Positions 1 through 64,000 of a stretch of 64,000 bases of DNA are shown here, piece by piece. The translations under genes were made by a program, and so were the position numbers. The stretch spans positions 80,557,093 to 80,621,092 of the forward strand of contig OX344763.1 in NCBI GenBank assembly GCA_947034895.1, read 5' to 3'. The first letter of the stretch is position 1; the number at the start of each line of letters is the position of its first letter. The notes below the pieces were generated by a model, which saw only the letters and a list, made by a program, of their open reading frames with translations, did not search any database and had not been told where the DNA came from. The stretch is from Rhytidiadelphus loreus. Taxonomy: Eukaryota; Streptophyta; Bryopsida; Hypnales; Hylocomiaceae.

Positions 1-224
1 TTAGGAGGTCTTTCAATTATTTCATAATTAACGATTTCAAAATTAATCTTACTATCTTTAAGTGGAGCAATTAGAGGGTGATTTTGTCTTGGATTTTGTA
101 TATTTGATTTGGGCTTATTAAGTTATTGAATGTTTGTACTTTAGAATTGAATATAGGCAGGTTTAAAATTCAACAAAACACTAAATTATCAAGTGCATTT
201 AAATGCAGGGAAGGATCAAGGTTC
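1..224. other. left flank outside the inverted-repeat arm
   Basis: AT-rich sequence of unknown origin. On the minus strand a frame of about 38 codons is open from about 114 to 1 and is rich in polar residues, which may be the edge of a retroelement coding region. I cannot join it to the integrase that is cut at 26799 on the other side of the inverted-repeat structure. No target-site duplication is visible between this flank and the right flank. Confidence 0.35.
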
Positions 225-360
225 TCTACTTGGACAACTCGACAACTCAACAAACTCGACATCTAGTAGAGGGTCCCGTCTGTCTACTAAAGTCAACTTT
301 ATCCTTTGACTTTTCTGGAATTTATCCTCCATTTATCTAGGCTTACCTGGCTGCTATGTG

Positions 361-718
361 GCAGTTGCGTGGCAAATGTAGGGCGACTTTGGGTATGAGG
401 CGAACACGGGTATGGGGCAACCGCGGGTATGAGGCGACCGCGGGTATAGGGCGACTACAGGTCTGAGGCGAACACGGGTACTAGGTCGCGGTTGCCCCTA
501 CCCACACCCGTGGTCGCACTTGCCCTCATCCAAGACCCACACTTGCCCTTTGTCACCTGCACGCGCACCCCCTAGGACCTACGATCGCCCCTCCAAGACT
601 GATGGTCGCCCCTCTAGAACCCGCGGTCGCTCCCCAGGACCGTTGGTCGCCCTTCCAGAACCGTTGGTCGCCTAGGTGACCCGCACGCGCCCATTTTGCA
701 TCCACACCCAGGTTCGCC
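361..718. repeat. GTCGCCC-type minisatellite upstream of gene A
   Basis: Imperfect units of about 14-17 bases, alternating a GGGTATGRGG-like part with GGCGAC; in the second half the same unit appears inverted as ACCCGYGGTCGCCC. The array is far richer in GC and CpG than its surroundings. The right-arm copy (26228-26640) has more units. The same motif lies upstream of genes B, C and K, so it looks like a shared 5' element of the cassette. Confidence 0.85.
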
Positions 719-725
719 TATATAT
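719..725 (+). promoter_or_regulatory. TATA-like box of gene A
   Basis: TATATAT lies immediately after the minisatellite, 194 bases upstream of the proposed ATG at 919, in a position suitable for a core promoter. The mirror copy is at 26223-26229. This rests on sequence and position only. Confidence 0.45.
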
Positions 726-918
726 GAAGTCGCCGAATCTTCATTCTCCCATGTTCATCACTAAGGCTTTTTGGCTTGTATCCCTTTCTGGCTACATGCA
801 TAAGCATTTGGTGTTGAAAATTTACTATTGACTACTTTCATCCAAGGTTCTTTTTCTGGTGGTTTGATTTCAACAATCCCTCTACATTTTTCTGGCACCT
901 TCATTTCAACAATCCACC

Positions 919-3404
919 ATGGCTAGTGGAGACAATACCACTAGAGAATTTCTTACTGAAACCCCTCCACTGGCTCCATGTCGTGTTGTGGGATTGCGAA
1001 AGATTCAAAAAGACAAGGAACGGAAGCGTAGGGGTACTTGTCATTGAAAGCGGTTGCATGTGTTGAATAGTGCTGACCACATTGCTTTCAAGGGGTGGAA
1101 CAAGGAGCCTAAGCCATGGTCAATACAAACTTGCGAAGATTACATTGAGTGGTGCCACATCAGCAAGTTCTTTCCGACATGGCGTCATCATCACCATCGA
1201 CACACCAACAAGGCAAACTTGAAGTTCTGTGAGATTGAAATATTCGTGAACAGGTGCATTGAATTGTGGCAAGCTCTCTACAATACGGCCTCTGTAGAAA
1301 GGAGTGAGGCCCCCCTTTTCCTTGCGAGAGGAGCCTATGCTGAAGTGGCATTGAAGAAAGAGGTCGATTGGAGCACGATCAAATCTAATCCTCACGTAAA
1401 ACGTCCAGAGGACGGGTGCATACCAAAAGGAATTCTCCTTTTTCCAGAGGGTGGATTGGGTCCTTTTCGAAGTGTTCCTAGGAATCAGGCCTCGGTTGAA
1501 ATTGCCACAGAGTCATCAAAAGAGGATGACAATTCAGATGGTACGCGGGTTCTTCGGGTAGAATGAGCCACGGAACTACCCATTGGACTCCCCCCAAATC
1601 AGAATGAAATTGTCCACGGCGTCGGAACATCACGGGGACGTAAATCTGAACAATCGTTAAGAGTGCGACGTTCCACTACATGAATTGGACCACAAGGGGC
1701 TTCTCCATCAGCTTTGAATCCACCATTGCCTGCACAAAATCCAAGTGATGTCTTCGAATTCAGTTGCAACGATGAAGGGCCTAGTGAAACAATTGTTCAT
1801 GCACCAGCTCATCAATCCTGAGTGGATGTAGGTCACAACACTATGACCCTAGCAAAGGCTCAAAACCTCTTATAGATCAAAGACAACAAGATTGCTTCAT
1901 TGGAAAGTGACTTGAAGAAATTGCAAGGACAATGCGAACTGAAAGATGCTCTCATTGCACGACAATCTACTGAGCTTCAAGCCCTCCGAGAAAATCAGGC
2001 TGGCACTTTCACTTTGTCGGATATGGATGAAGCTTTTGTTGACCATGATCCACATCATCTAGACAAAGTTGTGGGGGACCTTACCGACGATGTCCCTTGC
2101 CATCCACCCCCTTCCAAGCGTGCTAAGGTTTTGCAAAATAATCGAAGTGCGTTCCTCACTACGATTGGCAGAGACACGACTACTAACACGAACGATATTT
2201 ATGGGATCCAAGATTCACTCTCATTTCCAGCAGTTCATCAATCAAGGTAGATTGACAAAGAAAGAGACCTTGAAAAGCAAAACAAAAAGCTTCAACGACG
2301 GTTGGATCAATTGGTTGCCACGTACTACCATTGGAAGGTGGCGTGCATTCTCTTCATGGACAGATCGCAACAAATAGCCAAGGAATTAGATAAGGTTTCA
2401 AAGAATTTTGTTGCAGCTTTACCTAAACGTGAGAATGGACTCACGTCCTGGGCACTCTTAGATGACATGTTTCCTAAAAACATGCCGATGTTGCCAGACA
2501 CAAATATTATAGATTGGGCACAAGTGCACAATAGGGCTGGGACCATGCAAAACAAATGTCTAGTTACATGGAGGTGAAGGACCAAAAGCTACTATGGCCA
2601 CAACCTGCAGCTTTCGTACTCGACCATACAAAATGCCCCATTTGTCAAGAGCAATTTGGCCCTGAAGGTGGTTGGGCTCTTGGGTCATGTGCACATGTGT
2701 ACCATCCTCAATGCTTCCTTATGGGATGCCTCATTAGACGACGTTGTATACTTTGTTTAGCACCATAATTTCATGATCGCTTGTATGCCATGTTCAACTT
2801 AATGACGTACATGCCACCTTCTTGGGAACATAGCGCTGAAACGACGACTAATACGACATTGTGGGGTCGTAACCTCGTTTGGAGCTAGCGTCAAGGCCTA
2901 CATGATGATGAAAAGGCACCTAGTAGCTCTCAATTGAACTAGGAAACTGACTCGGCTGAGATTGTCAAAGTGGCACCGAAGTTGATGGGAAAAGGTTCAC
3001 ACAACGAAGGGAGGAGGGCATTTTTCTACCAGTGCCTTGGTGGATACTTCAAGAAGAGCTCAGGAGAATTGAAATGGAGTCCTCATCCGAAAGGACACCG
3101 TTGGGATAATGAAGGTAAAAGGGGACCCGATTGCAATCAATTTGCCTCTCTTGAAGACATGACTAACATGGCTTGCATGGACTCTACGTATGGACCTTAT
3201 TACCAAAGTTAGGCATTGGACTATCTTTTAGAAGCACATTCTCCACAAATGACAAGGACCCTACAAGCTCTCCAAGATTCCAACGTCCTGGAATTCATTT
3301 TGAATGCGGAAGGACTAGCTTCACGAACTCGTGCAAAGAAGAAGATAGTCCTTTAGGAGGCACTTCAACCTTTACATGGTGAAGCAAGTTCTTCTAAGAA
3401 GTAA
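919..3404 (+). pseudogene. gene A (left copy): decayed coiled-coil and RING-finger protein
   Basis: The ATG at 919 sits in an ACCATGG context. One frame runs to about 2577 and a second from about 2556 to the TAA at 3402, about 820 codons in all, so one frameshift lies near 2560. In-frame stops occur at 1045, 1564, about 1679, about 1819, about 1873, 2248, 2766, about 2887, 2940, 3210 and 3355. Near the N-terminus is a block shared with genes B and C: F-x-GW, then WCHISKFFP, an RH/H-rich stretch, NL, then a C-x-ELW-like segment and VDW. A coiled coil follows (1900-2450), then a RING-type cluster at 2624-2760: CPIC, later CAHVYHPQC, later CILC. The RING would suggest a ubiquitin ligase, but the decayed frame is unlikely to be expressed. 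The family is otherwise unknown to me. Confidence 0.7.
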
Positions 3405-3960
3405 AAACAATCCAAATGAATTTGACGTCTGAGAATTTAAAGATGGACTTTATTTCTCCTTTGGTTATTTGGTTTACGTCCAAGGATATATAATGTCAAA
3501 CCCCTAGTATATAGAAGCGTATTATATATGATAGAAGCGTGTAGCTTTCAGTGTTTTTGTTTTGTTGCACATAGGCCAACTTTGAGCCTTCTATGATTGT
3601 GTGCTACACATTTGTATTGCAATATTACCAAGAATATTGCAGTGCCTTCATTTTTGAAATATATTCTACATTATTTTCTACTCCAAATACTTCACTATCT
3701 TCAAACAAAAATCAAATATGTGGTACAACTGATTGTATGAAGCTTATTATCAAAGAGCTAAAGTTGAAGTTCACTTTGACATTGTCATTTGCATTGACAT
3801 TTAAGCTTCTAAAATTAGTTCAACTCTAAACCTTAAATTTTATTACTTAGAATTCAAAATTGTATATCATTGTAAGCAATCCCATTATCTCAATTCATTT
3901 CATGGAAGATTGTAATTGTTATCATTTTAGTTGCATAAATAGAAAAAGTGAACATCATGA
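3405..3960. other. AT-rich 3' region of gene A
   Basis: Non-coding AT-rich sequence downstream of gene A. Short open frames here are low-complexity and unsupported. A repeated AGAAGCGT near 3512 and 3534 is the only local structure seen. Confidence 0.5.
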
Positions 3961-4892
3961 ACCCCTGAAGTCCCATTGTACCCTCTACAGACAATTTGGA
4001 ATTTGGGCACATTTCTATGGGCTGAAATTGTACCCTAATTTTTTGAAACTTTTTGTGAAAAGAGAAAATCTGATAAGCTTTGAGGGAATATAATTTTTAT
4101 TTCAATTGGTGTCCGGAAGCAAAAGTTACGCCACAAAATACCTAGAACTAAACTCGGCGGGCAGTACAAAAAATATTGCAAAAATTCAAAATAGATTTAA
4201 TTTTGTTTTTGTTTTTGCTAACATTATTTTTTTGTCTACATAAAAAGCTTTGATTCATTCCATTTTGATTAGTGATGTGCAAGTTAAGAACTCTCTTATT
4301 TTTAAGGCAATGTAAACAAATCTTTGAAAAAATAACTTATAGGATTCATTTGAAAATGCAATTTTCAAATTTTCTCAAATTTGTTTATTTTAAAAGGAGA
4401 AGTTTGCTTCCTACAACAATCTCACCATTGGGACTAACGGATTATTGTATTTCAATCCCATGTAAGAGCTATTATCAATTTAGTTTTTCGTTCAATCTTG
4501 GACCTACTTCTACTTGACAATTTTTTGAAGTATAAAAATGAAGTTTTTATTTTTTGAATTTTTTTTCCTACACCTCCAACTCAATTCTTCAATACAATAA
4601 ATTTTAAATTCAAATTCCATAGTGCGCATTTTTGGAAGAAATAGCAATCAAAGTCGTTTCAAAGTGCAATCAAGTGTTCCAAAAAACTTGCTTTTTCAAC
4701 TTTGAATGCTCATAACTCTAAATTTGTACAGTCAAACATCGTACAATTTTAACCACAGAATCTTAAACAAGTGAAGTTCAAAATCCTATGCTTGAGTTCC
4801 ACAAAAGTTTAGTTTTTTCTTTGGACAAACGCAATAGAAATGGCAATTTTGATTTTTTCTTCACAGAAAAATGGCCTTGGGACTTTAGGGGT
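3961..4892. mobile_element. 932-bp module with inverted ends (3' module, left arm)
   Basis: It begins ACCCCTGAAGTCCCA and ends TGGGACTTTAGGGGT, an imperfect terminal inverted repeat of about 15 bases, with no coding capacity. A related 596-bp module lies downstream of the kinase gene (17246-17841), and part of one lies downstream of gene C (about 48120-48421). The orientation relative to gene B matches the copies behind K and C. It may be a MITE-like or foldback element, or a conserved 3' part of the cassette. TA could be the target duplication of the copy at 17246, but this one has GA on one side. Confidence 0.6.
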
Positions 4893-5422
4893 TAAGAAAA
4901 AACTGAAAATGGAAAAAACCTATTCGAAATATTTGAAAATTCACCAAGCCATGCAAGTAGCGATGGAAATTAGCTAGAAAAAGAAGCAATTGGTTATTTA
5001 ACCTGTATAGGGTTAGGTCTTTAGGGCTATGTTTTCCCCCAAAAAATACCAAGATAAACATTTCTAGTACAAATTCAGAATAAAATTACATAACAAAATT
5101 GATTTGAGCAACATTAGGTCTTGTGTTCTTGTACTACATTGGTTTGAAAAGATGTGACAAAATATTTTGCGAATACACTAAGTTCATAAATCAGGAACAC
5201 ACATTACAAAGTGTACAATAATTATTAAAAAACCACATGAACTTTGAATGCCCAAAAAATTGTAGCATTTTCTTTACTAAGTCACGAGAGAGCCGCAATA
5301 TCCAAAATTGGGGTTTACTTACAAATTTATAATATTGTTCACCAAAATGCTTTACACTACTTTCTAGAAACTTCTTTTTGGTTTAGGAAGTCACTCATAT
5401 TAGGAGGAGGACCCACTTTCTC
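4893..5422. other. AT-rich spacer between convergent genes A and B
   Basis: No gene seen. This is the 3' flank of gene B on the minus strand, with short low-complexity frames only. Confidence 0.5.
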
Positions 5423-6850
5423 CTATTCTTCACTTGTCTTTCCCATTGTATCCTTACTCCACTTCATCCATTGCGTATAATACTCGCTTTTGGCTCTCAT
5501 ATCCACAAACTCGTCTTTCAGCACTTGTACTTTGGTCTCATGGAACTTCACCAAATTTCGAAGCATTTCTAACTCCTCTGAAAGATTATCGTATGTCGAG
5601 GCCATTGCCAAAACCTCCACCTCCTTGACCTGTTTTTGGGCCGCATTGTAATATTTCTTTTCTTCTTCAATAATTTGCACACACAGTGCTTGCCGCTCAT
5701 TCTCTGCTTTCCTACGTCTACGTTGTAGGGTTTCCAATTTTGATTCCCAGAGTAAACAATGGTCAGCTTGCGACAATTTCCCGGTGCTTTGCTTAGCTAA
5801 ATACTGGTCTCCATTCTTCTTGAAAGCAACAAAATTGTCATCTCTCTCTTTGAGTATTTTGTTGAAAGACCTCAATTGTTGCTTCAAATAAGCTTCAGTG
5901 GAAGAAGACACTTCATATTCCTTCAAATTCTTCAATTCCTCACTCTTTGTACTCAACGATAAACGTGCACTCTCGATTTTGGCAATCAAGGTCTCCTCAT
6001 TGTCTGATGAATCACTATCACCTTCTAGCATCGCACACTCCTCTGTGGAAAAATCCTCCACTTCTATGGGGTCAACCTTTTCCAAGACTTTTTCATGGGG
6101 GTTTGAGGTAATGGGTTCTTTTTCACGTTCTTTCTTCTTGTGAAGGCCCACATCCAAAGACTTCCTCGACTCGGTAACGAAAACATCTTCATCATCGCTA
6201 GAGAAGGAATATCCGTTGTACTCATGGGTGTGTTCGTCTAAGGAAGAAGTGGAAGACCAAACTACTTCTTCATCAGCAACAAATAATGCTCCATGCTTAA
6301 TCGGTGTCATCATCTTGCTTATATCAAGAGGATCCTTTGCCTACAAGCTAGAGGCTTCCTCCTACTCTTTTTTGTCCGGACGGACCGCGATAGGCATTTC
6401 TAAGAGTGTTGTCCAATCCACTACCTTCTTCAAAACAACTTCGGTATACACCATTCGTACAAGAAAGAAACTGAAATTATCATTTCTGTACACTTTAGTC
6501 TCCAAATATAGAAGAGTCCATACTTCACAGCATCTACGCATGAACCTTGTGTCCGTAGCATACGCAAGGTTAACCTTCTAATTTTGCACGTGCAAAGGGT
6601 GACGACACAACGGAAATAACTTGCTGATGTGGCACCAGTCCACATACTTTGCAACAATCCGGTAACTCCAAGGCTCTGGTTCATGCCTCCAACCCTTAAA
6701 AGCCTTAATCTTAGGATGAAGTAATATGGCCACGCGCTTCTTGTGCTTCTTGCTTGACCGTTTTCAACCCTTGTCCTTCATCGCCCTTTTTTCTTGTGGA
6801 GTCAATGGAGTAGGTATGGTAGGAGGAGATGGCAAGGTCGTACGCTCCAT
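5423..6850 (-). pseudogene. gene B (left copy): decayed coiled-coil protein of the A/B/C family
   Basis: Mirror copy of 20098-21525. From an ATG at 6850 one frame runs about 475 codons to a stop at 5423, interrupted by four in-frame stops in the first 180 codons; the last 296 codons are open. The N-terminal half carries the family block (F-x-GW, WCHISKLFP, RH, VNL, EVW, VYTEV, VDW). The open C-terminal part has an acidic Ser/Asp/Glu-rich stretch, then long heptad-like Glu/Lys/Leu sequence typical of a coiled coil. No catalytic domain is visible. The first stop lies at the equivalent place to the first stop of gene A, just before a Lys-Arg pair, so that lesion could be ancestral. It is convergent with gene A. 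Confidence 0.7.
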
Positions 6851-7189
6851 GTTTTAACAACATATGTATAACTAATCAATATATACTATATAAAAGTCTT
6901 GATGCCAAAATACTTACTCTAACTAAGTGAAACTAGTAATCATACGTGTGTTACATTTACAAATATAGAAGCAAAAGTAGATGTTCAAGGTTAAAAGATC
7001 GTAGCGGATATTTTCAGGTTTACGAAACACCGCGGTTTAGACATGCATGGAATGACAAGAATGGAATCCCTTCATTCTCCAATCCTTGCTTCACGCACAT
7101 GCAACCAGCCACTTGAAGATGGATGATAGCCTTTGCACAGAAGCAGGGGGAATGACGACTGCAAGTCCACCCCACCCCATTTGTATAGG

Positions 7190-7385
7190 GACTAGCGGTC
7201 GCATAAGGGCGAGTGCGGGTCGTAGAATTAGGGCGATTTTAGGTCCCCCCGACCGCACACGGGCGACTGCAGGTGCGGGTACCCAGGCAACCATCGGTCT
7301 ACAGGGTGACTTCGGCTAAGGTACCTGGGCGACTTCAGGTGCGGGTACATGGGCAACTTCGGGTGCGGGTACCTGTGGGCGCTTA
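7190..7385. repeat. GTCGCCC-type minisatellite upstream of gene B (left)
   Basis: Units alternate GGGCGACT and GCGGGTAC-like parts. The identity between the two arms ends inside this array at 7354, where the left copy reads GGGCAAC and the right copy GGGCGAC. A breakpoint inside a tandem array fits recombination between minisatellite units. Confidence 0.85.
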
Positions 7386-8649
7386 TTCACCCACACTTGA
7401 TAAATCGGCGAACACAACCAAGTTCCAATTCTATGGTAGTTTTCTACTCTAATGGGTGTCTAAGCGTCAATCCATTGTGCCTTCCAAGCAATGAATCTTT
7501 TTTGCTAAGTCCCTAGTCGTGACTCTCTAATCATGGTTCTAAATGACTTTTAACATGACTTTCCTGCTATGTTATGTTTCTGTGTTTTCTATTTCTAAAG
7601 TTTACTCTATCGTTCTAAGGTAGCAGATTATCTCATGCCATTTCTAAAAACCTAAGACTTGCTCAATTTGGACTCTCTGGTAGCCCGCTGTGGGCGGATG
7701 AAGTATTGGCTGCTTGATTATTAAACTTCATCCATGGTTTTCTATAGGCTTCTAATTCCAATTGGAGGCGAAATTTGACCTACGGACTTGACTCTAAAGG
7801 TTCTAACTAAATCCTATGGTTGGACTTGGTTGGACGAGCGCCCCCCAAGTTTCATCCGTTTGAGGCTTGAAACTTCATCCACCAATATCTTGGCCGTTTT
7901 AACTCCGATTTTTACGTGTCTTATGTTTTTGGAATCCTCTCGGGGTCTACTCTAAGCCTATTCACCCAAATCTGATCCGACTTGGACCTAGTGACATCTA
8001 GCTCTCGGCCTACCTACGGCCTTGGCCCCTACCGGTTGGAATGTTGGGGGGATAGTTAGGAGTTTACTCCGGTGTGGAAGTCCATGCCCAAGCTTGTTAA
8101 ATTCCCCCCTTCTTCCATGGTGAGCGGTGAAGGTGCACCCCCCCCCAAGTTAGCGAGAGTGGGTCTCGATCCTTGTGGCCGAAAGATAAGCCTTCTTCCT
8201 CGAAGGGATTTCTTTTACCTTCCTTCCTTCCTTCTCCTCAATCCACGTGCCCCATTAAGGGGGTTGGTTGGATCGTCCTTCACTTGTTTTAGAAAGTCAA
8301 AGTGCCGGTTAACTACCACTTACACCCGGAAGAAAATACCGTGCGAGTAAGTTTATTCTAATGGTGGAAGGGATTCCCCCCTTATTTCTACTATGGTCCT
8401 TCCCTCCTATCTAAGCCTTCATCCCCTCCTTCCTTCTTCCATTTGAAGGTGATTGCTTGTGGTTGTGATGTAGGAAGTAGTGGCGTTGCTATGGCGTTGG
8501 GCGCGGCTTCTTGGTCTTGACTAGCTTCTTAGTTACTCTATGCTCATAGGCGAGCTTTCGTATTATTCTTTCTATCTTACGTCCCCTCCCTTGTTTTTCC
8601 TATCTCTTCCTTAGTTTTCCTCTACCCTCTAGTCCACTCTATTTTTTTA
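7386..8649. other. spacer without recognisable genes
   Basis: Mixed-composition sequence of the central spacer. A 92-codon frame at 8072-8350 has low-complexity composition and no motif. ACTTCATCC-like words recur at about 7727, 7846 and 7870. I see no coding gene. Confidence 0.4.
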
Positions 8650-9165
8650 CTTTAGGGCTGCCTAGCTTGGCGAGCTGGACCCCAATCTCACAACTGGAGA
8701 CCCTAATCCCGGCGCTGGACCTCGACCCCGTGAACTGCAGACCCCAACCCCAGCGTTGGACCCCTCCTTGGCAGCTGAAATCCCAACCCCGCGAATTGGA
8801 GACCCCAACCTCGGCAACTGGACCCCGACCTTGTGACTGCAGACCCCAACCACGGTAGCTAATACCCCGACCCCGTGACTGGAGGCCCCGACCCCGGCAA
8901 CTGGATCTTGACTCGCGACAAGAGACCCCAACCCCGGCAATTGGACCCTGATCCCAACAGCTGATATCCCGACCCTGTGAACTGCAGACCCCAACTCCGT
9001 GACTGAGACCCCACCCCCGGCAGTTGAAACCCCAACCCTTCCACTAGAGGCCCCGACCTCGAAACTGCAGACCCAACCCCGTGACTGAGACCCCAACCCA
9101 GCAGCTGGGCTCTGCCCATGACTGAGACCCAACCCCGCGATCGAAAACTCAACCTTTTGGTTTGG
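8650..9165. repeat. C-rich minisatellite (GACCCCAACCCCG-like)
   Basis: About 500 bases of degenerate units built on GGAGACCCCAACCCCGGCAACTG, about 20-25 bases each, with strong strand asymmetry (C-rich on plus, G-rich on minus). The long minus-strand frame (8662-9183, rich in Gly, Val and Ser) is a by-product of the repeat, not a gene. It differs from the GTCGCCC arrays. Confidence 0.8.
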
Positions 9166-11170
9166 ATTTAGCAAAGAAAACAACGGCTATCAATTAAACT
9201 TTGACGATGGCTAAACTCCCCTAAACTTGAGTGACCGTTTTGGACGCTAAACTTTGAATAATTCCCAAATATTTTGGAAACTAAACTTTGGAACTAACCA
9301 AGGGGAAAGTGCAAGGCTTCGCCGTCAATTTGATTTTAACACCAAATTTAGGACTGCCGTCTCCTAGAGGTTCAAAGCTCCGCCGTTTGGTGAATTTTTA
9401 ATATTCAATTTAGGATTAAACTTGGACAAGGAAAGGTGGGGTTTGGTTGCCCCAAGGGGAACTACTCCACTCTTTTCCAAACACAAACGGAAAGACTTGG
9501 TTAAATGAAAAATAAGAGACTTGGTTAGTAACGGAAGTGTAGAAACATGTGGTTAGCAAATAAAAGGTTAGTATCACATGGAAGACATAAAACTAGAAGC
9601 CCCCCAAAGCGGCATCGCCAAGGTACGGTGGAGGGTGGCTCTAGGGTTAGTGCGAGACACATAAGAAGGACGGTTGGAGACACGTGGATAGAAGTAAGGC
9701 CTCAAAGAACATGCAAGAGTTACAAAGGCAAGAAGGAAGGACCCCCCACGGACCTTCAACACTAAAACTGAAACAACAAAAAGGAGCAAAGTGCTCCAAA
9801 AACACCGTAGGGAGTTTTGGCAAACACCAAAACATAAAAAGAAGTCGGACCCACGAACCCAAAACAAGTATTGGGGGTGTTTTGGGAGGGAGAAGAGCCC
9901 CCTTTTATAGGTTTCCAAGGGCCCAACCCTCACCCTCGACTAGTAATCTCATCCATCTGGATTTTCATCCTTATCTCTTGAGATTTTCACCTAATTTTGG
10001 GTTTTACGCTGGTCCTAACTTCTAACTTTTGGAGTTTAACTCCGAATTGCAAACGGATTGTGCCAATGGCTTCAGAAGGCCATTTTTAGTCTAAAGGATC
10101 ACCTACCTCCTATTTTTGTTGCGAAAAACCCATCGGAAACTAGCGCCAACTAGAACCAATTAAAAGGGTAAAAACCTAACTTTTGGAGTTTACCTCTTTT
10201 GGCCTGGGTAACTAGCTAGGGTTGTTGGGGAGGCTCTAGGGAGTAAGAAAAGACTCCTTGATGTCTTCGTTCCCTCTTCATACGCTCCCAGGACGCCGGT
10301 CAACCCCGCAAAGATCTTGCTATTATTAATAATTGGAGGAATGTTGATGATTTCGGTTGCTTCCCACTATCGAAACACCATGAAATTTGTCAGGGCGCGT
10401 TATTAACGTAAAAGATGCTAATCTAATTTTTAGTGAGATTTTACTGCAGCCTGGTCATTTTATATGAATTTCCCGTCGTGGCTTTTGGCGGTTGACCGCT
10501 CGGAAAAAGATCCTTTGGAGATCAGAAAAAACCGAGACTTTTGGGGGGACCTTTCATGGAGTCCCTCAAGGCACGTGACAAATCTTGGGCTAATCTGGCA
10601 AACAGTCAGTGGCGAGGCGAAAACTAACTTTGTTTAAATTATCAGCAGTCAGGGAATCTTTTACACGTGAGGGAATCTTGACGAACGGATTTCGCTATGG
10701 ATACCTTGACATGTTCCTGATCCAAGAATACCATCCAACGGCCGTGGATTCCTCCATGTGGCCTGTCTTGGACAAGTGACATTTGCAAGCTAACAATTGG
10801 AGTTCCTAATATTTCGTCGATGGAATGGGGAAACTAGAACCTATCTTTGGAGATTTATGTGGGGACTTCCCTAACTCTCCTGGGACGAATTTAGCCTATC
10901 ACGGTCACATGCACTAGATTTGGGCTATTTCGGGTAAGTTCCTGGTAGCCCTATTGTTTCCCACTATTTACGGGTTCTAACCTATATACAAGTAGGGTTC
11001 GTGGGTAATCTAGGGGTAAAAGGCTATTTACGACCAAATGCTATACTAGTATGTGACATACCTATTTTAGTTCTACACTCTTTTTTGGGCTTTTCGTAGT
11101 ATTTTATGCCTTAATTTGTAATAAACTAAAAAAAAGAAAACTATGAGTCCCAAGTGACGAATTTGGAGCT
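9166..11170. other. spacer without recognisable genes
   Basis: Composition is mixed. Open frames near 9547-10025 overlap on both strands, lack motifs and start from non-ATG codons. I see no repeat boundary, tRNA or rRNA. It could be degraded retroelement non-coding sequence. Confidence 0.35.
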
Positions 11171-11455
11171 CACAATACCTGGGCGACTTTGGGTGCGGGT
11201 ACCTGGGTGACTTTAGGTGTGGGTACCTAGATGACTTTAGGTGCGAGTACATGGGTGACTGCGGGTGCGAGTACCTAGGCGACTTTGGATGATTTTTCAG
11301 ACAAAAAAAAATAAAAGAAGAATCTAATACAAGTGGTTTCATATTTTTTGAAGTATTTTTTAATTACTTATAAATTTCCAAAGGACTTGTGTCATAGGTC
11401 CCTACTTATGCCCCTAGGTCTTCCGTAAAACATTCACTTGTAACTTCTAAAGAAA
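11171..11455 (-). repeat. isolated cassette 5' end: minisatellite plus upstream repeat
   Basis: 11176-11285 is a GTCGCCC-type array (units near TGCGGGTACCTGGGCGACTT). It is followed by 11290-11455, which matches the reverse complement of 45200-45345 closely (shared ACAAGTGGTTTCATAT and AGTATTTTTTAATTACTTAT). At 45200-45655 the same two pieces lie, in the same relative order, upstream of gene C. This is therefore an orphan cassette 5' region pointing left, with no gene directly behind it. Confidence 0.7.
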
Positions 11456-12399
11456 AATACGAAAGTAAAGAGAATGGATTGGCTCTTACAATTGATAATT
11501 TTTTGTTCTTGAATCATTTAATGATTATGGAGGACAATTTATGAACTACAGTTTGTCCATTTCAAAGCCACTTATAGGGTCCATTTTTAATGCCCGCTCC
11601 ATTTCAGAGCCTTCTACCTTATCTTTACTTTCACATCCTCACAAATGGAGAGAGGAACCCTCTTTGAAATCCAATGGACGTCGGATTTGGGGAAACTCCC
11701 CAACTAAAAAAATATTTACGATAGTGTTTCCTTGAGTGTCAAATGCTTCAATGCACACCCTTGCTTGAGCGAAAAAATTTATGTATCAATGAATAGGTGG
11801 TAGTGAAATCGTGGGCCACAAGAATTAAAAATATTCCCAACGTGCAATAAGTTTAATAGCTTTTCAAGTGATGTTAAGTTTAGGAAGAGAACATTTTAGT
11901 GTGCCAATATAATTTGTAGTTCTTCATTTCACCTCCAATCCCAATTTTTTTTTCTAAGCAATACACTCAAAGTAGAAAATGTAAATTTTTTTGGTTATCA
12001 TCTCACAACTCTTATCCAATTTTGCACTCAAAGGAAACGTGCATACTAATACACAAGCTAGTTAAACATTCATATGGTTAGATTTTTGTTTCATAAAACT
12101 TGCTTCAATGGGAATAACTATAAGTCCATGCTCTTTTCAAATAGGAAAAATACACTTGGAAAGGCTTAGGCACTTAGGGGGTCATTAGTAATGCACTCTA
12201 ATTGTTAAGTTAAACTTATCTCCTGATTCTAAATAGATTATGCAAACACCCCTTTTGAGAAGTCAACCTTCATTATCAAGTACTTATTCATCATTGTCTA
12301 TAGCGCCTAATGATTCTCATTCAATAAAGATTTAGCACAATTGAATTCTAAAATACTCTATATCATTACGAATTGCTTACTTGAAAATTTCAAAAATTC

Positions 12400-12610
12400 A
12401 TGAGTGAAGACCTCTGTATAGACCAGGTGACGTGCTTTGAGGATTGGGCCAAGGACCACTTCGAGTTTAGAACGGAGATGTTTGTCATCACCGTTTTAAA
12501 CTCAAAGTGGTTCTTGACCGAACCCGTAAGACTTAACCAAAACCTCGTACATCATGCACACCGGGTTGGGAATCGAACTGCAGACCTTCTAGACTCCACT
12601 TGAGTTCGAA
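12400..12610 (-). mobile_element. SINE-like, tRNA-derived sequence, copy 1
   Basis: On the minus strand a TCAAGTGGAGTCTAGAAGG stretch is followed by GCAGTTCGATTCCC, a good match to an RNA polymerase III B box; the first resembles a decayed A box. Downstream lies an imperfect hairpin (12454-12515, arms CCACTTCGAGTTTA and TAAACTCAAAGTGG). No clear poly-A tail or target duplication, so the SINE call is tentative. Confidence 0.4.
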
Positions 12611-12793
12611 GAAGTTGACCCTTGTGTGAGAATCCCTTCACTACTTCACCTTCCCGTTGGTCACACCAGGAATCACCTTTGATGCACTCCTCCTTCTCCA
12701 TCCCATCTTTATTTTATTTTTTCCTTTGATTCTATGGTGCTTCCAAAATACCACCAGTCACCCAACAGAAAATAGTCTCTTCGTTTTGGACTC

Positions 12794-12850
12794 GAGGTCG
12801 CCCCACCCAAAGTCGCCCTACCCGAAGTCGCCTTACACGCAGTCGCCCCT
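12794..12850. repeat. short GTCGCCC minisatellite
   Basis: Four to five units of the type CCGAAGTCGCCC at the end of duplication copy 1, matching the start of the longer array at 14264. Confidence 0.75.
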
Positions 12851-13679
12851 ACATCAGTATTTGAAAGAGTCACTTACACAAGATTGTAGGTATGGCAGGT
12901 GAGATCATAGAATATTTTCTAGATAGCTTACAATTATATCACATGATCATTTTATTAAATGGTCCCTAACAAGGCTTCAATATCCTCAAGCCCTACAATC
13001 ATGAACCGAAAACCCTACAAAGGCCTTGCAAACTAGAACTCTAGAACCCAAACCTAAACCCTTAAATGCCCAACGCATTTTAGGATGTTTTATGAATTTG
13101 CTGTAACTTAAACAAGAAGTCAACATTTTGAATTATAGAATCAATTTTTTTGTACTTCTTCATTTTTCCTCCAATCCCCAAAAACTTTATTTGTGCAAAT
13201 TTTAAAATTGTTGTAGAGAGGGGTAATACACTTGAAGTAAAAAATGTACATTTCTCTTGTTATAAGCTTACAACTCTTATGCAATTTTGCACTCAAAATA
13301 AATGTGCATACTAACAAGCAAGTTGTTTGAACATTCATATGGTTAGATTCAAAAATAAATAGAAAAATTGCTTCAATGGGAATTACTATAAGTTTATGCT
13401 TTTTTTCATAGGAAAAATACAAGAGGGAAAGGCTTCGACACTTGGGGCTTAATTGGTAATGCAATCTAATTGTTAAGTTAAACTTATCTTTTGACTCTAA
13501 ATAGATTATGCAAACACCCTTCTTGTAATGAATGAATTTCATTCGCAAGTACTTATTCATCATTGTCCATAATGATTAACAATTCTAATTCCATAAAGAT
13601 TTAGCACAATTGAATTCTAAAATACTCTATATCATTACGAATTAGTTACTTTAAAGTTTCAAAAAATCCTGTGAAGACC

Positions 13680-13859
13680 TCGGTATAGGCCACGTGATGT
13701 GCTTCGAGGATTGGGCCAAGGACCACTTCGAGTATAGAATTGAGATGTTTCTCATCTCCATTCTCTATTCGAAGTGGTCCTTGACCGAATCCGTAAGACC
13801 AAACCAGAACCTCATACATCATGCACACGGAGTTGGGAATTGACCCCGAGACCTCCCAA
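13680..13859 (-). mobile_element. SINE-like, tRNA-derived sequence, copy 2
   Basis: Counterpart of 12400-12610. The B-box-like site on the minus strand is GGGGTCAATTCCC. It contains an imperfect hairpin at 13721-13783 and is cut from its 5' part by the MITE at 13860. Confidence 0.35.
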
Positions 13860-14075
13860 CACTAGAAGGAACCCGCGTCAAAGTTGATGGATTTTGTTAG
13901 ACATCCAATATAATAATCGTTGTTTTGATGTCAACAATGATGTCTACTATAACATCTTCATATTATAGTGGACGTCATTGTTGACATAAGAACAAAGGTT
14001 ATTACATGAGATGTCTAACAAAATTCGTCAACTTCGAAATAAGAATAAAAAAGAAAACAAGGGATCCTTCTAGTG
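13860..14075. mobile_element. CACTA-type MITE, 216 bp
   Basis: Ends are CACTAGAAGGAACCC and GGGATCCTTCTAGTG. The interior (about 13885-14032) forms a long imperfect hairpin. Flanking triplets are CAA and CAG, a possible 3-bp target duplication with one change. It is absent from the homologous site in duplication copy 1, showing a real insertion. No coding capacity. Confidence 0.8.
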
Positions 14076-14263
14076 CAGACTCCACTTGAGTTTGAAGAAG
14101 TCGACCCTTGTGTGAGAATCCCTTCCACTACTTCACCTTCCTATTGGTCACATCGGGAATCACCTTTGATGCACCACCCTTGTCCATCCCATCTTTATTA
14201 TTTTTTTTCTTTGATTCTATGGGGCTTCAAAATACCATCAGCTGCCCAACACAAAATAGTCTC

Positions 14264-14590
14264 GAAGTCGCCCCACCCGAAGTCGCCCAAGCCCCTCCAA
14301 AGAGGGAATTACAAATGCGTGAGTTTTCCCTCCTTTCTGGACCCGCGGTCGCCCCACCCGAAGTCGCCTACCCGATGTCGCCCTAGTCGAAGTCGCCCCA
14401 GCACCCCAAAAGAGGGAATTCAGAAGTCTCGGCTGAAAATCCCAAGTTCCAAGGCGACCGCTGGTATTCGAGGCGACCTTAGGTTCATTGTTTTAGGACC
14501 GCTTTGGTACCCGTGGTCGCCCCACACCCGCACGCGCCCCTATGGCGACCGTGGGTACTTAAGCGGTCACCCTCACCCGCATTCGCCACT
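14264..14590. repeat. GTCGCCC-type minisatellite upstream of kinase gene
   Basis: Units such as CCCGAAGTCGCCC and ACCCGCGGTCGCCCC, with some units inverted in the second half. A GAGGGAATT-containing spacer occurs twice (about 14301 and 14412). It ends 150 bases before the proposed kinase start. Confidence 0.85.
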
Positions 14591-14606
14591 CTTAGTCCTG
14601 TGCTAC

Positions 14607-14640
14607 GGCTTTCATCCACCTTGAAGTGGCTGAATGCGAG
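14607..14640 (+). promoter_or_regulatory. conserved cassette leader motif (kinase copy)
   Basis: A 34-base block beginning GGCTTTCATCCACC and ending GGCTGAATGCGAG aligns without gaps to 19817-19850 (gene B) and 45702-45735 (gene C). In all three it follows the GTCGCCC array and precedes the coding region. It may mark the transcription start or 5' leader; the function is inferred from position. Confidence 0.6.
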
Positions 14641-14739
14641 CTTGTGGGCCAAGGCAGTGATTGGGGGGTGGACTTGTTGCCTTTTTTTCCACGACTCTAT
14701 TTATTCATTGACTGTGGGTAACTTTGTGAAGGAAGAGCT

Positions 14740-16584
14740 ATGTCTAATCCAGGGGAAGGGAGTAGTGCAATGCGTCCGTCCCTATGGGATATTAACCACA
14801 ATGACCTCCGGGATTGGAAGAATGCTACAAGGAAATATGTAAGGGCACCGACCTTGACAATCCCGCGGAGTTCCAAGTGACTATTGACTCGTATGAGTCA
14901 ACAGGTGTAGAGTCATCATCAAAGTCAAAGAAGTCAAAGACGGCACATGATAAGGACCCAACTTATCCTCTACGAGATTATTCAATATTTGCACAGCAAG
15001 TGTGTTTTGAATGGTACGAAGAACGCACTGTAGAATTCTTGGAGTCTACATACTTGAGGCATAAAGAATCAGGCATCATTAAGTTGAAGAGAGATTTGAG
15101 CACTTTTATTCTGAAAAAGTGCAAAGAATCCCCGAAATATGTTGACCTGGACGAAACGTACTTTGGCAACTACGAGAAGTGGATGGAGAACATGCTCATG
15201 GAAATCATTTTCAATACCAATAAAATCATTGTAGAGCACCGACCTATAGTCTCTGGGTGTGAAAATAAGGAGACCATTGAATTCCATGCAAAAATGGCAT
15301 GGTGGTAGAAAGCAGCTTCTAGACTATCGAAGACTGTATTTAGGGCAATGGGCTGGCAGTTGGACACATTGAAGGCTGCTCTTTCTCAAAACAGTGGATC
15401 GTCTCTCATGTGGATCAATTCTACTATAAAGGTGATTCCGCTTAATGGATATGACCAACAAGGGGGGTATGGAAAGGTGCATAAGGTATACATTGATGGC
15501 ATGTCTACAATACCCAAGCATGTACATTTTGCGGGGAAGGTGTCAAAACAAACGAACATGCGTGATGCAAGATATGAACGATCCATTAAGGCTTTGGTGT
15601 GTCCTTTAAATCACCCAGCCATTGTTAAATTTGTGGCTATCCACGCCAATACAATGGAGGCCTACACGTTGTGGTGGAATGGTGGTAATTTGAACAAATT
15701 TCTTTGCTTGAACACTACAAGAGAAAGGGGTGTTTTAAGTAGTGTCCTAGACATCACGTCTTTAAGTAATGTCTTTTAAGTAAGGTTTTAAGTAATATTT
15801 TACTAAAAAGACAGTCTTTTTAGTAAAATTTTACTTAAAACCTTACTTAAAAGACATTACTTAAAAGACATGATGTCTAGGACACTACTTAAAACACCCC
15901 TTTCTCTTATAGTGGAATGAGAAGGTCGTGCCACATGCCGATTGGCACGAAATCAAGTTGGTGAAGGAACTTCGACAAGACCAGGTGAAGCAAATTAGCC
16001 TCTTTTGAAGGCACAAGGCAAAGTTGGCATGGGCCCTTGTTTATGTGACAAGTCTTGTACACAATGAAGGTGTTCTACACAACGATTTGTCTCCCAACAA
16101 CATATTAATCCATTATCTGCCGTACTCGGATGATGTTATAAACATTGGGATTTGCAATTGGAGAATTGCCAGTTGTATACAAGAGGGAGCTCCCTCACAT
16201 TTTGGATACAAAACCATGAAAGAGAGGGATGACATGTTGGTAGGCAAATGGTGGGTGGCTCCGGAGTTGTTCTATGTATTTGGACCAAAGGGTTCAGAAA
16301 CGAGCCTTGACAAGATGCAAGCCATGCACAAGTATACAATTAAGTCTGATTTGTTTTCTATTGGTAAATTTATTTGGAACATGAAAATTGGTTATATGGG
16401 TGAATATGACAAGGAACTATTTAAAAACCCTGAGTCGGGGAAATTCTTTACAATAAAGTTACGTGCGATTATGGATGCTGACGTACAGATGAGACTCACA
16501 TGTTCTAAGGTGGTAGCTTCACTCATGCTTCCACCCTGGAATATGAAGCCTCCAGAATTAGTTTTTCGGGACTCCGTGTTGTAG
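14740..16584 (+). pseudogene. decayed protein kinase gene K
   Basis: An ATG at 14740 starts a frame that shifts near 14860, then continues through a TAG at 15306, a 202-bp MITE (15713-15914) and a TGA near 16006 to the stop at 16582. Without the MITE and one target copy, both kinase parts lie in one frame. The N-lobe has a glycine-rich loop (GGYGKVHKV), a candidate ATP-binding Lys in FAGKVSK and a NHPAIVKF segment. The C-lobe has HNDLSPNN in place of HRDLKxxN, then IGICNW where DFG is expected, and WWVAPELF (APE motif). The catalytic-loop Asp is kept; the DFG Asp appears to be Asn, explainable by one G-to-A change. The first 170 codons have no recognised domain. It is a Ser/Thr-kinase-fold protein whose subfamily I cannot name. 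Confidence 0.8.
15713..15914. mobile_element. CACTA-type MITE, 202 bp, inside the kinase gene
   Basis: Almost perfect hairpin. It begins CACTACAAGAGAAAGGGG and ends CCCCTTTCTCTTATAGTG, and the two halves are complementary nearly to the centre. The start matches the usual plant En/Spm (CACTA) end CACTACAAGA. It is flanked by the perfect 3-bp duplication GAA (15710-15712 and 15915-15917), as expected for CACTA transposition. It splits the kinase N-lobe from the C-lobe. Confidence 0.93.
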
Positions 16585-17245
16585 TGTGATAGAAGAATAC
16601 CATAGTATCATTTTGGAGTAGTACTTCTAGTACATGTAATCAAATTTTAATATGAGGTGCCATTTTTCCAAAATTGGCAATATTGTGGATCTAGTCTTCA
16701 TGGTATGTTGTATTGAATCTCTTATATCAATGTCTGTATTTTGTTGCAATGAATGAATTAAATAGGCTCAATGTTCTAGTAAGATATCCTACACTAAGAT
16801 ATATAGCCTTGGAATAATGGAGGCCATTTTCCTTCCAAAACACATTGACAATCGGCACTTGTAATGGTTCATCCGAGAAAAACTCAATACTTTCTTATAA
16901 TCTTAATAGGTTTTGGGCAATAAAAACGACAGTTCTCAATTGGTTTGAATGGGCGAGAAAAAATGGGAACATAAGGGTTAAATGCGTTACAACATTTTTA
17001 GGTGAAATTAATTTAACCCCTATATGTAGAAATTCCGTTTTTTTACAACAAAACCATTTTGGTCCACAAATTAAAAATTAAATTTTGTATTTTCCTTTTA
17101 ATGTTTCACAAAACATTTTTACAAAGAGTACCTTGAAGGCTTTCTCCACGTTCATTACTTTTGAGTACATGGTCAAAAAGTTATTGCAAGATCTATATAT
17201 TTGAGCCATGATCAAAAACTAATAAAAGCTTCTTTAGATGTGAAT
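16585..17245. other. AT-rich 3' region of kinase gene
   Basis: Non-coding AT-rich flank of gene K. The frame at 16845-17081 is low-complexity. AATGAATTAAATAGG and other AT-rich words could contain a polyadenylation signal, but none is decisive. Confidence 0.4.
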
Positions 17246-17841
17246 TTAACCCCTGAAGTCCGAAGGCCATTTTAGGGTCAAAACCACTCAAAACCATCAC
17301 TTTGGCTACGTTCACCTATGAAATAATTTTTTTAAATAATTTTTATAATCTAAGTGTAGCATCTTTTTCTACACTTGTCTCAAATGATGTAATGATTTTT
17401 TGGTAATACTTGACCCTATACATTGAAAGATATTAGCATTCAAAGTAGAAGCTCAAAAAATGTTTCAAAAAGTTACTGGTTGCCCACAAAACAAGAAGCT
17501 TCATCACTTTCACATCACTAATCCAAATGGAATGATTCAAAGCTTGCCATTTAGAAAAAAATAGAGTGTACAAGGAAAAAAATATGAAGGTTTTTGTTTC
17601 AATTATTTGTGGATTTATTTTGTTGCTTGGTCTCCCTCGTTTTTAGGCCTCATTTTGAGGTTATTGTGCTATAAGTTTGGTCTTGGGCAACAACTGAAAT
17701 AAAATTTACATTTCCAAAAAACTCATAAGTTTCTTTATCTTATGAGAGAGTTTCAAAAAGTTTCAGTAAAAATTGAGATCATAGGAACTTGACCGAAATC
17801 CATTTTGTCCCCCATAGGGAGAATGGGACTTTAGGGGTTAA
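17246..17841 (+). mobile_element. 596-bp module with inverted ends (3' module of K)
   Basis: Begins TTAACCCCTGAAGTCC and ends GGGACTTTAGGGGTTAA, mirroring the ends of the 932-bp module in the arms. It shares an internal block with that module (17511-17542 against 22669-22700) and with the gene C 3' region (48148-48179). TA on both sides of the ACCCC...GGGGT core may be a target duplication. No coding capacity. Confidence 0.6.
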
Positions 17842-19518
17842 AGAAAGAAATGCCTTCCGAACTTGAAATAAACCTTTATTTGCACGTGGAAAGTTTTGAA
17901 AGTTTCCATTTGGAACCACTTTAGTAGCTGAAGTCCTAAATTTACATGCATCTAATGTCCTAAATTTGCATGCATGCTTGCCAAGGGAATCTCAAATTGT
18001 TTTTGTACTTCCCAAAAGATTCAATTTAATAATAAAAACCATGCTCCAATACTTTTTTGGATGATTTCATGTAAAATTACCTTAGTATAATTTTGGAAGG
18101 CCACCATCGTATTAACTAAGGTGGTTAGCAAAATAATTTCAGATTCTTGGATGAATAAGTGCACTATTTATTTCTACTATTTCTTAAAAAGTGATTCATG
18201 GGCCACTTTTAGTCATTGGTGTCATTACAAAGTTGACCATGAAGCCTTGCACACACCAAAAGGTGATCAATAGATGACTTTTCAAATCACTTTTAAAATG
18301 ACAAAGTACCTTGGTGATAGGTCTCCTTCTTTTATGGTTAACCCTTAAACTTCATTAGATTTTTATATTAAAACACATTTCCCAAATTTTGATATTTTTT
18401 ATATGAATTAATATATGTCTCAAATTTAATCTCATTTTTTTCATAATTAAAAACATCAAATTGAATTTTATTTGATCTTTTAAAGAAATTTCTTTATAAA
18501 AATCATAGTAATTACAAAAATGTTTAAAATAGTATGGAATTTTTTAGGAAAAATGGAAATATTGACTGAAAGTTCGGATGTAATTAATGTTCTCCTTTAG
18601 CTCACACCAAGAGAAATTCAATAGAGAAATTTCAAGTGAGTGGAAAGAATTTAATAGTCCAGGACTTTCTTCTGAGGTTTCACTCTCTAATAGATTATTG
18701 TTACGGTTTGTATTGGAAATTAGACTTCTCCTTGTTATGATTTTGGTTTTTAAGTAGACTTCATTTGAATTGCAAGCAACATTTGTAGATTGGATTAGTT
18801 GCACTTTTGCTGGATAAATTTGAATTGGGAAGTGACAAAATTTATATGATCTTTTAAAGAAATTTCTTTAAAAAAAATCATAGAAATTATAAAAATGCTA
18901 GAAGTAATATAAAATATTTAAAACAAAAATGAAAATAATAGTGACAAACAACATGGTGTAATTGATGTACTCCTTACACTCACACCAAGCGAAATTTAAG
19001 AAATTAGGTTTAAAAGTGGTATTTTTTTAAGATGCTATCTTCAAAGTGCCACAAAAATTACAATTTAAACAATTTTGAAGAAAATCAAAATGCATGAAAA
19101 AAAAGTAGATTAGTGGAGCTACATTTTCTTGGATAAGCTTAAAAAACACTCAAAATCAATTACTATGTGAAACTTCAAGTTTTGACTTCCAAAATGCCCA
19201 TGGGCAAGAGGCTTGCAATGTCCTTTTTAACCCTTAAACGTCGCGGAGGATGTTTTGCGGCCGACGAATGACAAAGAATCTCTCCGTGTAGGATAGAAAT
19301 GGAACTTTTCATCCTCCAAAACTTATGTGGAAAGGGAAGATCATCTATAATAGTAGTTTGTCTTCTAGTGAGAATTTTTTCATTTTTTCAAATTGATTGA
19401 ACTTCCCAAGATGTTGGTTTTGGATTCAATTAAGATCAACAGCTAAAAAAAGAATTTCAAAAGTCAAAACAGTCCTTGGAAAGTTGCAAGCATACGCAGT
19501 CGCGTAGTTGTCAGCATC
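17842..19518. other. AT-rich spacer with a direct repeat
   Basis: No coding gene. 18468-18640 and 18840-19010 form an imperfect direct repeat (shared GATCTTTTAAAGAAATTTCTTT, later CTCACACCAAG). The minus-strand frame at 18544-18804 crosses one copy and has no recognisable domain. Further TTAACCCTTAAAC words near 18340 and 19225 resemble decayed ends of the 3' module. Confidence 0.5.
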
Positions 19519-19758
19519 TAAACATCATGTAGACCCGCAATTGCCTAAGTCGCACTCGAAGTCGCTCATGTTCGGGCTGGTGGAGCCATGGTCGCCCATG
19601 TACCCGCACCTGAAGTCGCCCAGGTACCTTAGCCGAAGTCACCCTGTAGACCGATGGTTGCCTGGGTACCCACACCTGCAGTCGCCCGTGTGCGGTCGGG
19701 GGGACCTAAAATCGCCCTAATTCTACGACCCGCACTCGCCCTTATGCGACCGCTAGTC
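19519..19758. repeat. GTCGCCC-type minisatellite upstream of gene B (right)
   Basis: Units such as CACCTGAAGTCGCCCAGGTAC. The arm identity begins inside this array at 19594. The part outside the arm (19519-19593) has different units from the left copy. Confidence 0.85.
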
Positions 19759-19816
19759 CCTATACAAATGGGGTGGGGTGGACTTGCAGTCGTCATTCCC
19801 CCTGCTTCTGTGCAAA

Positions 19817-19850
19817 GGCTATCATCCATCTTCAAGTGGCTGGTTGCATG
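19817..19850 (+). promoter_or_regulatory. conserved cassette leader motif (gene B, right)
   Basis: Begins GGCTATCATCCATC and ends GGCTGGTTGCATG. About 26 of 34 positions match the kinase leader at 14607-14640. Its mirror copy is at 7098-7131. It lies between the minisatellite and gene B. Confidence 0.6.
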
Positions 19851-20097
19851 TGCGTGAAGCAAGGATTGGAGAATGAAGGGATTCCATTCTTGTCATTCCA
19901 TGCATGTCTAAACCGCGGTGTTTCGTAAACCTGAAAATATCCGCTACGATCTTTTAACCTTGAACATCTACTTTTGCTTCTATATTTGTAAATGTAACAC
20001 ACGTATGATTACTAGTTTCACTTAGTTAGAGTAAGTATTTTGGCATCAAGACTTTTATATAGTATATATTGATTAGTTATACATATGTTGTTAAAAC

Positions 20098-21525
20098 ATG
20101 GAGCGTACGACCTTGCCATCTCCTCCTACCATACCTACTCCATTGACTCCACAAGAAAAAAGGGCGATGAAGGACAAGGGTTGAAAACGGTCAAGCAAGA
20201 AGCACAAGAAGCGCGTGGCCATATTACTTCATCCTAAGATTAAGGCTTTTAAGGGTTGGAGGCATGAACCAGAGCCTTGGAGTTACCGGATTGTTGCAAA
20301 GTATGTGGACTGGTGCCACATCAGCAAGTTATTTCCGTTGTGTCGTCACCCTTTGCACGTGCAAAATTAGAAGGTTAACCTTGCGTATGCTACGGACACA
20401 AGGTTCATGCGTAGATGCTGTGAAGTATGGACTCTTCTATATTTGGAGACTAAAGTGTACAGAAATGATAATTTCAGTTTCTTTCTTGTACGAATGGTGT
20501 ATACCGAAGTTGTTTTGAAGAAGGTAGTGGATTGGACAACACTCTTAGAAATGCCTATCGCGGTCCGTCCGGACAAAAAAGAGTAGGAGGAAGCCTCTAG
20601 CTTGTAGGCAAAGGATCCTCTTGATATAAGCAAGATGATGACACCGATTAAGCATGGAGCATTATTTGTTGCTGATGAAGAAGTAGTTTGGTCTTCCACT
20701 TCTTCCTTAGACGAACACACCCATGAGTACAACGGATATTCCTTCTCTAGCGATGATGAAGATGTTTTCGTTACCGAGTCGAGGAAGTCTTTGGATGTGG
20801 GCCTTCACAAGAAGAAAGAACGTGAAAAAGAACCCATTACCTCAAACCCCCATGAAAAAGTCTTGGAAAAGGTTGACCCCATAGAAGTGGAGGATTTTTC
20901 CACAGAGGAGTGTGCGATGCTAGAAGGTGATAGTGATTCATCAGACAATGAGGAGACCTTGATTGCCAAAATCGAGAGTGCACGTTTATCGTTGAGTACA
21001 AAGAGTGAGGAATTGAAGAATTTGAAGGAATATGAAGTGTCTTCTTCCACTGAAGCTTATTTGAAGCAACAATTGAGGTCTTTCAACAAAATACTCAAAG
21101 AGAGAGATGACAATTTTGTTGCTTTCAAGAAGAATGGAGACCAGTATTTAGCTAAGCAAAGCACCGGGAAATTGTCGCAAGCTGACCATTGTTTACTCTG
21201 GGAATCAAAATTGGAAACCCTACAACGTAGACGTAGGAAAGCAGAGAATGAGCGGCAAGCACTGTGTGTGCAAATTATTGAAGAAGAAAAGAAATATTAC
21301 AATGCGGCCCAAAAACAGGTCAAGGAGGTGGAGGTTTTGGCAATGGCCTCGACATACGATAATCTTTCAGAGGAGTTAGAAATGCTTCGAAATTTGGTGA
21401 AGTTCCATGAGACCAAAGTACAAGTGCTGAAAGACGAGTTTGTGGATATGAGAGCCAAAAGCGAGTATTATACGCAATGGATGAAGTGGAGTAAGGATAC
21501 AATGGGAAAGACAAGTGAAGAATAG
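20098..21525 (+). pseudogene. gene B (right copy): decayed coiled-coil protein
   Basis: ATG at 20098 follows a TATATAGTATATA stretch at about 20056. One frame runs to the TAG at 21523 with in-frame stops after codons for KDKG (TGA), HVQN (TAG), DKKE (TAG) and SSL (TAG). The family block WCHISKLFP...RH...VNL...EVW...VYTEV...VDW aligns with A and C; the second stop lies where gene C has Asn/Gln, as expected from CAG to TAG. From 20635 the 296-codon open part has an acidic Ser/Asp patch (about 20740-20960) and then a coiled coil to the end. Identical to the left copy in every part I compared. Confidence 0.7.
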
Positions 21526-22055
21526 GAGAAAGTGGGTCCTCCTCCTAATATGAGTGACTTCCTAAACCAAAAAGAAGTTTCTAGAAAGTAGTGTAAAGCA
21601 TTTTGGTGAACAATATTATAAATTTGTAAGTAAACCCCAATTTTGGATATTGCGGCTCTCTCGTGACTTAGTAAAGAAAATGCTACAATTTTTTGGGCAT
21701 TCAAAGTTCATGTGGTTTTTTAATAATTATTGTACACTTTGTAATGTGTGTTCCTGATTTATGAACTTAGTGTATTCGCAAAATATTTTGTCACATCTTT
21801 TCAAACCAATGTAGTACAAGAACACAAGACCTAATGTTGCTCAAATCAATTTTGTTATGTAATTTTATTCTGAATTTGTACTAGAAATGTTTATCTTGGT
21901 ATTTTTTGGGGGAAAACATAGCCCTAAAGACCTAACCCTATACAGGTTAAATAACCAATTGCTTCTTTTTCTAGCTAATTTCCATCGCTACTTGCATGGC
22001 TTGGTGAATTTTCAAATATTTCGAATAGGTTTTTTCCATTTTCAGTTTTTTCTTA
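21526..22055. other. AT-rich spacer, mirror of 4893-5422
   Basis: 3' flank of gene B; no gene seen. Confidence 0.5.
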
Positions 22056-22987
22056 ACCCCTAAAGTCCCAAGGCCATTTTTCTGTGAAGAAAAAATCAAA
22101 ATTGCCATTTCTATTGCGTTTGTCCAAAGAAAAAACTAAACTTTTGTGGAACTCAAGCATAGGATTTTGAACTTCACTTGTTTAAGATTCTGTGGTTAAA
22201 ATTGTACGATGTTTGACTGTACAAATTTAGAGTTATGAGCATTCAAAGTTGAAAAAGCAAGTTTTTTGGAACACTTGATTGCACTTTGAAACGACTTTGA
22301 TTGCTATTTCTTCCAAAAATGCGCACTATGGAATTTGAATTTAAAATTTATTGTATTGAAGAATTGAGTTGGAGGTGTAGGAAAAAAAATTCAAAAAATA
22401 AAAACTTCATTTTTATACTTCAAAAAATTGTCAAGTAGAAGTAGGTCCAAGATTGAACGAAAAACTAAATTGATAATAGCTCTTACATGGGATTGAAATA
22501 CAATAATCCGTTAGTCCCAATGGTGAGATTGTTGTAGGAAGCAAACTTCTCCTTTTAAAATAAACAAATTTGAGAAAATTTGAAAATTGCATTTTCAAAT
22601 GAATCCTATAAGTTATTTTTTCAAAGATTTGTTTACATTGCCTTAAAAATAAGAGAGTTCTTAACTTGCACATCACTAATCAAAATGGAATGAATCAAAG
22701 CTTTTTATGTAGACAAAAAAATAATGTTAGCAAAAACAAAAACAAAATTAAATCTATTTTGAATTTTTGCAATATTTTTTGTACTGCCCGCCGAGTTTAG
22801 TTCTAGGTATTTTGTGGCGTAACTTTTGCTTCCGGACACCAATTGAAATAAAAATTATATTCCCTCAAAGCTTATCAGATTTTCTCTTTTCACAAAAAGT
22901 TTCAAAAAATTAGGGTACAATTTCAGCCCATAGAAATGTGCCCAAATTCCAAATTGTCTGTAGAGGGTACAATGGGACTTCAGGGGT
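22056..22987. mobile_element. 932-bp module with inverted ends (right arm)
   Basis: Mirror of 3961-4892, with ends ACCCCTAAAGTCCCA and TGGGACTTCAGGGGT. In this orientation it follows gene B as the 596-bp module follows the kinase gene. The shared internal block is at 22669-22700. Confidence 0.6.
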
Positions 22988-23543
22988 TCATGATGTTCAC
23001 TTTTTCTATTTATGCAACTAAAATGATAACAATTACAATCTTCCATGAAATGAATTGAGATAATGGGATTGCTTACAATGATATACAATTTTGAATTCTA
23101 AGTAATAAAATTTAAGGTTTAGAGTTGAACTAATTTTAGAAGCTTAAATGTCAATGCAAATGACAATGTCAAAGTGAACTTCAACTTTAGCTCTTTGATA
23201 ATAAGCTTCATACAATCAGTTGTACCACATATTTGATTTTTGTTTGAAGATAGTGAAGTATTTGGAGTAGAAAATAATGTAGAATATATTTCAAAAATGA
23301 AGGCACTGCAATATTCTTGGTAATATTGCAATACAAATGTGTAGCACACAATCATAGAAGGCTCAAAGTTGGCCTATGTGCAACAAAACAAAAACACTGA
23401 AAGCTACACGCTTCTATCATATATAATACGCTTCTATATACTAGGGGTTTGACATTATATATCCTTGGACGTAAACCAAATAACCAAAGGAGAAATAAAG
23501 TCCATCTTTAAATTCTCAGACGTCAAATTCATTTGGATTGTTT
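22988..23543. other. AT-rich spacer, mirror of 3405-3960
   Basis: 3' flank of gene A; no gene seen. Confidence 0.5.
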
Positions 23544-26029
23544 TTACTTCTTAGAAGAACTTGCTTCACCATGTAAAGGTTGAAGTGCCTCCTAAAGGAC
23601 TATCTTCTTCTTTGCACGAGTTCGTGAAGCTAGTCCTTCCGCATTCAAAATGAATTCCAGGACGTTGGAATCTTGGAGAGCTTGTAGGGTCCTTGTCATT
23701 TGTGGAGAATGTGCTTCTAAAAGATAGTCCAATGCCTAACTTTGGTAATAAGGTCCATACGTAGAGTCCATGCAAGCCATGTTAGTCATGTCTTCAAGAG
23801 AGGCAAATTGATTGCAATCGGGTCCCCTTTTACCTTCATTATCCCAACGGTGTCCTTTCGGATGAGGACTCCATTTCAATTCTCCTGAGCTCTTCTTGAA
23901 GTATCCACCAAGGCACTGGTAGAAAAATGCCCTCCTCCCTTCGTTGTGTGAACCTTTTCCCATCAACTTCGGTGCCACTTTGACAATCTCAGCCGAGTCA
24001 GTTTCCTAGTTCAATTGAGAGCTACTAGGTGCCTTTTCATCATCATGTAGGCCTTGACGCTAGCTCCAAACGAGGTTACGACCCCACAATGTCGTATTAG
24101 TCGTCGTTTCAGCGCTATGTTCCCAAGAAGGTGGCATGTACGTCATTAAGTTGAACATGGCATACAAGCGATCATGAAATTATGGTGCTAAACAAAGTAT
24201 ACAACGTCGTCTAATGAGGCATCCCATAAGGAAGCATTGAGGATGGTACACATGTGCACATGACCCAAGAGCCCAACCACCTTCAGGGCCAAATTGCTCT
24301 TGACAAATGGGGCATTTTGTATGGTCGAGTACGAAAGCTGCAGGTTGTGGCCATAGTAGCTTTTGGTCCTTCACCTCCATGTAACTAGACATTTGTTTTG
24401 CATGGTCCCAGCCCTATTGTGCACTTGTGCCCAATCTATAATATTTGTGTCTGGCAACATCGGCATGTTTTTAGGAAACATGTCATCTAAGAGTGCCCAG
24501 GACGTGAGTCCATTCTCACGTTTAGGTAAAGCTGCAACAAAATTCTTTGAAACCTTATCTAATTCCTTGGCTATTTGTTGCGATCTGTCCATGAAGAGAA
24601 TGCACGCCACCTTCCAATGGTAGTACGTGGCAACCAATTGATCCAACCGTCGTTGAAGCTTTTTGTTTTGCTTTTCAAGGTCTCTTTCTTTGTCAATCTA
24701 CCTTGATTGATGAACTGCTGGAAATGAGAGTGAATCTTGGATCCCATAAATATCGTTCGTGTTAGTAGTCGTGTCTCTGCCAATCGTAGTGAGGAACGCA
24801 CTTCGATTATTTTGCAAAACCTTAGCACGCTTGGAAGGGGGTGGATGGCAAGGGACATCGTCGGTAAGGTCCCCCACAACTTTGTCTAGATGATGTGGAT
24901 CATGGTCAACAAAAGCTTCATCCATATCCGACAAAGTGAAAGTGCCAGCCTGATTTTCTCGGAGGGCTTGAAGCTCAGTAGATTGTCGTGCAATGAGAGC
25001 ATCTTTCAGTTCGCATTGTCCTTGCAATTTCTTCAAGTCACTTTCCAATGAAGCAATCTTGTTGTCTTTGATCTATAAGAGGTTTTGAGCCTTTGCTAGG
25101 GTCATAGTGTTGTGACCTACATCCACTCAGGATTGATGAGCTGGTGCATGAACAATTGTTTCACTAGGCCCTTCATCGTTGCAACTGAATTCGAAGACAT
25201 CACTTGGATTTTGTGCAGGCAATGGTGGATTCAAAGCTGATGGAGAAGCCCCTTGTGGTCCAATTCATGTAGTGGAACGTCGCACTCTTAACGATTGTTC
25301 AGATTTACGTCCCCGTGATGTTCCGACGCCGTGGACAATTTCATTCTGATTTGGGGGGAGTCCAATGGGTAGTTCCGTGGCTCATTCTACCCGAAGAACC
25401 CGCGTACCATCTGAATTGTCATCCTCTTTTGATGACTCTGTGGCAATTTCAACCGAGGCCTGATTCCTAGGAACACTTCGAAAAGGATCCAATCCACCCT
25501 CTGGAAAAAGGAGAATTCCTTTTGGTATGCACCCGTCCTCTGGACGTTTTACGTGAGGATTAGATTTGATCGTGCTCCAATCGACCTCTTTCTTCAATGC
25601 CACTTCAGCATAGGCTCTTCTCGCAAGGAAAAGGGGGGCCTCACTCCTTTCTACAGAGGCCGTATTGTAGAGAGCTTGCCACAATTCAATGCACCTGTTC
25701 ACGAATATTTCAATCTCACAGAACTTCAAGTTTGCCTTGTTGGTGTGTCGATGGTGATGATGACGCCATGTCGGAAAGAACTTGCTGATGTGGCACCACT
25801 CAATGTAATCTTCGCAAGTTTGTATTGACCATGGCTTAGGCTCCTTGTTCCACCCCTTGAAAGCAATGTGGTCAGCACTATTCAACACATGCAACCGCTT
25901 TCAATGACAAGTACCCCTACGCTTCCGTTCCTTGTCTTTTTGAATCTTTCGCAATCCCACAACACGACATGGAGCCAGTGGAGGGGTTTCAGTAAGAAAT
26001 TCTCTAGTGGTATTGTCTCCACTAGCCAT
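23544..26029 (-). pseudogene. gene A (right copy): decayed coiled-coil and RING-finger protein
   Basis: Mirror of 919-3404. The two copies share all in-frame stops and the frameshift, so these lesions predate the duplication or were spread by gene conversion. The only differences seen are two missense transitions (Gly to Arg at 25618, and Gly to Asp at 25488, relative to the left copy). The RING cluster lies at about 24188-24324. It is convergent with the right copy of B. Confidence 0.7.
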
Positions 26030-26227
26030 GGTGGATTGTTGAAATGAAGGTGCCAGAAAAATGTAGAGGGATTGTTGAAATCAAACCACCAGAAAAAGAA
26101 CCTTGGATGAAAGTAGTCAATAGTAAATTTTCAACACCAAATGCTTATGCATGTAGCCAGAAAGGGATACAAGCCAAAAAGCCTTAGTGATGAACATGGG
26201 AGAATGAAGATTCGGCGACTTCATATA

Positions 26228-26640
26228 TAGGCGAACCTGGGTGTGGGTGCAAAATGGGCGCGTGCGGGTCACCTAGGCGACCAACGGTTCTGGAAGGGCG
26301 ACCAACGGTCCTGGGGAGCGACCGCGGGTTCTAGAGGGGTGACCATCAGTCTTGGAGGGGCGATCGTAGGTCCTAGGGGGTGCGCGTGCAGGTGACAAAG
26401 GGTGAGTGTGGGTCTTGGATGAGGGCAAGTACGACCACGGGTGTAGGTAGGGGCAACCGCGACCTAGTACCCATGTTCGCCTCAGACATGTAGTCGCCCC
26501 ATACCCATAGTCGCCTCATACCCGCGGTTGCCCCATACCCATGTTTGCCTCATACCCGAAGTCGCCCTATACCCATGTTCACCTCATACCTGGGGTCGCC
26601 CCATATCCGAAGTCACCCCCACCCAAAGTCGCCCTACATT
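26228..26640. repeat. GTCGCCC-type minisatellite upstream of gene A (right)
   Basis: Same array as 361-718 with about four or five more units and more diverged units, such as CATACCCATGTTCGCCTC. This length difference explains most of the 76-base difference between the arms. Confidence 0.85.
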
Positions 26641-26799
26641 TGCTACACGGCTGCCACATGGCAGCCAGATTAGCCTAGGTAAATGGGGGGTAAATTCTAG
26701 AAAAGTCAAAGGATAAAGTTGACTCTATTAGACAGACGGGACCCTCTACTAGACGTCTTCGACGTCGAGTTTGTTGAGTTGTCGAGTTGTCCAAGTAGA

Positions 26800-27560
26800 C
26801 AATCCTACTTCTTGGCCATAAACTAACTGAAAAGGCGTACTCTTTGTAGTAACCTTATAGGCTGTTTGATAAGCCCACAAGGCATCAAACACTCTGGCAT
26901 CCCAGTCAGTGTTTGATTCTTGAACGATTTTTGTAATAATTTTGCATAAAATACCATTAGTTTTCTCTGTTTGTTCATTTGCCCGAGGGTGATAGGGGCT
27001 AGTTTTCCTATGTTTAATAAAATATTTATAAGTTAATTTTGTAATAGTATCATTAATAAAATGAGTACCTCTATCACTAACTAATTCTTTAGGACAACCA
27101 AATCAGGTAATAATATTTTCATATAAAAAATTTGCAATAGTATTTGCATCATCTGTTTTGGTAGCAACTGCTTCTGCCCATTTGGTTACGTATTCTGTGG
27201 CAACCAAAATATATCATTTTCTACCATCTCTACTAGGTGGATTAATAGGTCCAACAAAATCTATACCCCATTTTTCAAAAGGTATTTGCGCTAAAATAGG
27301 TGTTAAAGGCATAGAAGTTGTAGGAGTAGGTTTTCCTACTCTTTGGCAGGGGTCACATTTCTTTGCAAATGTATTCGCATCCGCAAACATAGTGGGCCAC
27401 CAATAACCAGATTGTAAGGCTTTTGGGGCAGTTACATTTCTAGCAAAATGACCACCACAACTTTCACTGTGGCAACCTTCTAGAATTAACGAAACTTCAC
27501 TTGGGTTTATACAACGTCTCAGAAGTCTATCATTTCCTTTTTTATATAATACTTCCTAAA
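26800..27560 (-). pseudogene. gypsy integrase, 3'-truncated
   Basis: The frame contains an N-terminal zinc-binding HHCC pattern (GGHFARN followed by CDPCQ), then the catalytic core: Asp in WGIDFVGPI, Asp in VSDRGTHF and Glu in NEQTEKTNG, so the DDE triad is present. A TGA replaces the conserved Arg of the usual RFG motif (about 27104), matching CGA to TGA. The frame ends at LVYGQEV, where the inverted-repeat arm starts. The C-terminal DNA-binding part is lost. Confidence 0.85.
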
Positions 27561-29235
27561 TGAGGGTATAAGGACCTGATTTATACATTAATTTGTTCCT
27601 TTGTTTTTCTGTATAATCCAAGGGAAATTGTCCAGTTTGCAAGAAATTTATAATTTCCGCATATTCTAATGGTATGACATCGATATGAAATAAGTCTTCA
27701 TCTGGGAAATTATCATCCAATGGTTCTTTACCCAAATCCGGACTTATGCGGGAAAGATGATCAGCATTTGCATGACTCTTCCCTGGTTTAACTTGGATAG
27801 TAAAATTAAATTCTTGGAGTAATAATACCCATCTAGCAATTCTTCCACTTAATTGGGGTTTGTTGATCATGTATTTCAGGGCATCATGATCTACATGAAA
27901 AACAAATTTATAACCCAATAGGTAATGTCAAAATTTTTGTACAGAAAATATCATTCCTAACGCTTCTCTTTCAATCACAGTATAATTCTTTTCTGCAGCA
28001 GCTAGTTGCCTGCTTGCAAAATAAATTGGTTTATCATGGGTTTTTTCATCTTTTTGACTTAACACACTCCCTATTGCAACATTTGAAGCATCTACGTATA
28101 CTTCAAAGTCTTTATTCTAATTTGGGGGAATTAAGACTGGAGTACTTGTTAATTTTTCTTTTAGAATTTCAAATGCTTTAGTACATGAGTCTGTCCAAAT
28201 AGGAGCTATGTCAAACTTTTTAGTTAATTCTGTCAAAGGGATAGCTATATTGGCATACTTATAAATGTATCTTCTATAATAGTCAATATGTCCTAAAAAG
28301 GCTCTAACCTTGGTAACAGTATTGGGTTGTGGTAATTGGACAATTAGTACTACTTTATTTGGATCGGTAGCAATACCTTGGCTAGATACAATGTGTCCTA
28401 CCAATTTTCCAAAAGGTACGGCAAATTGTGATTTAGCCGCATTAATAGAAATTCTATACTTCTCACATTGAATAAAGCATTTTTCTAAACACTCTGCATG
28501 TTTTTCTTTTGAACTATATACACAAAAATCATCTAGGAAGATTTCTATAAATTTCCATTAATACATTTGAAAAGCAATAGTCATAAGTCTTTGGAATGTG
28601 GCTGGAACATTACACAATCCAAAGGACATTTTAGTATGGGCAAAAATTCCCCAATCAGTTGTAAAAGCAATTAATAATCTATAAATTTCCACAATTTGAA
28701 TTTGGTTATACCTCAAGAAACCATCCATAAAAGAATAACACTCATAACCTACAACACCATCTAAAAGGGTGTCCGTGAAAGGTAAAGGAAAATAATCCTT
28801 CTTTGTTACACTATTTAGTTTTCTATAATCTTAACAAATGCAAATTTTTCCATTCTTCTTAGGTACTATCACAATTGGAGATACCCATTCACTATGAGGT
28901 ACTTCAAAGATAAATCCACAAGCTAAAAGTTTGTCAATTTCTTCTTTGACCATTAGGAAATATTTGGGATTCATCCTATATTGCCTTTGCCTAACAGGTT
29001 TAGCATCAGGCTCTAAAATAATTTTATGCTCACATATATCAGGAAGAACTCCCTTTAAATCCGAATAGTTCCATGCAAAGGAGTTTTTATGCCTTTTAAA
29101 GAAGTCATGCCAGTATTGAAATTCAGATTTCATTATTTTAGAATAAATTTTTATAATTTTTGGTTTTGAAGTTGTTCCCAAATTCATATCTTGAATTGGG
29201 GTATTCAAAGATTCTTTAAAAGCTTTCCGTTGCAA
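27556..29235 (-). pseudogene. gypsy reverse transcriptase and RNase H
   Basis: The reverse transcriptase starts near 29050 (RQRQYRMNP, later SPIVIVPKKNGKICIC). The catalytic motif is FLDDFCVY at about 28514-28546. RNase H follows with VYVDAS (about 28090) and DHDALKYM (about 27870). In-frame stops lie at about 28830 (TAA), about 28560 (TAA), about 28118 (TAG) and about 27930 (TGA). The last replaces the Arg of the conserved FRHYLLG sequence. The reading frame is otherwise continuous. Confidence 0.9.
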
Positions 29236-29250
29236 AGGGGTTGGTTCACT

Positions 29251-29910
29251 TTAGGCTAGTAGATCACCCATTTCTTGGATATCAAAATGAATTTCAGGTT
29301 CAAGTTCTGAAGATATATCTACATTGATACTCAGAACTTCAGAATTTTCCCAAGCCAAAATGGCATCATCTGAATCATCAATTTGCGCTAATGGAGTAAA
29401 ATATTCTCCAAATCCTAAACTTCGGTAAGGTAATTCTTTAGAGACTTTTTGGGTTAGCTCTATTTCACTTTCACTTTCAGTTTGGTTTTCCAAAGTTACA
29501 TTACTATCCTCTTGTTGGGTTTCACCATGGTATGAGGTTGGATAAAGAGGTAAAATTATTTTATTATTCCCTTTTCCAATAGTAAGGGTTCCTTTTCCCC
29601 AATCATCTTTAGCTTTTGCCAAATACAACCATGGGCGTCCTAACAAGATAGGATAGGATGATACAGATTCTATGAGTTTAAAAACTATATAATCAATCTT
29701 ATAATCAATTCCACCAATAGTTGTGGTAACTTGATGAAGTATTCCAAATGGTTTTACTCTACTCTGATCAGCCATACGCAAAATAATAGGAGTGGAGGTC
29801 ATAGTTTTTAGACCTAATTCCTCCATTGTTTCAAAATTCATATGATTTACACTAGACCCACTATCAATTTGTACTCCCTGAATTAATGATCCATCTATCA
29901 CTACATCCAC
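29251..29910 (-). pseudogene. gypsy aspartic protease domain
   Basis: A 219-codon open frame with the protease active site IDSGSSVN near its N-terminus and the flap-side motif ILLGRPWL about 75 residues later, as in retroviral-type proteases. It is followed by an acidic linker towards reverse transcriptase. A stop at 29251 and a frame change at about 29910 separate it from RT and from the gag linker, so the polyprotein is broken here. Confidence 0.85.
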
Positions 29911-30229
29911 AATTGGAGCCCCAAGGTCTCTACTGTAGAAATTTCATGAATTTCAACCATTTTGGTTCTTTTGCATACTAATGATGAACTTAATTCACTC
30001 CTACACTTGGGTGAAATAGCCAGAAGTTGTTTCATACTAATTGAAGGTTGTATCTTATCCAAATTGGATAAAATATTATAGGGTTCCAAGCCTTTTGTTA
30101 ATCTCATAGATCGTGGAGATTTTTGTTTTGATAAAGGTGGGTTGTGTAATTTTGAATTTATTCTCTTTGTAGGTATTTGATAAAAATTAGGTAACAAAAT
30201 TGTTTTATCCATAGAATTATCATTTTTTG

Positions 30230-30560
30230 GAGTTTCAAGGACATCTTCCAGAAGATTGTATCATTTTTATCCATAAAAATGTCCTAACCCCAGAAAACAC
30301 CAAAAAATGATAATTCAAGGACATCTTCCAAAAGATTGTACTGCCCCACCTAGGACCTTTCCTCCTTCTGAGAGAGATTATCCTAGAAACAAACAAGTTC
30401 AATTTCAAGATCCAGATAATTCTAGACCATCTAATCATATTTCGCATACTATACCTGAGACTAGATTTTACCCATAAAATTATCCATAAAAATGTCCTAA
30501 CCCCAGAAAACAAGATGTCCTTGAATTATCATTTTTATCCATAGAATTATCATTTTTTGG
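30230..30560. repeat. scrambled and inverted segment inside gag-pol
   Basis: Three copies of CCATAAAAATGTCCTAACCCC-like or AATTATCATTTTT-like sequence lie in both orientations around 30340-30475. That inner piece has an open frame on the plus strand (opposite to the element), with proline- and charge-rich sequence (PPRTFPPSERDYPRNKQ) resembling a gag linker. This looks like a local inversion with flanking duplications after the last gag codons. Confidence 0.65.
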
Positions 30561-32127
30561 TGTTTTTATTTACCCAAGGTTTCTTAGCATCAATTTGCAA
30601 TACTTGTTTTACAACTCGTAAATTGTTTTGTACTGATGTTAAGTTCCAACATTTATGGGTAGGATGTTTTCCTCCACAAAAGTTGCAACATAGTTCTCCA
30701 TCAATATTTAAAATAGGTGATGGACATTCAGATGGCAAATGCCCATGTCCTTTGTAATTTGAACACCATACATTGGTTCTAGTATTAGTAGGTTTAGATC
30801 GCTTAATTGGGGCATTAGTGATTTGAACTCTCAAGTCAACCATTTCTTCTACTAGTTTACTTAAAAGGTCTGTTTTAGGTTCTTTTACTTCCGCTACTAC
30901 AGTGGGTTGGACAAGTTGGTTAGCATAATTTTTCGGCGGAGGTGGATAATAAGGAAAGACTCGTGTTTCAAGTTGTGGATAGACTAAATTAGGTGGGTAT
31001 ATATTAGAATCTAAGGTCATTAATTGGTCATCTCCTATCCTTGCCTCCTCATATTGCTTAGCATATTGAACCACTGTAGCCAGATCTCTAGGATTCTTTT
31101 CTTTTATTGCTATTTGAAATTCAGGTGGATATAATCCTCCTACAAAAATTCCAGCTAAATAAGAATCTAGAATCCTATGATCGGTCCAGCGTTGTAAAAT
31201 ATATTCCATCCTACCGTAGTAGTTATTAACACTTTCCCCTACAACCATTCTAATGGTTCTTAATCTTTCTTGTAGGCTTTCCGTAAAAGCTAATGGTCGG
31301 AATCTAGCTAAGAAGGCATTTCTTAAAGCATTCCACGTTTCAAATGGACCATGTGTTTGATGCCATTCTTGGGCAATCCCTAACAAGGTTGTAGGGAAAG
31401 TTGTAAGAAAATTAGCTTCTGGGATAAGATTGGCTGCACATACTATGTTGAAGCGGTTTAGATGATGATCAGGATCTGAACCTGCTAATCCATAGTAATG
31501 TGGCAAGTCTACCGAATTAAGCGATCTAGGATGAGCCATATTGATTATATCTGAAGTTTTAGAAGTCTCAAAGTTATCAGATGTTTCAAAATTTTCTGAT
31601 GACTCAGATTTTGAAGTAGTTTGGTCTAGAAATTCTTCTTCAGATAAAGTTTTTGGTGAATTTGGATCAATGGTTAACTTATTTTCTTCTTCAAGCAAGT
31701 TTATTTCTTTGTCGGTTTCAAACAAAATTTGCCCAGTGGAAATTTGTATTCTTGGTATGTTATGAGTTATTTGATCAATTCTAGGAGTTGAAAATATACC
31801 ATCAGTTGATTCATTTACAGGATTAAAGAGGGTTTCAATCCTTTCATTAATGCCTAAACTTTGAGGTCCCCAATTTTCTGTTTGATAACTATTAATAGTA
31901 TCATGGTCAAGTGCAGAAGGTTGAGAAAATAAATAGTCAATAGAAGGGATTTTAGGAAGAGGATTACGAGAAGATTCCCCTAAATTTACTTCACGAGTTT
32001 CATTTGCCAATTGAGTCTGGGAAGGATCTAATGAAGACTCTTCCTGTTCTTTAAATTTTCTTGCTAATTCATGTAAAATTTTAGGACTGGTTGGTGGGTT
32101 AACTTCTCTCGATAAGATATCATCCAA
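30550..32127 (-). CDS. gypsy Gag polyprotein
   Basis: A 525-codon open frame, the longest intact retroelement frame here. The first 200 residues are acidic and Ser/Glu-rich. The capsid-like retrotransposon Gag domain follows (from LPHYYGLAGSDPDHHLNRF through AQEWH, WNALRNAFLARF and the ATVVQYAKQYEEAR helix). Near the C-terminus are two zinc knuckles: the second is complete (CNFCGGKHPTHKC); in the first the second Cys is Tyr (CSNYKGHGHLPSEC). Gag packages element RNA in the cytoplasm. The frame ends at the scrambled segment, so it is probably C-terminally altered. Confidence 0.85.
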   Translation of the reverse strand: MDDILSREVNPPTSPKILHELARKFKEQEESSLDPSQTQLANETREVNLGESSRNPLPKIPSIDYLFSQPSALDHDTINSYQTENWGPQSLGINERIETLFNPVNESTDGIFSTPRIDQITHNIPRIQISTGQILFETDKEINLLEEENKLTIDPNSPKTLSEEEFLDQTTSKSESSENFETSDNFETSKTSDIINMAHPRSLNSVDLPHYYGLAGSDPDHHLNRFNIVCAANLIPEANFLTTFPTTLLGIAQEWHQTHGPFETWNALRNAFLARFRPLAFTESLQERLRTIRMVVGESVNNYYGRMEYILQRWTDHRILDSYLAGIFVGGLYPPEFQIAIKEKNPRDLATVVQYAKQYEEARIGDDQLMTLDSNIYPPNLVYPQLETRVFPYYPPPPKNYANQLVQPTVVAEVKEPKTDLLSKLVEEMVDLRVQITNAPIKRSKPTNTRTNVWCSNYKGHGHLPSECPSPILNIDGELCCNFCGGKHPTHKCWNLTSVQNNLRVVKQVLQIDAKKPWVNKNTKK

Positions 32128-32539
32128 AGGCTAATCTAATTCTTGTTTAGAACTCCATTCCTCACTACTTCCATCAGAGGGACTCGGTGGGTTTTTTGGA
32201 GGTGAAAGGCAAGAAGGTATAACAACAGGAATTCGTCTCCTATTTTTCCTATTTATTGCTCTTTCATCTCTCTAAACTTTTTGTAATGCTTCTCTCAATA
32301 TCCGTGCATTTGTAGGTCCAGACATTTAAAGATACCATAGATAAGAGATTTCAACAAAAATCTCATTGCACATTGGGTACCTCTTATCTCGAGCTATCAT
32401 AGACTCGAGGTAATAGGTTCCCAATGCTCAGTGAGATGTCTGTTCCATCTGCATATGGTCTCATATCACAGTTGTTTTTCCTAAAGACATTCGTTATGGA
32501 ATTACGCTCACAATCGAACGTAATCGAAATTGATTGGAC

Positions 32540-33620
32540 AAATTAGACTAAAGGATGGGCTTAATGGATGTGCTTTCTCTCTACAAATAAAATCAGGTAT
32601 AAGTGGTGTTATTCTCGGGTTCATAGGACCATAAGTGAATATGTAGATTCTTTCTGAAACTTTCTTTCCAATCCAAGCAGCATAGGCTTGGGGTATTTCA
32701 CTATCGGTAATTTGTTTTAATTTCCGATATTAACTAAATAAATAAAGAAGAGCAAAATAAAGAAGTAATTCTCTAGATTTTACTACAAATTCTTTCTTTG
32801 GTTCAAACTTATTCCAGAGTTTAGTAAATATAATTCTTTTAACATCTAAAGTTAATTTTTCTATTCTTTGTTTTAGTTCTTTATCTTGGATATGTTTCCC
32901 ACTTAGTTGAAAACTTTGTCCAAAATAAGCGTTCCTATATAGACGATAAAGTGCCATAAAAAAGCATGGTCCTGAATAATAATCCTTCATTATTTTCGAT
33001 ACTTCCCAAGGGAACAAATAACCCAATTTGAATCATTTGTACTAAATTTTAATTTTACATTTCAATATAATTTTAGGTTATCCATATTATGTATTTGTTG
33101 GGAAGGATGAAAATAAATTAAAGTATTAATTATGGTTCGTATTAGACTAATTCGTCTATAGATAGCCCTTTAAAACTTAATCGATTTAATTGGTTAATCG
33201 AATTTAAAATTTTTGGATCAAAGGTAGGAAATGAATTAGTAACAAGGGGATTACTAAAATTATTTACTCGTTTAGGAGGTATTCTATTGGTATAATAGTA
33301 GGCTTGTTTCTTAAAAGAAGTTCGTTTAATGTCATGTTTCCCTACAAAAATGACAATTATTTCCCTCTCTAAGACCCTTAATTTTCCCTCTAGTATAAGC
33401 TCGTGAATTTCTAAGATATAAACTATTAAAATGTGTACTAGAACAAGGGTTTGGTATAGTTCTAGAAAATGGTCTAGGGTTTCGACAACATGGGTGTCTC
33501 TGAGTAACTTCAGGGTTGATTTTATCAGTATTTTCAAATTTAGGAAATATTTCTTTTAAAATTTCCTCTATGAATTCTTCACCTATTTTCTCAGTTAACC
33601 CCATTTTCTTTCTACCCACA
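32540..33620 (-). pseudogene. extra 5' ORF region upstream of gag
   Basis: Two broken frames. 33619-33142 encodes a basic protein with a partial zinc knuckle (CHFCRET then, after a frameshift, HDIKRTS, where the last Cys is Ser) and ends ...SIDELV. 33026-32540 encodes a helical Lys/Leu-rich segment (about 33026-32730), a stop, then a readable stretch with AYAAWIGKKVSE and a Pro-rich tail. Extra ORFs before gag are known in some plant Ty3/gypsy lineages; the function is unknown. Confidence 0.55.
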
Positions 33621-33876
33621 TATTATTTAAAAAAAATTATTTTTATTTTTATGATTTCCACTTAGTAGATTAGAAAGGAATTTTAAAAGTTTAGACACCC
33701 TTTATAAGAATTCTATAAGAAAAAATACATGTCATTCTTTAGAGAGTTCTTCTCCAAAAGAAGTTACATATTCTATTTCGTCTATATGAATTCTTAATTT
33801 GGGATTTTATCTATTTAAGAAAATAAAATTCCTACAATTTTTAGTCTACATTTCAGCCACCATTAGCCAAGATCAT

Positions 33877-33894
33877 TCCCCAGCAGCGGCGCCA
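33877..33894 (-). other. primer binding site of the gypsy element
   Basis: TGGCGCCGCTGCTGGGGA on the minus strand, the form typical of plant Ty3/gypsy elements primed by a tRNA 3' end. It starts two bases after the LTR end ...TTTACA, so it fixes the LTR boundary at 33897. Confidence 0.88.
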
Positions 33895-33896
33895 AA

Positions 33897-36320
33897 TGTA
33901 AACTAGGCTTTTGCTTCAACCCAAAAACTCATGAATATAGTATAGGGGTTCTAATTCTAGAGAATGATCAAATAGTCTAATGTATTGTGGCTCAGGTCAC
34001 TTGTTTTCTAGAATGATGTGGGATTTATAAATAAATACTATACAAATACACAAACAAAGGGAAGGTACATAGATTTCACTCTTATTCCCAGGAATCAATT
34101 TAGTTAACAGTCCGTTAATAATGCTATTGAACGCATGAATGTAGTCCTAGTCCTAGACTAGTATTCTAGGAATATTTCTGACAAATTGTCAAGTTAGACC
34201 ACAAATTGTTCATGCATGATCTAGACACTAAGTGCAAATATTATATAGATACGTATAGAGATATGTGTTCATTAATTAAAGTGAATTTTTATTGTGAAAG
34301 ACAAATTGTCGGGCAATCACTAATTATTTAGCCTAATTATTAAATTAACATGAGTAGGAAATCCGTCTCAATTCTACGACAAATTGTCTCTAACTAAATG
34401 CAAGGGCATGAGTGTGTGATGCATTACATTTACCACCACCACCACCACAACAACAACAACAAGGCAATTCTATCTAACACATCATCACAATACAATTCAA
34501 TATCTATTCAAAATCTGCTTTTAATACCTTAAGCCTATTTGCATTCCAAAACTATACATTCATTTATTATACTCAATTCACACTTCTGTCTACTTTCCAC
34601 AAACAACCAAGACAAATTGTCTTTTACCACTTTGAACTCTTTGGCAAATTGCCCCTCATTGGTCACTCAGTATAATCACGGATCATGACAAATTGTCTTA
34701 CAATAACAGTTTTAATCATTCCATTAGTTGATAATAGAGAGAGAAACCACCAAGACAAATTGTCCTTAGGCTTGGTGCTCTTTCGGAATCAGAGACAAAT
34801 TGTCAATTTAAAGGTCAACCAGGTGTGGTTTGAATACCAAGAGTTGTGACAATTTGTCTTTTTGGTAATCCCTAAATTAATAGTTTCCCTTTCACAACTG
34901 GTATTGATTCAAATCAATACATACTCTTTGACAAATTGTCATTTCCATATAAATTCCATGTCCATCAAATATACTTAAAATTATACAAATAATTTTTAGA
35001 GCAATATAAAATTAATAAATAGAAATTTGCGACAATTTGTCTTACCTAGATTCAAAATCCAGTTTTCCCTTCCGAAGAAACCTATTCAAATGATAATTGA
35101 ATTATTCAATGCGTTTCAATTAATGGTATTATATCTCTATAATTCTTAGACAATTTGTCTTAACACTATTTCAAACTTTGGCAATTCCTATTCAAACTTC
35201 CTCATTGATTCTTTCATTGATCAATATAACAACTTATCAAGATCAATTTACATATTCAACGTTTCAATCTCTCCTATGAACAAATCTATTTTAGGCAGCA
35301 AAAGGAGTTCAATTCAATCACCTAAAAGAAATTGTCACAATTACAAATTGAAGAACCTCTGTACTTATCTGTAACGTTGAATAATTGTCAAATTGTCCAT
35401 TGAGCGATCTTAACTCCACGGCAATTTGTCTTTCTTGATTTTAACTCCAATTTTTTTGGTTGCATCTACGATCACCAATGACAATTTGTCTTTTACTTCC
35501 CGTCAATTCGTCTATTTCCTATCTCGGTAATCGAAATAACAATTTGTCTCTACTCGTTCCAGTAACTGTTCGGTCAATTTGTCTACTTCAATGGTAACTA
35601 GTTAACTCGACAAATTGTCCATACTCAAGCACAACATCCTCCGACAATTTGTCTTTAACTATTATAATAACTACAACAATTTGCCTAAATAATAACACTG
35701 ACAACTTGTCACTGTAATCATATACACTTGCAGTCACAGCAAATTAACATTCATATAGTTTCACAACATAACAAACAATTTCAACAGTTCCAAGTCAATT
35801 TGTCACACAAAGTGTTTCAATTACATACACATACACAAACACAATTATCACCCAAATATTTCCAAACAAATGTCCACACACAATTATTCCAACCACAATT
35901 GCATCCAATCACTGGATCACAATAACAACTTGACAATTTGTCAAGAAATGTGACCCAATCATTGGTGTCACGGCCCACGGCTTGGCAAACTTCCAAGCCC
36001 AAGAGAATCCAATCATTGGATCTCTAACAATTAAAACACAACAATCACAACGGCAAATAGTCAAAAATTACAATTCGATTACCAAATATATAAGTACACG
36101 ACAACTTGTTCAAGACTTAGAAAGATAAAAAGTGGGCCAAGAAAATGACAAATTGTCTTGACTATATGCACTGTAGAAGACAATTGTTCAAATCTGCAAC
36201 TCTACAGACAACTTCAACTACATCATTCCAAACCTGTTCTGCTATGACAAATCCTCTATATTATCCTAACAATATGAAACCAACTTGACAATTTGTTCTA
36301 TTTACACTACAAAAGACGAA
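33897..36320 (-). repeat. long LTR/5' region with a GACAAWTTGTC palindrome array
   Basis: Starts TGTAAACTAG on the plus strand (the LTR end is CA on the minus strand). About 16 exact copies of the 11-base palindrome GACAA(A/T)TTGTC occur, for example at 34180, 34300, 34378, 34611, 34687, 34754, 34794, 34848, 34930, 35031, 35149, 35609, 35642 and 35932. There are at least a dozen one- or two-mismatch copies. The spacing is irregular (40-200 bases) and the intervening DNA is not itself tandemly repeated. The full LTR length is uncertain. Confidence 0.75.
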
Positions 36321-37116
36321 TTGTCAAGAAGTAAGAAAAAATCAAGTGACTATAGTCCCTGCTCGGCCCATCGCGTTCCTGCCCCGGCACTGTCACGTCT
36401 CCGCCCAGCCCGGCACGTTCCCGCCCCGGCACTATCGTGCTCCCAAACGACAGGGTGCGGAGGCCCCATTGTGTGGACGGTAGACTTTGGTATGAATTTA
36501 GTTATGGGATTCTTCCTTCCCATAGAGAGAGGAAAACCAATTAATGTAGTTAGCCCTTAATTTCAGCACATGGAATATCTTCAAGTCAATGGCTGCATTA
36601 AGAGGTTCAACCACTTTTTGAGTTCAAAGACAATGTATGGAAGCATGTCCCTCCCTTCCTGAGGCCGGACTTCAAGTTCTTGCCTTCATCAAGCACTTGA
36701 GAAGTAGGACCCACGTAAACCAAAAAAAAATTAGAAAATGAAATTGAACTTCTAAACAAGAAGGACAAAATTTGAATGAATAAAATCCCAAAGGGTTTGG
36801 AGTCCTCATGAAAGTCAAGGAACATATTTGTTTAAATTCGAGTTCAAGGGTTAATATTTTAATTTTCTAAAGAAAAGCAATTTGTCATTTATATTTGGAG
36901 TTTACAAATCAAACCATTACCAACATATACTTCTCTAGCTTTTGGTTTAAATCTTCATTTTCTAAATACAAAGCTACGAGGTTTTCGATTTAAATCACAT
37001 ACAAATTATAATATCTTAATATAAACATGAAGGAATTTATTCCAGGAAAAAAGGCTACAAGGATTTAGATCTAAAAAACTTCAACAAAAAACCCATGTAA
37101 TCAAGATAATAAAAGG
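36321..37116. other. spacer with a short GC-rich repeat
   Basis: At 36361-36440 a short repeat of the type CGTTCCTGCCCCGGCAC occurs about three times in otherwise AT-rich DNA. No gene is evident; frames at 36285-36560 and 36607-36825 lack motifs. It may be the outer LTR end or flank. Confidence 0.4.
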
Positions 37117-40100
37117 AGAGGGTATTGAAATGAAATACTTGTTAAGTGATTTTCGTGGTTTTAGGTCAATGGTATATTTTGGAAATGGGGACACCAAATT
37201 GGTTTGGGTCTTTGGAAATGAAATGAAGTATTACCCAAATTGTGAATGAATTCAAATATTCAATCATTGGACACCAACCATCAATTTGTGTAATGCGATC
37301 CTAGAACTCTAAACTCTACAGTGTAGGATTTAGGAGGGGTGGGTGTTAAAATGAAATAATAGTTAAATGATATAATAATTCAAGGTCAATGGTTTATTTT
37401 AGATATGGGGATAACAAAGTGGTTCGGGTCTTTGGGAATGAAATGAAGCATTATCCAAATTGTTAATGAATTCAAATATTCAATCATTGGACTCCAACCA
37501 TGAATTTGTGAGATGCGTTCCTAGAACTCTAAACTTTAGAGTGTAGGACTAAGGAGAGGTGGGTGTTGAAATGAAATGGTTGTTATCAGATTTATTAATT
37601 CAAGGTCAATGGTTTATCTTGGGTATAGGGACAACAAAGCAGTTTGGGACTTTGGGATTAAAATGAAACATTACCCAAATTGTTAATGAAATCAAATATT
37701 CGATCATTGGACTCCAACCTTGAATTTGTGAGATGCGATCCAAGAACTTTAAACTTTAGAGTGTAGGACTAAAGAGAGCTGGGTGTTGAAATGAAATATT
37801 TGTTAAGAGATTTATAATTCAAGGTCAATGGTTTATCTTGGGTATGGGGACAAGAAAGCAGTTAGAGACTTTGGGAATGAAATGAAGCATTACCCAAATT
37901 GTTAATGAATTCAAATATTCAATCATTGGACTCCAACCTTGCATTTGTGAGATGCGATCCTAGAATTCTAAACTTTAGAATGGAGGACTGAGGAGAGGTG
38001 GGTGTTGAAATGAAATATTTGTTAAAATATTTATTAAATCAAGGTCAATGGTTTATCTTGGGTATGGGGACAAGAAAGCAGTTTGGGACTTTGCGAATGA
38101 AATCAAACATTACCCAAATTGTTAATGAATTCAAATATTCAATCATTGGACTCCAACCTTGAATTTGTGAGATGCGATCCTAGAATTCTAAACTTTAGAG
38201 TGGAGGACTAAGGAGAGGTGGGTGTTGAAATGAAATATTTGTTAAGAGATTTATTAATTCAAGGTCAATAGTTTATCTTGGGTATGGGGACAAGAAAGCA
38301 GTTTGGGACTTTGCGAATGAAATCAAACATTACCCAAATTATTAATGAATTCAAATATTCAATCATTGGACTCCAACCTTGAATTTGTGAGATGCGATTC
38401 TAGAATTCTAAACCTTAGAGAGTAGGACTAACGAGAGGTGGGTGTTGAAATGAAATATTTGTTAACAGATTTAGAAATTTAAGGTCAATGGTTTATCTTA
38501 GGTATGGGGACAAGAAAGCAAGTTGGGACTTTGCGAATGAAATGAAACATTACCCAAATTGTTAATAAATTCAAATATTCAATCATTGGACTCCAACCTT
38601 GAATTTGTGAGATGCGATCCTAGAATTCTAAACTTTAGAGTGGAGGACTAAGGAGAGGTGGGTGTTGAAATGAAATATTTGTTCAGAGATTTATTAATTC
38701 AAGGTCAATGGTTTATTTTAGATTTGGGGATACCAAAGCAGTCTGGAACTTTGGAAATGAATTGAAGCGTTACCCAAATTATTAATGAATTCAAATATTC
38801 AATCATTGGACTCCAACCTTGAATTTGTGAGATGCGATTCTAGAACTCTAAACTGTAGCGTGTAGGACTAACGAGAGGTGGGTGTTGAAATGTAATATTT
38901 GTTAAGAGGTTTATTAATTTAAGTTCAATGGTTTGTTTGAGGTATGGGTATAGCAAAGCGGTTTGGGTCTTTGGGAATGAAATGAAACATTACCCAAATT
39001 GTTAATGAATTCAAATATTCAATCATTGGACTCCAACCTTGAATTTGTGAGATGCGATCCTAGAACTCTAAACTTTAGAGTGGAGGACTAAGGAGAGGTG
39101 GGTGTTGAAATGAAATATTTCTTAACAGATTTATTAATTTAAGGTCAATGGTTTATTTGAGATATGGGGATAGCAAAGTGGTTTGGGTCTTTGGGAATGA
39201 AATGAAGCATTACCCAAATTGTTAATGAATTCAAATATTCAATCATTGGACTCCAACCTTGAATTTGTGAGATGCAATTCTAGAATTCGAGACTTTAGAG
39301 TGTAGGACTAAAGAGAGGTGGGTATTGAAATGAAATAGTTGTTAAGAGATTTATTAATTCAAGGTCAATGGTTTATCTTGGGTATGGGGACAAGAAAGCA
39401 GTTTGGATCTTTGCGAATGAAATGAAACATTACCCAAATTGTTCATGAATTCAAATATTCAATCATTGGACTCCAACCTTGAATTTGTGAGATGCGATTC
39501 TAGAACTCTAAACTTTAGAGAGTAGGACTAAGGAGAGGTGGGTGTTGAAATGAAATATTTGTTAAGAGATTTAATAATTCAAGGTCAATGGTTTATCTTG
39601 GGTATGGGGACAACAAAGCAGTTTGGGACTTTGCGAATGAAATCAAACATTACCCAAATTGTTCATGAATTCAAATATTCAATCATTGATCTCCAACCTT
39701 GAATTTGTGAGATGCGATTCTAGAACTCTAAACTTTAGAGAGTAGGACTAAGGAGAGGTGGGTGTTGAAATGAAATATTTGTTAAGAGATTTATTAATTC
39801 AAGGTCAATGGTTTATTTGAGATATGGGGATAGCAAAGTGGTTTGGGTCTTTGGGAATGAAATGAAGCATTATCCAAATTGTTAATGAATTCAAATATTC
39901 AATCATTGGACTCCAACCATGAATTTGTGAGATGCGTTCCTAGAACTCTAAACTTTAGAGTGTAGGACTAAGGAGAGGTGGGTGTTGAAATGAAATGGTT
40001 GTTATCAGATTTATTAATTTAAGGTCAATGGTTTATTTGAGATATGGGGATAGCAAAGTGGTTTGGGTCTTTGGGAATGAAATGAAGCATTACCCAAATT

Positions 40101-43100
40101 GTTAATGAATTCAAATATTCAATCATTGGACTCCAACCATGATTTTGTGAGATGCGATCCTAGAACTCTAAACTTTAGAGTGTAGGACTAAGGAGAGGTG
40201 GGTGTTGAAATGAAATATTTGTTAAGAGATTTATTAATTCAAGGTCAATGGTTTATTTGAGATATGGGGATAGCAAAGTGGTTTGGGTCTTTGGGAATGA
40301 AATGAAGCATTATCCAAATTGTTAATGAATTCAAATATTCAATCATTGGACTCCAACCATGAATTTGTGAGATGCGTTCCTAGAACTCTAAACTTTAGAG
40401 TGTAGGACTAAGGAGAGGTGGGTGTTGAAATGAAATGGTTGTTATCAGATTTATTAATTTAAGGTCAATGGTTTATTTGAGATATGGGGATAGCAAAGTG
40501 GTTTGGGTCTTTGGGAATGAAATGAAGCATTACCCAAATTGTTAATGAATTCAAATATTCAATCATTGGACTCCAACCATGATTTTGTGAGATGCGATCC
40601 TAGAACTCTAAACTTTAGAGTGTAGGACTAAGGAGAGGTGGGTGTTGAAATGAAATATTTGTTAAGAGATTTATTAATTCAAGGTCAATGGTTTATCTTG
40701 GGTATGCGGACAACAAAGCAGTTTGGGACTTTGGGAATGAAATGAAACATTATCCAAATTGATAATGAATTCAAATATTCAATCATTGGACTCCAACCTT
40801 GAATTTGTGAGATGCCATTCTAGAATTCTAAACTTTAGACTGTAGGACTAAGGAAAGGTGGGTGTTGAAATGAAATATTTGTTAAGAGATTTATTAATTC
40901 AAGGTCAATGGTATATCTTGGGTATGCGGACAACAAAGCAGTTTGGGACTTTGGGAATGAAATGAAACATTATCCAAATTGATAATGAATTCAAATATTC
41001 AATCATTGGACTCCAACCTTGAATTTGTGAGATGCCATTCTAGAATTCTAAACTTTAGAGAGTAGGACTAACGAGAGGTGGGTGTTGAAATGAAATACTT
41101 GTTAACAAATTTATTAATTTAAGGTCAATGGTTTATTTTAGAGATGGGGATAGCAAAGCGGTTCGGGTCTTTGGGAATGAAATGAAGCATTACCCAAATT
41201 GTTAATGAATTCAAATATTCAATCATTGGATTCCAACCTTAAATTTGTGAGATGCGATTCTAGAATTCTAAACTTTAGAGTGTAGGACTAAGAAGAGGTG
41301 GGTTTTGAACGAAATAGTTGGTAACAGATTTATTAATTCAAGGTCAATGGTTTATTTAGATATATGGATAGCAAAGCGGTTTGGGTCTTTGCGAATGAAA
41401 TGAAGCAGTACGCAAATTGTTAATGAATTCAAATATTCAATCATTGGACTGCTACCTTGAATTTGTGAGATGCTACCCTAGAATTCTAAACTTTAGACTG
41501 TAGGACTAAAGAGAGGTGGGTGTTGAAATGAAATAGTTGTTAACAGATTTATTAATTCAAGGTCAATGGTTTATTTTAGATATGTGGGTAGCAAAGGGGT
41601 TTGTGTCTTTGCGAATGAAATGAAGCATTATTCAAATTGTTAATGAATTCAAATATTCAATCATTGGATTCCAACCTTGAATTTGTGAGATGCGATCCTA
41701 GAACTCTAAACCTTAGAGTGTAGGACTGAAGAGAGGTGGGTTTTGAAACGAAATATTGGTTAACAGATTTATTAATTCAAGGTCAATGGTTTATTTTAGA
41801 TATGTGGATAGCAAAGGGGTTTGTGTCTTTGCGAATGAAATGAAGCATTATTCAAATTGTTAATGAATTCAGATATTCAATCATTGGATTCCAACCTTGA
41901 ATTTGTGAGATGCGATCCTAGAACTCTAAACCTTAGAGTGTAGGACTGAAGAGAGGTGGGTTTTGAAACGAAATATTTGTGAACAGATTTATTAATTCAA
42001 GGTCAATGGTTTATTTTAGATATGTAGATAGCAAAGGGGTTCGTGTCTTTGCAGATGAAATGAAGCATTATTCAAATTGTTAATGAATTTAAATATTCAT
42101 TCATTGGACTCCAACCTTGAATTTGTGAGACGCGATCGTAGAACTGTAAACCCTAGAATGTCGGATTTAGGTGGACTGGGTGTTGAAATGAAATATTTGT
42201 TTACAGATTTATTAATTCAAGGTCAATGGTTTATTTTAGGTATGGGGATAGCAACGCGGTTTGGGTCTTTGAGAATGAAATGAAGCATTATTTAAATTGT
42301 TAATGAATTCAGATATTCAATCATCAGACTCCAACCTTGAATTTGTGGGATGCGATCCTAGACTCTAAATTTTAGAGTGTAGGACTAAGGAGACGTGGGT
42401 GTTGAAATGAAATACTTGTTAACAGATTTGTTAATTCAAGGTCAATGGTTTATTTAGATATGTGGATAGCAAAGGGGTTTCTGTCTTTGCGAATGAAATG
42501 AAATAGTTGTTAACAGATTTATTAGTTCATGGTCAATGGTTTATTTTAGAGATGGGGATAGCAAAGTGGTTTGGGTCTTTGGGAATGAAATGAAGCATTA
42601 CCCAAATTGTTAATGAATTCAAATATTCAATCATTGGACTCCAACCTTGATTTTGTGATATGCGATCCTAGAATTCTAGACTTTAGAGTGTAGGACTGAG
42701 GAGAGGTGGGTGTTGAAATGAAATATTTGTTAAGAGATTTATTAATTCAAGGGCAATGGTTTATCTTGGGTATGGGGACAAGAAAGCAGTTTGGGACTTT
42801 GGAAATGAATTGAAGCATTACCCAAATTGTTAATGAATTCAAATATTCAATCATTGGACTCCAAACTTGATTTTGTGAGATGCGATCTTGGAACTCTAAA
42901 CTTTAGAGTGTAGGACTAAGGAGAGGTGGGTGTTGAAATGAAATGGTTGTTAAGAGATTTATTAATTCAAGGTCAATGGTTTATCTTGGGTATGGGGACA
43001 AGAAAGCAGTTTGGGACTTTGGGAATGAATTGAAGCATTACCCAAATTGTTAATGAATTCAAATATTCAATGATTGAACTCCAAACTTGAATTTGTGAGA

Positions 43101-45195
43101 TGTGATCCTAGAATTCTAAACTTTAGAGTGTAGGACTAAGGAGAGGTGGGTTTTGAAATGAAATAGTTGTTAAGAGATTTATTAATTTAAGGTCAATGGT
43201 TTATTTAGATATGTGGATAGCAAAGGGGTTTCTGTCTTTGCGAATGAAATGAAATAGTTAACAGATTTATTAGTTCAAGGTTAATGGTATATTTTAGAGA
43301 TGGGGATAGCAAAGCAGTTTGGGACTTTGGGAATGAAATGAGACATTACTCAAATTGTAAATGAATTCAAATATTCAAGCATTGGACTCCAACCTTGAAT
43401 GTGTTGGATGGGATCATAGAACTCTGAACTCTAGAATGTAGGATTTAAATGGACTGGGTGTTGAAATGAAATATTTGTTATGAGATTTAATAATTCATGG
43501 TCAATGGTTTATCTTGGGTATAGGGACAACAAAGCAGTTTGGGACTTTGGGAATGAAATGAAACATTTATTTACCCAAATTGTTAATGAATTCAACTATT
43601 CAAGCATTGGACTCGAACCGTGAATGTGTTGGATGGGATCATAGAACTCTGAACTCTAGAATGTAGGATTTAAATGGACTGGGTGTTGAAATGAAATATT
43701 TGTTACGAGATTTAATAATTCATGGTCAATGGTTTATCCTGGGTATGGGTACAACAAAGCAGTTTGGGACTTTGGGAATGAAATGAAACATTACCCAAAT
43801 TGTTAATGAATTCAAATATTGAAGCATTGGACTTCAACCTTGAATGTGTTGGATGGGATCATAGAACTCTAAACTCTAGAATGTAGGATTTAGGTGGATT
43901 GGGTGTTGAAATGAAATATTTGTTACAAGATTTATTAATTCATGGTCAATGGTTTATCTTGGGTATGGGGACAACAAAGCAGTTTGGGACTTTGGGAATG
44001 AAATGAAACATTACCCAAATTGTTAATGAATTCAAATATTCAATCATTGGACTCTAACCTTAAATATGTGAGATGGGATCCTAGAACTCTAAACTCTAGA
44101 ATGTAGGATTAAAGTGGACTGGGTGTTGAAATGAAATATTTGTTAAGAGATTTATGAATTGAAGGTCAATGGTTTATCTTGGGTATGGGGACAAGAAAGC
44201 AGTTTGGGACTTTGGGATTGAAATGAAACATTACCGAAATTGTTAATGAATTCAAATATTTAATCATTAGATTCCAACCTTAAATTTGTGAGATGTGATT
44301 CTAGAACTCTAAACTTTAGAGTTTAGGACTAAGGAGAGGTGGATGTTGAAATGAAATATTTGTTAACAGATTTATTAATTCATGGTCAATGGTTTATTTT
44401 AGATATTGGGATAGCAAAGCGGTTTGGATCTTTGCGAATGAAATGAAGCATTACCCAAATTGTTAATGAATTCAAATATTCAATCATTGGACTCCAACCT
44501 TGAATTTTTGTAATGGGATTCTAAAACTCTAAACTCTACAGTGTAGGATTTAGGAGGGATGGGTGTCAAAATGTAATAATAGTTAAATGATCTATTAATT
44601 CAAGGTCAATGGTTTATTTTGGTTTGGGATGGCAAAGTCGTTTGGGTCTTTGGGAATGAAATGAAGCATTAACCAAATTGTTTATGAATTCAAATATTCA
44701 ATCATTGGAGTCTGACCTTGAATCTGTGAGATGGGATCTTTGAACTCTAAACTCTAGAATGTATGATTTAGGTGGACTAGGTGTTCAAATGAAATAATAG
44801 TTAAATGATATATTAATTCAAGGTCAATGGTTTATTTTGGTATGGGGATAGCAAAGCGGTTTGGGTCTTTGGGAATGAAATAAAGCATTAACCAAATTGT
44901 TTATGAATTCAAATATTCAATCATAGGACTCCAACCTTGAATTTGTGAGATGCGATTCTAGAATTCTAAACTCTAGAGTGTAGTATTTAGGAGGGGTGAA
45001 AGGTGAAATGAAATATTTGTTAAGTGTTTTATTAATTCAAGGCTAATGATTTATTTTGGGTATGGGGATGGCAAAGTCGTTTGGGACTTTGGGAATGAAA
45101 TGAAGCATTAACCAAATTGTTTATGAATTCAAATAGTCAATCATTGGACTCCAACCTTCAAATTGTGTGATGAGATCCTAGAACTCTAAACTCTA
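37117..45195. repeat. 220-bp satellite array, about 36 monomers
   Basis: Monomers of 220 bases, recognisable by GGGTGTTGAAATGAAATA, TTCAAATATTCAATCATTGG and the internal palindrome ACTCTAAACTTTAGAGT. Starts are regular, for example 38216, 38436, 38656, 38876, 39096, 39316. Between 39781 and 40660 two successive 440-base dimers are practically identical, and 40690/40910 is a near-identical 220-base pair, so local higher-order structure exists. Monomers at both edges are more diverged, and a few near 42430-42520 and 43200-43270 are deleted. No gene. Confidence 0.95.
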
Positions 45196-45345
45196 AACAG
45201 GTCAAGTGAACATTTTACTGAAGACCTAGGGTCATAAGTAGAGACATATGACACAAGTCGTTTGGAAGTTTATAAGTAATTAAAAAATACTTCAAGAAAT
45301 ATGAAACCACTTGTGTTAGATTCCTCTTTTATTTTTCTTTGTCCG
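45196..45345 (+). repeat. cassette upstream repeat (gene C), inverted copy of 11290-11455
   Basis: Its reverse complement matches 11290-11455 (GGTTTCATAT, AATACTTCAAGAAATATG). It lies just outside the satellite array and upstream of the gene C minisatellite, so it probably belongs to the cassette 5' region. Confidence 0.7.
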
Positions 45346-45439
45346 AAAAATGATCTAAAAATATTTTCATTTAAGTAAATACATGGAAAATGGAGATCAA
45401 TCCTAAGATGAGCCATTTCTGAGTATGCTACCTTTCCCT

Positions 45440-45655
45440 AGACCTGCGGTCGCCCCACCCGCGGTCGCCTTGAATACGTACGTGCCTTCTGAGACCCACG
45501 GTTGCCCCAATTGTAGTCGCCCTGAAGCCGTGCGCGCCCTTCCTGGACTCACGGTCGCCCAGAAATTCCGGTACTCGCGGTCACCCCACTTACCGCATTC
45601 GCCGTCTAAACCCTGATCCCACACACGCCCAAGGTGACTTCGGATACAAATGCGG
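45440..45655. repeat. GTCGCCC-type minisatellite upstream of gene C
   Basis: Degenerate units such as ACCTGCGGTCGCCCC and CTCACGGTCGCCC. Same family as the arrays at 361, 7190, 14264 and 19519. Ends about 150 bases before the gene C frame. Confidence 0.85.
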
Positions 45656-45701
45656 TCGCGAGAGACGTCAACTGCTACTTTATTTTCTAGTGTTGTGCAT
45701 C

Positions 45702-45735
45702 AGCTTCCATATGCCTTCAAGCGTCTAGATGCGTG
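45702..45735 (+). promoter_or_regulatory. conserved cassette leader motif (gene C)
   Basis: Begins AGCTTCCATATGCC and ends TCTAGATGCGTG. It aligns without gaps to the gene B and kinase leader motifs, but is the most diverged of the three. Confidence 0.5.
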
Positions 45736-45811
45736 TTCGTGCACTGGAATCTTGTATCTAGGACACTTTTTGTTCTATCGCCCATTGTAGAAGACCATAT
45801 TTTTTGAACAT

Positions 45812-47398
45812 TTGGAGGATACCAACACATCCTATATACACCATGCCCCCCCCTTGAAGAAGACAAAGAAGAAAGGAGAACGCCATAGTCGTAATGTAGC
45901 CATTCTTTTGGACCCAACAACGAGGGCATTTCCAAATTGGCAAAACATGCAATCGGATTGGACGTTTAACACTTGCAAGGCATACGTAGGGTGGTGCCAT
46001 ATCGATAAGCTATTCCCTTACTTCCGGCACAATGTCCATATCAACCAAAACAATGCTAATCTTCACTACTGCAGAGATGATGCATTTGTGCAATGGTGCA
46101 TCGAAGTTTACCGGACATTATATCAAAAATCAACAATGAAGGGGAGCCAAGTTTCATTGGGTATATGCCAAATGGTCTATACAGAGCTACAATTGCGATG
46201 ACCTGTGGATTAGAGGACCATTAAGAAAAACTCCAATAGCATAGTTCCCACTACTAAAGACATTCCAAGGGTAGATCCATCAAATAATCCGAGGGATGGG
46301 TTAGGGCCCAAAAAACATTTCAAAGAAGAAGTGTCGGATGAAGACTATGATTGGGGCCAATCGTCCAACTCCACTGACTCGGATGAAGAAGACATTGCAG
46401 ACCCCATGCCTCCAAATGAAGATCCAATATTTGAAGAAAATATGGCAGCGGTGGTACCTTTCGTTGGAGACTCAGAAGGGGCAGTAGCATTGCATGTCGC
46501 GCCTCTTAGATCGTTGGAGCCAATGCAATTCCGTCATCCTGAAGAAGACAAAGTTCTTCAATATGTATATGCACGCGTGCGAGAAATGGAGGAAGACAAG
46601 GAAGATGGCGAGATCGGGTTGCAACAAGATGCTGAACAAGCACTGGTGATTTTTCATTTATGTAAAGAACTACCTCTTCAAGAAGCAGGAAGGAAAGTAT
46701 TATATCTTGAAGACACAACAAGGCAAGGAAAAAAAGCTTATAAAGTCCAGTTGAAGGGTATTCTTGCTAGACTGGTAGAAATAGAAATGGAATGTGAAAG
46801 CCAACGTGAATGCACTGGTGGTGACATTGAGGCCAACGATGTGCACACCCTCGAAGCACTAATCATAAGCGGGAAAGTTTGTTTGTTAGTTCAACAAAAG
46901 GAAATGGACGAGCTAGAGGAATTTTATTTGAAATTCAATAAAGGCAAAGATGGAGGCTCCACCTCAGATTCCAACCCATTCTTGGAGAAACGAATGGCCA
47001 GAATAATGGAAGAGTATAAGGCAGATGAAAACCGATTGAATACCGAAAGGAAAGCTGTGGAGGAGGTGTAGTCAAGGTTGAATGACCTAAAAGAAACCAC
47101 GGTTGTAGGCCTCATTGACTTTCCAATGGCTTTGGATGCATTATTAGTAGATGAAGAGCATTGTGTGCTGACATCAGAGGTAGCTTCTTTGAAGAAGCTT
47201 GAACACCAGTTTCAGGAGCACATAGAGTACCGAAATGCACACCTCGGTTTTGCGAGAATATTCAAGAATTTCTGGATAAAATACAAGATGTGTAACTATG
47301 ACCTAACCCTTTTGAAGAGTGCTAAGAGAATTGCGGCCCATGAGCTTGAAGTCATGAAGAAGAAAAGCGAAGAGGAGGCCAATATGGATGTTGCATGA
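45812..47398 (+). pseudogene. gene C: decayed coiled-coil protein of the A/B/C family
   Basis: One frame of about 528 codons with no frameshift, interrupted by TGA (46199), TAG (46211) and TAG (47069). No ATG is found at the expected start; the frame begins at TTG 45812, aligned with the ATG of gene B, so the start may be mutated. The family block reads GWCHIDKLFP, FRHNVHIN, NANL, CIEVY, MVYTEL; where A and B have LKKxVDW, C has LR-stop-PVD-stop. The TAG thus replaces Trp (a G-to-A change). An acidic Asp/Ser/Glu stretch follows, then long coiled coil to the end. It is the best preserved member. A possible polyadenylation signal, CAATAAAG, lies at about 47530. Confidence 0.7.
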
Positions 47399-48421
47399 TT
47401 TTGGGCTAAAGATAGTCTTCTAGTAATAGACTAATAGGTAGTTGTTTTTCTAAACTTGTGTGTATCGGAAGGGTTGCTTTCACCTTTAGAACCACCTCAT
47501 GTTGTACAATGGAGTCCATATTTTTTTCTTCAATAAAGATATATATATATTCCTATCTGAATTAGCCTTCATGTGTTTTGAAGATCTAATTCTTGATGAT
47601 TAGACACATGTCAAATACATTTATTGCATGTGTTGTAGGTTTAAGAAATTCATACCGAACGTCCAAACAATTATTTATATTTGAACAACTTCATACAATT
47701 TCTAGTTTGCCATGTACATCAATTGCAAGATCTTCCTACAATGTGAAAATAAATAAAGTTTACTATAGATTTGAAGATATTCCTAAAACCTAAACGTGTA
47801 AGGAGTGAAATAGTTTGTTTTGGCATCATAGTGATATTTAGAAGGGGAACATGAATCGAATTTGTAGTAATTTCCTTTGGCACAACATTTTTTAAAGGAT
47901 TAAATTTGAAGCCTACCAATTTTTAGAACTTCTCACTATGTGGTTCAAAAGTTTTTGTATGATAAGTAGTTTTCACTACTTAGTATTCAGTTGGTCCTCC
48001 AAAAAATTAATGATATTCTTCACAAATCACAAAGCATTTCAAAAAATAAAATTTATATTGCAATTGATTCTTATGATTTATATCTATGTGAAAAGCTTTG
48101 AATCATTTCATTTTGATTTCCAAAAAAACAATATTGTTCATAACTTTCACATTACTAATCCAAATGGAATGAATCAAAGTTACACATGTAGACAAAAATA
48201 TGACCTTTAAGAAGAAAAAAATAAAAAAATAAATTTCAAATTCTTGTAGATTTCTTTTTCTGCCCGGAGACGTTCCTTACAAATTATGTTAAAGATGCCA
48301 TAACTTTTGTTCCCGGGCACCAATTGAAACAAAATTTATATTCCCATAAAGGTAATAAGTTCTCGTATATTATGAGAAAGTTTCCAAAAAAATCATTAAA
48401 AATTGAGATCATAGGAACCTG
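47399..48421 (+). other. 3' region and 3' module of gene C, truncated
   Basis: AT-rich non-coding DNA. 48148-48179 matches the 3' modules of K and B, and the similarity to the kinase module continues through GAGATCATAGGAACCTG at about 48404-48422. It then stops abruptly; the last 50 or so bases of the module, including its inverted end, are missing. The break is probably the insertion of the next element. Confidence 0.6.
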
Positions 48422-49538
48422 CTGTCGTACGCGCAGTACGGTGGTAAGCACTCTTAGCCACAACTATGTGGTAAGATGACACGGAATATCGTCCCAAGGA
48501 ACCCGAAAGTGTATTCTAAACTCCTTCTAATCCGCTTTAACGTAAATAGCTCCAAATCTCACTCCTCACCCGGATTCTACTACTTTCCGAATTCACTACC
48601 GGATCCGAATTCTCACCCATATTCAAACCCGTAACTCCAAATTGGTTTGTTATACCTCTGTTTTATCCTCAGAGTGTCCTCACTTGCTCTTTTACGAAGG
48701 GTAGGGACATCACCACTCCTTGTTTCCTTACAAACTCTAACTTCCTAATGACGCGGACCCAAAATACTTTCCGTCATAAACAAGGTATAGTCTGGTATAC
48801 TCTCACAACTCCTGGATTACTCTGAAAAGCAGGTCACTCAAAATACAACCCATCCCTTCTTACTACAACAACAGATACAAAACCACCCAAAAATTGAGTC
48901 GGGGTTTGGTACTAGGACTTCAACTGGACCTATAAGCCGGCAGACCTTCTGGGTGAGCGAGGGTGTTCCACAGGTGGTTGCTTGTCTCCACATGGAACCC
49001 TTCCTGGTCTTCCGGACTTGCACCCACACCACTAACTCCGGATTTTACATAGCTCTTCCTTCACAATTCTAAATCCCTTCCCTAGACACACATAGTTCTC
49101 AGATCTGGTAAGGCCCTGAATCCGGATTCCTCCTTACTACTTCTCTACTCTTCAGCCCAAACCTTCAAATACGCCCCTAACAACCTTATACACACAAGGA
49201 AAAGGAAAGCAAGGACCCACTTGAAAAACTGAGGTAATGAGTAAAAAGACAGATAATGCAAAAAGACAGATAATGCAAAAATATATTTACTGGTCAAAAC
49301 AAGGAATAGCAAGAAAAGGAATGAGGGACCACATGCGGGCCCTCCCTTTTAAAAGAAAACTACATGCCGGAAATCTTGCGGAAAGCACTGCTCCGTCCAA
49401 TCCTAAACTGCCCTGAAAATTTGGGAAGATAAGATAACTGAATACAAAGCCTAAAAATCCGGGATCCGGATTCTATATGAAGACCCAGAATTCAAGTCTA
49501 ACAAAATGAACAATTGCCTAAACAGCTAGTCTAACTAC
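48422..49538 (-). other. non-coding end of element D
   Basis: Starts TGCTGTCGTACGCGCAGTACGG, with ATATCGTCCCAAGG soon after, a look common in plant LTR retroelements. AAGACAGATAATGCAAAA is duplicated at about 49246 and 49263. No coding region is evident. It may be an LTR of the element carrying the gene at 49539-51424, but I found no second copy to prove it. Confidence 0.4.
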
Positions 49539-51424
49539 CTACTTTCCCTTCTGCTGTTTCTTCGAGCTGCTGTCGAACCCTAACCGTCCCTGGGTGTTGG
49601 CCTTTCCTTGTGGTGTTCAGAGAGACGCCCAGGTGATGATTGAGGTCTTCTGGACTGGGGGATTGTCCGACTCCGTATCGTCCGTATGGACCAGAGATCG
49701 GTCCGCTTTCTCCAAGGACTGCGGATCCTCCTCCACCTCTACCTCCTCCTCGATCTCTATGTGAATAGGATCCGGTGTAGGCATTGGTTCGGTTGGAGGA
49801 GGCTCTATGTCTGTGAACTGCTCCAGATGCGTGCAAGTTGGATTCTGCAAGAGTTCGATCTGGGCGTCCAGGCTACTCCGGACCGGAATCCCCATATCTG
49901 GAAATGTGGAACTCTGTCCTCCTCTGGTCACGATATTGATCACTGACCCAAATTGACCTGTACGTTTTGCTGGTGAAACTGGTGGTTGTGTTGATGAAGT
50001 TCCAATGATATCCGGGACTTCCGGAAAACCACCAAAGTCAAGGGGCTTGTTCGGATCCATGTTCGCCATCATGGATTGGAACTCCTTCAGCGACGCCTCC
50101 ATCTGGCCAGCCATCTCCACCATAACCCGGACGATCTTGGTGTTGGTGAAGGCTGCGGATGTCTTCTTCATCTCATCATAGAGTGCTGCCTTGGAATATA
50201 GGTCCGCGGGGCTCACCATCCACTTCTAGAACGTCTGGAATGCTTAGTAGGTCTTCTGTGTTGCCTGCTGGGACTAGTGCAGCTCCCCTTCCGTCCAGTT
50301 GAGTTTGGCCGTTAGCTCCTCTTGTTCCTTCTTGAGGTTCCGGATTTCCGTCCTCATGTCGTCCCACTCCTTCTCCGAAGGCAGCATCTTCAGCACGTCC
50401 ACCAACTTCTCTAGGTCGCACTGCATCACATCTACCGACCCCAATACGATGTCGGCGAGCCGGTCGTGGTACAACTTGGTAGTGTGGATCCACTCTTTTT
50501 CGCACTCGAAGAAGCGCGGTCTTTCCCAGGTCTTCACATCCTGCGTGAGGGAGGGACTTGGAAATTTACCTCTAGCTGCTAGGTCCGTAGACTTCCGTCT
50601 CTGGCTTGCAGATGCCTCCTCCCGGTCTTCCTTCTCCTTCTATGGCACCTTCTCTTCCGGCTCCACCTTTTCTTCCTTGACTTCCGGTTTGACGTCCTCT
50701 TCCTCGTTTTCCGACTCCTGCGTCTCCGGATCCTCGTCATCCGAATAGTTGCACTGCAGCATCACTAGCCCTGTTTCGTAATCCGTCGCCTCAGCTTCCG
50801 TCAGTAGCTCCTGGTGTTGGTACATGTGGAGCAGGTAGGTGCTGAGCGGATTCGGCTTGTTCTTCGCCAGGTTTCCGGTACACCTCCCTACCACGCTCGC
50901 CATGACCCGTTCCCAGTGAACAATTCGATCCTGGAACGCCCCGAAGATGATGTTGGCCATTGTGACTATAACCGGGAACTCTTGTCCGGGTACAGAATGG
51001 GGAGTAGGGACCGGAGCAGCCACTTATGCCGCTCGTCCCGGCAATCTTTGATGGCGTACCCTTCCTTCGCATGTGGCGGATTCACGAACTTGTGTTGGTG
51101 ATACTGGTCCGTCCGTGTAGCGAAATCCGTCTCCGGTTTGCGAGAAGCTGTAAATTCCGCCCACAGCTGCTTCGTCCACTGGTCCGGATGCCCACGCACA
51201 GTCTGATTGTACTGGTTCGGTGCGCCCACTGCTAACTCTCTGAGGACCTGATCACTCTGGACGCTCCAGGGTTTCTTCAGAAAACATGCACAACTCAAGA
51301 CCTTCAAGTTGTCCTCTAACTATCTCAGATGGACCGGATCTGTTGGGATTACCGGACTGAGCTTCCGGGCCGGTACAATATACCACGTACTAACCCCTGC
51401 CATCCATCTCACCTCTCCTAACAT
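49539..51424 (-). pseudogene. gene D: decayed retroelement-type protein
   Basis: ATG at 51424, 84 bases after a TATA palindrome. About 628 codons with one frameshift near 50990 and in-frame stops at 51320 (TAG), about 50640 (TAG), 50274 (TAG), about 50247 (TAA), about 50230 (TAG) and 49617 (TGA). Several lie in Gln-rich sequence, as expected of CAG or CAA to TAG or TAA. The N-terminal third has basic and aromatic residues (VSTWYIVPARKL, FLKKPW, HKFVNPPHAKEGY). The middle is acidic (Asp/Glu/Lys repeats about 50760-50640) and then coiled coil; the C-terminus is Pro/Glu-rich with a Lys/Gln tail. No polymerase is present. It could be a Gag-like or plant-mobile-domain protein; the function is unknown. 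Confidence 0.5.
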
Positions 51425-51507
51425 CGTAACCCTAACTCACTACACTTTCTCTCACTAACAGCCAGATGCGGAGCAACTGAAAGAGGGTGAGAAATGAGGA
51501 AGAGAGC

Positions 51508-51519
51508 GGTATATATACC
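51508..51519 (-). promoter_or_regulatory. TATA box of gene D
   Basis: GGTATATATACC, a perfect 12-base palindrome, 84 bases upstream of the gene D ATG and followed on the minus strand by a CT-rich leader (CTCTCTTCC). The spacing suits a plant core promoter. Confidence 0.6.
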
Positions 51520-51785
51520 CTTCCAACGCCCAAGGTTCACTCCATTGGGAACGCGGGCTACGGAACGCCGTAACGGATCCCTAGTCTAGCACCGCAAGCT
51601 ATTGTCTTAATGACTGCGTTCCGGCGCCTTTCCGGCTCCTGAATCCGTCCCACCCAGATGTCAAGTTCCGTCATGTTCTCGTACTGACTCTGGAATTAGG
51701 TCTAAACTAATTTTAGGTATTTATTTGTTTTCGTTTCTCTATGCCTAAACTAATTTTTTTCAAATTTGTACTACTTTAATTTCTT

Positions 51786-52679
51786 CTAGTCTATTATGAT
51801 CCGTCTTGAACTATTACGAATTCCGACAATGGGGTTATTTGGCAACTCCGCAGCCTTCACCTTCTCCTTCGGCTGAGGTGGTCTTGCTGGCAACTTCGTC
51901 TTCTTAACCCTCTGTTCAGCTTCCTTGTTGCGAGGCTTAGCTGTCTACTTTGGCTTTGGTGTGGTTGGTTTTGGTTGTGATGATGACCCTAATCCAAGAC
52001 AACTTGTCTGTACCGGCTTCTTAGATGAAATGGGATGAATTGTCGGAAGGATCGGCAGTATGGTGATTGCCGAAATATAAGTGGCAGAAAGAAGGGAAAT
52101 AGGATTCCTAGATTTCTTCAACGCCATCTCCAGCTTGATGTTGGTGTAGACAATTTGTCCCTAGTTAAATCATTCTCCTTGCCAAGCTGCCATACCCGCT
52201 CTCATAGCTTCATCTGACATCATTTCTGCTCTTGGTGCAAGAAATAGGCGCTGATTCACAAATTGCAACCAATGGGAAAGGGAAGAAGTGGCTGTAAGTA
52301 AATCCCAACCAACAGATTTCTTGGCCAATTGGAATTTGGAACAAAAAATTTCCTCCTTCATTTCCTTGGTCAAAGGTGATGCCGATTCTAACGGTTCTCC
52401 CTCCACTGATACACCCCAAATTTGAGCTACCTTGTCCCCATCAAATTGACAAGGAAAATCATACACCCGAATCTTCTCGACAACTTGTCCAAAATTACTT
52501 GCTAGAACAAATTGTCGTACATGCTCTACTTCCGGCTGATCCCATCGCTTCTAAAGGAAACCCAATAGACCAGCAGTACGTAGTTTAGTCTCTCTCTCCT
52601 GGATGATTTGGGCTAAAAGATCCAAAGGCAACTCGTTGAATCTGATGCCAAATACCTTGAGTTCTCGTTTAGGTGCCAT
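51786..52679 (-). pseudogene. decayed Gag-like protein gene
   Basis: One frame of 298 codons from ATG 52679 to TAG 51786, with no frameshift and in-frame stops after GFL (TAG), WQGE (TGA), FN (TAG) and PKPK (TAG). The N-terminal half is globular (FGIRFNELPLDLL, then VYDFPCQFDG and QIWGVSVEG, then the helical KSVGWDLLTATSSLSHWLQF). The C-terminal half is Pro/Lys-rich and basic, as expected of a nucleic-acid-binding tail. The segment FLxKRWDQPEVEHVRQFVLAS resembles FLKKPWSVQSDQVLRELAVGA of gene D, so the two may be distant relatives. Such proteins occur in plant retroelements; the exact family is unknown. Confidence 0.5.
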
Positions 52680-55060
52680 TTGCCAATTTGTCGATATTAC
52701 CCATAGGATTCTGTGAGTATCGACCTCTCTTATTTCGACAATTTGTCTAACTAGTCTACTGACTTAGAGTCCACTCACTCACTATTCACTCGGCAAATTG
52801 TCAAAGGAATCTTCAATTAATAATTGTAGCTCTCGATCTAATTGTTTGCTCATTTTCTTTCTCACTCATTTTCTCTGTTATCAGACTTAGTTCCTTTCTT
52901 TTGGTCAAATTGTCTTTCATAACTCACGAGAAATCACTTCTTACATCACTCATCATCCTGAAGTTCTCTCAATGACACATTTGCTTCTTCGGGCTTCTAT
53001 ACTTTTGACAATTTGTCCAATTTCTTCTTCTTTAAACTCAGTTAATTTTATAAATTTTTAAGAATGTTTAATCTTGGAATCAGTCCTCTTAATTATGAGT
53101 GATTTATGAAACTTAAACTTATTTCCTCTCGGCAAGACAATTTGTCAATAACACACTTTTCTCTCTTACATTATCATGTTCTCTCAGCTTATTTACAAAT
53201 TGTCTCTTTTGCATATTATCTGGCTACATTTCTATCTGACAATTTGTCTTGTAATCCGATTAATCTGACAATTGGTCTGTAATCCACCTTATTTCTCATG
53301 GTTCGGTCCATGTTTGGGTTATTCTTGACAAATTGTCTTTTAGACTCTGGCAATTGTTATACACATAATTTTCAACATCAATTCTTACTTAGCAAAACTC
53401 GGCAATTTGTCCTGAATTCACTTGATTACTTGACTCCCTCAGCTTCTGATTATTTACTACATCCATTCTTTTCTTCCTTCCTTGCCAACTTGTCTAATTA
53501 CTAAGATTATTATGTTTTCACATTTCACTTACTGTTTCAACCTAATTAAATCTCACGGCAATTTGTCAATCGAAATAGGGGCGGTATTTCTCACCTTGAC
53601 AATTGGTCTGAACTTCTCTCGCTCGCTATTAACGACAAATTGTCAAATCTCCTCACTCGCAGTGCCAGTAGTATAACAATCTGTATTCACACACAATTTT
53701 TCCGTGAATCTTCAGTTTATGAATAACTTGTCCTCCTGGCAATTTGTCTTGCAAAACCTTTTCTATATTTAAGTAAAGTTACAATGATTATATGAAAAAA
53801 ATTAGAGTGAGGTTCTATAGGTCTGAAACCTAATTGTTCTTTCTTAATAACTAAATTTTTCTTTTCAATACTTTGGCTTCTTATCTTCCTTCAATTTGTC
53901 AAACAGTTGCTGTCTCTCTTTTCTTCTTTCTTTTAAGGCAAACCTAATTGCTATTTTATCATGTTTTCAAGTTAACTTTTCACCATTTATATAATCAAAG
54001 ACAAATTGTCCAACTAAATTGATTCCTCTCCAAATCACTCGGCAAATTGTCTGACATAAGACTCTCTTAACAACTAGTCCTTTTTCTCTCCGATTCAATT
54101 CTTTGACGATTTGTCTTAGTCCTGACAAGCCATTTGTCAATAAAATCAGTTGTAGAAATTCACTCGTCAATTTGTCATGTGACTATTTCTTTCTGAGACA
54201 ATTTGTTCTAATTACATAACCTGTTCAACGACAGTTTAACCCTAACTATTCTTACTATAACGCGGTGAATTAGGGTAGCAAATTATTTCAATCTCTCTTC
54301 TAATTCGTTCCATTCTTAGCCAAATTGTCATAACTTCTCTCAACCAGTACACAAAACAGACAATTTGTCCTAAGAGTAACAGTTCTTTTCCAGTAAGAGA
54401 CTTACCTCTTGTAGTACAGTACCCGACAAATTGTCCTCAATCTCCAGTTCCCTAAAACAACTGAGAAAAATATAATTTGTCAGTTTTGTCACTTAGTTTA
54501 ACATCTTTAGCAAATTGTCCGACTGTGTGGGTTCAATCCTACACTTACTAATTCGCACATTCAACATGGTTACAAGTTAAAGTTGCCATAATCATTCAAA
54601 GACAATTTGTCTACTGTCTAACTCTAACTTCAGTTTGCAATGAGAAAGAAGCTCATCGTGCGTGCCTTCTCCAACTGTTTCTAACTCACTCCCAAATGCT
54701 GTTTTAACAAAAAATTACCAGAAAATTTGTCAAAGTGTAGTGCTTCCGCACATACTTAGGGCAATTTGTGTGTGATGGCGGCTAAACGGCGGACAATTTG
54801 TCTAGGGGATCGGGGGTAAGTTGGTAACCTGGACAACCAGTTATCAGATTTCTGAACCCGATTCATCATCATGACTATTCAAATTGTCCTTATTTAATGC
54901 AATAAATTATTCACATATATTCGATTTAATAAATGCCCTCCCGTCAAATTATCCTGAGCCTTTTTTTATAGCTTGGATTTAATATCCGATTTAATGACAA
55001 ATTGTCTTTTAGATCCTTTTTACTTATAACTACCTTGAAGACAATTTGTCGTGTAAAATG
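52680..55060 (-). repeat. second GACAAWTTGTC palindrome array
   Basis: About 14 exact copies of GACAA(A/T)TTGTC (for example 52736, 53006, 53133, 53237, 53326, 53632, 54000, 54359, 54423, 54600, 54791, 54996, 55040) and at least 20 near copies (GGCAATTTGTC, GACAATTGGTC, GTCAATTTGTC). They are irregularly spaced in AT-rich non-coding DNA upstream of the gene at 52679; one exact copy also lies at 52148 inside that gene. By analogy with 33897-36320 this could be the LTR/leader of a second element, but no PBS is visible. Confidence 0.75.
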
Positions 55061-56157
55061 AAATTTGAAAAAGAGAAAAAAATAATTAAAATAATAATTA
55101 ATAAAAATACTATTAAGTATAACGATATTAAATTTTTTTAAATTATACATAAAAATAAAATGAAAAATGAAAAATAATATTAATATTATTAAGTCAACCC
55201 CCTACTAAAATCATAACTTGTCCTCAAGTTATATAGGGTTTAAGGTGATACCCACTGTAACGGGTGTCATATGGACAATGCTATTTTGCGTGCGGTGAGC
55301 GTAGAGCGTAGAGCGGTGAGCGTACTTTTGCGAGCCTAAGGCCCTCCCAAAATGTGCATATTTTATAAAAGTAAAAGTTTAAAATGAAATGTAAGCCAAA
55401 AAAAATGTAAAATAGAAAACTAAAGTACAATAGTAGGGCCCTATAGCCGTGTTTTTTGTTCGAATGTGAGAAATAATTGACCACGGTAATAGGCCACAGA
55501 AGTGGTTAAATGGTAAACTAAAGCAATTTATTGAATAAACCTATTAGTTATCCTATGGCCGTGGATACCCTATAGCCGTTGTTACTCGGAGGCCACGAGA
55601 GGAGTTCCTTAAAATAAAGTAAGGTACCCCTGGATATTATCACACCATTATTCCAAATAGAACCATTTCATATTCTTTAAAAAAATTGCAACCATGACTC
55701 CATGAGGCAGTTTCCAACAGTTAAACAATAATTGGAAATTATTGTTGAATTATTCATGTATTGAAGAGAAAAGAAATGAACTCCGCAAATATGCATTCAT
55801 AAAAATTAAATTCTGAATGCATTGTCCGATGATAGAGCAAACAGATTGCAATATAAGTTAGAGACTAAGTGACAATTCAAATCAGGGAGACTTCACATAA
55901 AGTTCCTCAAATTTTGGAGGGATCGAGTTTCAATGCAATGTATGTTAAATTATTCCACAGTATTTGAGAGCGTAGCCCAAGGCAGAAAGACTTTGAAGAA
56001 TTGAGATATTTAAGGTGAACAATTCAATTCAATTGCACTTTGAATGGACACTAAGAAGAACCATTACATTGACATATACAGATGCTGAGCATTACAAATG
56101 GAAACGTAAGATGGGGAAAAAGAATTCAAACAATATATCCGGGTGATATTTAAATTA
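55061..56157. other. AT-rich spacer downstream of the ParB/methyltransferase-like gene
   Basis: Contains AACTTGTCCTCAAGTT at about 55216, a short GTGAGCGTAGAGCGTAGAGCG repeat at about 55295, and CCTATGGCCGTGGATACCCTATAGCCGT near 55552. No coding gene is seen. It should hold the 3' UTR of the gene ending at 56158. Confidence 0.45.
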
Positions 56158-59100
56158 TCAAAATGAAAAAGAGGAGGAACTGCCAGAAGATGCTGGTCTT
56201 GGTTCCATATCAATGTTTGCCTCGTCATCAATAAAAAGACAAAGGCGTCGAATAGAACATCGAGCACTAGTCGTGGAGGTCGAAGAAGACTCTGCCGCTT
56301 GCAAGTTGGCGACATCTGAGTCCCACGGCGCCATGAAATAGTCTTTGGGCGGAGATCGGAGTGCAGTCATCAGTCTGAACCAAAGGAGTTTGTGTTAGTG
56401 AATTGATCATGAAGTGAAGAATGAAAGATGATAGGATCAAGTAAGAGACGTACTTACTAAATCTGTTCTTCTTCGTGATATGCTGAATAGGGACGTCCAG
56501 TGCAATCTGTGATGGAGGCTCGGAAGCTTCAGGTTGCATTGGAACTGGAGCTTCAACCTGTTGGAGCTGGTGCAACTTAGCCTGGAAGATCATAATGTCG
56601 TCTTTGAGGGCCGCAATGTGTCGTCCAATAACTTTGCAAGCTTGAATAGCATTACCTGAATTGGAAAGAAGGAATTTAGTATTATACATGACCCAGAAAA
56701 TGCGAAATTCATCAGAAGACAGTAGAGTACTCACCAAGAGAAGCAAATGCATCGAGGATGATAGATCCCGGCTTCGTGAATGCCTCGATCAGCATTTGAA
56801 GGAAGACTGGATCTTTCTCACGGGCGCCTCTCCACGGAACAGATCCATTCATGGATTGAGTGGCCGAAGTTGTGAAATTGAATAACACATCAGATTCAGC
56901 AACTCCCATTCCAAACTCCGCAAGTGATTGGCCGGCCGCTATAGTGAATTCGCTAGCATCCATAGCACGGTGAACGAAGAGTTGAATCCGGAATCCTCTG
57001 CTCTGGAAATGGAGATAGCGATGAAACATTATGAGAACTTGCCAAAACTGAATTACAATCTAGTGAATTCAACAATGGAACTCAAATAGTAGACAATAGT
57101 TACCTTATTTGATGCGTTGTAAAACGATGCAGAGGGAAGGTCATTAATTCCCCACCACTCTCGATGCAGAATGAAGTTGTATCCGTTTGCATAGGAGAGC
57201 ACATCAGTCCGAATCTTTGGAACATCTGGGACAAACAATAGAATGGCACCCGCACCATGAAGAAAATGTTCCGCAAACTCGAACACACTTTCAGTGTGTT
57301 GCTCTGAGTACTCATTCCAAGCAGGGACATCTCCGGGGTTCACTGAAATGGACGAAACCCAAAGGCCATCTTTAATATCGCCAAGAATCAAATCAAAGCC
57401 ACTATGTGGACATGACTTATTCAAAGCCTTGGCACCATCTTCTTTCTTAATCTGAAGATAAAGAAGATGGAAAAAATTAGTTAAGAATGATCCCAGAAAA
57501 ATGAACTAAAATTGGCATTTGCCTCACGCTACACAGAAACGGAAAGATTGTAGCACCAACACGACGTGGACACCAAAGATGAAGAATCACTTGAAGCCAA
57601 CATATGGCAGTGATTTTGAAGCGTGAAATGGCAAGGCATCAGAACAGCAACAAACCATAACTTAGCATCCTAATTTAGAGGAATACATAAGTGTAACAGT
57701 TGAATAAAAAGGCTAACCTTCAGAACGAATTTGTTAAGCATCTCGAGGCAAGAGTGCACCTCTGGAAGAGCCTCCATAATCTGATAGAGGCTAGAATTTT
57801 GAACACACACCAGCGATTTCTGGGATGATCCAGGTGACGAAGCTGCTTTCTGAGAGGCCACTGTGATTTTCAACTTTTGCGTAGTAAACGACAAGGGGCT
57901 TGATTGCCCATGAGGAGCAAGAACATCCAGATTTCGAGAATCACGAGGAGTTGGCTGCGGAGCTCTAGGCTTCACCACCTCCAACACTTCCATATCCACA
58001 TCTGGCAACGGATTTGCAGACGGTCCAGAAGCCTTTTTGGCACTCTCTTGTGCGGCCACTACCTCTGAGTCAGCCTTCTTCTTGGCACTCTCTTGTGCAG
58101 CCACAGCCTCTGAGTCAGCTTTCTTCTTCGCTTCTTCCTCGGCCTTTCTCTTTGAGCCCCTAGTCTTCTTTGCAGGTGCCTCCTTCCGGGGTGAATCATG
58201 GACCGTCTTCAACCCAACCAAATCCGGTTGCACCTGGTTCCTCAAGTCAATCTCAAAAGGAGGAGGATTGTTTAGAGAGCAGTCAATGTACCACCCACAA
58301 ACTTCCCAATGTTCCTTCTTCCACTTCTTGGCGATCTCCTCCGATATCATGCAATTCTCCGCTCGAGTGTCCAAGTAGCTTGGGAAGAACGATGGCGTCT
58401 TTGATGTGGCGTTCCGTGCATACAACACGAACTTGAAATATCGATAGAGGACCCTGGCCACAGCCTTATCCAAACCGACCTGATACTCAGGAGGATGATT
58501 CTTGTGAACTCCCTTGCCATCAAACTCATGGGCAAATGCGGTGTCCCAAAGCTGGATCCGATTCTGCTCCACATAATCAGCGATGCTAGGAATAGGACTT
58601 TCACCAAATGGTTGGTAATTGATTGTGACATCCAGCTCAGAGAGCGCCGCATCGAATAGTTCCTGCACAGCACTTGCCAACTATAACAGGGAATTAATGA
58701 CAACTCTATCGAGTGCAGTATCAAATCCAAAAAGATGAAGTGAAGGTAGGATGAAGTACCTGAGCCCACCAGGTGGCTTTGTGAAGCCACTCCGGAAAAG
58801 CATGATCAGGAAACTTGGTTTTGGGGAACCTCATTGCTTCCCTAAGCAAGGCAGGCTTGTTCCATCGCTCCAGCCATTTCACTTTCATCGCCGCGTCCAT
58901 GACCGAGGTTGACAGATACCACAACTTTTCTTGCGACATCTCTGGATCGTCTTCCCGGTTCTCATAGTGAATCTGAACTTGCTCCAGGAATTGCGGTGTT
59001 TGCCTTGGATCAGCAATTGGTAGTTGTTTCTTCACATCAGATGACATGTCCTTCTTTACTTTATCCACAGCCTTCCCAATGACGTCGTACAACTTCCCAG

Positions 59101-62100
59101 TAGTCCATTCACTTGACTTCTCCGGATATTTCTCCTTGAATTTCCTGGTCGCATGAGCTACTGCCTCACCCAGCTCTTGCTGCAAGACCAAAAAGAAGCC
59201 CAAATACGAAGTTAGCGGTGGAAAAATCACGGTCAAATGCCCGAGGACAACCACGAAAAAAAGAATGCAAAATATGGCGGTTGATAAAACTAGAGTGCCG
59301 ACATCGGCAGCCAGTTCCACAGCAAGCATCGTCCTCCACTAACTCGTTTGGCTTGTCCACAACCAACGGAGGTTCCGATATCGGTACTCCATATTAAGAC
59401 CCCGAAAGGAAACTATTGTCGCCACTAAGAAGCAACTAAGTACCGACTAAGGAACGACTCAAGCAGCAACTAAGTAGCGACTAAGCAATGACTAAGCAAC
59501 GTCTAAGCAACAACTAAGCAACGACTAGGCAGCGACTAAGAAATGACTAAGCAACGTCTAAGCAGCAACTAAGCAACGACTAGGCAGCGAATAAGCAGTA
59601 ACTAAGTAGCGACTAAGCAACAACTGAGCAACAACTAAGCAGCGACTAAGCAGAGACTGAGCAACGTCTAAGCAACAACTAAGCAACGACTAAGCAGCAG
59701 CATCTTGCAAATCACTGAAGCATACAACATGAAAATACCTGATAAAGAACCCCAATTAAGCCGTCTAACGTCAAGGTGTACCAAGTTCGAGTCTTTGATT
59801 TCTGCTTCTTCTCGGCGTCAGCTAGCTCTTCCTTGGAAACTAGATTCTCGTAATACGACAGGGGTTGGCCAGCAATACTTTGAAGTCGGTAGAGTTTATG
59901 GACAAGATTCAACTTCACATGGCATGTCTGGTTTCTCCTGTTTCAACACACTGATGTTAGAACAGAATAACAATCACACTTCCCACATAAGCATTATCAA
60001 AACAGATCTATGACTTGTGGATTACCAGTTTACTTGGTGCAATGCGGTGAGAAGTGGCCCGGTCTGGCTGTTGACCTCCAAAACTATTGATTCAACCGCA
60101 TAATGCCATGCTAGATCGTCTCCATGGTCTCTGTTAATGATTGGTAGCCAGGCCGCGAGCCGATGGTTACCATCCCAAACGAAGAACATTTTACCCGAGA
60201 ATTGCTTCCACGCGTCTTCCTTCTGGAGCTCCCTCTCAAAGTTCTCGTTTGCAGCAACCCATAACGGACTCCAGTTGGCTACCTCGGCGTCGGTCACATC
60301 CTGTGTTTTTCCCTCGTTGTCCTGCAAGGCGACATAGAAGACCCCATGGCCATCCATGTATCCGGTACTAACGAAATGTGCGCCAAGTGCCATCACATCG
60401 TTTTTCAAGTATGGGCGCACAGCAGCTAGAGCTTTCATTCGGCAGAGCGGGATGTTGAGTTTGGACTTCTCCCTTGGCTTGAAACGAAGCTTGTCCAACA
60501 CCACGTTCGTATTCACCGACTCCTGCACGACCATCTTGTCCATTTCCTTGCCAAGCTCCTCGGCTGTCATCTCCGTCGTTGCCTTATCAGCCTCATGAGC
60601 GTCTTGGGAGGTCTGCACATCCTCGTTGTCTACTTCCTCTGTAAATACAAACTTCGTTAGCAACGGGGCCGCAAAATAAAATATCTTAATAAAACGTGTT
60701 TAAAGATACTCACCCAACTCGAGAATGTCAGGCTGTGATGATGATTCCAGGCCAGACCTTAAAGGATTCCTTCCAGCATCTGTCATATCCTCCGATTGAC
60801 CTACACAACGACAAAATCTCAGTACAAATGACAAGTGTAACCAGTTGTCAGTGGTTCCAGAATGAGGTAGGACGCAAACAGAATCCCTTTGGAGGGAGTG
60901 ACTCGAGGCAAGGGGGTGCTATTGAATCAAGCAACATCCCGTTGGAGGGAGTGCCGCCATCGGCACCCCTTCCAAAGGGGTGCTGCTTGCGTCGACAGCA
61001 CCCCCTTGGGAGGGCTGCCGATGGCGGCACTCCCTGCAACGGGGTGCTGCTCGCGCAATTGGCACCCCCTTGGAGGGAGTGCCGATGGTGGCACTCCCTC
61101 CAACGGGGTGCCAATTGCGAGATGATAAGTAATCCATTGCAGGGATTTACCTCCTGTGGTCGTCGTCGTCTCCTCTTGATTCTTCTCGTTCCCTTGCCCC
61201 ATTTGCGCCTCTGTTGTAGTCATTGGGGTAAGATTCGGCACTTCCTCGTCCGCTTTTACGGCGCTTTCCGTGGTTTGTTTCCGCCTTGTAGCACCTGCTG
61301 GAATCCATAATGCAAATGTCAGTGCGATCTTGGACGTCAGTGGTCAAGTGGACTAGATGCGCATACATTAACTTCTGTGCTTCACGTATCAAAGGCGATT
61401 CAAGTTGACAGGAGAGATTGAGAAAACTAAACTGTCGCGCCTCCGAAGCCCTTAAGCAACCCCGTAACCGATCATTGAGTCCTTAACCCCGAACGCCATT
61501 ATAGACGCTACCTTAGAGCTCAGACACTGTCGGAACCCCTAAACCCTAAATTAATAAATCCCGTGACCCTTCTGTGAATCCTAATGCCAGTCCGTAAATA
61601 CAAACCCAATCTTGGAGGTCAAACTCTGTTGCGACTGTGAAACCATGGCGGAAAAAGAAATGCCTGCCTTGTATTCTGTACCTCCCAAAATAATGCAAAT
61701 CCCGTCGCGGTTGCAATGCTCTCACCGGAATCCAGAACCCTGCCGCGTAATATAATTCCCGTCGTGACTACAATGCACCCGCAGAAAACCAAAATCCAGC
61801 CGTGTAATAAAACTCCCGTCGCGGCAGCAATACACTCGGGGGAATCCAAAACCCTCCCACTCCACTTTAAACTCAATTTTGGGTTCTTCGGAGAACACTG
61901 AAAACAGACTTTCTCTCGCAGGTCACAGTTTTGGGTTCTTTAATGAAACAGATGTCTTTGTCTCTAGACAGTTGCTTACAGGGCAATCGGACCGCGGAAT
62001 TCGAGATAAAAAATACGGTGTCCCTCGGTGGACAAAAAAAAAGTCTCGTAGTCTAACTCATTACTCTACACAGGACGCAATGAAATTGTATAACACATCT

Positions 62101-62605
62101 TCTGCGTGACTCAAAAAGAAAAGAGGTGCCCACAAGACGCAAGCTGGGCCAATACGTAAACATGATATGCTGGAGTAATATCCTTTACCCAATGCAGAAG
62201 GTAATGCGCACTACACCTTCATGAAATCCAACAATGATGATAGGAGTCTAACCAAAAATTAGAGCATTTCGCATTACCTCTCTCTGGAGTGGTTTCTCTA
62301 CTCGATCCTTCTGCATGATCACCAGCATCCTCATCAGGTGTACTTCCGCTTTCGCTGCGGGCTGGGGGGGAACTCTCTGGAAGTCCTTCCCCCATCGTCT
62401 CCTCTGCAATTCTGGTAAGGCTAACTAATGGAAGACCCTGAATCGTGCTAACTGATGGTTCTACACCAGCAAATTCTAGGACCCTTGCAGTCTCTCCAGC
62501 ATCGGCTATCCTAGCATTTGATCGCAACTCCCTCAGAATCCGAGACTTCTTCAAGCGCTTCGGGTTTGTAAAATACAGAGCTTGTCGTTTTCTTCTCTTT
62601 GGCAT
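56158..62605 (-). CDS. multi-exon gene: ParB-like motif plus permuted DNA-methyltransferase-like domain
   Basis: Exons by GT-AG sites and matching phase: 62605-62278, 61297-61151, 60800-60714, 60638-60026, 59937-59739, 59179-58760, 58680-57718, 57451-57104, 57002-56735, 56655-56458, then a last exon to 56158 whose acceptor is unsure (one choice stops at once). No internal stops through exon 10, about 1,190 residues. Exon 1 is basic and then acidic. Exon 4 has FFVWDGNHRLAAW near residue 343, the GxHR motif of ParB-like folds. Exon 7 is Lys/Ala-rich with a repeated KKADSE-VAAQESAKK unit. Exons 8-10 follow type-beta amino-methyltransferase order: FDLILGDIKDG at the DPPY place, a glycine turn and strand (HGAGAILLFVP), then KDPVFLQMLI and ILDAFASLG with AC..IGR at the AdoMet site. 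DPPY and the FxGxG glycines are not kept, so activity is doubtful. A ParB/methyltransferase fusion is the best guess. Confidence 0.65.
59405..59700. repeat. 12-bp minisatellite in intron 5
   Basis: Tandem CAACGACTAAGC-like units (variants CAGCGACTAAGC, CAACAACTAAGC, CAACGTCTAAGC), about 24 copies inside the intron between exons 5 and 6 of the minus-strand gene. Not coding. Confidence 0.88.
60880..61130. repeat. GC-rich repeat with long inverted arms in intron 2
   Basis: Repeats of GGAGTGCCGCCATCGGC and its reverse complement, and of GGGGTGCTGCT, alternate in both orientations and could fold into strong hairpins in the pre-mRNA. All six-frame open frames here are repeat artefacts. Confidence 0.8.
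61682..61860. repeat. 57-bp minisatellite in intron 1
   Basis: Two full 57-base units and a partial third, each starting CCCGTCGYGR and ending GTAATAWAAYT. They lie in the long first intron (62277-61298) of the minus-strand gene; the rest of that intron shows no gene. Confidence 0.8.
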
Positions 62606-63425
62606 TCTAAAGGATGTAGGAATTGATTACCATTTCCACTCCTCGCAATACTAATTACCCTACTCCATTTTATGTATGATAACTGCTAGTCACGTTTTAT
62701 TTCAAGTGCAGGCGGCAGAAAGACCTAGTAACTTAGTCCGACGGGGTGTTAAACCCGTCGGACATGCCAATAAACACGAATGATTGCAAGTTTAAAATTC
62801 AAGTTACAATTACTCATGGCATCATTCCATTCTTGCGGGCCTCCTTTGAATAATGGATGGACGGTCTCTGGAATTCGTAGGGCTGCCAAGGCTCATTTAA
62901 AATGAAGCTGAAAATCATTGAATATTCTGACACATCTATTGACGGTCGACCGCCGGCAGTACAATAAACGGGATGAAATGTAGTTATGGGCCTACAGGCT
63001 CCAAATTACATTTGGAATACTTCAATCTGTTCAAAGAGTGTTTCTCTATTCCATAATAAACATAGGGACTGCGCATACAACCACGCCTACTTTTAACATC
63101 TAGTCTAATTAAATGATTGTAAGTTGTGCATTTAAATATCATCCTAGTTGCAACTACCTACGGATCGTATTGTGTTCACTATAACTGGGAACAAATACTA
63201 ATTGAATAGAACGTGTACCATCAGGCTTGGTTCAGTTCTACATTGCCTTCATGAACGACTACATGGCGGCTTGTCTGGAGTTATGACATGGGCAGATTGT
63301 ATTGACGTAGTCCTAGAACCCTACATTATTTATGCAAGGAATTCAGTACCTACATTTAACTTGTTCCGCATTTTGCACCTCGGTTACAGGTTTGTTGTAT
63401 TGTGTCCTCTTGAGATTAGGTTGCC
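62606..63425. promoter_or_regulatory. divergent intergenic region between two genes
   Basis: 820 bases separate the minus-strand ATG at 62605 from the plus-strand ATG at 63426, so this region should contain both promoters. No convincing TATA box is apparent for either gene. The only strong structure is the hairpin at 62736-62763. Confidence 0.5.
62736..62763. other. perfect 10-bp stem hairpin
   Basis: Arms GTCCGACGGG and CCCGTCGGAC with an 8-base loop GTGTTAAA. It is GC-rich in an AT-rich surround, 130 bases upstream of the minus-strand start codon. It is not followed by a T run, and bacterial terminators are irrelevant here. It could be a protein-binding palindrome or the remnant of a transposon end. 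Confidence 0.7.
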
Positions 63426-64000
63426 ATGGCTACCTCGGTCGTTGCCGTCCCTAATGCGGTTCTAATTCGAGGAGATGGAGCAACAATGCCTATTTCGTTC
63501 GTAGTGGGGGAGGATGGCTTCGCTAGAGTTACTGGATCTCGCTTGGCTTCTAGGTTTCAGATTATGGAAGGTACTTTGCATTTGGATCTGGATGTTATGA
63601 ACCCAGTCTCGAGGCAGGTCTCTCACACTGTAGCGCAGTTGTCATGTGACTCTCTTGGGGGTGAGGTGTGGTCTTTGTCACCCGGAAACTATCGCGTGTA
63701 TGGAATGAAGGACAATGTAGTTGATTCTACAGCTAGACGTGGGATGACATTGGATGTCACCCCAATGCTTCGGAACGTCAAATTAGAACATGTCGACAGT
63801 CCTGTCCTTGTTCTTAGTGATGATTCTGATAGTGATTGCATCCTTCCCACGCCTGATTTCACTGCTCCCGACCTTGTAGGCCCCCCGGTTGAGCGTGCAG
63901 CTTCCGTTCCTGAGTCATGTCCTGCCCGTAGTTCAACTCCATCCATTTGTAAACCTCCCTTGCCAGCTGCTGAGAGTATCATCCACTGCCTACGCCAATT
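63426..64000 (+). CDS. unknown protein, 5' part, runs off the window
   Basis: ATG at 63426 in a GCCATGG context opens a frame of 191 codons with no stop up to the window end. The first 100 residues look globular, with beta-type hydrophobic spacing (SFVVGEDGFARVTG, LHLDLDVMNP). Near residue 128 VLVLSDDSDSDC is a textbook SUMO-interaction-motif pattern: a hydrophobic core followed by acidic and Ser residues. The rest is Pro/Ser-rich and probably disordered. It is divergent from the ParB/methyltransferase-like gene and, like it, free of the stops found elsewhere in the window. The family is not recognised; it could be a host gene or the partner gene of one mobile element. Confidence 0.6.
   Translation, partial: MATSVVAVPNAVLIRGDGATMPISFVVGEDGFARVTGSRLASRFQIMEGTLHLDLDVMNPVSRQVSHTVAQLSCDSLGGEVWSLSPGNYRVYGMKDNVVDSTARRGMTLDVTPMLRNVKLEHVDSPVLVLSDDSDSDCILPTPDFTAPDLVGPPVERAASVPESCPARSSTPSICKPPLPAAESIIHCLRQ

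Follow-up and report, generated by a model that had tools for sequence, protein, structure and literature searches.

Transposons that carry other DNA-modification genes are known, such as KDZ elements with TET/JBP and DIRS elements with Dam-like enzymes. The bdelloid rotifer enzyme N4CMT is reportedly active. It is described as a bacterial-type N4-cytosine enzyme acting in a eukaryote (PMC8885841). Fusion of a ParB-CTPase fold to an N6_N4 methyltransferase is found in phage and prophage proteins (PMC12704722). In Arabidopsis, the VANDAL elements are presented as MULE-type elements with VANC anti-silencing proteins (PMC10398659; PMC5735166). Mutator-like elements (MULEs) have 8-11 bp duplications, some have no terminal inverted repeats, and an extra open reading frame (ORF) often lies antisense to the transposase (PMC6446971).

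Here, a window of 64,000 nucleotides from the moss Rhytidiadelphus loreus (the whole stretch of DNA analysed) was found to hold a gene that is very probably accessory to a family of DNA transposons behaving like MULEs. Its product unites the same two domains as the phage fusions, of which the DNA methylase encoded by Mycobacterium phage Vincenzo is perhaps one, whereas it differs from them by its 1262 aa, its long middle region, its spliced gene, the absence of DPPY and its place in a eukaryotic DNA transposon, and no close sequence match was found. As in the VANDAL elements, an accessory gene sits in a MULE-type transposon and noncoding tandem repeats vary between subfamilies; in contrast, VANC is not known to be linked to ParB or methyltransferase folds, and an anti-silencing role here would be one by analogy. 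With MuDR and other MULEs, the element shares duplications of 8-11 bp (10 bp here), a SWIM-like motif and a second ORF antisense to the transposase, whereas its transposase lies below Pfam detection and the word methyltransferase has no occurrence in the main text of PMC6446971. The protein resembles N4CMT as a bacterial-type amino-methyltransferase fold in a eukaryote, and differs from it in being transposon-borne with an altered motif IV. Finally, like KDZ and DIRS elements, this mobile element encodes a relative of a nucleic-acid-modifying enzyme, with a different enzyme, transposase and element type.

Gene structure

An intact eukaryotic gene had been proposed at this place by the first-pass annotation, and the splice search recovered it on the minus strand (62605-56158) as 11 exons and 10 GT-AG introns with a single open frame of 1262 aa. 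About 66 stop codons would be expected from base composition in a frame of this size. The features of the locus are as follows.

55263..55272, no strand: target-site duplication on the left side, GGTGTCATAT; the matching copy abuts the right end of the element, beyond the window (window-equivalent 68059-68068)
55273..64000, no strand: portion of the transposon that falls within the window, from the shared ends of other copies
55273..55298, plus: left terminal inverted repeat GGACAATGCTATTTTGCGTGCG..., an imperfect match to the right end ...CGCACGCAAAATAGCAATCCCC
63426..64000, plus: beginning of the divergently oriented transposase-like gene, extending to ~67400 (L006:1519-5493)
62278..62605, minus: exon 1, start codon and basic N-terminus; similar N-termini in loci L109 and L110
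61151..61294, minus: exon 2 (splice search)
60714..60800, minus: exon 3 (splice search)
60026..60638, minus: exon 4, ParB/sulfiredoxin-fold domain with DGNHR (AlphaFold, fold matches, family alignments)
59739..59937, minus: exon 5 (splice search)
59424..59699, no strand: tandem array in intron 5, 11-bp unit ACTAAGCAACG, ~25 units (unit read at the locus); candidate binding array
58760..59179, minus: exon 6 (splice search)
57718..58680, minus: exon 7, long middle region without Pfam match, with a 45-bp tandem repeat in two copies (splice search, Pfam scan)
57104..57451, minus: exon 8, with which the permuted methyltransferase-type domain begins (its first half), and FDLILGDIKDGL in the position of motif IV (alignment, profile matches)
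56735..57002, minus: exon 9, with PWRGAREK in the position of motif X and ILDAFASLG as motif I (alignment, profile matches)
56454..56655, minus: exon 10, ACKVIGRHIAAL (motifs II-III) (alignment, profile matches)
56158..56374, minus: exon 11 and stop (splice search)

Runner-up splice solutions differed by 1-4 residues at the acceptor of exon 2, that of exon 4 or the donor of exon 5. The introns had been described as ten and phased; their number was right, whereas their phases are mixed (0, 1 and 2). The motif DGNHR falls in exon 4, FDLILGD in exon 8, and both KDPVFLQM and ILDAFASLG in exon 9. Because similar exons recur across the genome, the gene is not a product of chance, and this recurrence, together with the splice search, confirms the proposal. 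A bacterial contaminant was ruled out by the introns, the 84.8-Mb contig and the dispersed copies, the strong ParB_N matches of the assembly being on small contigs.

The enclosing transposon

The gene lies within a DNA transposon of 12,786 bp (55273-68058), whose right end is located 4 kb beyond the window, in L006. The left end is common to all eight other copies fetched and the right end to seven of them within the fetched stretches, while the right end of the eighth was located by pattern at C4:66856947. Target duplications of 10 bp, one of which can be read as 11, flank the eight copies with both ends read, i.e., the window copy and seven others. The inverted ends are imperfect and, at ~22-26 bp, short for a MULE, and the main end stretches of young copies are 96.6-99.8% identical to those of the window. 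These clean ends and duplications bear out the large mobile element that had been suggested as carrier. They argue against domestication, proposed in the same annotation, in which a host gene would lie amid old repeats; such a gene would fit the open frame with many introns, whereas the window copy and its relatives have moved as part of an amplified element and have near-identical ends. We regard domestication as extremely improbable and rejected it on mobility, linkage and constraint.

Beside the accessory gene runs the divergent transposase-like gene. In the window copy a stop breaks its reading frame, which is open over 782 aa in some closely related copies. No convincing family match to this gene was obtained in Pfam, NCBIfam or PDB; Pfam gave none at E<=10 for its pieces in L109 and L110, and in the window element nothing of relevance at E<=1. 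By eye, a CxxH motif was recognised in 4/4 copies, FMAD in three of four (D replaced by N in L108) and CxC...CxH in all three copies that reach this region. The CxxH and SWIM-like motifs are what we take to be features of MULE-type transposases. Since the transposase is without a convincing family match, the MULE assignment rests on these motifs and on the 10-bp length of the duplications: among MULE features, duplications in the 8-11 bp range and terminal inverted repeats were found, and a match to a MULE-domain transposase was not.

The divergent two-gene layout was found in each of the three other lineages read, with exon-4 identities of 77, 46 and 40%. An exon-4 or exon-8 match stood in divergent arrangement at 59 of the 129 transposase matches listed (one exon-8 neighbour was otherwise placed), for chance expectations of 0.29 and 0.44 with the exon-4 and exon-8 lists (best 150 each). 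Likewise, exon 4 accompanied exon 8 in the same order and strand at 35 of the best 150 exon-8 matches, other arrangements being absent. In this genome, the family comprises at least 129-150 scored matches per probe, and 1,010-1,339 first-look candidates, mostly unscored. A shorter derivative class, in which 11 of 12 members have two TAGs in exon 8, is also dispersed. Since such derivatives have multiplied although their own accessory frame is broken, an element does not require the protein in cis.

The ParB-type domain

The AlphaFold model of exon 4 (pLDDT 87.2) matches the ParB/sulfiredoxin (ParB-CTPase) fold, in agreement with the ParB-like character first read from its motif. DGNHR is invariant in the 11 family members aligned, at what is presumably the place of the GxRR or sulfiredoxin GGCHR-type motif. 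PF02195 matched none of these 11 members at E<=10, and the exon used singly as query found nothing useful in Pfam, PHROGs or NCBIfam. The identification needed fold comparison, because a profile search of PDB sequences gave no ParB match. A scan of viral contigs with exon 4 yielded seven pattern matches and no relative. Of the further domains of a canonical ParABS ParB, the helix-turn-helix did not appear when six ORFs (exons 4-9) were searched with Pfam, the middle region being covered by sequence only. Weak matches of the exon family to DUF1015 (0.0062, 1/11 members) and KMP11 (0.0051, 1/11) were also recorded.

The methyltransferase-type domain

Exons 8-10 show the permuted motif order IV - X - I - II - III of beta-class N6A/N4C DNA methyltransferases. 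Every one of the 12 members searched matched PF01555 at E<=1, the best of them at 2.9e-8; the window member scored 20.8 bits, below the cut-off of 26.7, and CcrM was matched over profile positions 16-230. A model of these exons was obtained for a relative (pLDDT 63.7, without the motif IV strand), and its Foldseek search listed nothing but DNA amino-methyltransferases in ranks 1-40, with E<=0.001 for 12 of these. The best Z of 7.9 is no higher than usual for models without a clear match; for this modest model, the uniform list of matches is a stronger point than the Z score. Together with the profile matches, the list supports the Rossmann methyltransferase fold expected from the motif order.

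The loss of DPPY was also seen correctly, and it is not the decay of a single copy since it is common to all 15 aligned members. None of them has (D/N/S)PP(Y/F/W) at motif IV, which reads GDIKDG in the window and D-x-P-E/D-G, or further off, in relatives. Because each aligned member (n = 15) has lost the aromatic residue and has another residue in place of at least one of the two prolines, ordinary amino-methylation is unlikely, and from its sequence the protein is probably not an ordinary methylase. It could instead be an active DNA methyltransferase with an altered site (D-x-P-E/D), marking the element DNA at N6-adenine, N4-cytosine or otherwise to alter chromatin. We consider this unlikely. 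The motif IV acid is kept in 15/15 members, motif I retains its last G in 14/15, relatives are under constraint, and the rotifer N4-cytosine enzyme is among the structural matches; against this, neither the aligned members nor the other proteins covering motif IV have DPPY or any aromatic as its fourth residue, N replaces the acid in protein P0007, and the glycine pattern of motif I is altered. Moreover, the window copy, whose methyltransferase part is more diverged than most, has no motif IV proline and carries K after RHIVAL, a position occupied by E in each of the other 14 members aligned.

Selection

Among the eight exon-4 pairs listed with dS of 0.41-1.44, omega ranged from 0.106 to 0.156, and four very close pairs with few changes gave 0.21-1.31. 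For exons 8-10, omega was 0.082-0.152 in 7 of the 8 non-window pairs listed and 0.41 in the remaining one. Silent sites are saturated in all comparisons with the window copy; these values thus describe its relatives and not the window lineage. In those relatives, the substitution pattern points to strong constraint on the methyltransferase-type domain. It weighs against a passenger, i.e., a host gene or fragment captured by the transposon and functionless for it. MULEs do tend to acquire host gene fragments (PMC6446971), whereas here the gene keeps its transposase-like neighbour across lineages with 77, 46 and 40% exon-4 identity, with omega of ~0.1 in most usable pairs. Very improbable as it is, a passenger was rejected on linkage and constraint.

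Origin and relatives

A whole-protein search (residues 187-1190) of a set of 5.8 billion proteins gave no match at E<=0.01. Searches with family alignments became informative where the former was not, with 425 metagenome or database matches for the ParB-type exon; the family-alignment matches bear no bacterial name, the one named organism being the moss Ceratodon. A tblastn search of phages returned partial methyltransferase matches (best E 5e-6), and among viral structures exon 4 gave its best match with the Vincenzo protein annotated as DNA methylase (E 4.1e-3). This match, and the resemblance of the architecture to the fusions of PMC12704722, agree with the phage ParB/methyltransferase plan that had been recognised. 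The ancient bacterial or phage capture also suggested fared less evenly: judging from the modelled folds, a bacterial or phage origin of the architecture is plausible, yet neither the whole-protein nor the family-alignment searches gave a supporting bacterial match. In the open-licence literature, no combination of ParB and methyltransferase was found in a moss or a eukaryotic transposon; in PMC3493329, ParB abbreviates Paramecium bursaria. The family places a bacterial or phage architecture, ParB with amino-methyltransferase, in eukaryotic transposons, with a relative in Ceratodon. On this evidence, moss gene models that resemble ParB or methyltransferases may in fact belong to transposons.

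Possible role

On balance, we favour a MULE-type accessory protein acting on the element's own DNA. It would bind this DNA: the ParB-type domain would provide a switch or clamp that depends on nucleotide, and the methyltransferase-type domain a module for binding DNA or SAM. Tentatively, its most likely role would be to protect or activate the element against host silencing, or to assist the transposase. In the window element, the accessory gene is intact and the transposase-like gene has a stop. A narrower reading, unlikely in our view, is a transposition helper that binds the ends or subterminal DNA and gathers the transposase, using the methyltransferase fold for DNA contact only. That the two genes stay linked in the lineages read would fit such a helper, as would the spreading of ParB-CTP clamps along DNA (PMC12704722), whereas the dispersal of broken-frame derivatives does not, unless these are helped in trans.

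If the favoured accessory protein acts on silencing, it would represent a second, unrelated epigenetic counter-defence encoded by transposons, probably in an early land-plant setting, and the family offers a test of what a methyltransferase fold without DPPY does. A more elaborate proposal, which we hold to be distinctly unlikely, is that a large and as yet undescribed group of eukaryotic DNA transposons built a nucleotide-gated clamp from a phage-type ParB-methyltransferase fusion, with the methyltransferase as reader or sensor and not writer. Such a clamp would load on tandem arrays within introns of the element itself, with 11-bp units here and other units elsewhere, and keep copies unsilenced; selfish anti-silencing would then have arisen independently of VANC. 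An 11-bp array was found in 16 of the 17 loci L060-L076.

Gene model and altered catalytic motifs

A splice-site beam search on the minus strand (62605-56158) returned 11 exons separated by 10 GT-AG introns of mixed phase and joined in one open frame of 1262 aa, where about 66 stops would be expected for such a size and base composition. This gene, predicted from splice signals and the open frame, is real. The motif places named in the first-pass annotation were right, with DGNHR in exon 4, FDLILGD in exon 8, and KDPVFLQM and ILDAFASLG in exon 9. Within intron 2, a G+C-rich repeat of GGGGTGC...GCACCCC units (60938-61112) differs in copy number among element copies.

The loss of DPPY, also remarked at first reading, extends to all 15 aligned members and to every aligned database protein covering motif IV. 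Because DPPY is missing from every member compared, its loss is a family trait. The motif IV place reads D-x-P-E/D-G-L in most members and GDIKDGLWV in the window copy; alignment A1 of the methyltransferase part shows no variation at the acid D26 or at G30-L31, and N replaces the acid in the related database protein P0007. Motif I is exactly DCTASTG in five of the 15 members and a variant in the others (DAFASLG in the window), its last G being present in 14/15 and the usual earlier G in 0/15, and RHIVAL is followed by the acid E in 14/15 members and by K in the window copy. Relatives of the gene are under constraint, as illustrated by pairwise omega values over exons 8-10 of 0.082-0.152 in seven of the eight non-window pairs listed with dS <1.8, and 0.406 in the eighth; all 14 pairs involving the window copy are saturated. 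An accessory protein with motifs so altered is unlikely to be an active methylation enzyme, and ordinary methylation has probably been lost.

Ceratodon purpureus, a moss, was the only organism named among database matches to the methyltransferase part, which makes a moss or near relative the likely host. Its gene model KC19_5G032000 (P0001) belongs to the same family and, lacking the N-terminal part, could represent only a fragment of a transposon gene.

A mobile element carrying two divergent genes

The element and its repeats are delimited as follows:
55273-68058, span of the element
55279-55315 / 68009-68052, inverted pair marking its ends
59424-59699, 11-bp tandem array of the window copy, unit ACTAAGCAGCG

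The left end is common to all eight other copies fetched at their ends and the right end to seven within the fetched stretch, that of the eighth, located by pattern, lying just outside; their main end stretches are 96.6-99.8% identical to those of the window. A 10-bp target duplication (TSD) flanks 8/8 copies with both ends, the window copy among them (10 or 11 bp in one, read by eye). Shared ends and duplications thus bear out the earlier proposal that a large mobile element carries the gene. Genome searches gave at least 150 scored matches for exon 8 (best 150 of 1,010 candidates), at least 150 for exon 4 (best 150 of 1,339) and at least 129 for the transposase-like ORF (best 129 of 1,329); these are match rather than copy counts, a few copies yielding two matches each, and candidates beyond those scored are first-look only. 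Matches spread over five large contigs (51-94 Mb) of the 407-Mb genome, the window lying on C3 (84.8 Mb).

A divergent gene, opposite in direction to the accessory gene, begins at window-equivalent 63426 and runs past the window end. In each of three further lineages read, whose exon 4 identities are 77, 46 and 40%, the same transposase-like gene occurs divergently in the 6-kb upstream stretch, its central part being 76.5, 74.3 and 65.0% identical. At least 59 of the 129 scored transposase matches have an exon-4 or exon-8 match in this arrangement, and at least 18 have both, where chance predicts 0.29 for one list and 0.44 for the other; one exon-8 neighbour (C3:77.37M) among the matches listed is arranged otherwise. 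Exons 4 and 8 lie on the same strand, 2.45-3.49 kb apart, at at least 35 of the best 150 exon-8 matches, and in any other arrangement at none of the 150 listed. The gene is transposon-borne and has both the ParB and the methyltransferase fold, and its identity as a ParB-methyltransferase-type accessory gene of a transposon is very probable.

In the window copy, the transposase-like frame is broken by a stop in the region of 2941-2943 of L006, a stretch reaching past the window end, where it separates L006:1513-2943 from 2944-3861; in two close copies free of stops the frame is open over 782 aa. The stop tells only against the autonomy of this particular copy, which may depend on other copies to move. 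Pieces of the protein from two lineages matched no Pfam family at E<=10, the window element's gene gave nothing relevant in Pfam at E<=1, and the protein had no convincing NCBIfam or PDB match. ERTCLxHW is present in 4/4 transposase-like copies, FMAD in 3/4 (N in copy L108) and CxC...CxH in all three extending that far, patterns that resemble those of Mutator-like element (MULE) transposases. The 10-bp TSD falls inside the 8-11 bp range that PMC6446971 gives for MULEs. On motifs and TSD size the element is MULE-type, short of a proven MULE.

Tandem arrays and derivatives

Tandem arrays differ by subfamily. Of the 17 loci L060-L076, 16 carry the 11-bp array (19-36 units), as does L082; it is absent, in the stretch examined, from L077-L081 (77% lineage) and the derivative L087; L083-L086 (54-60%) have 7-bp AGCATTC arrays, three of the four with a 96-bp repeat, on the opposite side of exon 4. 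VANC, the anti-silencing proteins of Arabidopsis VANDAL elements, bind noncoding regions that are fast-diverging tandem repeats, as described in PMC10398659, a parallel that is suggestive only.

A 39-base right-end pattern occurred 32 times in the genome with <=3 mismatches (reversed control, 0). Twelve of these belong to a shorter derivative class with exon 8 79-84% identical, 11 of them with two TAGs in that exon; exon 8 lies ~6.8-7.7 kb from the right end in 11 and ~23 kb in one, vs 10.5 kb in the window (by subtraction). Sites include:
C1:13.65M, C3:49.15M, C3:51.25M, C3:77.37M, C3:82.77M, C4:17.67M, C5:29.24M, derivative class
This class was amplified without an intact accessory frame; where the accessory protein is required, it can therefore be supplied in trans.

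Proposed role

Transposons with accessory epigenetic genes are already known. The accessory protein would bind the element's DNA and might switch with nucleotide, serving as an anti-silencing factor or transposition helper; one or other of these roles, taken together, is reasonably probable. Phages are known to encode ParB-methyltransferase fusions (PMC12704722, section 7), and the open-licence literature searched yielded no report of a eukaryotic DNA transposon with this combination.

Other features of the region

A 6,979-bp inverted repeat (379-7357 / 19591-26569; arms 100% complementary, spacer 12.2 kb) may have arisen by recent palindromic duplication or represent a large element.
16009-16584, plus strand, kinase-like ORF in its spacer (Pkinase, 2e-8)
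L006:8115-8837, minus strand, close to the right of the element, another kinase-like ORF, resembling the first by eye (Pkinase, 0.0034, below cut-off)
29251-32130, minus strand, retrotransposon gag ORF (1.3e-10) and weak aspartyl-protease-like ORF (0.0019, below cut-off)
~37000-45000, satellite array, ~36 copies, 220-bp period

ParB_N matches above cut-off (L001-L005) lie on the small contigs C199, C234, C293 and C308, likely bacterial contaminants or associates.
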